Assembly: GCA_964017185.1 (NCBI GenBank)
Contig: OZ024877.1
Location: 2,210,006-2,274,005, forward strand
Source: Rugalucina vietnamica
Taxonomy: Eukaryota; Mollusca; Bivalvia; Lucinida; Lucinidae
Direction: 5' to 3'
Length of the DNA: 64,000 bases
A program made the translations under genes and the position numbers. Numbering within the stretch: position 1 is the stretch's first letter; every line of letters begins with the position of its first letter. This document shows positions 1 through 64,000 of this stretch, in pieces. The notes beneath the pieces are model-generated. The model was not told where the DNA came from. It did no database searches and was given only the letters and a program-made list of their open reading frames with translations.

Positions 1-1482
1 GCCTTAACCTGGTCATTGCCGACTTGTAACTTTTTGTAGACAAACGAGATGTTTAAAATAGCTCTCGGAATATAGGTTCAATAAATATGAACATATGCTT
101 TTTATAACAAGTATTCTATTTAGTCCGACAGAGAAATAGTATTTGTTCTGTGAACCTGGATTTTGCGACATCCACATGACGCCACTTTGTCAACACATGG
201 CTATCTACAGAGAAAAAAATAATAAAATGCATACCTTCTGTAACTTCTGCCTCTCTCTGTATATCAAATATGTATCGCTGTATAATACGCTGCATAACTT
301 TCTGAAAATAAATGTAAAAGGTATCACTGTACAGGTGCGTTCACTTATTAATATACCCCTGCGATATTCAGAAATAAATAGACAACTTTTCTTGTTTTTG
401 AACAATCGTCACTGGCAAGAAATAGACAACTGGATGAATTTGTTCATATAATATGTTAAGTATGTCTATAAATTTTGACTCTGTATATAAAACTTCCAGA
501 TCGTGTGATGTTTAAATGCCTAAATTGATTACATAACATATGGAGCCAAATTTTTAACAAAAATTTCGCTGATATTCGAGTTTTAAAGATTCTACAAGGA
601 ACCATGGTTAATGGTGTGTTATTTTGTTTGTAAATTATGAAAGAATAGCCATTTTTGTACTACGGCTGAAAATTTGGTGTCTTTAGAGGGTTACATCCTG
701 ATTTTCATTTATTGTACATTTAAGAATTTCATGATAAAGCGGTTGTTACAATATAAAACTAAGCATGTCAGTGTTATTTTGCAAGAAAACAAATATTCTG
801 CTAGGGCGGTTATTTGACCAAAGCTTGCTAAGTGGGTTCTTTCATAAGGTAAGCATGTCTTAAAGCACTATGGAGTCACCCATGACTTTTTATTCTGCCA
901 AAACGGGGGTTGGCATTTCATCGTACATTTCATGATTGTTTCCTACGCACCGAGGGGCTAAGTGGGCTAAATTATATTGTTAGACAATGACTCACGTCTC
1001 CTCTTCGTGAGTTTCTTAACCTCTTCTATAGCGATCAAGTCACGGAAATTAACATGTCATAATGGTATTTATGCAAAGCAAATGTTTTTTTTGTTTTTTT
1101 TTTTTTTGCATTCATCCCTATTATTGATATAAAAGGAACGTCTGTCTTTGAATGTCCTGGTGATTTCCTTGATTTTATGCCTAAACAAGAGGATTTAAAT
1201 ATCATGAATATAAACAGTGAGAGATAGCCTAAGTATGAAAATTTCTCTGTGACAGTCCCAAACCCCTATGGTATTCTGTGCCGAGAAACAAACAATGAAT
1301 TGTGTGATGAAATGTCAACCCAACATTGGGCAGAATACAAAGCCATATGTGACTCCACAGTGCCTTAAAGCATGCTTACCTCATAAAGGAACCCACTAGC
1401 AAGTTTTATTCGTAAAACCGTCCTGGTAGAATATTAGTTGTCTTGCAAAATAACACTGACATGCTTAGTTTTATATTGTAAG

Positions 1483-2813
1483 AAAAGTACAAGTAGGCAA
1501 AGATCAGGAAAAGGCGCAATCAGAAAAAGACTCCCACTCCAAAAACCAAGGTGGGAAAAAACAAACTAACAATCAGGTACTTATACCATGAAAACATTTC
1601 GTAAGCCGAATGAGCAGCTATTTTCCCAATAGGTGGCCACTCAGTTACCTTAACTTAACTAAAAATATGCAAACATACATAAGGCGCCAACAGCACAAAA
1701 ATATTTTAAACACCAAGACATAAAACAAAAAGAACCACCACAGAAGTATCGACTTGGAACGATCAGTAACACAAAGTTACTGGCGGGTTTAAATCGATTT
1801 TACACGGCCGTAACCTCACCCTCAGCTTCTGCAGTGGTTCATAACATTTAGTTAGTTCTTCGGTCCTCGTGGTGAATCTCTAACTAGTAAAATGAATCAT
1901 CAAGAACAAACAAATAAATCATGATAAACATCCTGATGAATCAAAAACCAGGACTCACAGATTCAGTAAGCTGCCCGACGATGGAGATCCCTGGGCGCCA
2001 AATAACTTACTAACTCCGGAGCTAAAGAAAAACATCAGTTGGACCCCGGTGGGCCAAGCAACAGACAAGAAGCTCCGGCCCAAACCAACTAAAACGAATA
2101 GCTTTAAGTCGGGGCCATCATAGAGTCTGACGCCCGACCCACCGGCGTGCAATTAAAGAAGACAGCATAGTTATCAACCGTGATTGGGTTAAAAACTAAG
2201 CATGCAGACTGTCGCATAACATTCAAGTTATAACCTATACGTCTGTAACGTGTTATGATTTTTCTAAACTGAAAAGAAAAATCATTACTTCCTATAAGTT
2301 TCTTTTTGTAAACCAAGTCACCATAAAATTCTGGTTCCGAAAGACCCTCACTTAAAAGCGTCTTTAACCCAACATTATATTTGAAAATCAATTCATAGTG
2401 TCTATGATAAAATTTAGAAAAGGTTTTTCGAAGTTTATGATACCGATAGCCCTGTTGGAGAAGTTTGGCCGTTAAAGATTTATTTCGAGCGTTGAAGTCT
2501 GTAACATGATTGCAGACTGTAGCAAACCTAATAAGTTGCGAAATGTATACACCATAAGAAGCACGACGAGGAACGTCACCATCCAAAAACGGAATATTTA
2601 CTATATCAAAATCAAAGTCATCGCGCTTATCATAAATTTTAGAAGAAACAAATCCATTTGCAACAGAAAAATGTAGATCTAAAAAGGGGGCTTCGGTATC
2701 CGAGATATTGGCTTTGTTCAACTGTAGTTCAGATGGATAAATTTGATTGACCATACCTTCAAAATAAGGGTTGTCAATGTTCAAAAGGTCATCGAGGTAC
2801 CTAGAAGTGGAAC
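1483..2813 (-). mobile_element. Naiad-type Penelope-like element, 3' part (5'-truncated)
   Basis: On the minus strand this holds the reverse-transcriptase C-terminal half (frame 2784-2104, from NIDNPYFEG to a TAA at 2104), then a ~600-bp 3' UTR ending in the family 3' terminus near 1483 (minus strand GCCTACTTGTAC). The 5' end stops just upstream of the YLDD motif region. It is inserted into the right arm of the foldback element. It is about 95% like the copies at 14 and 58 kb by eye. Confidence 0.85.
2046..2145 (-). promoter_or_regulatory. SECIS-like element across the Naiad stop codon
   Basis: Minus-strand sequence keeps the ATGATGGCCCC arm, TAAAG in the loop and the GGAG quartet strand, with outer arms CCGGTGGG and CCCACCGG. 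One G of helix II is T here, giving a mismatch. The geometry is explained at 14289-14388. Confidence 0.6.
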
Positions 2814-3245
2814 CGTTTTACTACGAAATTCTAAAATATACCATAAATGAAAATCAGGGTGTAAATCTGTAAATAGGGCTCATAAAGACACCAAATTTTC
2901 AGCCGTAGTACAAAAGTGGCTATTCTTTTATAATTTATAAACAAAATTACAAGCCATTTACCATGGTTCCTTGTGGAATCTTTGAAACTCGAAAATCAGC
3001 GATGTTTTTGTTAAAAAATTTGGCTCCATATGCTATGTAATCAATTTAGGCATACAACATCATAAGATGTGGAAGTTTCTTTTTATACAGAGTAAATATT
3101 TATAGACATACTTAACATATTATATAAACAAATTCATCTAGTTGTCTAGTTCTTGCCAGTGACGATTGTTCAAAAACAAGAAAAGTTGTCTATTTATTTC
3201 TGAATATCGCAGGGGTATATTAATAAGTGAACGCACCTGTATAAT

Positions 3246-3690
3246 GCGTGGCGTAACATTCTATAATACAATTTGTATAGCTGTATAATAGACTGCATAA
3301 TATTCTGAAAATAAAAGTATCACTGAATAATGCTTGGCGTAACAGTATAATACACAATATGTATCGCTGTATTATGCACTGCATTACGTTCTGAAAATAA
3401 ATGTATCACTGTATAATGCGTGGCGTAACATTATAGAATACTGGTATCGCTGTATAATACACGGTATAATTTTCTGACAATAAAAGTATCACTGTATAAT
3501 ACGTGGCCTCTCTCTGTATATCAAATATGTATCGCTGAATAATACACTGCATAACTTGCTGAAAATACAATATGTACCTCTTATTAATACGCTTAACAAC
3601 TTTCTGAAAATATAACACATATAGGTGTATCATACGCTGCATAACTTTCTGAAAATATACAATATGTATCGCAGAATAACTGTCTGATGC
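3246..3690. repeat. 86-bp tandem repeat at the foldback's right end
   Basis: Units begin GCGTGGCG or GCTTGGCG at 3246, 3332 and 3418, a spacing of exactly 86 bp, with a diverged unit at 3501 and fainter ones to about 3690. Each contains CTGAAAATAAA and TATCACTGTATAAT. A single related unit lies at about 238-330, just outside the left arm, so the unit appears to be part of the foldback's ends. Confidence 0.75.
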
Positions 3691-4300
3691 TAAACTAAAT
3701 AATGTTATGTCCCATCGCACCACTCATTCATTCGAGATTTATATTATGATGCGTAGCATCTATAAATAGCGCAGCTATACAATCTCTGACAAACTGCGTC
3801 AGGGAGTCGACTCTTTGGCTCAGTGGTTAGAGCATTGGATTTTTACCCTGGTGATCGGAGTTCAAATCCCACCAAGGATGTGGGATTTTCTTTTCAAACT
3901 ATGCATCATTTTTACCTACGAATTCTCATATTCGTAAGATGTGGGCTCGTCGGCAATGGACCATTTGAGTCATATAGTCATAAAAATGACATTCTCGTAA
4001 TCATAAATGATTACTTTCTCGAAATGGGAGTGTGTAATGTCCCATCGCACCACTCATTCATTCGAGATTTATATCATGATACGTAGCGTCTATAAATAGC
4101 GCAGCTATTCGATACAATGTATAATATAAGTACAATCTCTGACATACTGCGTCAGGGAGTCGACTCTTTGGCTCAGTGGTTAGAGCATTGGATTTCTACT
4201 CCGGTGCTTCGGATTCGAATCCCATCAGGGAGGTGGGATTTTTTCAAACTACGTATCATTTCTTAGTTACGAATTTTCATATTCGTAAGAATAATGATGA
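3690..4300 (+). repeat. Tandemly duplicated SINE-like unit with tRNA-related heads
   Basis: Two near-copies, about 3700-3950 and 4035-4290, each start near GTCCCATCGCACCACTCATT and contain a tRNA-like segment. The tRNA-like parts lie at 3809-3876 and 4162-4230: an A-box-like GGCTCAGTGGTTAGAGC and a B-box-like GGAGTTCAAATCCC or GGATTCGAATCCC. The rest is unrelated to tRNA. No acceptor-stem pairing was found, so these are SINE heads rather than working tRNA genes. Confidence 0.6.
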
Positions 4301-4482
4301 TCTTGCAAATGCAAAATAAATTTTGTCTTGTTTGAAATAAATTTCGTCTTTTCTCCGTCAATAAGCATCATACAACCATCTTTTGCATAACTTTTCAAGT
4401 ACATACTGTACATGCACAATATAGCTACAGGTAACTGTGATAGGGTGAGCAGTTACCCTAAGCTTCTGGTACCTTCCCTTAC

Positions 4483-4626
4483 CTGGTAAGTGGTTTTGCC
4501 CTCCAGTAATCCAGGGATACTTCGTCTCGGTTCTGACCGGGTCCGTCTAGATTCCTCTTTGTCGGCATTTCCCGGTGCTCTCATTGGCGACATATCAACC
4601 CCCATACTTTTACTGACTTTTAATGG
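4483..4626 (-). CDS. TRPC-like channel, candidate C-terminal tail exon
   Basis: A 144-nt exon (48 codons, phase 0 at both ends) lies between an acceptor (pyrimidines then CAG, before 4626) and a donor GTAAGG at 4482-4477. Only one frame is open. It encodes a basic, serine-rich tail starting PLKVSKSMGVDMSP and ending LLEGKTTYQ. It is on the strand of the channel exons, downstream of them, and has good splice sites. TRPC tails vary, so homology alone does not confirm it. It would need a phase-0 donor inside the previous exon, which I could not fix. Confidence 0.5.
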
Positions 4627-4874
4627 CTGAAAAAAAGATCAAGGGTATTGCTGTGAATTGATGAATAGTAAGTGACGTTAAAGTTATACAGTATCAACTC
4701 TTCGATACTATTATCTACCTTTCAATGTTCATGGTAATATATTACAGAACAACACTACCTTTGTTAGAAATAGTGAATATATTACACTGTAACGATTCCT
4801 TCTATAAAAGTAACAAGTATCAACGAAAATTGAAGTTAATATTAACTACACATTTGAAATAATGCATCTTCCAA

Positions 4875-4903
4875 ATATACTCAGCGTCAATGAAAAGTTA
4901 CCA
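4875..4903 (+). repeat. Inverted-repeat partner of the TRPC exon end
   Basis: A 29-bp sequence (starting ATATACTCAGCG) is identical to the reverse complement of 5414-5442, which covers the last codons before the stop of the TRP-box exon. The interval is 568 bp end to end. It could be the TIR pair of a small element or an inverted duplication. Flanks are AT-rich and no clear target duplication is seen. Confidence 0.6.
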
Positions 4904-5409
4904 CCACTAATATTTCGCTATTTTGAGAAATATAAATTTTCTTTCAAAAATTGTAAACTCATTCATGATTCTGGCCAAACGCAAATCGATTTAGAGACAT
5001 TCAGCAGTTCCATTTGCCCTGGAATTATGGTGCACGTGCACCACGTGCAATTTGTGATGTTCTAAAATTTTAAGAACCAGAAAGCCTGTATTTTCACAAG
5101 TCATCATGTCTTCTCAAGCCTCTAACACTCTCACTGAAAACGCAACCAAAATGGTTTAATTGTTTCAATCGACTGCTGGAATAGAGGACCTTACTTTTAA
5201 GTAGGACCCAAATTTTGCATTACTCCATACATTTCAATGGAAGCTTCTGACATGTGTCAAGGATTGCATATAATCTTTTCGGCTGTGATGAGTAACGTTT
5301 CCAATAGCAATGACGGATGGCATTCGATGTCATTAAAATGAATGCTGAAGTATCGGCAGATGTATTTTCAGAATGAATCAAATATTGCCGTGTGTTAATT
5401 GAACCTTAT

Positions 5410-5742
5410 TTACTGGTAACTTTTCATTGACGCTGAGTATATATGAAATAACGCATCAACTACACCATACAGGTGTTCACCCGTTTCAATGTATGTTTTT
5501 GTTGACCTGACCTCGATGCCATTTTTTATGATAGGCGGTGCGTCGTAGGTTCCATTAAGCATGACGTCATTGTCCTCTTCCTCTTCTACATACTCCTCTT
5601 CACTGCATCCCTCGCAACAATATTCTACCACTGCACGTGGAATACGCACGAGATTCAGCGGCACGGGTAGCACGAGCGCGTTGCTGATATACTCCATGTA
5701 GAGCTGGCTTCGTGCAAATTTCCATTCAACATCGGACTCTTC
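5410..5742 (-). CDS. TRPC-like channel, exon after S6 (TRP box)
   Basis: After the acceptor CAG at 5745-5743 the phase-0 frame reads EESDVEWKFARSQLYMEYI, then LPVPLNLV. These are the conserved EWKFAR TRP-box segment and the LPxPFNL motif directly after S6 in TRPC channels. The remainder is acidic (EEEYVEEEEDND) and ends in a TAA at 5412-5410. Either this is the true terminus or the exon splices out earlier, for example at GAG|GTCAGG or GGT|GTAGTT, to reach the tail exon at 4626. The last ~10 codons lie in a 29-bp sequence repeated inverted at 4875-4903, so the end of this frame is suspect. Confidence 0.8.
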   Translation of the reverse strand, partial: EESDVEWKFARSQLYMEYISNALVLPVPLNLVRIPRAVVEYCCEGCSEEEYVEEEEDNDVMLNGTYDAPPIIKNGIEVRSTKTYIETGEHLYGVVDALFHIYSASMKSYQ

Positions 5743-6117
5743 CTGTGTACGAGAGAGAGAGAGATGCATTTTGAGACATGTATAGAAAGAGTGCTGATCA
5801 GTATGTGGATGTAGTGCTCACAGGTTACAAGAAAACTTTAACACAATACCTATGATCACTGGCGATAAACTGGGGAAAATATATGTAAGCATTGAATATA
5901 CAAACGATAACTCAGAAATGAATTTTTTGCCATAAAACATCTACATATTGATTTAAATTTTATCAAAACTATAGAACAGAGCCAACGCATTTTTTTCTCA
6001 ATGAAAGTATGATTAATTTTGACGGTTCTTGTTCCTTGCAATTGTGTTGCATATTTGCTAATGTGTTAAGTAATGCTACAGGTGGTTAATACGAAAAAAG
6101 ATACAGTCACGACTTAC

Positions 6118-6316
6118 CGTTATAGCTTGATAGGACCTCGCCATCATAGCAATCAACATGTTGAGTAGAACCGTTACCAAGGCAATGTTAAATAGGCCAT
6201 AAATTACGTAACCGAAATTCTCAGTGACGTCATTGTCATATTCGTTCACCTTGACGACACTGGCCTCGCCTCGACCGAATATTGACCAGAACACAGTACG
6301 GAATGATTTAACTGGG
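6118..6316 (-). CDS. TRPC-like channel, pore and S6 exon
   Basis: This 199-nt exon encodes the pore loop and sixth membrane segment of a TRPC-family, non-selective calcium-permeable cation channel of the plasma membrane. The frame reads PVKSFRTVFWSIFGRGE, then ENFGYVIYGLFNIALV, then TVLLNMLIAMMARSYQ. The FWSIFG and LLNMLIAMM motifs are TRPC hallmarks. The acceptor is TTTTCAG before 6316 and the donor is GTAAGT at 6117-6112. Its first base completes a codon begun by the upstream exon (GA+C), and it ends in phase 0. The ankyrin repeats and S1-S4 would lie further upstream on the minus strand and were not found in this window. TRPC subtype is undetermined. Confidence 0.9.
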
Positions 6317-6578
6317 CTGAAAATTGAATGAAAATTCTATACATTTTATAGAGTATTTCTAATAGGGCACCGATTCATCTAAGACGCATTCAATTGAAAC
6401 CCCTGTCAATTTAATTGAAAATAGAGGGACTACACAAATTATAATATATACGTACATCACAAGTAATACATTCATATCATTCAAACAAATAATTTGGTTC
6501 TGAGCACACATGCATTCTTATATCATTCGGTAGAACCGCTACTGCCCGTCAATACTGAATGGTGTATCTGTCATATTT

Positions 6579-6813
6579 GAGCCGCATCGTGAGAAAACCG
6601 GATTTTTGCTTATGCGAAAACAAAGGCGCAGATCAGCTTCGCGGTAACCGCGAAGCTGATCAGCACCTTTGTTTTCGCTACACGGATAGTATATTTCCTC
6701 TTCTTCTTATATCCGAAATTTCAAGCTTCTGGCCTGCTTCTGTGACTGTACAGGTCAGTTTGTGTCAGACCTTGTCGGAAACCCCGAAGACCGGTTTTCT
6801 CGCGTCGCGGCTC
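6579..6813. mobile_element. 235-bp TIR MITE, GAGCCGC family
   Basis: The ends GAGCCGCATCGTGAGAAAAC and the inverted equivalent at 6813 form TIRs. It is flanked by ATTT on both sides, the likely target duplication. The middle is a hairpin (AGATCAGCTTCGCGG and its complement). An almost equal copy of the same length lies at 7425-7659. It is non-coding. It lies in the TRPC intron between the S5 and pore exons. Confidence 0.85.
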
Positions 6814-6926
6814 ATTTGGTAAAAGTGATATCCAAACAGTTTACAATTCAGATCATACAAGTCATTGGGTAGTACAAATCATATTTATTTTAAGGTGCGT
6901 TTTGAATTACATTTCAGCCTACTCAC

Positions 6927-7075
6927 TCTCCAAAGGCTTCCTCTGCAGGTACATCAAAATCTCTCTGTTCTACCTCTATAATACCCCTGACATTGTAGTA
7001 CCAGAACAGGTTCTGTAGGCCAACCATGAAGGCAGCAATAACCAGGATGGCAAGAATCAGGAACTTCAAAATATC
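6927..7075 (-). CDS. TRPC-like channel, S5 exon
   Basis: A 149-nt exon begins in phase 0 after AACAG and ends with a GTGAGT donor at 6926-6921. It reads DILKFLILAILVIAAFMVG, then LQNLFWYYNVRG. This is a hydrophobic S5 helix followed by the FWYY stretch that precedes the TRPC pore, then an acidic segment ending AEEAFG. It matches the segment before the pore exon at 6316 in both order and splice phase (2 to 1). No upstream exon was recognised. The intron above it runs into MITEs and Naiad copies. Confidence 0.85.
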
Positions 7076-7344
7076 CTGTTAATTTAAATAGGACATCAAG
7101 CTATTGCATCAATGCAATGTAAATCCCCCACCCCCGCCAAGTTCCACGTAAATGCTCTATCCGAAAGGGAAAATATGGTCGGTTTTGGTTTGTTTTCTAA
7201 ACATGCACGACTATGTGGCCAAAGGTAATTTTCAACATGCCGACTGAGTGAGAGTGACCGCCCTGACAATTCATAAAGAAAAAAAAACAGCCTTTTTTGT
7301 CTTAAGCTCCTTTTAAAATTTCAACACACTGATTTTATAACTGA

Positions 7345-7380
7345 AAAAGGTACAAGTAGGCAAAGATCATGAAGTCGCAT
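7345..7380 (-). mobile_element. Naiad 3'-terminal scrap
   Basis: Only the last ~35 bp of the Naiad 3' end (plus strand GGTACAAGTAGGCAAAGATC) are present. This is an extremely 5'-truncated insertion or a remnant. Confidence 0.6.
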
Positions 7381-7424
7381 TTCGGCCAATATTAATAAGT
7401 ATCGTCGTAAGGGCCTTTTTATTT

Positions 7425-7659
7425 GAGCCGCATCGTGAGAAAACGGGATTATTGCCTATGCGAAAACAAAGGCGCAGATCAGCTTCGCAGTAACTGCGAA
7501 GCTGATCAGCGCCTTTGTTTTCGATACTCGGATAGTACAATTCCTCTTCTACTTAAATCCGAAATTTCAAGCTTCTAGCTCTTTTCTGAGCTTGTACAGG
7601 CCGGTTTGTGTTGGACCTGGTCGGAAATCCCGAAGACCGGTTTTCTCGCGTCGCGGCTC
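7425..7659. mobile_element. 235-bp TIR MITE, GAGCCGC family, second copy
   Basis: Same ends, length and central hairpin as 6579-6813, again flanked by ATTT. It lies beside a ~35-bp Naiad 3' terminus at 7345-7380. Partial relatives are at about 44333-44490 and 52590-52735. Confidence 0.85.
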
Positions 7660-7852
7660 ATTTTTTATTTTGTAAGGTAATGTTTCTGGTATAGTTATGA
7701 AAGGAACTTGTGTGTTTATTCTCATGTAAGAAACAACCTTTATCATTCTTCCGACGCATATCTGCAGTGGCCCGAGTAATGAAGATAAGACTACTCCTAA
7801 TTCAGCCTTTTATATTCCAGGTGCACCTTCTACGATAATGTAACGAAATATA

Positions 7853-8542
7853 TACTGAACAAAAAAAGAAACGCAACAATTATATTCCACTGAATTTTGA
7901 GAAAACTATGATACAATCAGAAATCATTGCATTTTCTACTTATGCATGAGATATCAGGCTTCCGAATGCAAGAAACCGATTTTAATTTTGATGAGTATTT
8001 GCGGAGTTATTCGATGCCGACCATAAGCATGCTAAAAGTAGAAATTCACACAGTGCGCATGCGCAAGCATTAAAATAATGATACGATTTAAATCCGCTAT
8101 AAACCCCCATTCAAAATCACAATGTTCCACTCAGCAGATAACTCACGTGTTAAAGAAATAAAACAAATAAAATTGAAATTATCCCCCTTTCAATTGAACA
8201 TATAGGGATTTTGATGGTTTTAATTACGGGCTTGTGTGTCGTGGAACTTTACTTCTTTTTCGTAAATTTTAATTAGGGAGCAGTTGACATTGTTTTTTTG
8301 ATGATTTGGAGGTTCAAAAGTGTGCGCATGCGCAGAGCAAATCTTTCCCGTTTTGCATTATTTAAGACAACTAAAAATTCTCATTCATTTTTTATCGAAA
8401 TGAAAATCTGTTTTTGCATGGTATACCCTAATATCCCAAGAATGGGAATCATACAGCAAAAGACCTGAAATTATCAACATTTTACCATTAAACTCGATAA
8501 TTTTTAGTGGCCTATTGTTGCGTTTCTTTTTTTGTTCAGTAT
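7853..8542. mobile_element. Tc1/mariner-like MITE, ~690 bp
   Basis: TIRs of about 28 bp (ACTGAACAAAAAAAGAAACG inward) are flanked by TA on both sides, the Tc1/mariner target. There is no transposase frame. Two copies of TGCGCATGCGC, at 8054-8064 and 8323-8333, sit roughly symmetrically inside. Confidence 0.85.
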
Positions 8543-8705
8543 AGTTCTGATAAGCGCACACTAGGAATATATAATATATAAACTGCTGAAATAACACTAT
8601 AAAATACCATTGATGATGTCATGTTAGATTTCCAATCAATTCAAAATTGTGACTGATTGTCTAAGGTTAAGGTTTAATGTGGTTAATACGGTATCTATGT
8701 GTAAA

Positions 8706-9801
8706 GAGGTATGATTGGGCAATGATCAGGAAATGGCGCAATCAGAAAGAAAATTCCACTCCATAAACCGAGGGGTGGGAAAAAACTAAAATGACACTAA
8801 GGTACGTATACCAAGAAAACATATCGTAAGACGAGTGAGCAGCTATTCCCCAATATGAGGCCGCTCAGTTACCCGAACTGAACCAAAAATATGAACACGT
8901 ACATAAGGCTCAAACAGCACAACAAATCGACTCCAAAACACATAACAATTAGAACCACAACAGAAGTATCGCCTTGGAACGATCAGTAATATAAAATTAC
9001 TGGTTTTACAGGGCCCTAACCTCACCCTCATCTTCTGCAGTGGTTCACAACATTGAGTTAGTCGTTCGGTCCTCGTGGTGAATCTCTAACTAGTCAATGA
9101 TTCATCAAGGACAAACGAATAAATCATGATAATTACCCTGATGAATCAAAAACGAGGACTCACTGAAACCCGGAGCAAAAGAAAAACACCAGTTGAACCC
9201 CGGTGGACCAAGAAACAGACAAGAAGCTCCGGCCCCAACCAACTAAAATGAATAGCGTTATGTGGGGGCCATCTTAGAGTCTGACGCCCGACACACCGGC
9301 GTGCAATTAAAGAAGGCAGCATAGTTACCAACCATGAATGGGTTAAAAACTTAGCATGCAGGCTGTCGCATAACATTCAAGTTATAGCCTTTACGTTTGT
9401 AACGTGTAATGATTTTTCTGAACTGAAAAGAAAAATCATTCCTTCCTATAAGTTTCTTAAATTTGTAAACCAAGTCACCAGAAAATTCTGGTTCCGAAAG
9501 GCCCTCATTTAAAAGCGTCTTAAGCCCAACATTAAATTTAGAAATCAACTTATAGTGTCTGCGATAAAATCTAGAAAATGTTTTTCAAAGCTGGAGAAGT
9601 TTGCTGTTAAATATTTATTTCGCGCGTTGAAGTCCGCTACATGATTGTTGCAGACTGTAGCAAACCTAATAAGTTGCAAAATGTATACACCTTACGAAAC
9701 ACGGCGAGCAACGTCACCATCCAAAAACGGAAAATTCACTATATCAAGTTCAAATTCATCGCGTTTATCATAAATTTTAGAAGAAACAAATCCATTTAGA
9801 C
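8706..9801 (-). mobile_element. Older Naiad fragment (3' half)
   Basis: The minus strand carries the RT C-terminal region (for example GLKTLLNEGLSEPEF in 9548-9351) and the 3' UTR. It is more diverged from the other copies (roughly 85-90% by eye) and is interrupted by small deletions. Its SECIS ATGA has become AAGA, so it would not recode. The 5' edge abuts the start of the next Naiad in opposite orientation at 9802. Confidence 0.8.
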
Positions 9802-10728
9802 TAATGATCCAATCTGAAATTTTGAGACCAGGGAGGCCGGCTTGTTAATGGATGTAGACAAGGATATTCTGCTTGCCCAATGTCTGAGGAACAGCGTGAG
9901 GCTTGTCTACAGATTTGAAATTGATTGTGTACGTGAGTACAGAGGTCAAAGGTCATGGAGTGCAAAATTGTTAAATTTCTTGATATTTTATGCTATGCAT
10001 GGCTGAAAGCTCATAAATAAAGCTGATGTGGTTTAATGATTAATAGTGCAAAATATATTTTAAATGATAATTTGCTTGCCGTATGGCACCAATTTGGTGA
10101 AAATTATAATCAAAGTACTAAATGTACAGATAGTGAATGCAACTCATTCTTAACTTTGTCAGACATTGGAGGCTGGATTACCAGTTTATGCAGTCAATAT
10201 TATTTTGCTTTCCCAATCTGATTTAGGCCCGTCTGCAGATGTGAAAATGTTTATTTAGGTCAGAACAGGGGCCAAAGGTCAAAGAGTGCAATGAGTAGAA
10301 AATTGCTTAAATTGTTCTACAATGTGGACTATTTCACTCCGAATCATAACAAATACATTTCTTTATCAAAGTTTACAAATTATAAAGTTTGTCTTCCTGA
10401 TAACAAGAAGAAATACTTAAGCTTAAAATTAAAATTCATTATTGTATTGGATACTTGTCAATAAGGTTAATGGAATGGCATTACAGAGCAAATGGATTTC
10501 CCCTTAAATGGAGGAAATGTCCCGACGTGACCATAGATTTGAATTGGGCGTAAATCATCTAATCAAACAAACAAATGGATTTGCATTACCAGACATTCAG
10601 GGCATACCTCCTGAAAATGAGCGAGCAGGGGTTCTTCCATTATATTAGTATTACTGCCCATTGAAAATTCGTCATATTGCAAGTTTTGGAATTTAATCCA
10701 TACAGTAGTGTTTACAAGAAGATTCTAA

Positions 10729-13041
10729 GTGCATTATTTATTCTATAACCGGTATGAGTGTCGCGCTCCTTTTGGCAGTATCAACACAATACTCCCAACT
10801 ATGACTATCACAAAAAGATTAGGAATTACATTAACTCCCCTTAGGTTGCATGCCGCGTCTACTGTACGGATTCCTCATTCAACTAACAATTTTCAAAATT
10901 TATTACCTACTGTAAGGGTGACACCTCTTAATTTATTTTCGGCATCTACTGTTAATCTACACGGAGCTTCTAATTCTAATATGTTTCGTAATAATCTTCA
11001 GATTAGGTTATCTCCACTCAAATCACCAATTTTACGTAAATATATTAATCCGTTCAAGAGACCTGGAATGTACCCTAATATTTCTAAGTGCAATGCCAAG
11101 AAGTGCAACTGTTGCAAACATTTATGCTCTAAGACTACTATCACTTCATCTGTGAATGGTAGGACATTTTCAGTGGTTAATGATTCTGGTTTAGACTGAA
11201 AATCAATTGATCTTGTATATGTTCTTACTTGAAATACAAACAATTGTAGGATGCAATATGTTGGACAAACTTGTCGATCTTTGCAAAAACGATTTGGTGA
11301 GCACTATCGTAGAATCAGAAAGCCCAAAAATAATGATACCTTTCTTTACCAGCATTTTAAGCGCACTGGTCATTCTCCAAATGATGTTAAAGTTCAACCA
11401 GTGGAGAAAATCTCATATGATGAAAATTCTTCAGTTAGATTCAAAAACATTAAACGATTTGAAACTGAACTTAAATGGATAAAATTACTGCAAACACCCT
11501 TTCCACTGGGATTTAACGACAACATTTACCATGAAGGCAATATTTCCAAAATGCCCGATTTTGATGTACTTACACTTTCGGACTCTCGTAAACGTAATTC
11601 TAGATCTCATGGTATACGGAAAAAGGGTAATGACAAACGTAAACGGTGTGCTGCATTGAAATTGAACATTTCTCTTAATGATTTAGCTGTTAAACTAAGG
11701 ATTCACGGTCGACATCCAATGCTGTCGTATCTTAGTTCTCTACCTATTGCTGCATTACGTTCCTTGGACACAGAGGCTAATAGATTTTACGATAGAAATC
11801 ATCAAATGTATGACGCTGCACTGTTAACAAGATGTTATACTCAGCATGCTCTTCGTCCATTTATCGATTCCGAATCTAATCACATTAGAAGTTTTATTAA
11901 AATTCCTTTCATCAATAAAGGAATTGACTTTATTGATTTACCAAGCATATTCCAGGATAAATCAGTGATACAGTCTATACTTACCTACTTCCAAAATTCA
12001 GAACCTCCTATTATTTGTTACAAATATAACAAACCAATCAGAAATACAATTTTTAATTTCAATAAACTTGTTTCTGATCTTGATATCCATGCTAATACTC
12101 CTAAGTCTTGAGATTGTAAAGATTCAAAATATGTTTATCAACCCGCTGGACATATTGTTACTGGAAATTTAAAAATAATTTCGGATTCTAGAATTCGCAA
12201 AATTGTTTCTAAAGGTCCGAAATATAGATTCCCTTCCTACATTAATTTCGACAAATGTAGAGAGGAGATTTCATCTGCATTAAATGATTTCGGTAATCGA
12301 TGGTGTAAACGGGAGGGTGTTGTGGATATTAAGTTTTATTCACAAAATACTTATCTTTTACCTCCTAAACCCAAATCGTCATTTAGGCATTTGAAGCAGG
12401 GTATCCAAGAATTTCATAGAAAGTATGTCTTGGTTCCGGCAGATAAAGCCGCTAACAATGTTGTTGTCGTTTGTAGGCTTCACTACGTTAACACCTTAAA
12501 ACAGGAGCTTGATGGTACCAGGGCTTATCCGGAGACAGATACTGATGAGGTGTCTGTAGTTAATGCCCACTTAAACGATTTACCTGTTAAGTTTTCTGTT
12601 TGTGTCAATGAAGGCCAAGACAAACTTCCTACGATGTATTGGTTACCTAAGCTTCACAAAAGACCATACAAAGCTAGATTTATTGCAAATTCTAGCTCTT
12701 GTACTACCACTGAACTTTCTAAATTATTAACTTCCTGTCTTACTGCTATCAAATCTCATGTTATAAGATACTGTGAGACAGTGTATGAAACTTCAAATAA
12801 AAATTGGTTTTGGTCAATTAAAAATTCTGGTGAGGTGCTCAGTAAATTGAAGTGTAGAGGGTTCCGTGCGACAAGCTTGTCCACATATGATTTTTCTACT
12901 CTGTATACAACATTACCACATAATCTAATTAAAGAAAAACTTCTGGATTTGATAGAGTGGACCTTCAAAAGGGCATTAAAAAACTATGGTTCACTTTATT
13001 TGGCATGTAATGACAGAAAGGCTTTTTTTCACTTCCTCTGA
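10729..13041 (+). CDS. Naiad polyprotein: GIY-YIG nuclease + RT (5' part), with three in-frame UGA
   Basis: The frame is open from 10729 (in-frame ATG at 10801) to 13041 apart from three TGA codons at 11197, 11230 and 12109. The order is: basic N-terminal region; CNAKKCNCCKHLC cysteine cluster; a GIY-YIG-like core (LVYVLT, then QYVGQTCRSLQKRFGEH); HFKRTGHS; linker with xDCKDSKYVYQPAGH; then RT with PTMYWLPKLHKRPYKARF and TYDFSTLYTTLPH (motif A aspartate). All three TGAs occupy positions where I recall relatives having cysteine (CxxC/CCHH cysteines, CxC linker). The protein would nick DNA and prime reverse transcription in the nucleus. In this copy about three frame breaks lie beyond 13.02 kb, so it is probably not active. 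Both start sites are candidates because an upstream TAA precedes 10729. Confidence 0.8.
11197..11232 (+). other. Two candidate selenocysteine UGA codons in the nuclease
   Basis: TGA at 11197-11199 and 11230-11232, exactly 11 codons apart in the nuclease frame, bracket KSIDLVYVLT. The same two TGAs are at 21314-21312 and 21281-21279 in copy B. Conserved cysteines of the Penelope-type zinc motif belong at these positions by family knowledge. Confidence 0.7.
12109..12111 (+). other. Candidate selenocysteine UGA in the linker CxC motif
   Basis: The TGA follows HANTPKS and precedes DCKDSKYVY, giving U-D-C in place of the C-x-C linker motif. The same TGA is present at 20402-20400 and 60315-60313, and the frame stays open on both sides in all three copies. 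Confidence 0.75.
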
Positions 13042-13228
13042 CCAAAGTCGGTATACACTTTGGTCATGTCAGAATGTATGCGACGCCTTATCCTATATAG
13101 CTATCTCCTTGATAATATTTATATTAGATTTGGGACCAAGTTATACAGACAAATTGTTGGAATTCCGATGGGTACAAATTGCGCACCTCTCGTAGCTAAT
13201 TTTTTTATACTGCTACGAAAGGGATTTC

Positions 13229-13741
13229 ATGGATTCTCTTAACCAGGATAATCAAGCTGATGTTATCGAGGCTTTTAATTCCACATCTAGGTACCTCGAT
13301 GACCTTTTGCACATTGACAACCCTTATTTTGAAGGTATGGTCAATCAAATTTATCCACCTGAACTTCAGTTGAACAAAGCCAATATCTCAGATACTGAAG
13401 CCCCCATTTTAGATATACATCTTTCTGTTGCAAATGGATTTGTTTCTTCTAAAATTTATGATAAGCGCGATGACTTTGATTTTGATATTGTAAATTTTCC
13501 TTTTTTGGATGGTGACGTTCCTCGTCGTGCTTATTATGGTGTATACATTTCACAACTTATTAGGTTTGCTAGAGTCTGCAATCATGTTACAGACTTCAAC
13601 GCTCGAAATAAATGTTTAACGCCAAAACTTCTCCAACAGGGCTATCGGTATCATAAACTTCGAAAAACATTTTCTAAATTTTATCGTAGACACTATGAAT
13701 TGATTTCCAAATACAATGTTGGGTTAAAAAGGTACAAGTAG
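13229..13741 (+). pseudogene. Naiad copy A, RT motif C to thumb segment
   Basis: This downstream frame of copy A includes STSRYLDDLLHIDN (motif C YLDD), APILDIHLSVANGFVSS and the GYRYHKLRKTFSKFY region. It is out of frame with the upstream part in this copy. It ends where the nested minus-strand Naiad begins (about 13731), so the last codons of the frame are read into foreign sequence. Confidence 0.75.
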
Positions 13742-14288
13742 GCAAAGATCAGGAAAAGGCGCAATCAGAAAAAGATTCCCACTCCAAAAACCGAGGTGGG
13801 AAAAAACCAAACTAACAATCAGGTACTTATACCATGAAACATATCGTAAGCCGAATGAGCAGCTATTTTCCCAATAGGTGGCCACTCAGTTACCTTAACT
13901 TAACTAAAAATATGAAAACATACATAAGGCGCCAACAGCACAAAAAATTTTAAACACCAAGACATAAAACAAAAAGAACCACTACAGAAGTATCGACTTG
14001 GAACGATCAGTAACACAAAGTTACTGGCGGGCTTAAACCGGTTTTACAGGTACCTAACCTCACCCTCAGCTTCTGCAGTGGTTCACAACATTTAGTTAGT
14101 TCTTCGGTCCTCGTGGTGAATCTCTAACTAGTCAATGAATCATCAAGAACAAACAAATAAATCATGATAAACATCCCGATGAATCAAAAACCAGGACTCA
14201 CAGATTGAGTAAGCTGCCCGACGATGGAGATCCCTGGGCGCCGAATAACCTACTAACTCCGGAGCAAAAGAAAAACACCAGTTGGACC

Positions 14289-14388
14289 CCGGTGGGTCAA
14301 GCAACAGACAAGAAGCTCCGGCCCCAACCAACTAAAATGAATAGCTTTAAGTCGGGGCCATCATAGAGTCTGACGCCCGACCCACCGG
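14289..14388 (-). promoter_or_regulatory. SECIS-like element overlapping the RT stop codon
   Basis: Read on the minus strand: helix I CCGGTGGGTC with GACCCACCGG, continued by GGGCG with TGCTT and CAGAC with GTCTG. Then an internal loop and a non-Watson-Crick quartet UGAU/GGAG. Then helix II GGCCCCGACU with GGUUGGGGCC (with G-U pairs). Then TAAAG, a 4-bp mini-stem AGCU/AGUU and a loop. The spacing from ATGA to the apical AA is 12 nt, within the usual SECIS range. The apical A's belong to the TAA stop of the RT frame. A SECIS binds SBP2 and directs selenocysteine insertion at UGA; that role here is inferred. Confidence 0.7.
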
Positions 14389-15696
14389 CGTGCAATTAAA
14401 GAAGGCAGCATAGTTATCAACCATGATTGGGTTAAAAACTAAGCATGCAGACTGTCGCATAACATTCAAGTTATAACCTATACGTCTGTAACGTGATATG
14501 ATTTTTCCGAACTGAAGAGAAAAATCATTTATTCCTTTAAGTTTCTTTAATTTGTAAACCAAGTCACCATAAAATTCAGGTTCCGAAAGGCCCTCACTTA
14601 AAAGTGTCTTTAACCCAACATTATATTTGGAAATCAATTCATAGTGTCTACGATAAAATATAGAAAAGGTTTTTCGAAGTTTATGATACCGATAGCCCTG
14701 TTGGAGAAGTTTTGCCGTTAAACATTTATTTCGAGCGTTGAAGTCTGTAACATGATTGCAGACTCTAGCAAACCTAATAAGTTGCGAAATGTATACACCA
14801 TAAGAAGCACGACGAGGAACGTCACCATCCAAAAAAGGAAAATTTACTATATCAAAATCAAAGTCATCGCGCTTATCATAAATTTTAGAAGAAACAAATC
14901 CATTTGCAACAGAAAGATGTAGATCTAAAAAGGGGGCTTCGGTATCTGAGATATTAGCTTTGTTCAACTGAAGTTCAGGTGGATAAATTTGATTGACCAT
15001 ACCTTCAAAATAAGGGTTGTCAATGTTCAAAAGGTCATCGAGGTACCTAGATGTGGAATTAAAAGCCTCGATAACATCAGCTTGATTATCATGGTTAAGA
15101 GAATCCATGAAATCTCTTTCGTAGCAGTATAAAAATAAATCAGCTACGAGAGGTGCGCAATTTGTACCCATCGGAATTCCAACAATTTGTCTGTATAACT
15201 TGGTCCCAAATCTAATATAAATATTATCAAGGAGATAGGATAAGGCGTCGCACACATTCTGACATGACCAAAGGGTATACCGACTTTGGTCAGAGGAAGT
15301 GAAAAAAGCCTTTCTGTCATTACATGCCAAATAAAGTGAACCATAGTTTTTTAATGCCCTTTTGAAGGTCCACTCTATCAAATCCAGAAGTTTTTCTTTA
15401 ATTAGATTATGTGGTAATGTTGTATACAGAGTAGAAAAATCATATGTGGACAAGCTTGTCGCACGGAACCCTCTACACTTCAATTTACTGAGCACCTCAC
15501 CAGAATTTTTTATTGACCAAAACCAATTTTTATTTGAAGTTTCATACACTGTCTCACAGTATCTTATAACATGAGATTTGATAGCAGTAAGACAAGAAGT
15601 TAATAATTTAGACAGTTCAGTGGTAGTACAAGAGCTAGAATTTGCAATAAATCTAGCTTTGTATGGTCTTTTGTGAAGCTTAGGTAACCAATACAT
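14347..15696 (-). CDS. Naiad reverse transcriptase, partial but uninterrupted
   Basis: A 449-codon frame runs from MYWLPKLHKRPYKARF to a TAA at 14347. RT landmarks in order: STYDFSTLYTTLPH (motif A), QIVGIPMGTNCAPLVADL (motif B), STSRYLDDLLNI (motif C), FLDLHLSV (motif D region), then a long basic thumb. The nuclease, linker and first RT part are missing because the copy is 5'-truncated. It uses TAA as terminal stop, leaving UGA free for recoding. Confidence 0.85.
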   Translation of the reverse strand: MYWLPKLHKRPYKARFIANSSSCTTTELSKLLTSCLTAIKSHVIRYCETVYETSNKNWFWSIKNSGEVLSKLKCRGFRATSLSTYDFSTLYTTLPHNLIKEKLLDLIEWTFKRALKNYGSLYLACNDRKAFFTSSDQSRYTLWSCQNVCDALSYLLDNIYIRFGTKLYRQIVGIPMGTNCAPLVADLFLYCYERDFMDSLNHDNQADVIEAFNSTSRYLDDLLNIDNPYFEGMVNQIYPPELQLNKANISDTEAPFLDLHLSVANGFVSSKIYDKRDDFDFDIVNFPFLDGDVPRRASYGVYISQLIRFARVCNHVTDFNARNKCLTAKLLQQGYRYHKLRKTFSIFYRRHYELISKYNVGLKTLLSEGLSEPEFYGDLVYKLKKLKGINDFSLQFGKIISRYRRIGYNLNVMRQSACLVFNPIMVDNYAAFFNCTPVGRASDSMMAPT

Positions 15697-16643
15697 CGTA
15701 GGAAGTTTGTCTTGGCCTTCATTGACACAAACAGAAAACTTAACAGGTAAATCGTTTAAAGACGCTTTTAAGTGAGGGCCTTTCGGAACCTGAATTTTAT
15801 GGTGACTTGGTTTACAAATTTAAGAAACTTAAAGGAATTAATGATTTTTCTTTTCAGTTCAAAAAAAATCATAACACGTTACAGACGTATAGGTTATAAC
15901 TTGAATGTTATGCGACAGTCTGCATGCTTAGTTTTTAACCCAATCATGGTTGATAACTATGCTGCCTTCTTTAATTGCACGCCGGTGGGTCAGGCGTCAG
16001 ACTCTACGGTGGCCCCGACATAAAGCTATTCATTTTAGTTGGTTGGGGCCGGAGCTTCTTGTCTGTTGCTTGGCCAACCGGGGTCCAACTGGTGTTTTTC
16101 TTTTGCTCCGGAGTTAGTAGGTTATTCGGCGCCCAGGGATCTCCATCGTCGGGCAGCTTACTCAGTCTGTGAGTCCTGGTTTTTGATTCATCAGGATGTT
16201 TATCATAATTTATTTGTTTTTTCTTGATGATTCATTGACTAGTTAGAGATTCACCACGAGGACCGAATAACTAACTAAATGTTATGAACCACTGCAGAAG
16301 CTGAGGGTGAGGTTATGGCCATGTAAAACCGGTTTAAGCCTGCCAGTAACTTTGTGTTACTGATCGTTCCAAGTCGATACTTCTGTAGTGGTTCTTTTTG
16401 TTTTATGTCTTGGTGTTTAAAAATGTTTTTGTGCTGTTGGCGCCTTATGTATGTTTTCATATTTTTAGTTAAGTTAAGGTAACTGAGTGGCCACCTATTG
16501 GGAAAATAGCTGCTCATTCGGCTTACGATATGTTTCATGGTATGAGTACCTGACTGTTAGTTTGTTTTTTTCCCACCTCGGTTTTTGGAGTGGGAATCTT
16601 TTTCTGATTGCGCCTTTTCCTGATCTTTGCCTACTTGTACCTT

Positions 16644-17244
16644 CTAATACTGAACTTATCTTTTCTGCAGTGTCACTTAAATTGAGGAAGTGCTCATTGG
16701 TCCTGTGTTTATAATGACATTAATAGTAAAAGCCGGTCAGACACAAGTTAAGCAATACATTACCTAGTCCATCATTGCATGATTTCTTTCCTTCTAAGAG
16801 GCATTTGACTCTTATGCTATATAGCAATATGTATACAATCATTGAAACACTCAGCATGTCATGCCAGGAACAAGTGTAAGTAAGTTGCTCTCAAGAAATA
16901 ATCATCAACCACTAGTGTCTCAACATTTTAGATAATATAATACGATTATTATGTTTGATAGCTCACAAATCCTTTAATACAGCTCAAAGGCAATAAACTC
17001 AAAGCTTACTTTGTAGCACATGAACTGTGATGTTACTTTACATGAACTAGTACAACACTGACAGGTGTTGAGGGTATTTCAGTAGGCTAAAGACAGAAAT
17101 TGGGTAGAACTTATTGAGGCATAACAATGCCAAAGACGGGAAAACAACACTAGAGGGTAGGTATACAGAAAGGTCCTCAATATTAGAGGTTCTGATAAAG
17201 CAGTTGGGCCAAGATATTGTTGCTTAAATGACAATTTCTATTTT
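16644..17244. other. Stretch without recognised genes
   Basis: About 600 bp of AT-rich sequence between the Naiad 3' end and the ribozyme repeat. I see no convincing exon, RNA or repeat boundary here. Confidence 0.5.
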
Positions 17245-17343
17245 GAAATTTATGTGGTCATTGTGGTTCAGCTTAATGGACTAAACTGTTGAAAAATGCA
17301 AAATTACAGTAATTCTCTTTGGCTCCATGTTGTCAAATCTAAA

Positions 17344-17387
17344 CAGTCACTGAAGACGCTCGAGTTGCCGAAACCGCTGTATGGCCC
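17344..17387 (+). ncRNA. Type I hammerhead ribozyme (17.3 kb, first)
   Basis: Core CTGAAGA, then a stem II segment, GAAA, a short stem III (C-CGCT-G), TA before the predicted cleavage at 17381/17382, and TGGCCC pairing with CAGTCA across stem I, less well than in the other copies. Stem II (CGCTCGAGTTGCC) is imperfect, so this copy may be weak. Confidence 0.6.
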
Positions 17388-17704
17388 ATATTTTTTCACA
17401 TGAATATGTTCGCTGCTCTTAAAAGATCTCAGTTTTATAATTATTTGTTAGTACTGCAGCTGGTGTTGTGCAGTGCGGCTGCCCTAAAAGTCTCCCCATA
17501 AATCATCCATATTGCAGATGGTCCTTTGAGATCAGCGAGGGTATTCTCAGAAATCAGAAAATTATTATCGATTTAGATTCATTCTGTAACCAAAGTTAAA
17601 CTTATGTGGTCTCATTTGGATTATACTAGTCTTTGTATCGACTACCCTGTGGAAAGATTCAAAATTATAGTAATTCTCTTTTGCTCCATGTTGCCAAACC
17701 CAAA

Positions 17705-17748
17705 GGGTCACTGAAGAGGTTTGAGAAGCCGAAAACGCGGTATGGCCC
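17705..17748 (+). ncRNA. Type I hammerhead ribozyme (17.7 kb, second)
   Basis: Stem I is GGGTCA with TGGCCC (six pairs, one G-U). Core is CTGAAGA and GAAA. Stem II is GGTTT with AAGCC. A short ACGCGG stem-loop III is followed by TA. Cleavage is predicted between 17742 and 17743. All invariant core bases are present. Confidence 0.75.
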
Positions 17749-17805
17749 ATCTTTTATCTCATAAATACGTTCACAGCTTTTAAAGGATCTCAGTTTTAAT
17801 TTATT

Positions 17806-19560
17806 ATGACAGCTATCTGAATCTGAATGGCGTACTGGTGACACGCCAAATTGACAATACCTCACCAGGGGGTGCGCCAGGAGGGAAATACGTCCCTGGC
17901 TCTCACAAGAGATGCGAACTAGGACACACAGTCATCTATTTTGATATGTTGGGCTGTTAGGTACATACACAATAGTATCACTGGGCAGTTCTGACATCAA
18001 GGGTAAGAGTCGGCTGTAATGAAGCACATGTAGTGTAAAATAATGCACATACATTCAATATACATAAGCTGTGTCTGACATACCTAGAAGCGAGCAGCTT
18101 ACCCCTTATTGGATGATTTGTTCTTCTAGATATCATATACCATGCGACTTTACAACATATAGGGCTGGGTGTAAGATTGTAAGCATCAGAGCTGTAGCAG
18201 TTTGTACAATGATATGAAAGCAGAATGCAGGTGTTTCAAGGCTTAGTCCACATCGGACCTGTCTTGCTGCCATGTCGTATACGTAGACAATGTCACTGGC
18301 ATCCTGCATCAACGACTTGCTGATCAACCATTGGGAAACTGCTGTTTACGTTTGAGGGGTGGAATATATATTATGCTAGTTGTAAGCACATTTCCGAGTC
18401 TGCTGAAGAGATTATGGGACTCTATCTTGCAAGTATTGTTGAGCATGCAACATTTTGAGGCCACTGTTTGTGTCTTGATCTCATTTTACTCATTTGTGCA
18501 GCAGAATATATATCGCTAAAACCAACGAATAGGTCTTCAACAAAGGCAATGACCGTATGACATACTGAACTTGTCTTGATTCAGTTCCTGCAGCATCATA
18601 TATATCAGGAGATGGCAGGCAGCCACATTTGCATTTTTGTCACTTTTTGGGGTCCATGTCTGAATATCAACATATATCGGATTCGTTGAAGCCCATGTGG
18701 AACTTATGAGTTAATACTTACGACTTAAATAATTTAGTCACTTTATTCCTTTAATTTCATGCTTTGCCTCTACGGATAAAAGCTAAGGGCATGTCGGGAA
18801 GGTTAGTTACTGAAGCCACACCGTGTCTAGACTAGCCTCCCACAGGCAGGTTCACACCATTACATTTAATGCACATACATTACATTCAATGCACATTTCT
18901 TTCATCAATTACTGACAAATGCTCTTCGAGGATCAGATGACACTATGCCCAGTGGGTGGGGTAATTCAGCACTGATACATTCATCCCATCTACCTATCAC
19001 GGAAACCTACATGTACCACCTGAGGAGGCTCAAGTTTTTATTGTGTTAATGGCACACATAGCGTTAAGGTGATATACTGTTCATATAATACATAATGTAT
19101 GCAGAGTTTCATTCTCAATACCTGTTACAAACTTGAAGGTAACTCAAACACTGTACAAAAGGTGATCTCTTGAAAATACAAAAAGAGAAACAAACAATGC
19201 TAGAAACAAATATCCTTTATTCTACCTTTAATATCTTTAAAATATCAGAAAAAAAGTTTTCCATGGTGAAAAACGGATAAGTATCAATTATGATTTACAT
19301 GAAATAAGGTATTGCAATGAGTATATAATTTTGCAATATATATGATTTCGGTACCCTGACCCCTTTACTATATATACACTTGTGCTGAATGACTAACCTA
19401 TAAAGGAGTCCCAAAACTTCACAGCTTTTTGTCTTTATATCTTAATTGTCTGTAAGTTTTGCTTAAACAAAAGCTAATATTTCACGATGAGTATTATTCC
19501 AATAGACACAAACGCAAGTCTATTTTGTAAAATTTGGGTACTTTCAGTACTTTGATTTTA
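17806..19560. other. Stretch without recognised genes
   Basis: About 1.75 kb of AT-rich sequence. Short frames at 18133-18519 have no recognisable domain or splice context. I see no repeat boundary or RNA gene. Confidence 0.45.
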
Positions 19561-19876
19561 TATTCAACCCCAGGTATGCATCATTTGAAACTTATTAACA
19601 TTAATACAAAGCATAAAGACTTCTTTTACTGCTTTATTTAAAATCAATGCAGATAAAATGAAGAAAAAAGCCATTGTTTTATTAAAATTTAACTTTTGAA
19701 ATAAAAAATGCACTCGATGACCTTTGACCTCTGTAATTTGCTCATAAGCCATTTGCTGGAGTGTAGACAGGGCAGATATTATTCAGCAAATGTTACTGAA
19801 CAATGTCCAATATAGAACTTTGCATTAACATACCGGCCTCCCAAAAATGATTTCTAGCTGTCCCCTGAGAAATAGT
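19561..19876 (-). mobile_element. Diverged Naiad-like 5' leader
   Basis: On the minus strand it shares the ACTAGT start, GGGAGGCCGG, GTCTACA and CAGAGGTCAAAGGTCAT blocks in the same order as the leaders at 9802 and 22034, but is clearly diverged. It directly follows the 3' break of copy B, giving a head-to-tail arrangement. Confidence 0.55.
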
Positions 19877-22034
19877 TACTAGTTAGAAGAAACAAATCCA
19901 TTTGCAACAGAAAGATGTATATCTAAAAAGGGGGCTTCAGTATCTGAGATATTGGCTTTGTTCAACTGAAGTTCAGGTGGATAAATTTGATTGACCATAC
20001 CTTCAAAATAAGGGTTGTCAATGTGCAAAAGGTCATCGAGGTACCTAGATGTGGAATTAAAAGCCTCGATAACATCAGCTTGATTATCATGGTTAAGAGA
20101 ATCCATGAAATCCCTTTCGTAGCAGTATAAAAAAAATCAGCTACGAATGGTGCGCAATTTGTACCCATCGGAATTCCAACAATTTGTCTGTATAACTTGG
20201 TCCCAAATCTAATATAAATATTATCAAGGAGATAGGATAAGGCGTCGCATACATTCTGACATGACCAAAGTGTATACCGACTTTGGTCAGAGGTAGTGAA
20301 AAAAGCCTTTCTGTCATTCTAGAATCCGAAATTATTTTTAAAATTTCCAGTAACAATATGTCCAGCGGGTTGATAAACATATTTTGAATCTTTACAATCT
20401 CAAGACTTAGGAGTATTAGCATGGATATCAAGATCAGAAACAAGTTTATTGAAATTAAAAATTGTATTTCTGATTGGTTTGTTATATTTGTAACAAATAA
20501 TAGGAGGTTCTGAATTTTGGAAGTAGGTAGGTATAGACTGTATCACTGATTTATCCTGGAATATGCTTGGTAAATCAATAAAGTCAATTCCTTTATTGAT
20601 GAAAGGAATTTTAATAAAACTTCTAATGTGATTAGATTCGGAATCGATAAATGGACGAAGAGCATGCTGAGTATAACATCTTGTTAACAGTGCAGCCTCA
20701 TACATTTGATGATTTCTATCGTAAAATCTATTAGCCTCTGTGTCCAAGGAACGTAATGCAGCAATAGGTAGAGAACTAAGATACGACAGCATTGGATGTC
20801 GACCGTGAATCCTTAGTTTAACAGCTAAATCATTAAGAGAAATGTTCAATTTCAATGCAGCACACCGTTTACGTTTGTCATTACCCTTTTTCCGTATACC
20901 ATGAGATCTAGAATTACGTTTACGAGAGTCCGAAAGTGTAAGTACATCAAAATCGGGCATTTTGGAAATATTGCCTTCATGGTAAATGTTGTCGTTAAAT
21001 CCCAGTGGAAAGGGTGTTTGCAGTAATTTTATCCATTTAAGTTCAGTTTCAAATCGTTTAATGTCTTTGAATCTAACTGAAGAATTTTCATCATATGAGA
21101 TTTTCTCCACTGGTTGAACTTTAACATCATTTGGAGAATGACCAGTGCGCTTAAAATGCTGGTAAAGAAAGGTATCATTATTTTTGGGCTTTCTGATTCT
21201 ACGATAGTGCTCACCAAATCGTTTTTGCAAAGATCGACAAGTTTGTCCAACATATTGCATCCTACAATTGTTTGTATTTCAAGTAAGAACATATACAAGA
21301 TCAATTGATTTTCAGTCTAAATCAGAATCATTAACCACTGAAAATGTCCTACCATTCACAGATGAAGTGATAGTAGTCTTAGAGCATAAATGTTTGCAAC
21401 AGTTGCACTTCTTGGCATTGCACTTAGAAATATTAGGGTACATTTATAATTTGTAAACTTTGATAAAGAAATGTATTTGTTATGATTCGGAGTGAAATAG
21501 TCCACATTGTAGAACAATTTAAGCAATTTTCTACTCATTGCACTCTTTGACCTTTGGCCCCTGTTCTGACCTAAATAAACATTTTCACATCTGCAGACGG
21601 GCCTAAATCAGATTGGGAAAGCAAAAATAATATTGACTGCATAAACTGGTAATCCAGCCTCCAATGTCTGACAAAGTTAAGAATGAGTTGCTTTCACTAT
21701 CTGTACATTTAGTACTTTGATTATAATTTTCACCAAATTGGTGCCATACGGCAAGCAAATTATCATTTAAAATATATTTTGCACTATTAATCATTAAACC
21801 ACATCAGCTTTATTTATGAGCTTTCAGCCATGCATAGCATAAAATATCAAGAAATTTAACAATTTTGCACTCCATGACCTTTGACCTCTGTACTCACGTA
21901 CACAATCAATTTCAAATCTGTAGACAAGCCTCACGCTTTTCCTCAGACATTGGGCAAGCAGAATATCCTTGTCTACATCCATTAACAAGCCGGCCTCCCT
22001 GGTCTCAAAATTTCAGATTGGATCACTAGTCTAT
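19877..22034 (-). mobile_element. Naiad copy B, internally deleted
   Basis: The minus strand starts at GACTAGTGATCC (22034) and matches copy A almost exactly. It lacks about 0.7 kb of late leader and N-terminal coding sequence, and about 0.8 kb between the linker and the RT middle. It ends at VANGFVSS (19883-19903), so it has no 3' UTR or SECIS. Copies A and B lie in opposite orientation about 10 kb apart and form a large inverted repeat. Confidence 0.85.
20400..21314 (-). pseudogene. Naiad copy B, GIY-YIG nuclease frame with UGA codons
   Basis: The frame contains QYVGQTCRSLQKRFGEH and ends before DCKDSKYVY. It differs from copy A at only three residues over 286 codons. TGAs at 21314-21312, 21281-21279 and 20402-20400 are in register with copy A. 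Preservation of the UGAs in a separate copy argues against random nonsense mutation, though the copies could share a recent parent. Confidence 0.75.
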
Positions 22035-22402
22035 AACTTTTTTAGCCTAACACGGGATATTAATATTGTAACTGGTTGTTTTGTCCATCTTCATTACTAA
22101 AACTTGCTCATGCAATAAACAGATATGTATTTTCTAGCTTTAAAAATTGAAAATTATGATATTTTTTCTTATTTTTGCTCGGCAGGTATACCCCTGCATA
22201 CCCTAGTTTTGCTATGTGAAAGTGGGGTATAAGAGATTATTCATTACACGGACCTTTTTCCTGATGTTCTTATTGTAAGCTCAAGTAATATTATCTTTGG
22301 TTTTGGTTTATGCTAGTCAGAGTAACTATCTTTCTTGAAAATCCCTATTCAGCTTGCTCTGCAAACGTTTTAGTAAAATATTTTTGTGATGTCCTGTATC
22401 AA
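22035..22402. other. Short repeat-scrap interval
   Basis: Contains part of the palindromic-MITE flank (TGCTCGGCAGGTATACCCCTG near 22180) and otherwise AT-rich sequence. No gene seen. Confidence 0.4.
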
Positions 22403-23515
22403 GGTAAAAGTAGTAAGCAATGATCAGGAAATGGCGCAATCAGAAAGAAATACCCACTTCAAAAATCGTGGTGGGAACACCTTTAATAAGCAATAAACAA
22501 TCAGGGACCTACACTATAAGAAAACATACCGTAAGAAAAGTGAGCAGCTATTTTCCCAGGAGGCGACCACTTAGTAACCCAAGCTTAATTAAAAATATGA
22601 AAAAAAAAGTGCAAGCATCACAAAAATTCAACACTTAAACATAAAACAAGATGAACCACAGTCGTATCGCCTTGGAACGATCAGTAATATACAATTGCTG
22701 GGCCAGGCGCGTTTAAACTATTTTTCAGGCTTACCTCACCCTCAGCTTCTGCAGTGGTTTAGTTAGTTATTTGTTCGGTCCTCGTGGCGAATCTCTTACT
22801 TGTCAATGAATCATCAAGGACCAACAAATAAATCTTGATAACGTCTTGATAAACCAAAAACGAGGACTCACAGCTACAATAAGCTGCCCGGCGATGGAGA
22901 GCCCTGGGCGCCAAACAACATCACTGAAACTCTGGTGCAAAATAAAAAAACACCAGGTAAACCCCGGTGGGTCAAGCAACAGACAAGAAGCTCCGGGCCC
23001 AACTAACTAAAATAAATAGCTTTAAGTCGGGGTCATCATAAAGTCTGACACCCGACGCACCGGCATGCCATTAAAGAAGGGACTATATTTATAAACCATG
23101 ACTGGGTTAAAAAAAAAACTAAGCATACAGACTGTAGCATAACATTTAAGTTATATCCGATAAGTTTGTAACGTATAATAATCGTTTCTAAACTGAAAAG
23201 AAAAATCATTCTTTCCTATAAGTTTCTTACATTTGTAAAGCAAGTCACCATAAAATCCTGGTTCTGAAAGGCCGTCACGTAAAAGCGCCTATTACAAGGT
23301 GATACTTCTGTTGTGGTTGTAATTGTTTTATGTGTTATGTTTTGGAGTCGAATCGATTTTACAGGCGCCTAACCTCACCCTCATTTTCTACAGCGGTTCA
23401 CAACATGTAGTTAGTTGTTTGGTCCTCGTTGTGAATCTCTAAATAGTCAATGAATCATCAAGGACAAACAAAAAAATCATGATAACCACCCTGATGCATC
23501 AACCAGAGGACCATT
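22403..23515 (-). mobile_element. Rearranged Naiad 3' fragments
   Basis: 22403-23290 is a minus-strand Naiad 3' UTR plus RT tail of the older subfamily, with the SECIS ATGA still present (near 23070). 23290-23345 is a plus-strand 3' UTR scrap, and 23345-23515 is another minus-strand piece. The mosaic suggests repeated inverted insertions or template switching. Confidence 0.65.
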
Positions 23516-24097
23516 GGTCCTGAAATCGCTGACCTGAGATTCGGTCTTGCATGACCTTTAGCTAAGGTCATGTTGGTCAATGTAAAAAGTAAACTTGACA
23601 TCTAATACTCAATTATCCTATAGACATAGTGCAGAGCCTATGGAGACAAAACTATGGTTAAATAAGTTAACGAAAATTAAACAATATGAGTTAATTTTGT
23701 ACCACCCTGACCTTTAGTACACTTGTTCTATTCATATGTGCCATGGCAAAACAAAGTCTATCGTTAGTGGCTGTACTTTCCATACCATCATAATGAAGAC
23801 ACTGATAAGCTGCTCTGTTGTCAAACAGCTGATCTCACAGCTGATCTCAATCTTTATTTTGTATTAAAAGGTCATGTTCCTGCTAGTTTATTTGCACTGG
23901 CTGATCACATGTAGATTTACAAAGGTACCTTTTTATGGCAAATACAGGAAGTCTTATTGTGCCTCACAAGAGTACAAAGCTGTGTCACAACAAAACTTTT
24001 CTTAATGAACTTTACTTTTTGTACAGTTACAGTAAGACAAAGACACTGATCACCTGCTCAGTTGTAACAAGCTGGTCTGGATCTTACGGTCTATAGG
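23516..24097. repeat. Unclassified dispersed repeat
   Basis: A block (GTGCAGAGCCTATGGAGACAAAAC region, about 23620-23690) recurs near 63310-63380, so this is dispersed repeat DNA. No coding frame recognised. Confidence 0.4.
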
Positions 24098-24288
24098 ATA
24101 AAACAGATAGTCAACTGATTTTTTCTTCATGTGCTGTGTTTTGGAAATTAATTGATAGTTTGAGTGATCTTTCATCAGGACCCTTTTACTCGCCATCGGC
24201 TCGTAAAAGGTCCTGATGAAAGGTCATTGAGCTATGAATTAATTTCCAAAACACAGCACTTCAAGAAAGAATCAGTTGATTATCTATA
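24098..24288. repeat. ~190-bp hairpin repeat
   Basis: Two arms of about 90 bp (for example CATCAGGACC and GGTCCTGATG near the centre, TTGGAAATTAATT and its complement outside) pair around CGCCATCGGC. MITE-like. Confidence 0.7.
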
Positions 24289-24299
24289 ACATAATAAAT

Positions 24300-25740
24300 G
24301 AAAAAAAAAACCTTTTTTGGGGCCCCAGCAACCAATCAAAATAAGGTATTAGGGCAAAAGTAATATAAAACATACAGGACTACTAAATAAACATTTCTGC
24401 AGAAACTGAAAGTAGCCATAGCAACCAGAGTTCTTATCTGACTGGAACAAGAAAACATTTTTCTGTAGAGGCTAATGCCAGAAACATGTATGCAATGTAT
24501 CAGCTTCATAAAGCACACAGTTTCTGAGAAGAAGATTTTTAAAGATTTTTTTCAAAAATTGGCCCTTTTTGGGGCCCCAGCAACCAATCAAAATATGCGA
24601 TCAGGATGACGGTCATCTGAAACGTAGTGCATTACTCAATAAACATTTCTCTAAAAATAAAAATGAGACTGCAGAAATAGCAAATTTTTACTTTTTCCAT
24701 TATAAGTCTATGGAAACTGAAAGTTGTCATAGCAACCAGAGTTCTTATCTGACTGGAACAAAAACAAATTTTGTAGAGGCTAATGCCAGGAACATGTATG
24801 CAAAGTATCAGCTTCATAAAGCAAACAGTTTCTGAGAAGAAGATTGTTAAAGATTTTGTTTTCGAAAATTTGCCCTTTTTGGGGCCCCTCATCTGAAACG
24901 TAGTGCATTACTCAATAAGCATTTCTCTAAAAATAAAATTCGAATGTCTCCAATGAGACTGCAGAAATAGCAAATTTTCACTTTTCCCATTATAAGTCTA
25001 TGGAAACTGAAAGTTGCCATAGCAACCAGAGTTCTAAACTGACTGGAACAAAAAAAATACTTTTTTGTAGAGGCTAATGCCAGGAACATGTATGCAAAGA
25101 ATCAACTTCATAAAGCAAACAGTTTCTGAGAAGAAGATTTTTAAAGATTTCTTTTCAAAAATTTGCCCTTTTTGGGGCCCCAGCAACCAATCAAAATAAG
25201 CGATCAGGATGAAGGTCGTCTGAAACATAGTCCATTACTCAAAAACATTTCTCTAAAAATAAAATTCAAATATCTCCAATGAGACTGCAGAAATAGCAAA
25301 TTTTCACTTTTCCCATTATAAGTCTATGGAAACTGAAAGTTACCATAGCAACAAGAGTTCTTATGTGAATAGAACAAAAAAAAAACAACTTTTTTTGTAG
25401 AGGCTAATGCCAGCAACATGTATGCAAAGTATCAGCTTCATAAAGCAAACAGTTTCTGAGGAGAAGATTTTTAAAGATTTTTTCGAAAATTTGTCCTTTT
25501 TGGGGCCCCAGCAACCAATCAAAATAAGCGATCAGGATGAAGGTCATCTGATATGTAGAGCACTACATAATTAACATTTCTCTATAAATAAAACTCAAAT
25601 ATCTCCAATGAGAAAGCAAAAAATTGCTATTTCCACTTTTTTCCATTATAAGTCTATGGGACATATAAGTTGCCATGCCAACCAGAGTTATCCAATCTAA
25701 ACAAAAAACAAAAAAATTTGGTTCCCCCTCCCCCCCCCCA
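24300..25740. repeat. ~310-bp tandem repeat, about five units
   Basis: Repeated blocks TTTTTGGGGCCCCAGCAACC and AACTGAAAGTTGCCATAGCA, and the GTAGAGGCTAATGCCAG block, recur near 24310, 24570, 24880, 25175 and 25500. The array ends in GACGGACGACGACGGACG and a GCTCACCTTTGAGCC hairpin (25857-25892), the end seen in other repeats of this window. Frames inside it are repeat translations, not genes. Confidence 0.75.
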
Positions 25741-25892
25741 CTCCTGTGGATGCTTTATGCCAAATATCAAAAGTTTTGGCCACACAGCTTCAGAGGAGAT
25801 GTCATTTGAAATTGTGGACGACGGACGACGACGGACGATGGATACCTACCTATCCTATAAGCTCACCTTTGAGCCTTCGGCTAAGGTGAGCT

Positions 25893-26430
25893 AAACACGA
25901 GGACTCAACAGACCGAGGATGGAGAACCCTGGGCGCCGAATAACTTACTGAAATCCGGAGCAAACGAAAATCACCAGTTGAATCCCGGTGGGCCAAGCAA
26001 CAGACAAGAAGCTCCGGCCCCAACCCAACTTCAACGCGCGAAACAGCCAAAAACTTCGAAAACTATTTTCTAAATTTTATCGCAGACACTATGAATTGAT
26101 TTCCAAATTTAATGTCGGGCTAAAGACGCTTTTACACGAGGGCCTTTCGACACCAGAATGTTATGGTAACTTGGTTTACAAATTCAAGAAACATATAGGG
26201 AGGAATCCTTTTTTTCTTTTCAGTTCAGAAAAATTATCACACGTTACAGACGTATAGGTTATAATTTAAATGTTATGCGACAGTCTGCATACTGAATTCC
26301 TACAATTTGTCTGTATAGCTTGATTCCAAATCTAATATAAATATTATCCAGGAGATAGGTTAAGGTGTCGCATACATTCTGACATGACTAAAGTGTATAT
26401 CGACTTTTGTCAGAGGGAGTGAAAATCTTT
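25893..26430. mobile_element. Three-piece Naiad mosaic
   Basis: 25893-26030 is minus-strand 3' UTR, 26030-26290 is plus-strand RT tail (GLKTLLHEGLSTPECYG), and 26290-26430 is minus-strand RT middle. The orientation flips twice in 540 bp. All pieces belong to the older, diverged subfamily. Confidence 0.7.
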
Positions 26431-27004
26431 TTAGCCGGGTATAGTAATAAGCCTCTTATTGTATCGATCCTGGGCATAGCAATATTCACAGTGAATATTC
26501 AATAACAAGATACCGGTGCATCATTTCGAAATTTTAAGACAACTAAAATAATTACAATTTTGTGTTGCTCAACATAATAAAATCCGGGATCACTCACGAT
26601 GTTAACTTATCATGACATTGGATATTAATATCTGTCACCATACAAAAAAAAAACAAAAAAAAAAACAAAAAAAAACGCTGAATTAGTTTTCTGTTGTGCA
26701 ATACGCTAACCAATGCGTGTGTCTGTTTTCTGATTCCAAAATACATGTACTTCAAACCGACCATTACCTCCGAATAACTCCTTTTGTCTCCCTTCCACTT
26801 AAAATGGACAATACATTGAGTTATTAGTGAACATAACTTCAGTTTAAACATAGTCCACAGACCGCGACAGTTTACTTTTTTGTTTGACAGTTACCTTTTC
26901 TAAACGCCCGTCGCAGTATTTAGTCATCGGATTTTAGTCGACATATTTGCGTTTTCATTCTGCAGTCGTGTCATTTGAGGACTGTCTGTCGCAGAAATTT
27001 CAAG

Positions 27005-27101
27005 ATGTCTACCACGAATTACGACAAATGTGAAAAATTATTCTGTGGATCATGGAAAATATCAAAGGATGAAAATATGGAAAAATTCCTGGCAGCTTCG
27101 G
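27005..27101 (+). CDS. Fatty-acid-binding-protein-like, exon 1
   Basis: Exon 1 of a four-exon gene for a ~149-residue cytosolic lipid carrier of the FABP (calycin) family. It reads MSTTNYDKCEKLF, then CGSWKISKDENMEKFLAASG. The GxWK...EN(M)(E)xFL pattern is the conserved FABP first beta-strand and helix signature. The ATG is the first in frame after a likely 5' UTR. The donor is GTGAGT at 27102, phase 1. The four exons (97, 179, 114, 60 nt coding) follow the classic three-intron FABP plan. The protein is longer than the usual ~132 residues because of an N-terminal extension and longer loops. The family binds fatty acids or other hydrophobic ligands; the ligand is unknown here. Confidence 0.85.
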
Positions 27102-27544
27102 GTGAGTTTGATAAAACTTAAAGATAATTTTCTCCAAACGGAATTAATGGACTTCGATCATGAACTTAAGAGATTGTATTGTCTGAGAAAATATGATTCG
27201 GTAATCTAATACTTTGTAGGAAAAATTGTCAGGATAGCAGCAGCTTTTGGTTGGTATCGGGTGCATTTCCTTTTAACGAGAGATGCTAAAATTTAAAACG
27301 GATGCTAAGAATCCTAAGCACATTGATTCATATAGATTAAATCCAAACCACACACTTTATTTCTGGAAAGAAACAGACAAAACAAGCTGTCAAAGTAAAA
27401 TAGAAAGCTTATTGCCAGTAAGAGCTATTGCCAGTAAGGTTGTCATTACGCTTCAAGCAAAGAAACTTTGTGTGAAATATATGTAATTGTATTCTATTGT
27501 TTATGAATAAACAGACAACAGACGAAAACTGTTGTTTATCATGA

Positions 27545-27603
27545 AAACAAGTTCTTTCTTTCTGATTGCGCTATAATTTCCTGATCATTGCCTACTTGTA
27601 CAT
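27545..27603 (+). mobile_element. Naiad 3'-terminal scrap in FABP intron 1
   Basis: Last ~55 bp of a Naiad 3' UTR (TTTCCTGATCATTGCCTACT, plus strand), older subfamily. It is flanked by TTTC-rich sequence. Confidence 0.6.
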
Positions 27604-28663
27604 TTCTCTGATACAAGAATGTGTAGCACATCTATTGAGAAGGTTACAGTTTCTTTCTTTAAATTTCATTTTGTGCTATGTTCTCACCAGCATGGCGTTA
27701 AAAGCATATGACGTCGCGCACGCTGTTGGGGAATTTTTGTACAAGGCAACGAAAAACTTACAAGACTAAGCCGGTTTGTTTGCTATTTAAACAATGGATT
27801 TTGGAGTATCTTTGGCTCGTCTTTGACATTAGTAATGATATAAAAATGTCATATTTTTATCGCACTTTAGGCAATATATTTTAAGAAAATGCCGATTTTT
27901 AATGAAAAATCGCATGTTAACTTGTAACAAAAATAAACGGTTGCTCTTAAGAAACTGGCAATATCTCGGTCATTTTGACGCCAAACAATTGCGACAAACT
28001 TCTTACGTTTAACAGGCAATGCCACAATTTACACCATGCCACTTTTTTGTTTTCCCAGCTTAAATAAGCACATTACGGACAATCACGAGAACAGGAAAAC
28101 GTTTTAACTTTTCGTAAAATTACGCCAAATTTCTCGGAAGGTGTTTTTTATTAAGCTAGTTTTCGAAAATCAAAACAAGTAGGATGTTAATTTTTATATG
28201 GTAGGAATGCACATTGTCTTAAGATTCCAAAACACAAAACGATACTGAATTGTCATTTCAAATGCAAGTTTAAAATTCGAAATCGCAAGTCTTACAAAAT
28301 GTCCCAAATCGCGGCAAAATTGTTTTAAAACATATAGACCAATGTTTGTCCAATGTATTTGTCATAAACATGATGTAAATATACAAAAATATAATATTGA
28401 TGATAATGAACATAGCATAAAATACTTTCTCTGAAAACTTCAAGTAAATGCGCTGATGTACAGAACCGCAATTTAAATTTTCGCAAGTCTTACAAAATGT
28501 CCCACGACGCAAAATTTAGCGCCGACGTCAGAGTAAATTACGTAATTATAACAAAACACTCAAACGACGTTTTGACGTTACGAATATTTCCCCAATATCT
28601 TGCGATTTGTCATATATATATATATAACTTAATCGCATTTATCATGTATATGATTTATTTAAG

Positions 28664-28842
28664 GCATGAACGAACAGATGAAAACTTTTATTCGTCATGA
28701 AAACGAGTTCACCATAATAAGAGTAGGAAATACATTCGTTGAAAAAGCTGTAGTTGATGGAGTCGCGTTTGAGATGAAACTACCAATCAACGAAGAGGTA
28801 GAGTGGAAAGAACAAGAGGAAAATTCCATCTTTCATGTTAAG
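28664..28842 (+). CDS. Fatty-acid-binding-protein-like, exon 2
   Basis: Begins after TTTATTTAAG with GC, completing the glycine codon from exon 1. It encodes MNEQMKTFIRHENEFTIIRV, then FEMKLPINEEVEWKEQEE, and ends HVK in phase 0 at a GTAAGC donor (28843). The alternating strands and the acidic E(E)V(E) turn match the second FABP exon, usually ~173 nt and here 179. Intron 1 (about 1.56 kb) holds a Naiad 3' end at 27545-27603 and little else. Confidence 0.85.
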
Positions 28843-29229
28843 GTAAGCCATGATTGGTAAATAATGTGGTTGTGAGCGGGATTTAGTTTCTTGTATCGGT
28901 ATGCTATGATTGGTTGAGAAGTCTGTAGAGGGCGGAGTTACGTTTGAGCTGAAACTGCCAATCAACAAAATGACAAGTTTTACCATAAATCTGACCCCCG
29001 TAGTGCCGGGCTTTTAGCAGGGCTTTAAAAACCGAAAAGTTAAACGCCCCGCTATTCCCCGGCCCTTCTGGGACCGTGGATACAACTGACCGGTGCATTA
29101 TCTCACGCTCATAACGTTATACTATATAGTTGCCCCAGTTCCTAGTAGCCGACATGATGACCACGTACATAGCCATATGTACATGCATGTTTTCTTTCCT
29201 TACCCTATCTTGACTGAGAGTGGCCTGTG

Positions 29230-30620
29230 GTTTTAGCTGGCTCACAAAATGGGCTTCTAGGATGGCCATGATCCGGCGTCCGTCGGTCCGTCAGTCGTCC
29301 ACACTTTTCAAAGATCTTCTACTCTGAAACCGCTTGGCCAATTTTATATGAAGCATCTATGGGATAGGGAAACAATTTGTTTATAAATAATCTAGGTCAC
29401 ATGACCAAGATGGCCGCCATGCTCATATATGCGGAAAACCCTTAAAATTCTTCTCCGGAACCACTGGACCGATTTCAACGAAACTTGGCATGAAGTATCG
29501 GGGGATTGGAGTACTACAATGTATTTATAAATCATGACCTTTGGATGACCTTGACCTATTTTACGGCAAGGTCAACATAGGTCGCCCATGCATTTGAATT
29601 GGCAAAATTGTTAAAATTTCATTTGAAAGAAAAAACTTGCAGGAAATGGGCAAATGGACTGAAGATATGTGATTCTGAAAAAAAAATTGGACCCCAGGGG
29701 TGTGTCTGCCCCACCCCGGGGCAACATACATGTATATTACAATAATATTCAAAGATCTTCTTCTCTGAAACCACTTGGCCAATCCAAGCCAAATTTTATA
29801 GGAAGCATCTATGGGAAGGGGAAATCAATGTGTAAATAAATAATTTAGGTCACAAGATCAAGATGGCCGCCATGCCCATATATGGTAAAAATCTTTAAAA
29901 TTCTTCTTCTCCGAAACCACTGGACTGATTTCAACGAAACTTGGCATGAATTATTGGGACTGAAGTACTACAACGTATTTATAAATCATGACCTTTGGAT
30001 GACCTTGACCTATTTTACGGCAAGGTAAACAAAGGTTGCTCATGCATTTGAACGGGGAAAATTGTTAAAAATGTCATTTGAAAGAAAAACAAACTTGCAG
30101 GAAATGGGCAAATGGACTGAAGATATGTGATTCTGAAAAAAATTTGGACCCCAGGGGTTGGTCTGCCCCCACCCCGGGCAATATGCATGTATTTTACAAT
30201 AATATCCAGAGGTCTTCTTCTCTTTAACCGCTTGGCCAATCAAAGCCAAATTTTATATGAAGCATCTATAGAAAAGGGGAACCAATGTGTAAATAAAGAA
30301 TCCAGGTCACAAGACCAAGATGGCCGCCATGCCTATATATGGTAAAACGCTTCAAAAATCTTCTTCTCCGGAACCGATTAACCGATTTCAAAGAAACTTG
30401 GCATGAAGCACAGATGACTCAAGTACTACACTGCATATATAAATCATGACCCTGTGATGGGCTTGACCTATTTAAGACAAGGTAAACATGGGCTGCCTAT
30501 ATATTTGAATGGGTAAACTGTTAAAATGTCATTTGAAGGGGAAATCTTGTAGGAAATTGGCAAATGGACAGGATATTGATTATTCTGAAAACAATGGCCC
30601 CAGGGCTTCATCTGCCCCAA
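29230..30620 (-). repeat. Dispersed repeat, three ~460-bp units in FABP intron 2
   Basis: Units near 29280, 29750 and 30200 each contain AAAGATCTTCT, AAGATGGCCGCCATG, GACCTTGACCTATTTTACGG and a GGACCCCAGGGG block. The same family fills 38468-39902, 57170-57520 and 60840-61730. The short frames inside are repeat translations. Confidence 0.8.
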
Positions 30621-31055
30621 TACTGGGACTATTTTCTATAAACCAAACATGTTTATTGGTATATACAGCAGATTTCAAGTGAGCGTGGTCTTCTGGTTCA
30701 TTATCTGTCATTTTTTCAATAACATTTATAACCTTCTCAGCCATATAAAACAAATTTTAAACAATGTGTTAACATAAAAATTTACAAGCCCATGAATCAA
30801 AGACAATGTTAGTATATCCTGGACTTATCTGACCTATTTTAACATTAATATATAGTAAATATTGAGAATACTGGAAAGAAAATGCACTTCTTTTCTTGAT
30901 GGACATTACTGAAATTCTACGTTTTGGACATCAATTAGTTAAAAAGCTCATATCCATAAACACCATGACGCCGTCATATTCAAATAAAACAATCAGTCCA
31001 GTGGGATTATAGTCTTATGAATGTAGACACTGACAAGCTTTATTTTACCTTTCAG

Positions 31056-31169
31056 ACGATCGCAACGTATAAAGATGGCGTCTGGTCCCAATTAACGACA
31101 CCGATGAACGAGGATGGCGGCAAAACACAATCGATGAAATCTTACCTTGACGGAGGCGACCTCGTGTCG
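31056..31169 (+). CDS. Fatty-acid-binding-protein-like, exon 3
   Basis: Lies between TTTCAG and a GTAAAT donor, phase 0 at both ends, 114 nt against ~102 nt in typical FABP genes. It reads TIATYKDGVWSQLTTP, then MKSYLDGGDLVS. Intron 2 (about 2.2 kb) is filled by dispersed repeats at 29230-30620. Confidence 0.8.
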
Positions 31170-31249
31170 GTAAATATCATAATAGTAGTTATATAAGTAA
31201 ACTGGTGTAAATAAGTTAATTTAGGTTATAATTTTCAATTGATTCTAAA

Positions 31250-31560
31250 AAAAGTAGGCAATGATCAGGAAATGGCGCAATCAGAAAGAAATTCCCACTC
31301 CACAAACCGAGGGGTGGGAAAAACTAAAATGACACATAGGTACTTATACCAAGGTACTTACACCAAGAAAACATATCGTTAGACAAGTGAGCAGTTATTT
31401 CCCAAAAGGCGGCCACTCGGTTACCCGAACTTAACTAAACATGAAAACGTACATAAGGCTCAAACAGCACAAAATTCGACTCCAAAACACAAAATAAATA
31501 GAACCAAAACAGAAGTATCGCCTTGGAACGATCAGTAATATACAATTGCTTTATGTTCAA
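31250..31560 (-). mobile_element. Naiad 3' UTR fragment in FABP intron 3
   Basis: The last ~310 bp of the Naiad 3' UTR (older type), ending at GCAATGATCAGGAAATGGCG on the plus strand. A 5'-truncated insertion in the intron just after exon 3. Confidence 0.75.
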
Positions 31561-31754
31561 ACGCTCTATATAAATTATAACATCATATATAACAGTTTCA
31601 AACATGTGAATTTGATGAAAATTTGGATAAAATTTAATCGAAGTTAAACGTTGAAAATCTTCACATTGTAGGCAAAATCATTTATACACTACCATTGTCT
31701 TTCACAGAAGTAGGTCATGTCGTGAAATTCCGAACGGCAGCTGTTCTGATTAAC

Positions 31755-31985
31755 TCATTAAAGCCTGGCGTCCTTTTCGTGGGACATAGGCAAACAGCAT
31801 AGCCCCAGATGTGACGCCGCAGAACGCGGCTCCCATCTGGGGCTATTCTGTTTGCTTATAGGAATTTCATCAAAAAAAAAATAAATGAAAATTAAAAATC
31901 ACTCCTAACACCCCTAAAAAAGAAAGTGGACTCGTCCAATTGATAACGATGGGAGAATCAATTCGTCAAATATGGGTTAAATTGG
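31755..31985 (+). repeat. Hairpin repeat, AGCCCCAGATG family
   Basis: Contains a stem from CATAGCCCCAGATG and its complement around a GCCGC-rich loop (31797-31856). An inverted relative lies at 44710-44945 with the same flanking blocks (CGTCAAATATGGGTTAA and GCCTGGCGTCC). Confidence 0.7.
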
Positions 31986-32039
31986 ACGTTCGTGATTTCC
32001 TAATCTGATCTAAAACTTCGCTGTGTGCACCTGTCAGCG

Positions 32040-32335
32040 TGTTCATTACGAAAGCTTGCCCATATAATATATGGATAATTTTTTTCAGTAACAAAAATCG
32101 AAAATTTCATCAGAAAATTTTCGATATTTTTCTTATTTTTGCTCCAAAACATAGATTGTGGGTACTCGTTAGAACCGCCTCGGCGAGGCGGTTCTAACAA
32201 GTACCCACAATCTATGTTTTGAGCAAAAATAAGAAAAATATCAAATCTTTTCCTGTGAAAATTTTCATTTTTAAAACCAAAAAAAAAAATCTGTATATTA
32301 CATGGGCGTGTTTTCATAATGGTTCTTACTAGGTG
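32040..32335. mobile_element. Palindromic MITE, TTAGAACCGCC family, copy 1
   Basis: A near-perfect palindrome (ATAGATTGTGGGTACTCG, then GTTAGAACCGCCTCGG and complements) sits in the middle, with AT-rich outer arms. Other copies: 48000-48290, 49800-50060, 54865-55135 (inverted). Partial ends occur at 22140, 44290, 44625, 46345 and 52550. Confidence 0.8.
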
Positions 32336-32385
32336 CGTTGGGAATTTGGTTAAGTATATAGTATCTAGTCTTATTTTATTTTCAG

Positions 32386-32445
32386 GAGTTTTCATTGCCC
32401 GATGTCCCTGGGATAACAGCAAAGCGAACCTTTAAGAGAGTCTAG
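32386..32445 (+). CDS. Fatty-acid-binding-protein-like, exon 4
   Basis: Follows TTATTTTATTTTCAG and reads EFSLPDVPGITAKRTFKRV, then TAG at 32443-32445. It is the final FABP strand. The R-T-F stands where family members have the R-x-Y that anchors the ligand carboxylate, so the tyrosine is replaced by phenylalanine. Exon size (60 nt) matches the family's ~51 nt last exon. Intron 3 holds a Naiad 3' end and two hairpin MITEs. Confidence 0.85.
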   Translation, partial: EFSLPDVPGITAKRTFKRV

Positions 32446-33365
32446 TCAAAGGAAAATTAGTTCGGTTATGAAAATGAGACGACCCAGTTTTCTAGGTCAG
32501 GAGAGAGTGACATAAATGTCAAAATTGATGTTTAAAACCTTGACAAATCAAAAACATTTGCAGCAACAACTGACTGATATATTAATGGCCCTGAATCAAT
32601 GATAAAGCTTAATATTTTACTGTGAAGGACTTTCTAATAGAGTGTATAGCTCGGTAAATGGGTCACTGTATGGGCGTCAACTTTAATATTCATATCTGGG
32701 CGTGGTCGGCTAGTCCATCTGTTCAAGTCGGGGGTTTATAGGAAAATCGAACTCAGTCAGCCTAGAGCGCTGTCACGTATTTTACCGTTAAAGATCAGCT
32801 ACCTATTTTGTCCAATCCGGTAAACTAGACAAACTCGGATTTTTATTCTAACGGACAACATGTGAGTTTAGTCTTTCAACTGTGTACCTTTAGCTTTTAC
32901 CTAGGGCAAAAGTAGACCATACCCAATAACGTATTCATAAGGTAACGCCCATACAGTGACCTATTTGCCGAGCTATATAATTCAGTTTTCATACATCCGG
33001 TTTTGAAAACATGAGATAAATAGCAAAACACAATAGCACGAGACACCAAGCATTGAGGCGATTCCAAGAAAGTTTACTGATTGGTCGTGTCCGATAAGAA
33101 ACATCGGATACTTAATGCGCTAAACAGTTCTCGTAAATGTCAGTCACATGTCGCCACTCCTTTGCCACTCCTTTCTCCTTAAGCTAAACATTTTATGTTT
33201 TTATGTTATACATAAACGATAATTAATGGGATTTAATCATGTATTATTGTGTTGCTTCCAGAAAATTTGTATTAAAAACGAACAATCTACGGAGTTCGAA
33301 AATTTAAAATAGAAAGCTCAGACACGTATATTCGTAACCCATATACCGGAAGAGAAAAATAAAAA
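32446..33365. other. FABP 3' flank without recognised genes
   Basis: About 900 bp containing the probable 3' UTR and intergenic sequence. No exon, RNA or repeat recognised. No clear AATAAA was picked out next to the stop. Confidence 0.4.
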
Positions 33366-33727
33366 GGTACAAGTAGGCAAAGATCAGGAAAAGGCGCAAT
33401 CAGAAAGAGATTCTCACTCCAAAAACCGAGGTGGGAAAAAACCAAACTAACAATCAGGCACTTATACCATGAAACATACCGTAAGCCGAATGAGCAGCTA
33501 TTTTCCCAATAGGTGGCCACTCAGTTACCTTAACTTAATTAAAAATATGAAAACATACATAAGGCGCCAACGTTTAACAGCACAAAAATTTTAAACACCA
33601 AGACATAAAACAAAAAGAACCACCACAGAAGTATCGCCTTGGAACGATCAGTAACACAAAGTTACTGGCGGGCTTAAACCGATTTTACAGGATCCTAACC
33701 TCGCCCTCAGCTTCTGCAGTGGTTCAT
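33366..33727 (-). mobile_element. Naiad 3' UTR fragment
   Basis: The younger-type 3' UTR, ending at GGTACAAGTAGGCAAAGATC (plus strand, 33366) and 5'-truncated at about 33727. From 33728 to about 34260 the sequence is a clearly diverged relative of the same UTR (CGCCTTGGAACGGTCAGTTA, GGGTTTTACAGG), perhaps another Naiad family. Confidence 0.75.
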
Positions 33728-34435
33728 TTATACACAGATATAAACAAAAAATAAGGTAAATCATAATACGAAAATATATAGTATAGGTACCAAAATGTAA
33801 CATGTATAACGGAAAGCAGGGTGAGCAGCTATTGAAGTAAGGTGGTCACAGTGCTAGCTTGGACAGAAAAAGTAAAATGCAGAGGGCCAAGCGAACAGCC
33901 AAATTAAATTCGGGTGGCCACAAAGTCATGCAACATGAAACTCATAATAAGAATAAATTGGATAAATGTGAACCACAATAGCAGTACCGCCTTGGAACGG
34001 TCAGTTATAAATAACTGGGGGGCTTAAACGGGTTTTACAGGAAACCACATAAACCACATAACTCAAAACAATACATATATTACGTGCAAGAAAATGTGAC
34101 CACTTTCCCAGCAAGGTAGCAGTCCTACTAGGCTCAACCATGTCAACGCAAACAACAATATCGAGCACAGCATAACAGTAGAAAAATAAACTATACATTA
34201 GACAATGCATAGACAAACAGATAAAACAAATTGATATTGATACCGGGGTACCTGTGTCGACTATCTACAGAATGACAACATGCAAGATGCAAGATATTTA
34301 CCTTCAGTTGGTCAAAACGAAGCCAAATAAACTTATATACAATTATGTTTGGGTAACTAAGTAGCCACCGTTTGGGAAATAGCTGGGTATTGCCTTTTGG
34401 GTAATTCTCTTTTGCATCATGTTGACAGATCTATA

Positions 34436-34479
34436 GGGTCACTGAAGAGGCTTAAATAGCCGAAAACGCGGCATGGCCC
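34436..34479 (+). ncRNA. Type I hammerhead ribozyme (34.4 kb, first)
   Basis: Stem I GGGTCA with TGGCCC. CTGAAGA core. Perfect stem II GGCT with AGCC around TAAAT. GAAA. Stem-loop III ACGCGGC followed by CA instead of TA, which loses the A-U pair next to the cleavage site and may lower activity. Confidence 0.7.
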
Positions 34480-34798
34480 ATCCCCGTTCTCATTTATATA
34501 TTCACTGCTCTTAATCTCAGTTTTAGTTGTTATTACTGCGGCTGGTGTTTGCCGTGTGGCGATCTTAAAAAGTCTTCCCGTACATCATTCGCAGTGCAGA
34601 TTATATTTTCCTTTTGGTCCTTTTAGATCAGCGGGTATTCTGAGAAATCAGAAAAGTATTATCGGTTAAGATTAATTTTCTAACCAATGTTTAATATATT
34701 TGGCCTCATTTGGATTATACTAGTCCTTGTATCGACTACCCTGTTGAAAGATGAAAAATTGCAGTAATTCTCTTTGGCATCATGTTGCCAAATCTATA

Positions 34799-34842
34799 GG
34801 GTCACTGAAGTGACTTAAATAGGCGAAACAGCGGTATGGCCC
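34799..34842 (+). ncRNA. Type I hammerhead ribozyme (34.8 kb, second)
   Basis: Stem I GGGTCA with TGGCCC. CTGAAG is followed by T where the invariant A9 belongs. GAAA, then CAGCGG, then TA. The altered core base suggests decay. Confidence 0.6.
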
Positions 34843-35524
34843 ATCACCTTTCTCATTAATATGTTCACTGCTCTTAATGCCTAGGTCACACTAGCACTTA
34901 CGTACGCTGCGGACGCTGCGGATATGGCTTCCGTATTTATCCGTTCTATCCGTAACTATTCGTATCTTATCCGTAATGCCCGTATCTGTACGTGTATTAT
35001 TCACAGGGCCCTGAAGATCCGCAGCCAGGCTTTGTTAATTGTCAAAAAAGCAGGCCCGGATGAAAAATCCGTAATGATAGGTAAAAGTATTCGAATCTGT
35101 CCGTATCTAATCGGTATCAAAACCGTATCTATTCCGTAACTAAACGTATTTTTCCGCGTGCATTTGTTGCGGATCGATACTGGTTCAAATGTGTTGTTTC
35201 GTTCGGTTACTGTCTTTATCGGCGTACAATTATGTGATGAAAACTTTCGTAAGTAATCACCGTAAACCGCTTACTCACTGAATCGCCCGTGCGTCCAATG
35301 TTTACAAATATGCATGTGCTTTCAATGCGTACCTTTCGTGAGTATGAAAAATATGGATTGCTCAGAAGAAGGCGATTTTGCATTCATTTTACTAGCTGAA
35401 GAGGCTGCAATACCCAAGAAAAATAGGAGAACAAATAAATAAACACACAAACACACAGACAAACACAGAAAAATTAGTAATATTTTAGTATTATGAGAAG
35501 TGATTTCCGTTGCTTTACGACTAT

Positions 35525-35810
35525 CACTCAATTGATCAATCACTCGATGGATCAGTCAAGTGATCGAATCAATCGATCAATTAATCACTCGATCGATCGC
35601 GATCGATCGACCAATCACTTGATAGAACAATCTACCGATCGATCATTCAATCACTCAATCGATCAATCACCCGATCGATCAATTAATCACTCGATTCATC
35701 AATTGATCAATCTATCGATCATCCTGATCAATAACTCGATCGATCACCCGAGAGATCGATCGCGATCGAGCAATTTACCGACCGATTGATCGATCAATCA
35801 ATTAATCAAA
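35525..35810. repeat. (GATC/AATC)-type microsatellite
   Basis: About 285 bp of degenerate four-base repeats of the ATCGATCA/ATCACTCG kind. It is open in one frame (S, D, R, N, H, I only), which is a consequence of the period and not a gene. Confidence 0.8.
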
Positions 35811-35984
35811 TCATGTTATGTTCCTTAATTTCTTCACCTGCAGATACGGATGTTTCGTCCGTATCGAATTTTTTATTTTATTTTTATTTATTTATTTATT
35901 TATTTATTTATTTTCAAAATTTGGGCGCGGATTCTACGGTCCCTTTGCATACAACACGTACAGCTACGGTCATATACGGATAAG

Positions 35985-38059
35985 ACATAGACATAGACAA
36001 ATTTATTCAGACATAAACTATACAGTTTCTAGTCTATCAGTACATAATTTGACAAACATATTACAAAGGTCACTAATAGCAGATGGATATCATAATACAT
36101 GTACATATTGCTAATCATATTTCTTAATATCTTATTATTGACTGGTTTATGAAATAAAGCATGAAAATAACTTGGTTAACTACATTATCAATTGTAACAG
36201 GAAATAACAACATAGAGTCCATGTGATTCTTAAAGTACATTTCCAATTTTGCATTGCATGGATAAAATGAAGTGTTAGAGGATGAAATCCGTGATGCAAA
36301 TTAACAAGTTTAGACATGGTTGTACATATGACAAACAACAAAAAATGACTTAAATATAGAAAATGTTATTATGCATTAATAAGTGACTTTCGTAATTCGA
36401 AGGATTCTTGTAAATACTTTCCTAAATTTCTTAGCGTTAACAGTTTTTTGGATTGCATTAGATTTACGAATCTATACATACTAGGTCTTTTATAATATAA
36501 TGGGCGAATATATTTTCTTCGTATTGCTTCATACATTGGACATATAATGACAAAGTGGAACTCGTCCTCTAAATCCGCCTTATCACATAATGTACACATA
36601 CGCATAGTTCTATCTCTTCTCTGTTGGGTATAGCGTTCCGTTTCAATACGTAATTGATGGGAGGATAGTCGTAACCGTGATAATGCTACTCTGGTCCTAC
36701 AAGAGAGTTCATCTAAATAGCTTTCAAATTCGAAGGACTGCTTAATCTCCTTATATAAAGTCAAGGATCTAGAATTAACAATATCATTATACCATTTTTG
36801 TTTAAAAGCATCCAAAACTCTTTGCTTAAAACAAAGATGAAAAGTATTTAAGTTCACAGAAAAAAGATTACTCCACACGAAGGAAAATCCATACCTATCT
36901 AAAAGTACTTTAACGTTTTTAGCCCAGTTATTTACACCGTTATTACAGGCTTCAACCAAGGAATTATACATATGACCTATCAATATATTATTAGAGCGCA
37001 ATATTTTACACCAGTATTTGATGATACGTACATATCTATTTACATATAGTGGATACCTTCCGAGTTCACCATAAACACCCATAGTAGACGTGGAACGTTT
37101 AACTTTAAGTAGTGCTTTATAAAATTTTAGATGAATTCTCTCTATTTCTTTACATTTACCAAAGCCCCAAATCTCACAAGAATAACTCAAAATTGAACCG
37201 ACGAATGCGTCAAATAACTGACATTTAACCTTTGGTCTAAGACTGTACTTTTTGATGTTATATAACAAACAGTTCAATGCTTTTAATCCTTTTCCAGATA
37301 ATGTTGTTTGATTTAATGCAAATGACCCCGTATAGTTAAAAACAGTCCCTAGATAATTAAAATCATTTACTACTTCTAAAGGCATGCCCTTATAAGTCCA
37401 AATTTCATTATTTCGCAACCCTCCCTTATTCCTAAACAGCATAATTTTAGTTTTTTCAGTGTTAACTGTTAGACCCCATTTATCACAATATTTTTCTAAA
37501 AGGTTTAAACTACGTTGTAAATCGTCTTTATCTTTCCCCAAAACTACCATATCATCTGCAAATAGCATAAGTATAAATGTTACGTCATCTAAAGATAGCC
37601 CACTGTTTTGGTCATCTTGTAAGAAAAATTCTAGGTCTTCGACAAAAAACGAAAACAAAATTGGCGAAATTACTTCCCCTTGAATATGAATTACACCCTT
37701 TTACACAAACTTTGACCTCATTGTACATATCCTTAATTATTCTTAACATTTTTGCATTAATGCCCAACTTGTACAACTTAAACCAGAGACCATTCAAGTA
37801 AACACTGTCAAAGGCTTTTTTAAGGTCGACGAATGCACAGAATAATCTGCCTTTTTTCTTTTAAAACTTTTTGAATAATGGCGTTTAAAACAAAGATTGC
37901 ATCGGTGGTCGAACACCCTTTGTGAAAACCGAACTGCGAGTCAGATAAAATGTTATTATTTTCGGCCCAGTTGCTTAACCTATTATTTAATACACCCGTA
38001 AAGAGCTTCGAAAAACAGCTAACTAATGTAATCCCCCTATAGTTGTTTACGTCACTAGG
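35985..38059 (-). mobile_element. Non-LTR retrotransposon (LINE), 5'-truncated
   Basis: Minus-strand RT starts mid-domain (NNYRGITLVSCFSKLF region near 38040) and ends with a ~380-bp 3' UTR whose end repeats ACATAG-type hexamers. ATAAG occurs on both sides (35980-35984, 38060-38064), a likely target duplication. A related fragment is at 47264-48585. The clade is not assigned. Confidence 0.8.
36369..37658 (-). CDS. LINE reverse transcriptase C-terminal half
   Basis: A 429-codon frame with LFADDMVVLGKDKDDLQRSL (RT motif C, FADD), TEKTKIMLF and a C-terminal CTLCDKADLEDEFHFVIICP motif (CxxC...H...C), as in many animal LINE ORF2 ends. The upstream frame at about 37612-37870 carries AFVDLKKAFDSV (motif A) but is shifted relative to this one near 37.66 kb, with another shift near 37.86 kb. 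So this copy is broken in addition to being 5'-truncated. Confidence 0.85.
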   Translation of the reverse strand: MFSFFVEDLEFFLQDDQNSGLSLDDVTFILMLFADDMVVLGKDKDDLQRSLNLLEKYCDKWGLTVNTEKTKIMLFRNKGGLRNNEIWTYKGMPLEVVNDFNYLGTVFNYTGSFALNQTTLSGKGLKALNCLLYNIKKYSLRPKVKCQLFDAFVGSILSYSCEIWGFGKCKEIERIHLKFYKALLKVKRSTSTMGVYGELGRYPLYVNRYVRIIKYWCKILRSNNILIGHMYNSLVEACNNGVNNWAKNVKVLLDRYGFSFVWSNLFSVNLNTFHLCFKQRVLDAFKQKWYNDIVNSRSLTLYKEIKQSFEFESYLDELSCRTRVALSRLRLSSHQLRIETERYTQQRRDRTMRMCTLCDKADLEDEFHFVIICPMYEAIRRKYIRPLYYKRPSMYRFVNLMQSKKLLTLRNLGKYLQESFELRKSLINA

Positions 38060-38467
38060 ATAAGATACGAATTGTTACGAATAGAACGGATAGATACGAA
38101 AGACTTGTCCGCAGCGTCCGTCGCATGCTAGTGTGACAATTAACAGCGGTTGCTCACATCAAATTGCACCGTTTTATACGCAAGAGAGCGTAACATATGC
38201 GTATCTGAAGGTGTTTGCCCGTATCTAAACCTAACAGATGGTATCGAAAAGTATGTAGACAGGTATCTTTCCGTATGCATCTGAATATATCCGTAACTAT
38301 CCCGTATGTATTCGTATTTATAGGTGATTATAAAACGTAAATTCATTAAGAACAGTTAGCCCCGCCCATAAATTTCTGCGGATTGCTACGTATAGTATCC
38401 GCAACTATCCGCAGCGTACGTAAGTGCTAGTGTGACATAAGCATAAAGGATCTCAGTTTTATTAGCT

Positions 38468-39902
38468 CACCTGAGCCGTTAGGCTCACAGGGTGAGCTTA
38501 TAGGATGGGTATGATCTGGCGTCCGTCCGGCGTCCTCGTCCGTCGTCCGTCCGTCGTCCGTCCGTCCGTCCGTCCGTCCACAATTTCAAAGATCTTCTCC
38601 TCTGAAACCGCTTAGCCAATCAAAGCCAAATTTTATATGAAGCATCTATAGGAAGGGGAAACCAATGTATATATAACTAATCCAGGTAACCGGACCAATA
38701 TGGTCGCCATACCCATATATGGTAAAAACCCTTCAAAATCTTCTTCTCCAGAACCGGTGAACCGATTTCAATAAAACTTGATGGCTCAAACACTACAATG
38801 TATATATAAACCATGACCCTGTGGTGACCTTGACTTATTTTACGGCAAGGTCAACATACATGTAGGTCGCCAATGCATTTGAATGGGGAAAACTTTTAAA
38901 ATGTCATTTAAAGTGAAAGTCTTGCAGGAAATGGACAATAGGACTAAATATTGATGATTCTGAAAAACATTAGACCTCAGGGGCTCATATGCCTCCACCC
39001 CGGGGAAATATACATGTACGAGTATATCTCCACAATATTCAAACATCTTCTCCTCTAAAACCGCTTGGCGAATCAAAGCCAAATTTTATGTGAAGCCTCA
39101 ATAGGAAGAGGTTACCAATGTATTTATAAATAATCCAGGTCACATGACCAAGATGGCCGCTATGCCAATATAAGGTAAAAACCCTTCAAAAATCTTCTTC
39201 TCCAGAACCGGTTGACCGATTTCAACGAAACTTGGCATGAAGCATCGATGGCTCAAGCACTACAACGTGAATATAAATCATGACCCTGTGATGACCTTGA
39301 CCTATTTTATGGCAAGGTCAACATACATCCCCAATACATTTGAATTGGGAAAACTTTTAAAATGTCATTTAGAGTAAAAGTCTTGAAGGAAATGGGCAGT
39401 AGGACTAAATATTAATGATTCTGAAAAAAATGGACCTCAGGGGCTCATATGCCCCCAACCCGGGGCAATATACATGTATTTCTCCAAAATATTCAAACAT
39501 CTTCTCCTCTGAAACCGCATGGCTAATCAAAGCCAAATTTTATATGAAGCCTCAATAGGAAGGGTAACCAATGTATATATAAATAATCCAGGTCACATGG
39601 CCAAGATGGCCGCCATGCGCATATATGGTAAAAAACCCTTCAAAAATCTTCTTCTCCAGAACCGGTTGACCGATTTCAACGAAACTTGGAATGAAGCATT
39701 GATGGCTCAAGCACTACAATGTGAATATAAATCATGACCCTGTGATGACCTTGACCTATTTTATGGCAAGGTCAACATAGGTCACCAATACATTTGAATT
39801 GAGAAAACTTTTAAAATGTCATTTAGAGTGAAAATCTTGCAGGAAATGGGCAGTAGGACTGAATATTAATGATTCTGAAAAAATGGACCACAGGGGCTCA
39901 TA
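38468..39902 (-). repeat. Dispersed repeat, three ~430-bp units
   Basis: Begins with AGCTCACCTGAGCCGTTAGG, then GTCCGTCC simple repeats, then units (near 38590, 39050, 39490) with AAGATGGCCGCC and GACCTTGACCTATTTTA blocks. Same family as in FABP intron 2. Coding frames absent. Confidence 0.75.
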
Positions 39903-40707
39903 TAGTTATAACCTATACGTTTGTAACGAGTAATGATTTTTCTGAAGTGAAAAGAAAAATCATTCTTAAATTTGTAAACCAAGTCACCATAAAATTCTGG
40001 TTCCGAAAGGCCCTCACGTTAAAGGGTCTTTAGCCCAACATTAAATTTGGAAATCAACTCATAGTGTCTGCGATAAAATTTAGAAAATATGTTTCGAAGT
40101 TTATGATACCGATAGCCCTGCTGGAGAAGTTTGGCTGTTGAACATTTATTTCGCGCGTTGAAGTCCGCTACATAATTGCAGACTCAAGCAAACCTAATAA
40201 GTTGCGAAATGTATACACCATACGAAGCACGGCGAAGAACGTCACCATCCAAAAACGGAAAGTTTACTATATCAAAATCAAAGTCATCGCGTTTATCATA
40301 AATCTTAGACGAAACAAATCCATTTGCGACAGAAAGATGAAAATCCAAAAACGGGGCTTCGGTATCTGTGGTGTTAGCTTTATTCAACTGTAGTTCAGGT
40401 GGATCAGGTGGTTTGATTGACCATGCCTTCAAGATAAGGGTTCTCAATGTTCAAAAAGTCATCAGGGTACCTCGATTACATCAGCTTGATTGTCATGGTA
40501 AAGAGAATCCATGAAATCTCTTTTGTAGCAGTATAAAAATATATCGGCTACGAGAGGGGCACAATTTGTACCCATCGGAATTCCAACAATTTGCCTGTAT
40601 TACTTGGTTCCGAATCTAATATAAATATTATCCAGGAGATAGGTCAAGGCATCGCATACATTCCATGACATGACCAAAGTGTACATCGACTTTGGTCAGT
40701 GGAAGTG

Positions 40708-43692
40708 AATAAAAATAATTGTTAGGTCCTTTGGAAGCAGTAAAACATTGAAAGCCAGAAGATGGGCCATATTGTACAATTTCGGGTAATGATACTTCGT
40801 CAGTGACCCTTTACAAAACTGGTAGCGAAAGCCAGACATTTTTGCTGCAATTTCAAAAATTTACATCGGTGTAGTCTAAATCAAAGACTTGTATTCCCAA
40901 AGTGGTCAAATAATCAAAATACGGTTAAGAAGATGATTCTTAATGTACAATATATTTGAAACACTCCAAATATATTCACTGATCCCAAAGGATCAAAAGA
41001 AAAATATAATCTGCACTATGGATGATGTACGGGGAGACTTTTTAGGGCCGCCACACGGCACAACACCAGCTGCAGTAATAGCAAATAAAAATAATTGTTA
41101 GGTCCTTTGGAAGCAGTAAAACATTGAAAGCGAGACGATGGGCCATATTGTACAATTTCGAGTAATGAACCTTCGTCAGTGACCCTTTACAAAACTGGCA
41201 GCGAAAGCCAGACATTTTTGCTGCAATTTCAAAACTTTACATCGGTGTAGTCTAAATAAAAGACTTGTATTCCCAAAGGGGTCCAATAATCAAAATATTG
41301 TTAAGAAGATGATTCTTAACATGCAATATATTTGAAACACTCCAAATATATTCACTGATCCCAAAGGATCAAAAGAAAAATATAATCTGCACTATGGATG
41401 ATGTACGGGGAGACTTTTTAGGGCCGCCACACGGCACAACACCGGCTGCAGTAATAGCAAATAAAAACAATTGTTAGGTCCTTTGGAAGCAGTAAAACAT
41501 TGAAAGCGAGACGATGGGCCATATTGTACAATTTCGGGTAATGAACCTTCGTCAGTGACCCTTTACAAAACTGGCAGCGAAAGCCAGACATTTTTGCTGC
41601 AATTTCAAAACTTTACATCGGTGTAGTCTAAATCAAAGACTTGTATTCCCAAAGTGGTCAAATAATCAAAATACGGTTAAGAAGATGATTCTTAATGTAC
41701 AATATATTTGAAACACTCCAAATATATTCACTGATCCCAAAGGATCAAAAGAAAAATATAATCTGCACTATGGATGATGTACGGGGAGACTTTTAGGGTC
41801 GCCACACGGCACAACACCAGCTGCAGTAATAGCAAATAAAAATAATTGTTAGGTCCTTTGGAAGCAGTAAAACATTGAAAGCGAGACGATGGGCCATATT
41901 GTACAATTTCGAGTAATGAACCTTCGTCAGTGACCCTTTACAAAACTGGCAGCGAAAGCCAGACATTTTTGCTGCAATTTCAAAAATTTACATCGGTGTA
42001 GTCTAAATCAATCCCAAAGGGGTCAAATAATCAAAATATTGTTAAGAAGATGATTCTTAACATACAATATATTTGAAACACTCCAAATATATTCACTGAT
42101 CCCAAAGGATCAAAAGAAAAATATAATCTGCACTATGGATGATGTACGAGGAGAATTTTTAGGGCCGCCACACGGCACAACACCAGCTGCAGTAATAGCA
42201 AATAAAAATAATTGTTAGGTCCTTTGGAAGCAGTAAAACATTGAAAGCGAGAAGATGGGCCATATTGTACAATTTCGGGTAATGAACCTTCGTCAGTGAC
42301 CCTTTACAAAACTGGCAGGGAAAGCTATACATTTTTGCTGCAATTTCAAAAATTTACATCGGAGTAGTCTAAATCAAAGACTTGTATTATTCCCAAAGGG
42401 GTCCAATAATCAAAATATTGTTAAGAAGATGATTCTTAACATACAATATATTTGAAACACTCCAAATATATTCACTGATCCCAAAGGATCAAAAGAAAAA
42501 TATAATCTGCACTATGGATGATGTACGGGGAGACTTTTTAGGGCCGCCACACGGCACAACACCGGCTGCAGTAATAGCAAATAAAAATAATTGTTAGGTC
42601 CTTTGGAAGCAGTAAAACATTGAAAGCGAGAAGATGGGCCATATTGTACAATTTCGGGTAATGAACCTTCGTCAGTGACCCTTTACAAAACTGGCAGCGA
42701 AAGCCAGACATTTTTGCTGCAATTTCAAAACTTTACATCGGTGTAGTCTAAATCAAAGACTTGTATTCCCAAAGTGGTCAAATAATCAAAATACGGTTAA
42801 GAAGATGATTCTTAATATACAATATATTTGAAACACTCCAAATATATTCACTGATCCCAAAGGATCAAAAGAAAAATATAATCTGCACTATGGATGATGT
42901 ACGGGGAGACTTTTAGGGCCGCCACACGGCACAACACGAGCTGCAGTAATAGCAAATAAAAATAATTGTGAGGTCCTTTGGAAGCAGTAAAACATTGAAA
43001 GCGAGACGATGGGCCATATTGTACAATTTCGAGTAATGAACCTTCGTCAGTGACCCTTTACAAAACTGGCAGCCAAAGCCAGACATTTTTGCTGCAATTT
43101 CAAAAATTTACATCGGTGTAGTCTAAATCAAAGACTTGTATTCCCAAAGGGGTCAAATAATCAAAATATTGTTAAGAAGATGATTCTTAACATACAATAT
43201 ATTTGAAACACTCCAAATATATTCACTGATCTCAAAGGATCAAAAGAAAAATATAATCTGCACTATGGATGATGTACGGGGAGACTTTTTAGGGCCGCCA
43301 CACGGCACAACACCAGCTGCAGTAATAGCAAATAAAAATAATTGTTAGGTCCTTTGGAAGCAGTAAAACATTGAAAGCGAGAAGATGGGCCATATTGTAC
43401 AATTTCGGGTAATGAACCTTCGTCAGTGACCCTTTACAAAACTGGCAGCGAAAGCCAGACATTTTTGCTGCAATTTCAAAATTTTAGATCGGTGTAGTCT
43501 TAATCAAGCTCTTGTATTCCCAATTGCAAAGGGGTCAAATAATCAAAATACTGTTAAGAAGATGATTCTTAACGTACAATATATTTGAAACACTCCAAAT
43601 ATATTCACTGATCCCAAAGGATCAAAAGAAAAATATAATCTGCACTATGGATGATGTACGGGGAGAATTTTTAGGGCCGCCATACGGCACAA
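40708..43692 (-). repeat. Tandem array of eight ~376-bp hammerhead-bearing units
   Basis: Units start (AATAAAAATAATTG) at 40708, 41084, 41460, 41835, 42201, 42580, 42955 and 43331. Spacings are 366-379 bp, mostly 375-376. The last unit lacks about 15-18 bp. Units are about 95% or more alike by eye. Each holds one minus-strand hammerhead. It is inserted into a Naiad RT gene. No coding capacity. Confidence 0.9.
40764..43432 (-). ncRNA. Eight type I hammerhead ribozymes in the array
   Basis: Minus-strand motifs at 40764-40809, 41140-41185, 41516-41561, 41891-41936, 42257-42302, 42636-42681, 43011-43056 and 43387-43432, each 46 nt. In each: stem I GGGTCA with TGGCCC, core CTGACGA and GAAA, stem II GGT with ACC, and a self-complementary TTGTACAA as stem III followed by TA before the cleavage site. 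The closing pair of stem II is A with C. The palindromic stem III would suit a dimeric ribozyme, as known for newt satellite hammerheads. The first unit carries a small change inside stem II. Confidence 0.75.
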
Positions 43693-43907
43693 CGCTTTTC
43701 TGTCATTACTTGCCAAATAAAGTGAACTCTATCAAACTGAGAAGTTTTTTTCTTTAATCAGATTATGTGGCAATGTGGTATTCAGAGTAGAAAAATCGTA
43801 TGTGGACAAGCTCGTCGCACGGAACTCTCTACACTTCAGTTTACTAAGTACCTCGCCAGAATTCTTTTATTGACCAAAGCCAGTTTTTATTTGAAGTTTC
43901 ATACACC

Positions 43908-44285
43908 TAGCATTTACAGCGACGCGTAGTGTGTCTGGATATTGTTGCAAATTAAGCAACGTTGAGCTTGGTTAGTGGCTGGATGGGTGACCCAATGTGG
44001 AGCAGAGGTGATTGTGCAGTCGCGGGCGCTCATGGTGGGTACCATCAATTACTTTTACCACTTAAGTGAACAACTAAGGCTTAGATATGTATCGGTGGTT
44101 TGACTAAACCACTTTTCCTGGGCAGACTCGGACCTTCTAGGCAGTTTACCAGGTATCAGGTGGTTGGTCATGTTCATGTTCAGTGCTTAAATGCAATATT
44201 GGCGACTAGTTCACAGCACTTGTGAGAACATTTTGTAATTGCAGTGAGAGAGGGGCTTTAAGGATTTACCACTTCACTACATCAG
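43908..44285 (+). mobile_element. 5S rRNA-headed SINE
   Basis: AAGCAACGTTGAGCTTGG, then TTAGTGGCTGGATGGGTGACC (43960-44000) match the internal promoter and 3' half of 5S rRNA. The rest is not 5S. A downstream core (GGTTTGACTAAACCAC, then CTGGGCAGACTCGGA) recurs, inverted, at 62820-63060. That makes a 5S-derived SINE more likely than a 5S pseudogene. Confidence 0.7.
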
Positions 44286-44950
44286 GAAAACATGTCCGTA
44301 AATGTATACCCCCGTATACCCCATTTTATATGGCGCCTTTGTTTTCGCAACATGGATGGTACAATTCCTCTACTTTCTAAATCCAAAATTTCCAGCCTCT
44401 AGCCATCTTCTGTGACTGTACAGGCCGGTTTGTGTCGGACCTGTTCGGAAACCACATTGTTGGTTTTACCACGAGGCGGCTTACTGTTTTGCCACTCAAA
44501 TAGTACATTCCATTTTTGAAGCATCTCTCAACCACTTGATCAATCAAATGTGGGGCATCTACCCTGTAATTTGCTGCTTTTGGTGCAAAGATAATTGGAA
44601 AAAGCAGGCAACTAAAAAAGAAACATCATGAAAACATGTCCGTGCAATATATACCCCCTTGAACCCCACTTTTATATAGCAAAACTGGGGTATGCAGGAG
44701 TATACCACCATCAATTAACCCATATTTGACGAATGGATTATCCCATTATTATCATTTGGGTGAGTCCACTTTCATTTTTAGGGGTGTTACGAGTGATTTT
44801 TAAATTTTATCTCATTTTTCGATGATATTTCTCCATGCAAACAGCATAGCCCCAGATGGGACGCCGCGTTCTGCGGCGTCACATCTGGGGCTATACTGTT
44901 TGCCTATGTCCCACAAAAGGGACGCCAGGCTTATATGAGTTAATGTCACA
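44286..44950 (-). repeat. Patchwork of hairpin-repeat pieces
   Basis: Pieces of the palindromic MITE flank (CATCAGGAAAACATGTCCGT at 44281 and 44628), a partial GAGCCGC MITE (about 44333-44490), and an inverted copy of the AGCCCCAGATG hairpin repeat (44710-44945). Confidence 0.6.
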
Positions 44951-45157
44951 GTCGTGAGCAGAGTTAGGGGTTTGGGTATGCCCATGTCCATGTATGTTAA
45001 ACAGTCTTGAAAAAACTTCTACTTGGGTAAAAGGAGAGAACAGTCGGTCAGTTCACCCTAAAAATGTAAAATAGTAACAACTTGTCCTTAAAGTGTTGTA
45101 AGTGTTACCTATCAAGATACATCTGCCAAAGGAATGTAAAAAATAAACATTCTCTTC

Positions 45158-45235
45158 CAACACCTTGTACTTTGGTATCTCAAGTATTTACATACTTTGT
45201 AAATACTTAAGATACCGAGGTACAAGATGTTAGAA
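45158..45235. repeat. ~75-bp hairpin
   Basis: CTTGTACTTTGGTATCTCAA, then GTATTTACA and its complement form a near-perfect stem around CATACTT. No wider repeat context seen. Confidence 0.6.
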
Positions 45236-46040
45236 CAGATGTTTTGTGGATTACTTTTATGCTTAATTTTTTTCATCAACTACATACTCTGGAAAATTCT
45301 TAAAATTGTTTGTCGATTTTTTGCATCATTACGAAAACTTGTCAATGCAATATACAGTACAGAGATTTTCTTTCTGCTGTAAAAAATATTTTCATTGGAT
45401 TTTTTTTTATATATTTTTAAAATATTTTATTCAAAACTTACTATTGTGATTGTATATTAAGTCATGCTATTAACACCAATTTGTGAATCCTGTGTGACTG
45501 TATACATGTATATAAGATCTCAAATTGCTGATTTTGAAATAAAACATGGTAGATTATCCCATTACTACAGTTAAGCTCATATTAAATATCTATAGATGTG
45601 ACGGGTAGCATCTGAAAAATATTGATATTGCTTATTATCATATATTTACAACAAAATCTTTTTGCATATGCGATACAGACAAGAGTTACGTTCACGTATC
45701 GCGGCACAGTATCTCGAAAAGCCGTATCCGTTTAAAAATTGATGAAACCCATATCATTCCCTTGGGAGAAAAAGCCATATCACTCGTATCACATACCCAC
45801 GTGACCCATATCATCCCTAGGGAGAAAAAGCCGTATCATGGCACCAAATGACTGGCAAATAAAATTATATTCGGAACACTCGGTTCCTATTGTGTAGTGT
45901 ACCGCAGGCATGTGTTAGATTTGTTTGGATTGTGGTTTTATGTCATAGGCAACAGTATTTTGTCATGTCGAGACGAATTTTCGATTTGTGCTAATGCGGA
46001 AATAATATGCGCTCTTCTGCACGCTTTGGCGGTATGTCAA
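45236..46040. other. Stretch without recognised genes
   Basis: AT-rich. Short frames have no recognisable content. Confidence 0.4.
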
Positions 46041-46083
46041 ATGAATAAATAAAATAAAATAAAATAAAATAAAATAAAATAAA
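46041..46083. repeat. (AAAAT)n microsatellite
   Basis: About eight AATAA-type units in a row. Confidence 0.9.
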
Positions 46084-46139
46084 TATAACAAAGATAGGGA
46101 AAACAATGGTCATGAATTAAAATATATGATTATCATAAT

Positions 46140-46315
46140 AATATTACGATATGACACTTTTCATATCGAACCCGCGTACAGTGTATCAACCCTCGAATCC
46201 CGTATCAGTCCTCGACTCTCGCATCAGCCCTCGGGTCTTCGGCCCTCGGGCTCATACGAGATTCTCGGGTTGATACGAGGTACGATATGAAAATTGTCAT
46301 ATAATAATCTTTATT
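46140..46315. repeat. ~175-bp palindromic repeat
   Basis: Ends ATATGACACTTTTCATATCG and its near-complement, with a CCCTCGGG centre. The subrepeats CCCTCG/CGTATCA occur several times. MITE-like. Confidence 0.65.
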
Positions 46316-46599
46316 TAATGCTATAATTTTACAACAGGATAAAATTTCCGTGTAATATATGCCACTTATACGCAACTTTTATATAGCAAATCTGTGGTAT
46401 GCAGGTGCATAGCATTTTACTTTATCGATAATAATAAAACACGAACCAGAGGCCAACATTCCGTACACACATGTTATGAAAAAAAAAAAAAAAAAAAAAA
46501 AATCTGTTTTTCTTCGTTCTCTTCGTCTATTCGTTGATAAATAGAAAACCTGTTCATTATTATTATTACCTGTTGAATCCTGGACCAAATTGATCAAAA

Positions 46600-47263
46600 G
46601 GTCAGATCATTACCTTACCGCTTATAGGAAACCTTAAAAATGGGTTGCGTACAGGGATTACTTAGATCAACTGTGTATTACGTTTGTACAAAGAAGGCTT
46701 GGGTCACGGTAATCCACTGAGCGCAATGTTCTCAACGATAGCAGTCACATGCGTTAGTCATCTTTCTTGGTATTCAGCAATGCAGCTCATATCATAACTC
46801 ATAAGTGAAATAGTGCATTTTGAAAGCATCGGTATTGTCAAAATGTACGGATCTGTGGGTACTCTAGTGCGTGTTTGTACATAGCTGGTTTCCTGTCAGC
46901 AGTGGGGGAAGGGCGAGGGGTCAAGCACGTACGGCTACTTCAAAATGACCGGAGGGATTGCAGCTAGTAAAATTGAAACAAGCTTCAATGAAGCTAAATT
47001 GAATTTTATCCTAAAGCCCACTTTTTAAAGGTTGTGTTTTACTCATTTGAAAAAGAATATCAAAAAAATATAATGGTCGTTTTTTTTTTTTTTTTAGTTT
47101 TTTTTATTATAATTTTTTTTTTTTCAAATGATCAAATACTGAAGTTTATTTTGCAAAGTTCATTGCATTTTCTACTGTCAATTATTAAAAAACAACAACA
47201 TTTTTTTTACGCTTGTGGACAATGTTTCGTCAATAAGAATTCGAAATCAATGATAGAAAAGAG
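46600..47263. other. Stretch without recognised genes
   Basis: Holds a poly-T tract near 47080-47125 and poly-A at 46479-46502 just outside. No exon or RNA seen. Confidence 0.4.
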
Positions 47264-48585
47264 CAAGCAAGCAAATTTATTAGCAAATCAACAAACTACA
47301 ATTCATTTGGCTATACAATACATATAAACGGCAATATGACAAAGATATACAAAACAAATCTTGAGACAATACAGTGTAGTACATATAGGGGTTATCAAGA
47401 GGCAGCTAAAGCAGATAGAGTCTGAACTCGTGCAATATTCAGTTTGCAGACTTAATACATCTGGCTAGTTTCAGAATAAATCGAGATGAATTTAAGACAT
47501 AATATTAATACATTTGGCTACTGATGGCTAAAAGGACCTGGTCAAAAATGACCTTTTTTAGTCAGTTTACAATGAACAGACTTATAAAAAATGGTACTCT
47601 GACTCGACATTCCCATCAAGCAGAGACGGCACGTGGAACATCAAAGTGGCGCCCCTCTCAATTTCTAGGTTATGTGCATTAAGACATAATTTTGTAAGTT
47701 AAGAGCGTAGCTAATCATTTGAAATGCATTCAACATATATATTTTCTAGTTTAAAACATGTTTTAAACTGACAGTAATATTCTAACTTTGAGGAATCACT
47801 AATAGTGGCATACCAGTTCTGTGTAAAGTGGTCCCTGATTCAATTCCTTATCATCTCATTAGATAATGTTTGAAGATCCTGATTTAACCACGTGTGGCTA
47901 AATCCCAGTTCAAGTAAATATTTTATATCCTCTGCCCAGAAACGCTTATGCCTATATCTACTGGGCCGTGCATGTGCACGTGCCTCTATTGCTTAAATCT
48001 GACATCAGGAAAACATATACCCACTTAAACCCCACTTTTATATAGTAAAACTGGGGTATGCAGGGGTATACCTTTTTTCTGATTTTTGCTCCAAAGCATA
48101 GATTGTGGGTACTCGTTAGAACCGCCTCGACGAGGCGGTTCTAACGTGTACCCACAATCTATGTTTTGAGCAAAAAAATCTATGTTTTGAGCAAAAATAA
48201 GAAAAATATCAAAAGTTTTCTACTGAAAATTTTCAATTTTTACAACTTTGAAAATCTCTGTATATTGCATGGGCAAGTTTTCGTAATGAGATTGGAATAT
48301 TCTGATCATTACAGAATGTTTGTGAGAAGTTTCAACCAATACTTAATTGATCGCTCTTTGGCTATAGCTGAAAGTGGGAAGCGCCCGAGCTCTCTATAAA
48401 CTGCATAACTAGGAGCCTGTGCACGAACACCTAACAGCTTCTTGCAAAATTTTATATGAACCTTATCGACATGATCATATCCGTATATTCTGACGCATAC
48501 AAGAGAATTGGAGCTAATACATAGTCAACTAAACGCAGCTTAGTTTTGACATAAAAACTCATTCGTTTAAAGTGTGCTAATTGTT
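47264..48585 (-). mobile_element. LINE fragment interrupted by a palindromic MITE
   Basis: The minus strand near 48580-48300 encodes YGYDHVDKVHIKFCKKLLG, then YRELGRFPLSAIAKE, clearly related to the C-terminal RT region of the LINE at 36-38 kb (HLKFYKALLKVK, YGELGRYPL). The 3' end is near 47264 (CAAGCAAATTTATTAG on the plus strand). The MITE at 48000-48290 splits it. Confidence 0.65.
48000..48290. mobile_element. Palindromic MITE, TTAGAACCGCC family, copy 2
   Basis: Same centre as 32040-32335 with a CCTCGACGAGG apex, plus a short internal duplication of ATCTATGTTTTGAGCAAAAA. Inserted in a LINE. Confidence 0.8.
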
Positions 48586-48793
48586 GCATTCAAAGCTTGA
48601 TCAGACAGAGCTTTTATCCATTGTTCTAAGTAAACAAATAGCTCAGCCACGTGATGATTTGATATCGAGACTTCGGAAGAATTACTTAACAGTCAGGTAT
48701 GGAAGATGTGACCATGACGTATTTGCCGCACTCGGTGTGCCGGGTCAGTATTATAGTTTCGTTTACAGTTTAAAGTTTGAATAACGATATATA

Positions 48794-49158
48794 CTGACCG
48801 ACAAAAGAAACCCGACACTTACTTTGGGGGGTAAAAATCAGTAAAACAAGTGCACAATGGAAATCTGGGTTATACCACATTTAAGACAAATCATTTTTCT
48901 ACCATTTCATGCAAACATTAAATTTTTTTTCAATCAAACGACTATCAGTATTTAAGTAAGATTAAAGGTAGGGGTCGTTTACAAAATTCACAAACCTAAT
49001 CTTTAGAGTTAATGGAGAATACTGTCCCAGGAATGAAATCGCACGATTAGCTTAGAGATACACCACATAAATGTGGTATAAACCAGATTTCCATTGTGCA
49101 CTTGTCATTACGGATTTTTAACCCCCAAAGTAAGTGTCGGGTTTCTTTTGTCGGTCAG
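48794..49158. mobile_element. Tc1/mariner-like MITE, 365 bp
   Basis: TIRs of about 45 bp (CTGACCGACAAAAGAAACCC inward), with TA on both sides. A second short inverted pair (GTGCACAATGGAAATCTGG) lies just inside. Non-coding. Confidence 0.85.
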
Positions 49159-49159
49159 T

Positions 49160-49799
49160 ATAGCTTAATCTATGCATAGGAAAAGAATATTCTCATTTCT
49201 TGATACGATACACATAAAACACTGTCAAATGCCTTTTTCACGCAATATACATGGATAACAAGATGTAAATCACGGCTATGACTACGGATCACTACCGTAC
49301 GGCTTTGACATTTTGCACAGTAAAAAGACCCAGTTAGGGTGAAAAGTATTGAGATTGAATTCATTATTTCATTTTGTAGTTATGGTATCAAATATTTTAC
49401 GATTGGTTAAAAAATTTGCTGTGGTGGGAGGAAATTTCTTGTCCGGTAGGCAAGGGCACGACAGGCACGTCAAGGCTTTCATAACTGACCAACACGGATT
49501 CACGCGAATACAAAAATAGAACAATCATGGCCAAAATAGAGGAAGTTATGCTAAATATAGAATAATTAATGCTACGAAGCAAAAATTGAAATGTCCTTCC
49601 TAAAATACTAAACCAAGCTAAAACGACATTCACACTGAACACAACTTTTGGGAACTTCATTCTTTTATCGATTTTAGATCTATATAGTAAATATCTGCAT
49701 TTATAATTCAACCGGACACTGGATGGGAAAGAAGTCACATTTAATTTACAAGACGACTCCGAAAAATTACCAACACGTATAAAAAGCTCTTCTCATCAG
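49160..49799. other. Stretch with one unclassified frame
   Basis: The minus-strand frame 49738-49397 (113 codons) has two hydrophobic stretches (KVVFSVNVVLAWFSI, SITSSILAMIVLFLY) but no splice context or family that I recognise. I would not call it a gene. Confidence 0.35.
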
Positions 49800-50060
49800 G
49801 ATAACATGTCCGTGTAATATTTACCCTCATATACCCCACTTTTATATAGCAGAACTGCGATATGCGAGGTATACTTATTTTTCTTATTTTTGCTCTAAAA
49901 CAAATATTGTGGGTATTCGTTAGAACCGCCTCGCCGAGGCGGTTCTAACCGTGTACCCACAATCTATGTTTTTAGCAAAAAATCAGAAATTCAACAGAAA
50001 ATTTTCAAATTTTACAACTTAAGAAAAATGTATATTACATGGGCGTGTTTTCGTAATGTC
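49800..50060. mobile_element. Palindromic MITE, TTAGAACCGCC family, copy 3
   Basis: Same centre (CCTCGCCGAGG apex) and flanks as the other copies. Lies directly next to the ribozyme monomer at 50066. Confidence 0.75.
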
Positions 50061-50065
50061 CAGTG

Positions 50066-50330
50066 ATGTAGCCACCCGACTAGCATCAATTAGGGATCAT
50101 CATCTTAACAGAATTTTGCATATTTGGCCCCTTTGGGAATATAAGTCTTTGATTTAGACTATACTGGTGAAAATTCTTGAAATTGCAGCAATCATGAATG
50201 TCTGGCTTTCGCTGCCAGTTTTGTAAAGGGTCACTGATGAAGGTTCATTACCCGAAATTGTACAATATGGCCCACCTCTCTTTGAATGTTTTTACTGCTT
50301 CCAAAGGAGTAACAATTATATTTTATTTGA
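50066..50330 (+). repeat. Single retrozyme-like monomer fragment
   Basis: About 265 bp matching the 376-bp unit of the 40.7-kb array in opposite orientation, including one hammerhead and the CTGGCTTTCGCTGCCAG block. It may be the end of a larger rearranged copy. Confidence 0.7.
50228..50273 (+). ncRNA. Type I hammerhead ribozyme (50.2 kb)
   Basis: Stem I GGGTCA with TGGCCC, core CTGATGA and GAAA, stem II GGT with ACC, TTGTACAA, then TA. Same lineage as the 41-43 kb array. Confidence 0.7.
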
Positions 50331-50467
50331 AATTCAGATTTTAGCTTTCACTGGATGATGAAAAACATTAGCTGTTTTAATGTCTGTGAAGTCCGAAGGG
50401 CTTCTCGGAGACATTAAAACAGCTAATGTTTTTCATCATCCAGTGAAAGCTAAAATCTGAATTTCAA
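50327..50467. repeat. Near-perfect 141-bp hairpin
   Basis: Arms of about 60 bp (TTGAAATTCAGATTTTAGC at the base) close around GTGAAGTCCGAAGGGCTTC. The arms are almost identical, so it is recent or maintained. Confidence 0.8.
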
Positions 50468-51059
50468 TACTTATATTTACATTTTATATTATCAATCAAG
50501 TATCAGATTTTTACTTGCGCATATCACCGTTCATTTTTATGTTATTTGACATAAAATCCGACTTAGCGTATTTTTGGAACAGCCAAAACGTCAAATTTTC
50601 GCGCATAACGTCATGGCGATACGAGACCAACGTCACGACAAGAAGAGTAAACAAACACCGTCACTGGATGGGATTTGACGTCGTCCCGCCCATAGGCTTG
50701 GCCTCTAAATCACGTGACATAATGTTTTTCATTGGGAAGAAAGATACATTCATCTAAGGCGATTACAATAAAAATGTAAATATTCAAATATAAAGATGAC
50801 AATCATAACATGTAGACATACAGACCCGGTAAAAAATCAACAACATATTCCTCTTTTCTCGGAGGACCCTAAGCTATTTTTCTCGGAGAAAGAACGCTAA
50901 ATTTCTCTTTTCATTAAGATATTTCGCGTTTCGTTCAGTTCGATTTCTCGGAGAAACACCGAGAAATTTCACCGCGACCGCAGGTATTAACCGGTGAAAA
51001 CAGGTAAGTCCAGATTTACCTGTTCGCGGTGTTTCTCGGAGAAATATTGTGCACGATTG

Positions 51060-52250
51060 TGAAAATCGATTTTACCATATTTTTAATAATTAAAGTAGTT
51101 TTAGACCTTTAACTGATCAGTATTTATAAGTGTTTTTGTATATGGCACCTCTAACAGTTTGACACGTTTCAATAAGGCACATTAATTACTGAGCAAACAT
51201 TCCACAATCTTCTTCACTGGTTTCCGTTACGGTTGGTCAGGCATGACTCGACTCGAATTTGACATACAAATTAAGAAGTACTTTGTTTCATCTCAATTAT
51301 GTCTTTATCCAAGTAGTTTCATTTGTTTGAGCTAGGAAACATAAAAGCAATAGGCCATAAACATGTACGAGTATAATAGGTAACCATTTTGCGCATTCTT
51401 GAATTCATATTGTAATGAAATAAATGTTTTCTGGTTCTGGTTGTATGTCAAGCTATGGAAACGTGCATGTAGAATGAAATGGCATAATTTCATCACATTG
51501 TCAGCTTATGGAGCAAGCTATTTTTGTAAAATTTTATTGACCCGATTACCCTGCAGCGATCTCCTAACTCCTATATGAATATGCATTACAACATTCTCGA
51601 TGATAAGGATACACAGTATGTAACTAGTACAAAGTTTTGTCAATACCTCTAAATCACTCGTTTATCAGGGGCACTGTTCGCATAAACACTTTTTTCATAC
51701 CAAATTTATGACCAAATCTTCACATAAGAATAAGGCGGATAACGAGAAAACAATTTATACACTTTTCTTTTTTTAAGCATTTGTTTTTCTTGCTAAATGC
51801 ATAAACGCAAAACCTGTTGTCATGCATAACGACAACTCCGCCATGAACATTTTGTGTTGGCGGCATGTTGTTTTTACAAGGTGCGGTCCGAAATGTCAAG
51901 TGCATAGGAAAGTGCATGATACATGGTGAAAAATGACAATTCTAACACACCTCGCCTATATAGCCAATAGTAAAAAACGTGTTATATTGTGCAACAATTT
52001 CACTGGGCGAATAAGCGTGACGTTAATTTGCGGCATTAGTGACGTCAGCTATCCCACAAAGCAGCGTTAGACGGTGAAACGTCGTTTTAGCGCACAACAA
52101 ACGTAATAAGTGTGTGTAAATACCAGCATTACAGTCAAATATTTGGCGGGATATCTGCAATGCAATGGCGGAAAGCTGAACAATATCGACGGTTTAAGCA
52201 ACACTGACCGCGTTTATTGTGTGTTAGAATCGAAATAGATCAGCTCAAGT
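51060..52250. other. Interior of the TIR element without recognised genes
   Basis: About 1.2 kb of AT-rich sequence. Short frames only. Confidence 0.4.
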
Positions 52251-52257
52251 GCGTGAA

Positions 52258-52380
52258 CTGTTGAGTAATAATTCACTGTTTGTCGGTCAGTTGTAAGAAG
52301 AAAAATCACTCGCGCTACGCGCTTGTGATTTGATCTTCTTTACAACTGACCTCCAAACAGTGAATTATTACTCAACATTT
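52258..52380. repeat. ~120-bp hairpin
   Basis: TTGAGTAATAATTCACTGTT and its complement form the base. The apex is CGCGCTACGCGC. Hairpin MITE remnant inside the larger TIR element. Confidence 0.7.
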
Positions 52381-52788
52381 CACTGCTAGAGCTGATCTAT
52401 TCCTTAAGCAAAGACAATTTATCAATTACTGATAATTGATAAATTAATTGATAATTAATCGAGTAAATTAACAAACGCATTTACATGTTCATGTGCTTTA
52501 AACCCATATACATTGTATGAGGTATTCCTCAACATATTTACACACATCATGATAACATGTCCATGTAATGTATACCCCACTTTTATATGAGCCGCGTCAT
52601 GAGAACGCTGGACTTATACTCATGCGATAATAAAGTCGCAGATCAACTGTGCAGTATCTGCACAGCTGATCAGCGTCTTTGTTTTCACTACTCGGCTAGT
52701 ACAATCCCCCTACTTCTTTAATCTGATATTTCTGTACGCTGTGGCTTGGCTCGGATGTACGTTACATGTAACGTGGCTGTACGTTACA

Positions 52789-53213
52789 TGTAACGTACAG
52801 CCGAGCCAAGCCACAGCAAAACCCGTCGATGGAAAAGCATGCTCATCCACCAAGGGTGGTTTACTGCGCTATATACCTAACACTTACTCGATTCACAAAG
52901 TCTCGAGTTTGAAATTTGCATATTTCCAAGGGAAGCTATCCCGTTACATTACTTCCCCCTCCGAGAAGACTCGCCCCGAGTCTTGGCCTGGGGACTACAT
53001 GGGTAAGGCAACCCCGGTCTGGCGGTTGTCATCATCCCACCGCTGCCACCAAATGTAACGAGCGGACGAGCCGAGCCACAGCAAACCCCGTCGATGGAAA
53101 AGCATGCTCATCCACCAAGGGTGGTTTACTGCGCTATATACCTAACACTTACTCGATTCACAAAGTCTCGAGTTTGAAATTTGCATATTTCCAAGGAAAG
53201 CTATCCCGTTACA
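52789..53213 (-). mobile_element. Small LTR retroelement (TRIM-like, Gypsy-type PBS)
   Basis: Two ~160-bp direct repeats (52789-52948 and 53054-53213), each bounded by TGTAAC...GTTACA, enclose ~105 bp. Read on the minus strand, the first repeat is followed by TTTGGTGGCAGCGGTGGGAT, which resembles the primer-binding site of many invertebrate Gypsy elements, and the second is preceded by a purine run. There is no coding capacity. The repeats are nearly identical, so the insertion looks young. An extra inverted scrap of the repeat end lies at about 52738-52788. Confidence 0.7.
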
Positions 53214-53871
53214 TGATCAAGATGTATAGATATGAATTTTTCACCGTATTCGATCTAATAAGTGCACTTGTTCCAAAAATCGCACATCCTGATCGTTTCC
53301 GAAAAACATGTGCAGCTCGACTAGCACACAGCTCAACTGGCGTATGGATATCTTACATCAAATTTACACGTTAAATCGCATTAAAACTTAACCTTTATTA
53401 ATGTTTCCGTAGAAGGCAGGAACGGATACACTCATTTTACACGAAAACAAATACATGACCTTATATTTTGGTGTCAGTTTTAAAAATTACCGGGACCGTC
53501 TAAGTATACAAACTCTAATATGCATGTGCATGAATAGAAAAATCACTGCGCAATATTGCTGTTACTAACGTCCTTGTCCTCAGACACGGTTATGTCGGTA
53601 TGTTTTCGTCGCTTTATGGTACTGTACAAGTTTGGGATGTCCTGACGTTCGAAATGGGCTACACAACATTCGTATTTGTAAACCCTTCACTTACAAAAAC
53701 TACCGAAACAGCATCCGACACGCTATGAACTGCAGATACTTGAGTATGTATGTTTTGTATGTTTGATGCATCCACATTTATATCTCGATGCCGTAACACA
53801 AATGACGACAAAATAATGGTGCATACGTAAAACAAAAATAAAAGAAAAATACTATCATAACCGACATTAGA

Positions 53872-54518
53872 GAGGTTGAGAAAATGAACTTGTAACTTGT
53901 ACGTGTACGTGTAGAACAGTTTTATCCCCAAACTTCGTCATTTATTACAAGTTCAAAATACTCGCTACACGTTGAGAATCAGTAGGCTGTGAATGAAATA
54001 AATTTGCGACTTGTAAGATTTCTTTATATGTTTCTATCGATAGGTCAGGTAGGTACAAGCAGAAACGAAGTTCGATGAAGCGTTGCCAAATCGTTTTGCA
54101 CGTGCAGCTGAAGTATATCTGACCAAAGGCGAATCGACGTACATGTGACCATATATGTATGTAGGTATGTACTTTCTGAAAAACCTAAAACTTGCTTTGG
54201 ATTGCTCTTCCGTGTAGGTGTCTCGGTCAAAACCCTTTTCAAAAGAGGGCACATCGGAGCCGGAACAAACTTGTGACAATAAAATTAACTCATCATCGTT
54301 GTCTAAAAGTCCGGCTAACAATAAATCATCCATATTTACTTTCATGTATCAACACATGTATAAACAATAAAAAAATTCAGCTGTATATACTTTATGAAAT
54401 CTACACGTACACGTTCGATTTTCTCAAACGATTTTACACTCAAAACGATCGTGTACGGGTAAATAAAGCTACAAGTACACGTACACGTTACAAGTTTATT
54501 TTCTCAACCTCTCTATTG
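53872..54518 (-). mobile_element. PIF/Harbinger-like deletion derivative
   Basis: TIRs of about 48 bp (AGAGAGGTTGAGAAAAT inward, then GTACGTGTACGTGTAG-like) are flanked by ATT on both sides. It is 647 bp and encloses one transposase-like exon on the minus strand. It is nested in the 6.3-kb TIR element. Confidence 0.6.
54034..54345 (-). pseudogene. Harbinger-like transposase N-terminal exon (partial)
   Basis: 103 codons: MDDLLLAGLLDNDDELILL, then DRDTYTEEQSKASFRFFRK. The acidic start and the Y(T)EE...FRF motif resemble the first exon of HARBI1/PIF-type nucleases, whose DDE domain follows in later exons. No DDE domain exists in this element, so it is a remnant. Identification rests on this short motif. 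Confidence 0.45.
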
Positions 54519-54864
54519 TCCCAAATTCATGTACATGTAAAGAAAAGTTTGTATATTTCAGCCACTTACTTTGATGCACTGTGTGACATATCCTATACAA
54601 AAGTATTTGTTGCACATAATGCATTTTTCATCTAATAATATCAATCAGATTTTAAGAGGGAGCGAAATAAAAATTAAAGACCATTAAAATTTCTCGACTG
54701 TATATACATGTACATTTACAATGTTCCATACAAACCGCAATTCTGCACAAGGTATATAACAAACATGTAAATGTATTTATGAGGTTTTCCGATCTCTCCT
54801 TCCGAAAGCGTTGCTGCCTTTTGTGTCGATGATGTTTTAAAGAAATAATTTCATATACCGTAAT

Positions 54865-55135
54865 TTTAAAATTACGAAAACATGTCCATGCAATATACAG
54901 AGATGTTTAAAGAGGAAAAAAAATGAAAATTTTCAGTAGAAAATGTTTGCTTTTTCTTATACATGCTCAAAACATAGATGGTGGGTATACGTTCTAACCG
55001 CCTCACCGAGGCGGTTCAAACTAGTACCCACAATCTTATGTTTTGGAGCAAAAGATAAAAAAAATAGATATACCCCTGCATACCCCAGTTTTGCTTTTGA
55101 TGGGATACACATTTTCCATGAAATGTTTTCCTGAT
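54865..55135. mobile_element. Palindromic MITE, TTAGAACCGCC family, copy 4 (inverted)
   Basis: Same central palindrome (CCTCACCGAGG apex) with the flanks in reverse order relative to copies 1-3. Confidence 0.75.
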
Positions 55136-55293
55136 GTAAAATGTTTGAACAAGAATGATTTTAATGATGCAAATGCATGTGCGTGAATAGCAATGTATGG
55201 ACATGTACATTCTTATCTACGTGATGTATTTAGCCGTCAATTGGGAGTAAGTCATATGACAGTGTTGGCTGCACGGTCGGCATTTTTATTTGC

Positions 55294-55536
55294 TTGACTT
55301 TTTATTTCACTTTACGGCAGACAGCTTCCTTATCATGTGAAGGAGCAGTGTCAGCTTCGTGTTCATTAGAGAATGTGACACAAGAACATGACTGTGTATG
55401 CCGAAACACACTTCCTGGTAATGCTGCAAATTCTACCACTTGGCCAAATCAGTCAACAGTGATTTCTGTAAATTTTGTTGACCATTTATGTATGTTAATA
55501 CCATGCAATATTACGGGTGAAAGGGCATCAATTTAG
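55294..55536 (+). other. Cysteine-rich frame of unknown nature
   Basis: An 80-codon frame follows a possible acceptor (TTTACGGCAG at 55318). It has six cysteines and three N-x-S/T sites (SLSCEGAVSASCSLENVT, HDCVCRNTLPG, HLCMLIPCNITG). It could be an exon of a secreted or receptor protein caught in the TIR element, or chance. No family recognised. Confidence 0.25.
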
Positions 55537-55539
55537 GCG

Positions 55540-56340
55540 ATCCCATAAGTTCATGATTTAAACGGCTTTGTGGTTGTTCATGGAGAATAACTTTTGATGC
55601 AAATTCTTTCCTACTACATGTAGTCTCGATCTAAAACATACGAGTATATATACATGTACATGTACATGTACGAATGCTCAAATTATTTGCGATTTATATG
55701 GAACCATAATCTGAATATTTGATAACGGTTACGTAAACAGCTTACCAAGAAATGCTGGCGGACAAGTAAGGTCCGAACATTTAATAAGACAGGCCGCGAT
55801 GGTTTTACATGTACATGTATAGATAGTGCGTTCGCTTTGAAAAAAAAGTTGCGATTTCGATCTCCGGCCGGTATATTCATGTTATTTTGATGACTTGTGT
55901 TTATCCTGACATAATTAAAGTAAACCGCCTGTTAAATCATTGCTATTGTACATAATTAAATACCTTTGATCAAATGTCATTAAACTTATTTATTCATTCA
56001 ATGAAAATGATTCTGATTATCCACATAGTCACTAAAGTGTGGTAATTTTATTCTTTGTCGGAAAGGACAATGCTCAAGGCGCGAATTTTTAATGACGCCC
56101 TTGATTTTTAAATGATTTTTTCGCTTCCATTCTTCTGTTCAAAGATCAAATAATCATGGATGATGTGAAAAGCAACACAAGTGACAAAGGTCATCATAAA
56201 TTTTTATGTAATCAAGAATATATTTATGTGGATTATAAGCCATCTAAACAAATACGTAACATTTGCAACTTTCATACTTGCAAATACTTATTATTTTTTT
56301 AATTTATTGTTTTATATTTATTCAAAAATTATAAACATGC
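55540..56340. other. Stretch without recognised genes
   Basis: AT-rich, with a short TACATG simple repeat near 55652-55670. Confidence 0.4.
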
Positions 56341-56429
56341 ATTTGTCTTTTCAATTCCTCCGAGAAACTCCGAGAAAAAGAGTTTTATCGATAAATCCAG
56401 GTAATTACCTTTCTCGGAGAAACACCGAG

Positions 56430-57002
56430 AAAGGCCTAGGGAATTTAAGGCCTGATTTCGGCCTCATGTGTTGATAAAAAACTGAATTTTGGAATTTTGA
56501 GGAGAAACGTATTGCAAATAGCACATATAGGTCCCTGCTTATATACTCTAGCACAACTATCACATTTAAATTGCACATGTTGCCATGGCAACGTTCCGAA
56601 AAGTATTGATATATCACTTTTTGCAATTTTGGGTCTATTTTTCACCATTGAACATCATTTTCAACTACCGGCCCACGCGACGAACAATTTCTTATTATGA
56701 AGTATCATCCAGAGATATTGTATGCTAAGTATAATTTTGTTCGGAGAGTGGGCTGGCACTTAAAAATTAAAAAAAATGTGTTCAGAAATGGTCAAAAATA
56801 GACCAAAAAGTGCAGAAAGTGCTCTATCTATGGTTCTTCTGGGCGTTGCCATGGCAACGCTTTTAGGATAAATGGAATACTTGTTCTTGGTTTTAATAGA
56901 GGAGACTTATGGCTGTTTTAAGGAATAGTTTTCTCACCTAAATTCCAAAATTTATTTTTTAGCAAAATCTGAGGCCAAAATCAGGCGTTAAATGCCCTAG
57001 TC
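56430..57002. repeat. ~570-bp imperfect inverted repeat with paired X-box palindromes
   Basis: Outer arms (GGAATTTAAGGCCTGATTTC with AATCAGGCGTTAAATGCCC) and inner arms (TTTTGGGTCTATTTTTCACC with GGTCAAAAATAGACCAAAA) face each other. GTTGCCATGGCAAC occurs exactly at 56579-56592 and 56845-56858. It forms the right interior of the 6.3-kb TIR element. Confidence 0.7.
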
Positions 57003-57169
57003 CTTTCACCGAGAAACACCGCGAAATTTCGCGCAGACGATTTCGTCTACCTGGCTTATTTCGCGGTGTTTCTCCGAGAAATAAAAATTTCGTGTTTGCC
57101 ATGGTTGCGGAGAAACGCGGAATATGTTGTTATTTTTTTACCGGGAGTGTAATAAGCAAACAACATAAA

Positions 57170-57520
57170 GACCAGAAGACCAATGGTATTGTAAACGCTC
57201 ACCTAAGATCAGCAATAAGCTGGTAGCATCAGGGAGTAGAGTATGACAACGTGGTTGTAAATTATGGCCTTGTATCACATTGACCTATTTAAAGGCAAGG
57301 TCAACATGGGTCGCCTATATACATTTAAATGGGGAAACCTGTTAAAATGTCATTTGAAGGGGAAAAACTTGCAGGAAATTGGCAAATGGACAGAATATTG
57401 ATCATTCTGAAAAAAAAATGGCCCAAGGGCTTCATCAGCCCATTTACTGGGACTATATACCATAATATTAAAACATGTTTAATGCTGTATAAAACAAGGC
57501 TACTTTTTAAATATACCCAT
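57170..57520 (-). repeat. Dispersed repeat of the FABP-intron-2 family
   Basis: Contains TCACATTGACCTATTTAAAGG and CAAGGTCAACATGGGTCGCC blocks. One partial unit. Confidence 0.65.
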
Positions 57521-57537
57521 TCAGCCAAAGGGAAAAG

Positions 57538-57540
<3 letters not shown>

Positions 57541-57590
<50 letters not shown>
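57541..57590. repeat. (AC)25 microsatellite
   Basis: Uninterrupted AC dinucleotides. It lies 180 bp from a Naiad 3' end. Confidence 0.95.
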
Positions 57591-57594
<4 letters not shown>

Positions 57595-58331
57595 TGTTAA
57601 AACTCATGAAAAGTCATTGGTTTACATGTTGAATGTTGATACATCAACTCACGTCATTTTCATTTAGCCCATGTTAATTTCATGCTGATGCTATTTTTAA
57701 GAACAAGGTAGGGTAATATGGATTTTGTAAGTTAATACAGAAAATCTGTCAAAATAATAAATCTCCAGGAAAAGGTACAAGTAGGCAAAGATCAGGAAAA
57801 GGCGCAATCAGAAAAAGATTCCCACTCCAAAAACCGAGGTGGGAAAAAACCAAACTAACAATCAGGTACTTATACCATGAAACATATCGCAAGCCGAATG
57901 AGCAGCTATTTTCCCAATAGGTGGCCACTCAGTTACCTTAACTTAACTAAAAATATGAAAACATACATAAGGCGCCAACAGCACAAAAAATTTTAAACAC
58001 CAAGACATAAAACAAAAAGAACCACTACAGAAGTATCGACTTGGAACGATCAGTAACACAAAGTTACTGGCGGGCTTAAACCGGTTTTACAGGTACCTAA
58101 CCTCACCCTCAGCTTCTGCAGTGGTTCACAACATTTAGTTAGTTCTTCGGTCCTCGTGGTGAATCTCTAACTAGTCAATGAATCATCAAGAACAAACAAA
58201 TAAATCATGATAAACATCCTGATGAATCAAAAACCAGGACTCACAGATTGAGTAAGCTGCCCGACGATGGAGATCCCTGGGCGCCGAATAACCTACTAAC
58301 TCCGGAGCAAAAGAAAAACACCAGTTGGACC

Positions 58332-58431
58332 CCGGTGGGCCAAGCAACAGACAAGAAGCTCCGGCCCCAACCAACTAAAATGAATAGCTTTAAGTCGGGG
58401 ACATCATAGAGTCTGACGCCCGACCCACCGG
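58332..58431 (-). promoter_or_regulatory. SECIS-like element of copy C
   Basis: Same layout as 14289-14388: ATGA quartet strand, TAAAG apical A's supplied by the TAA stop, and GGAG opposite. One helix II G is U here (GTCCCC), and the outer arms CCGGTGGG/CCCACCGG are intact. Confidence 0.65.
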
Positions 58432-60726
58432 CGTGCAATTAAAGAAGGCAGCATAGTTATCAACCATGATTGGGTTAAAAACTAAGCATGCAGACTGTCG
58501 CATAACATTCAAGTTATAACCTATACGTCTGTAACGTGATATGACTTTTCCGAACTGAAGAGAAAAATCATTTATTCCTTTAAGTTTCTTTAATTTGTAA
58601 ACCAAGTAACCATAAAATTCAGGTTCCGAAAGGCCCTCACTTAAAAGTGTCTTTAACCCAACATTATATTTGGAAATCAATTCATAGTGTCTACGATAAA
58701 ATTTAGAAAAGGTTTTTCGAAGTTTATGATACCGATAGCCCTGTTGGAGAAGTTTTGCCGTTAAACATTTATTTCGAGCGTTGAAGTCTGTAACATGATT
58801 GCAGACTCTAGCAAACCTAATAAGTTGCGAAATGTATACACCATAAGAAGCACGACGAGGAACGTCACCATCCAAAAAAGGAAAATTTACTATATCAAAA
58901 TCAAAGTCATCGCGTTTATCATAAATTTTAGAAGAAACAAATCCATTTGCAACAGAAAGATGTAGATCTAAAAAGGGGGCTTCGGTATCTGAGATATTAG
59001 CTTTGTTCAACTGAAGTTCAGGTGGATAAATTTGATTGACCATACCTTCAAAATAAGGGTTGTCAATGTTCAAAAGGTCATCGAGGTACCTAGATGTGGA
59101 ATTAAAAGCCTCGATAACATCAGCTTGATTATCATGGTTAAGAGAATCCATGAAATCTCTTTCGTAGCAGTATAAAAATAAATCAGCTACGAGAGGTGCG
59201 CAATTTGTACCCATCGGAATTCCAACAATTTGTCTGTATAACTTGGTCCCAAATCTAATATAAATATTATCAAGGAGATAGGATAAGGCGTCGCACACAT
59301 TCTGACATGACCAAAGGGTATACCGACTTTGGTCAGAGGAAGTGAAAAAAGCCTTTCTGTCATTACATGCCAAATAAAGTGAACCATAGTTTTTTAATGC
59401 CCTTTTGAAGGTCCACTCTATCAAATCCAGAAGTTTTTCTTTAATTAGATTATGTGGTAATGTTGTATACAGAGTAGAAAAATCATATGTGGACAAGCTT
59501 GTCGCACGGAACCCTCTACACTTCAATTTACTGAGCACCTCACCAGAATTTTTTATTGACCAAAACCAATTTTTATTTGAAGTTTCATACACTGTCTCAC
59601 AGTATCTTATAACATGAGATTTGATAGCAGTAAGACAAGAAGTTAATAATTTAGAAAGTTCAGTGGTAGTACAAGAGCTAGAATTTGCAATAAATCTAGC
59701 TTTGTATGGTCTTTTGTGAAGCTTAGGTAACCAATACATCGTAGGAAGTTTGTCTTGGCCTTCATTGACACAAACAGAAAACTTAACAGGTAAATCGTTT
59801 AAGTGGGCATTTACTACAGACACCTCATCAGTATCTGTCTCCAGATAAGCCCTGGTACCATCAAGCTCCTGTTTTAAGGTGTTAACGTAGTGAAGTCTAC
59901 AAACGACAACAACATTGTTTGCGGCTTTATCTGCCGGAACCAAGACATACTTTCTATGAAATTCTTGGATACCCTGCTTCAAATGCCTAAATGACGATTT
60001 GGGTTTAGGAGGTAAAAGATTAGTATTTTGTGAATAAAACTTAATACGTTTATCCACGATAGTGAAGATACTTCTTTTCCATTCTTTAAGAGCATTATCC
60101 TCAACACCCTCTCGTTTACACCATCGATTACCGAAATCATTTAATGCAGATGCAATCTCCTCTCTACATTTGTCGAAATTAATGTAGGAAGGGAATCTAT
60201 ATTTCGGACCTTTAGAAACAATTTTGCGAATTCTAGAATCCGAAATTATTTTTAAATTTCCAGTAACTATATGTCCAGCTGGTTGATAAACATATTTTGA
60301 ATCTTTACAATCTCAAGACTTAGGAGTATTAGCATGGATATCCAGATCAGAAACAAGTTTATTGAAATTAAAAATAGTATTTCTGATTGGTTTGTTATAT
60401 TTGTAACAAATAATAGGAGGTTCTGAATTTTGGAAGTAGGTAGGTATAGACTGTATCACTGATTTATCCTGGAATATGCTTGGTAAATCAATAAAGTCAA
60501 TTCCTTTATTGATGAAAGGAATTTTAATAAAACTTCTAATGTGATTAGATTCGGAATCGATAAATGGACGAAGAGCATGCTGAGTATAACATCTTGTTAA
60601 CAGTGCAGCGTCATACATTTGATGATTTCTATCGTAAAACCTATTAGCCTCTGTGTCCAGGGAACGTAATGCAGCAATAGGTAGAGAACTAAGATAAGAC
60701 AGCATTGGATGTCGACCGTGAATCAA
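58390..60726 (-). CDS. Naiad linker + reverse transcriptase with one in-frame UGA
   Basis: The frame from 60726 (the element sequence starts there; an ATG at 60750 lies in flanking DNA) to the TAA at 58392-58390 is open except for TGA at 60315-60313. After it come DCKDSKYVYQPAGHIVTGN, CREEIASALNDFGNRW, then the RT. Counting from the methionine at 60057: PTMYWLPKLHKRP (105-117), TYDFSTLYTTL (190-200, motif A Asp192), GIPMGTNCAPLVADL (279-293, motif B), RYLDD (323-327, motif C). Such RTs belong with telomerase-related Penelope RTs. If UGA is read as selenocysteine, linker and RT are one polypeptide; if not, RT would need internal initiation. Confidence 0.85.
60313..60315 (-). other. Candidate selenocysteine UGA in copy C
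   Basis: TGA between HANTPKS and DCKDSKYVY, same place as in copies A and B. No other in-frame stop exists over about 780 codons, which makes chance nonsense unlikely. Confidence 0.75.
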
Positions 60727-60839
60727 CTGGTTTGATCTGGTTTTCATCATGTTGGTTTAGTTTCAGAAAAATATAAGGATTTATTACTACTGAATAAACC
60801 AATCAAGAGATATTTCTTAAGTCATATAACAAACACACA

Positions 60840-61730
60840 TTGTAGTACTCTACTCCCAAATGTTACATGCCAAGTTTCGTTGAAATTGGTCCAGGAATTC
60901 TGTAAAAGAAGTGTCTTGAAGGGCTTTACCATATATGGACATGGTAGCCATCTTGGTCATGTGACCCGGATTATAAACATGTATAAACATATTGATTCCC
61001 TCTTTGTATAGATGCTTAAATTGTGGAATAGCTGCTCACTCGGCTTGGTATAAGTACCTAAGTGTCATTTTAGTTTTTACCCACCCCTCGGTTTATGGAG
61101 TGGGAATTTCTTCTGATTGCGCCATTTCCTGATCATTGCCTACTTGTACCTTTTTTATTATAAAATTTGGCTTCAATTGACCGAACGGTTTCAGAGAAGA
61201 TCTTTAAATATTATGATAATCTACATGTACATGTATATTGCCCCAGGGTGGGGCAGACCAACCCCTGGGATCAAAATTATTTCAGAATCATATATCATAA
61301 GTTCATTTGCTTATTTTCTGCAAGGTTTCCCCTTCAAATGACATTTTAACAATTTTCCCCATTCAAATGCATGGACGACCTATGTTGACCTTACCATAAA
61401 ATAGGTTAAGGTTAACCAAAGGTTATGATTTATATATACATTATAGCACTCTTGTCTTTGATGCTACATGCCAAGTTTCGTTGAAATCGGTCCAGCGGTT
61501 CCGGAGAAGAAGATTTTAAAGTGTTTTACCATATATGGGCATGGCGGCCATCTTGGTCATGTGACCTGGTTTATTTATAAAGACATTGGTTCCCCCTTCC
61601 TAAAGATGCTTCTTTTGAAATTTGGCTTTAATTGGCCAAGGGAGACGATCTTTGAAGAAGTGGACGACAGACGTCAGACGGACGGACGGACGCCGGGTGC
61701 CTGCCTATCCTGTAAGCTCAGCATAATTGC
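60840..61730 (+). repeat. Dispersed repeat, two partial units, split by a Naiad scrap
   Basis: Inverted copies of the FABP-intron-2 family (ATGGCGGCCATCTTGGTCAT, AAGTTTCGTTGAAAT), ending in GACGGACGGACG and a partial CTGTAAGCTC end. Naiad 3' terminus at 61022-61155 lies between the units. Confidence 0.7.
61022..61155 (+). mobile_element. Naiad 3'-terminal scrap
   Basis: The last ~130 bp of the older-type 3' UTR (CTGCTCACTCGGCTTGG to GATCATTGCCTACTTGTACC), inserted in a dispersed repeat. Confidence 0.7.
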
Positions 61731-61901
61731 CATAAAATGGTCAGTAAAGATGTAAGCAGAGTTCTATTATTGATTTTATGTTGCCACAGTCATTGTCCGA
61801 TATATCTTTTTTTTTGAAAGGTCAATCACTAGAGACTAAATTATTTCATTTTATTGTTGTTTTAACTGTTCTATGGCGATTCTCGCATATTTCTTTGTCT
61901 C

Positions 61902-62275
61902 CTAACAAGTTTTCGATCTTCTGAAAACGTCCTGATTTACCATGGTGTTTTTCCACTTTCCAGCCTGTGGGGTGAACCTGGTAAGAAGCCATGTGGTATA
62001 TATCGTGTCCGTTAATTCGTAGTAAATTCCCGTCCAGCTACAGGTTTAGTTGGAGTTCCCATGAGCCTCATTGTTATAAGCAACGGAAAATCCAAGAATG
62101 GTATCCTCGTTGTTCGGTCCTGCCGTCGTGTATCTGCCACTGAGGTAGTACCAGTCTGATGCCTCACCTACCCTAGAGTTATATTGACCTGTTAGATGGC
62201 CAAAAAGACAGAATTCGAACTTCACGCACGAGCCAAGTTCGTTCTTCCAGATACCCATAATACCACATCGATCGT
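61902..62275 (-). pseudogene. Avidin-like biotin-binding protein, exon 2 with one in-frame TAA
   Basis: Begins after TTTTACAG with AC, completing a codon from exon 1. The frame reads CGIMGIWKNELGSCVKF, GHLTGQYNSRVGEASDWYYL, GFSVAYNNEAHGNSN, stop, TCSWTGIYYEL, TTWLLTRF, GKWKNTMVNQDVF, and ends at TAG (61904-61902). The W-x-N-x-L-G-S motif, TG-Y, GFxV-N, WTG, TTWLLTR and K-W fit the avidin/streptavidin fold, including the N, L, S and tryptophans of the biotin pocket. The single TAA at 62048-62046 interrupts an otherwise intact avidin reading frame. So this is a pseudogene, a null allele or a sequence error. No intron of usable size could remove it. Confidence 0.8.
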
Positions 62276-62595
62276 CTGTAAAATCAATGTTTTTTTTTTT
62301 TTTATTTTCAGTCTTTTCCAAATGTTCAAATGTTAAATGTTGTAAGGAGGAGCTCAAACGTTAAATAACTGCCTCGTCACACATTATAGTCTCTCGTCGA
62401 AAACTCGCGATTGCTTGCAAAACAAAAATCAACAGTTATGGTCATATTCACGTTAGCTGTTGACAGGTACGTAAAGCAATAAATCAATCAAGCAAAATCT
62501 CTTCTTAAATTTTAAAATTTCCTGGATACATTGTAGCCAACATTAACAAGTTTTAAAAGTTTTCGTTTCAGCTATGATCAAAATGCATTTCCTAC

Positions 62596-62653
62596 CTGAC
62601 TTTATTATCGAAACAGCAAGGGCAATACTGACGATGTGCACTACACTGTTCAT
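62596..62653 (-). CDS. Avidin-like protein, exon 1 (signal peptide)
   Basis: ATG at 62653. MNSVVHIVSIALAVSIIKS is a short hydrophobic signal peptide, consistent with secreted avidins. The donor GTAGGA at 62595 leaves phase 1, which matches exon 2 (G+AC gives Asp). With exon 2 the frame totals 143 codons before TAG, close to ~150 for chicken avidin precursor. Confidence 0.7.
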
Positions 62654-62819
62654 TTTGTGCTCTTCTTTTATGTACTCAAGTAGATGAGAAAGACCTGTAA
62701 AGTAAATGAAATTGTACGTACTCCACGTATTAGATGATAATCAACATAATTTAAACATACCAATTTTCTAAAACTTTTTATTTATGTACATGTAGATAAA
62801 GTCAACTATTGCACATTTT

Positions 62820-63060
62820 GTTGTGGTCGAGTGGGAATATGCCTCCCGACTTACTGGGGTCTAGGGAAAATAGATTGGCTGCTTCTGCCCCCAGGCTAAG
62901 CTTCTAAACTGCTGACAATAGTTAAACGCTCAAGTCTGAGCCTGCCCAGGAAATGTGGTTTAGTCAAACAATCCATACATACTCGTATAAGCCTTATTGG
63001 TTTGCTTGGGTGGTTATATTTATGAAGCACATTTTGAGTGTAATGGCATCCTAATATTGG
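62820..63060 (-). mobile_element. SINE sharing the core of the 5S-headed SINE
   Basis: The minus strand contains AAGGCTTATACGAGTATGTA, TGTTTGACTAAACCACAT and CCTGGGCAGGCTCAGAC, aligned in order with the core of 43908-44285. The 5S head is absent. Confidence 0.55.
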
Positions 63061-63821
63061 GTAATGGTGGCAACGCTTGCTGTTGACTGGGACGTAGACC
63101 GATACTCAGTCTCAACTTCTGTATATAATTCCTATCGTCACACTACCTTATAGCACCTATACTGCTTCTCTGATAGCTTCAGAATTATTCTACTACTTCA
63201 GTCTAAAAGAGAGAAAATTTCATAATACCTTATAAAATAATTGTGGTTAGAAAAATATCAATGAAACATAAAATAAGTAGGAGACTTGTACATGTCTAAC
63301 TGCGACTTATCCTATTGGTATAGTACAGAGCCTATGGAGACAAAACTGTGATTAAATCAAATAACGAAAATGAAATCATTTTGTACGTGGTTTGTTCATA
63401 AATAACGGAGACTTTTACTGTAAAACGGTCACTGAGCAATGCATGGTACTGGAAACGTGTATAATGTTGTTTTAGATTTCACGAGTAATCCGTGATGCAA
63501 ATTTAAGCGTGATTACGTTGATACTATAGACACATGAGCTGTTTATTTTACCATGGTAACGGTCACCCGGGGCACTCCGATTTTTTACCTCCTTTGTATG
63601 CATTTAGTTGCTTGTAAAACAGTTGATAATCAACGCATTTGCTTGAAATTATGTCAGAATTACACCAAGCATTATTACAACGTTAGCTGTAAAAATGACA
63701 TCATTTGGCAACTGCATTTGGAAGCAAACAACTTTTTAAGTTCCTCGGAGCCGACCTCAAAACGCCCAGTTTTTGCGGCAATGGATCGCCTTGAAAACCG
63801 TGCAGTAATCAAATTTTGTCG
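63061..63821. other. Stretch without recognised genes
   Basis: Contains the dispersed block shared with about 23620-23690 near 63310-63380. Plus-strand frame 63553-63933 runs into the SINE and is not convincing. Confidence 0.4.
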
Positions 63822-64000
63822 AGGCGGCCCCCGTGGCCGATTGGTTAAGGTCGCTGACTTCAGTGCTCTTGATCATTCGATCATCTCACCGATGTGGGTT
63901 CGCGCCTCGCACGGGCCACGAATTCATATGTGAGACAAGCCATGTTCTGCTTGCGGGTGGGTCAGGTGGTTTTTCCCCGGGTACTCCGGTTTTCGCCCCA
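63822..64000 (+). mobile_element. tRNA-headed SINE, cut by the window end
   Basis: GGCCGATTGGTTAAGGTCGC (A box) and GTGGGTTCGCGCCTCG (B box region) about 55 bp apart form a tRNA-like promoter. This is followed by a non-tRNA body with GGTGGTTTTTCCCCGGGTAC. The 3' end is outside the window. Confidence 0.7.

Follow-up and report, generated by a model that had tools for sequence, protein, structure and literature searches.

In a 64,000-nt stretch of the genome of the lucinid bivalve Rugalucina vietnamica (contig OZ024877.1, positions 2,210,006 to 2,274,005; hereafter the window), a tandem array carries a hammerhead-like motif in each of its units. The locus raises the question of whether these repeats spread through RNA, as a retrozyme, or arose in another way. 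Tandem satellites can grow without RNA. Retrozymes yield abundant circular RNAs in animals, and the source of the enzyme returning these RNAs to DNA is so far a matter of proposal: Penelope-like elements (PLEs) are named as a strong candidate partner of metazoan retrozymes in PMC7229834.

An eight-unit array with a type I hammerhead motif in every unit

The array occupies positions 40708-43693 and, according to TRF, has a period of 376 bp, 7.9 copies and 95% matches, bearing out the preliminary description of eight copies of ~376 bp. TRF and the unit alignment give eight units, of which the RNA sense is the minus strand. The GC content is 36.8%. No ORF of at least 150 aa (stop to stop, with TGA read through) overlaps the array. 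Lacking an RT or endonuclease frame, it is non-autonomous, as are metazoan non-LTR retrozymes.

All eight units contain, on the minus strand of the window, the motif GGGTCA-CTGANGA-N13-GAA-ATTGTACAAT-A-TGGCCC, an orientation that had not been stated earlier. From stem I to stem I, the motifs lie at 43387-43432 (unit 8), 43011-43056 (unit 7), 42636-42681 (unit 6), 42257-42302 (unit 5), 41891-41936 (unit 4), 41516-41561 (unit 3), 41140-41185 (unit 2) and 40764-40809 (unit 1, in which stem II is degraded), with successive spacings of 376, 375, 379, 366, 375, 376 and 376 bp. The layout is that of a type I hammerhead, open at stem I. Stem I comprises six pairs, including one U-G wobble, and cleavage is predicted between UA and U, both in 8/8 units. 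By hammerhead numbering, we take the core positions to be C3-A9, G12-A14, A15.1-U16.1 and A17. The type I hammerhead initially reported for each unit, with a full core, six-pair stem I and UA site, was thus found in 8/8 units. Stem III consists of three pairs and a GTAC loop, which together form a 10-nt palindrome. The weak stem is stem II, which closes with A.C in 9/9 copies of the subfamily (eight in the array and one at 50 kb). Above this base are three pairs, one of which is G.U in units 2, 4 and 7; two pairs are broken in unit 1.

The unit alignment contained 51 variable columns, counting indels column by column, of which 12 were informative and 39 were singletons. The variants are interleaved along the array, with units 1, 3 and 6 forming one group and units 2, 4 and 7 another; units 3 and 6 differ by 4 substitutions and units 4 and 7 by 5. 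This interleaving indicates that the array is not one circle copied eight times with later private mutations only. Either multi-unit blocks were duplicated after insertion or the template was already a mixed multimer.

Motif searches and chance expectation

A hammerhead search with Rfam, suggested in the preliminary description as a check, was negative at every setting tried. Rfam release 15 yielded no hammerhead match at the gathering score, and allowing E values up to 10 likewise gave none, whether the query was the array, the full window or either of two 76-nt slices. Because diverged copies keep the motif, as described below, we take this result as a limit of the Rfam models for this repeat. 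The gathering score of plasmodium_snoR11 is 80, and its matches on the array, none above 27.2 bits, were dismissed.

Scanning with a strict hammerhead descriptor returned eight matches in 64 kb: seven in the array, where unit 1 was missed because of its stem II, and a plus-strand match at 50234. By chance, as gauged from 60 first-order Markov sequences, each a 64-kb strand, the descriptor is expected to match a mean of 0.083 times per strand (maximum of 3). A single such motif arising by chance is unlikely yet possible. Since the tandem copies are not independent of each other, relatives were sought outside the array.

In a looser scan, a match at 48302 was rejected due to a core mismatch and a score of 12, with ~0.1 such matches expected per strand. 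Three weak matches within a 454-bp array (38.6-39.9 kb) were at chance level and were likewise rejected. The looser scan also scored a match at 34442, in a stem register different from that of the 34-kb motif given below. Pattern scans of viral contigs and prokaryote genome contigs produced 0 matches, which is uninformative on distribution as these contigs are non-animal.

Diverged copies of the repeat keep the motif

Using a covariance model built from nine motifs, the eight of the array and the one at 50 kb, we searched the whole window at E values up to 10. The 13 matches comprised the nine motifs of the model and four more, all within two older partial tandems on the plus strand: 17703 (E = 3e-10), 34434 (1.4e-9), 34797 (8e-8) and 17342 (1.2e-3). 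Three further copies of the repeat are present in the window, all on the plus strand. A 5'-truncated single copy of ~0.65 unit at 50083-50329 has its hammerhead motif at 50228-50273 and the 3' end of the array. An older copy of ~1.35 units with a period of ~363 bp, at 34390-34878, contains motifs at 34436-34479 and 34799-34842. Another older copy, of ~1.5 units with a period of ~361 bp, at 17276-17810, contains motifs at 17344-17387 and 17705-17748. The 17- and 34-kb copies are ~63-65% identical to the array unit.

Among the four older motifs, CTGANGA is kept in three, GAA in all four and a complete stem I in three. In stems II and III, 13/16 and 7/12 pairs, respectively, are intact with changed letters. 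In 3/4 older motifs, G-C forms the base of stem II, and the third stem II pair, G-C in the array, is C-G in three (T-G in the other). Each older motif has one inner stem III pair that is C-G versus U-A in the array, the other inner pair being broken, such that at least one stem III pair is broken in 4/4. Damage extends to the second 34-kb motif, which has lost A9, and to the first 17-kb motif, which has two broken pairs in each of stems I and II. Both subfamilies have a palindromic stem III but spell it differently: the array has ATTGTACAAT, and the inferred old ancestor ACCGCGGT, which is intact in 0/4 older motifs.

Over eight distinct rows, 90.3% of the cells were paired, as compared with 84.2% in shuffles (2/500 as high) and 27-51% when the alignment was slid; the alignment was fitted to the structure of the model, which favours pairing. 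The covariation score was 0.170 versus 0.098 in shuffles (12/500 as high). Cells with a change on both sides numbered 6 versus 3.4 in shuffles (44/500), and fell on one stem II pair and two stem III pairs. Neither the number of pairs with a both-side change (226/500 as high) nor that of further pair types (446/500 as high) was better than in shuffles. In the alignment used, A3, the stem III of one older motif falls in an insertion and its cells were set aside. A three-way alignment shifts stem III by two bases; the motifs are therefore given here from directly read letters. Judged from these sequences, the motif is conserved with some covariation, alongside damage.

Among long stretches, conservation between the array and the older copies is highest at unit positions ~6-102, directly after the common 3' end described below. 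In 25-nt steps, positions 6-102 are 84-92% identical to the 34-kb copy and positions 6-78 are 72-92% identical to the 17-kb copy, which has a deletion beyond 78.

The array interrupts a Penelope-like element

Self-BLAST of the window and tblastn of the longest PLE frame revealed that the array interrupts the RT frame of a dead PLE on the minus strand. Residues 395-470 match at 43887-43690 (-) and residues 470/476-550 at 40712/40692-40468 (-). The RT remnant upstream of the insertion (residues ~367-470; tblastn) is at 43694-43975 (-), and the remnant downstream (residues ~476-748; tblastn and BLAST) is at 39904-40707 (-). The name Penelope-like is based on the RT motif strings DFSTLYTT, GIPMGTNCAPL and YLDD and on GIY-YIG-looking letters near the N-terminus, taken as motifs of this class. 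Searches of the PLE frames against Pfam, NCBIfam, PHROGs and PDB sequences gave no convincing match, and structure prediction of the RT part was uninformative (mean pLDDT of 32.4).

Both flanks of the array match other PLE copies in the window. The insertion site is uninterrupted in three related copies (~15.3, 59.3 and 13.0 kb), of which those at ~15.3 and 59.3 kb are nearly identical. These read GGAAGTGAAAAAAGCCTTTCTG at the site, with one extra A in the 13.0-kb copy. A fourth copy runs through the site and ends at 20318, and a fifth (26.4 kb) loses similarity exactly there. The left flank of the array ends with GGAAGTG(AA) and the right flank starts with GCTTTTCTG. Comparison of these flanks with the uninterrupted copies places the insertion at an A-run. 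No target site duplication was clear here or at any of the other three loci, the longest word common to the 20-nt flanks being 4 nt in each case. In metazoan non-LTR retrozymes, such a duplication is optional and, when present, >4 bp (excerpts of PMC7229834), and a rotifer PLE insertion without duplication, joined via microhomology, has been reported (PMC3846280). The 3' end of the resident PLEs is unlike that of the retrozyme, and a minimal-hammerhead scan of the resident PLE copies found no motif.

The resident PLEs have further features. Rfam matches to SECIS_1 were present at 14305-14372, 2062-2129, 58348-58415 and 22980-23047 (all -), within PLE copies and on their sense strand, with one score above and three below gathering; some of the PLE frames contain in-frame TGA codons. 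Naiad PLEs encode selenocysteine and have an N-terminal endonuclease. One PLE copy, 13729-15755, is inserted in the opposite orientation within another, 11700-16643, with an apparent 5-bp duplication, TTAAA, at the junctions.

Three of the four loci share a 3' end downstream of the predicted cut

The profile on which end positions were compared combined the array consensus with the 17- and 34-kb copies. In RNA sense, the 3' ends are at profile positions 154 (array), 152 (50 kb), 159 (17 kb) and 128 (34 kb), and the 5' ends, all different, are at 168, 285, 357 and 3, respectively. The 3' ends lie 66 nt (array), 62 nt (50 kb), 68 nt (17 kb) and 42 nt (34 kb) past the predicted cut, the array consensus ending at 62 nt. 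Three of the four fall within 7 nt, for which the simulated P value was 0.0045 under random ends in a test chosen post hoc; the comparison comprises four loci, of which the 34-kb copy ends ~26 nt short and the 17-kb copy has an end uncertain by some nucleotides. The location of the ends 42-68 nt past the cut indicates that copying did not start at the ribozyme cut.

This common end resembles the internal RT start of PLEs. In a lizard PLE, RT initiation is internal, at two neighbouring sites past the hammerhead; the more frequently used site is 111-118 nt inside the ORF, and the intervening sequence accounts for the 30-40 bp 'tail' that is optional in PLE copies (PMC11167929). With the ribozyme cut at +26, subtraction of the figures in PMC11167929 places the commonest lizard start 85-92 nt past the cut, versus 62-68 and 42 nt for the ends observed here. 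By analogy, the ends at 62-68 and 42 nt might correspond to the two lizard start sites. Inactivating the hammerhead leaves in vitro insertion of the lizard element unchanged, the ribozyme of this element cut only when protein was added, and its RNA-seq data contain no ends at the cut (PMC11167929). Insertion with a dead hammerhead and the lack of RNA ends at the cut suggest that an uncut multi-unit transcript, as well as a circle, could serve as template. The excerpts of PMC7229834 do not describe a fixed or common 3' insertion end for retrozymes.

A more specific proposal, to which we give clearly less than even odds, is that a PLE-type RT starts at a fixed place just past the hammerhead or, alternatively, ~26 nt closer to it, and that the ~95-nt block at unit ~6-102 binds the enzyme. 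Retrozymes would then be PLE cis-signals freed from the PLE gene. The assignment of this block as the enzyme-binding site is speculative. Three of the four loci suggest a constant spacing between the ribozyme and the genomic 3' end; if this is so, genome-wide counts of such ends in retrozyme-rich animals would test the Penelope proposal directly.

Predicted folding of single and paired motifs

For the 51-nt motif alone, the active fold was predicted at -6.6 kcal/mol versus -11.7 kcal/mol for the best fold. By contrast, a double hammerhead was the best predicted joint fold of two unit 8 motifs (-29.6) and of two copies of the older majority motif (-42.3). The joint fold energy was unexceptional, as 200 shuffled motifs averaged -22.9 (sd 5.6, lowest -42.0). 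When neighbouring units of the array were folded jointly, stems I and III formed in trans in 7/7 pairs, and the exact double-hammerhead fold with both stems II was the best in 1/7. In a transcript spanning units 6 and 5, the probability of the trans pairs was about 0.2-0.37 and that of a competing cis stem I was 0.12-0.49. Circular folding gave z scores of -1.1 to -2.7 in 7/8 units and, for the consensus, -2.6 in sense and -2.7 in antisense. Being alike on both strands, these scores are not strand-specific and were not used as evidence. That transcripts would self-cleave into ~376-nt monomers, as the preliminary description proposed, is here an inference.

According to the excerpts of PMC7229834, newt and axolotl hammerheads cleave better as dimers. 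The motif described here resembles those repeats in its short stem III and, for one axolotl family, in its palindromic tetraloop; compared by their description in those excerpts, their units are 330-350 bp and those of the array ~376 bp.

Comparison with known elements and origin of the array

By the features compared, all read from sequence, the array agrees with the published metazoan non-LTR retrozymes, which are tandem repeats of ~150-450 bp with a GC content below 50% (excerpts of PMC7229834). In Mytilus galloprovincialis, the same excerpts report repeats of ~350-390 bp with ~5000 type I hammerheads (Cervera and de la Pena 2020) and RNA circles on northern blots. Judged by this published description, the array is like the mussel retrozymes in having tandem type I hammerheads, in unit size, in low GC and in coexisting with PLEs. 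Most canonical loop contacts are missing from the mussel ribozymes as portrayed there; in the array, the difference is the A.C closing pair of stem II. The match to animal retrozymes initially claimed is accordingly supported by the unit size, the GC content, the motif in each unit, the dispersed partial tandems and the PLE-like neighbours. The repeats also resemble hammerhead-bearing PLEs (Frangieh et al. 2024; PMC11167929) in their tandem or partial-tandem layout, hammerhead and A/T-rich targets, as well as in a 3' insertion end at a set distance past the ribozyme with an optional shorter end. In contrast to PLEs, the array has no RT and GIY-YIG endonuclease frame, the flanking RT being that of the interrupted element, and its unit is 376 bp.

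Overall, we consider the array to be a non-autonomous, metazoan-type non-LTR retrozyme that spread via cleavage, circles and a PLE-type RT acting in trans, with a probability of roughly 0.85. The repeat is dispersed in the manner of mobile copies, occurring at four loci in 64 kb, one of which interrupts a site that is intact in three host copies. Counting against this reading are the negative Rfam search, the A.C base of stem II in 9/9 copies, the active monomer fold, predicted to be 5 kcal/mol above the best, and the exact double-hammerhead fold, best in 1/7 neighbouring pairs and of unexceptional energy. So do the loss of 5/12 stem III pairs in the older motifs, the two covariation measures no better than in shuffles, the four-locus basis of the 3'-end comparison with its short 34-kb end, the lizard data on a dead hammerhead, and the resident PLEs, whose 3' end is unlike that of the retrozyme and in which no hammerhead motif was found. 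In the mechanism that we envisage, a minus-strand transcript would carry one hammerhead per unit, and neighbouring motifs, probably as a double hammerhead formed via the palindromic stem III, would cut the RNA into ~376-nt pieces that a host RNA ligase would close into circles. An RT supplied in trans, most likely from a PLE, would begin synthesis 62-68 nt past the cut, always at the same A/U-rich place, and would copy either the circle, going round it, or an uncut multi-unit transcript. The cDNA would then enter an A/T-rich target, which at this locus is an A-run within the dead PLE's RT gene. Multi-unit blocks of the array may later have been reshuffled, or its template may have been mixed from the start.

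The interleaving of the units and the near-identity of units 3 and 6, and of units 4 and 7, are as expected of multi-unit duplication, and could indicate satellite DNA growing by unequal crossing-over, in which the hammerhead is a relic without a role for RNA in the spread. Block duplication following insertion fits a retrozyme too, and the satellite reading, which we consider unlikely, is opposed by the partial copies at four places, three with a common 3' end and all with different 5' ends, by the insertion within a PLE-like gene and by the retention of ribozyme pairs despite sequence change. It is very improbable that the motif is a look-alike that arose by chance, was spread by tandem duplication and was never catalytic. 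The negative Rfam search would agree with this, and the strict descriptor expects about 0.17 matches per window on both strands (2 x 0.083); it is the 17- and 34-kb copies, which at ~63-65% identity keep the core, stem I and many stem II and III pairs with changed letters, that speak against chance.

We give almost no credence to the array being an internal part of the PLE itself, either a pseudo-LTR or an intron. PLEs do bear hammerheads at their pseudo-LTRs and lie in tandem (PMC11167929), and the array and the interrupted gene have the same orientation. Nevertheless, the array sits in the middle of the RT frame, at a site that, in the five PLE copies compared, is uninterrupted in three, is passed by the fourth, which stops at 20318, and coincides with the loss of similarity in the fifth. 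Moreover, the minus-strand reading of the insert has no intron-like AG end, and three more copies of the repeat occur elsewhere in the window.

Other repeats and elements in the window

The window contains two ~454-bp tandem arrays of another repeat, at 29340-30618 (2.8 copies) and 38577-39903 (2.9 copies), which are ~79% alike; the second adjoins the truncated PLE at 39904. A 326-bp tandem repeat (2.3 copies) is present at 24889-25659. Palindromic MITE-like hairpins occur at 50327-50467, 52738-52817 and 45145-45244 and, by eye, also at ~44850-44905. Those at 52.7 and 45.2 kb have sub-threshold Rfam microRNA matches on both strands. Finally, a 443-aa frame at 36369-37700 (-) contains an RVT_1 domain (E = 6.5e-15) and probably belongs to another, LINE-like retrotransposon.
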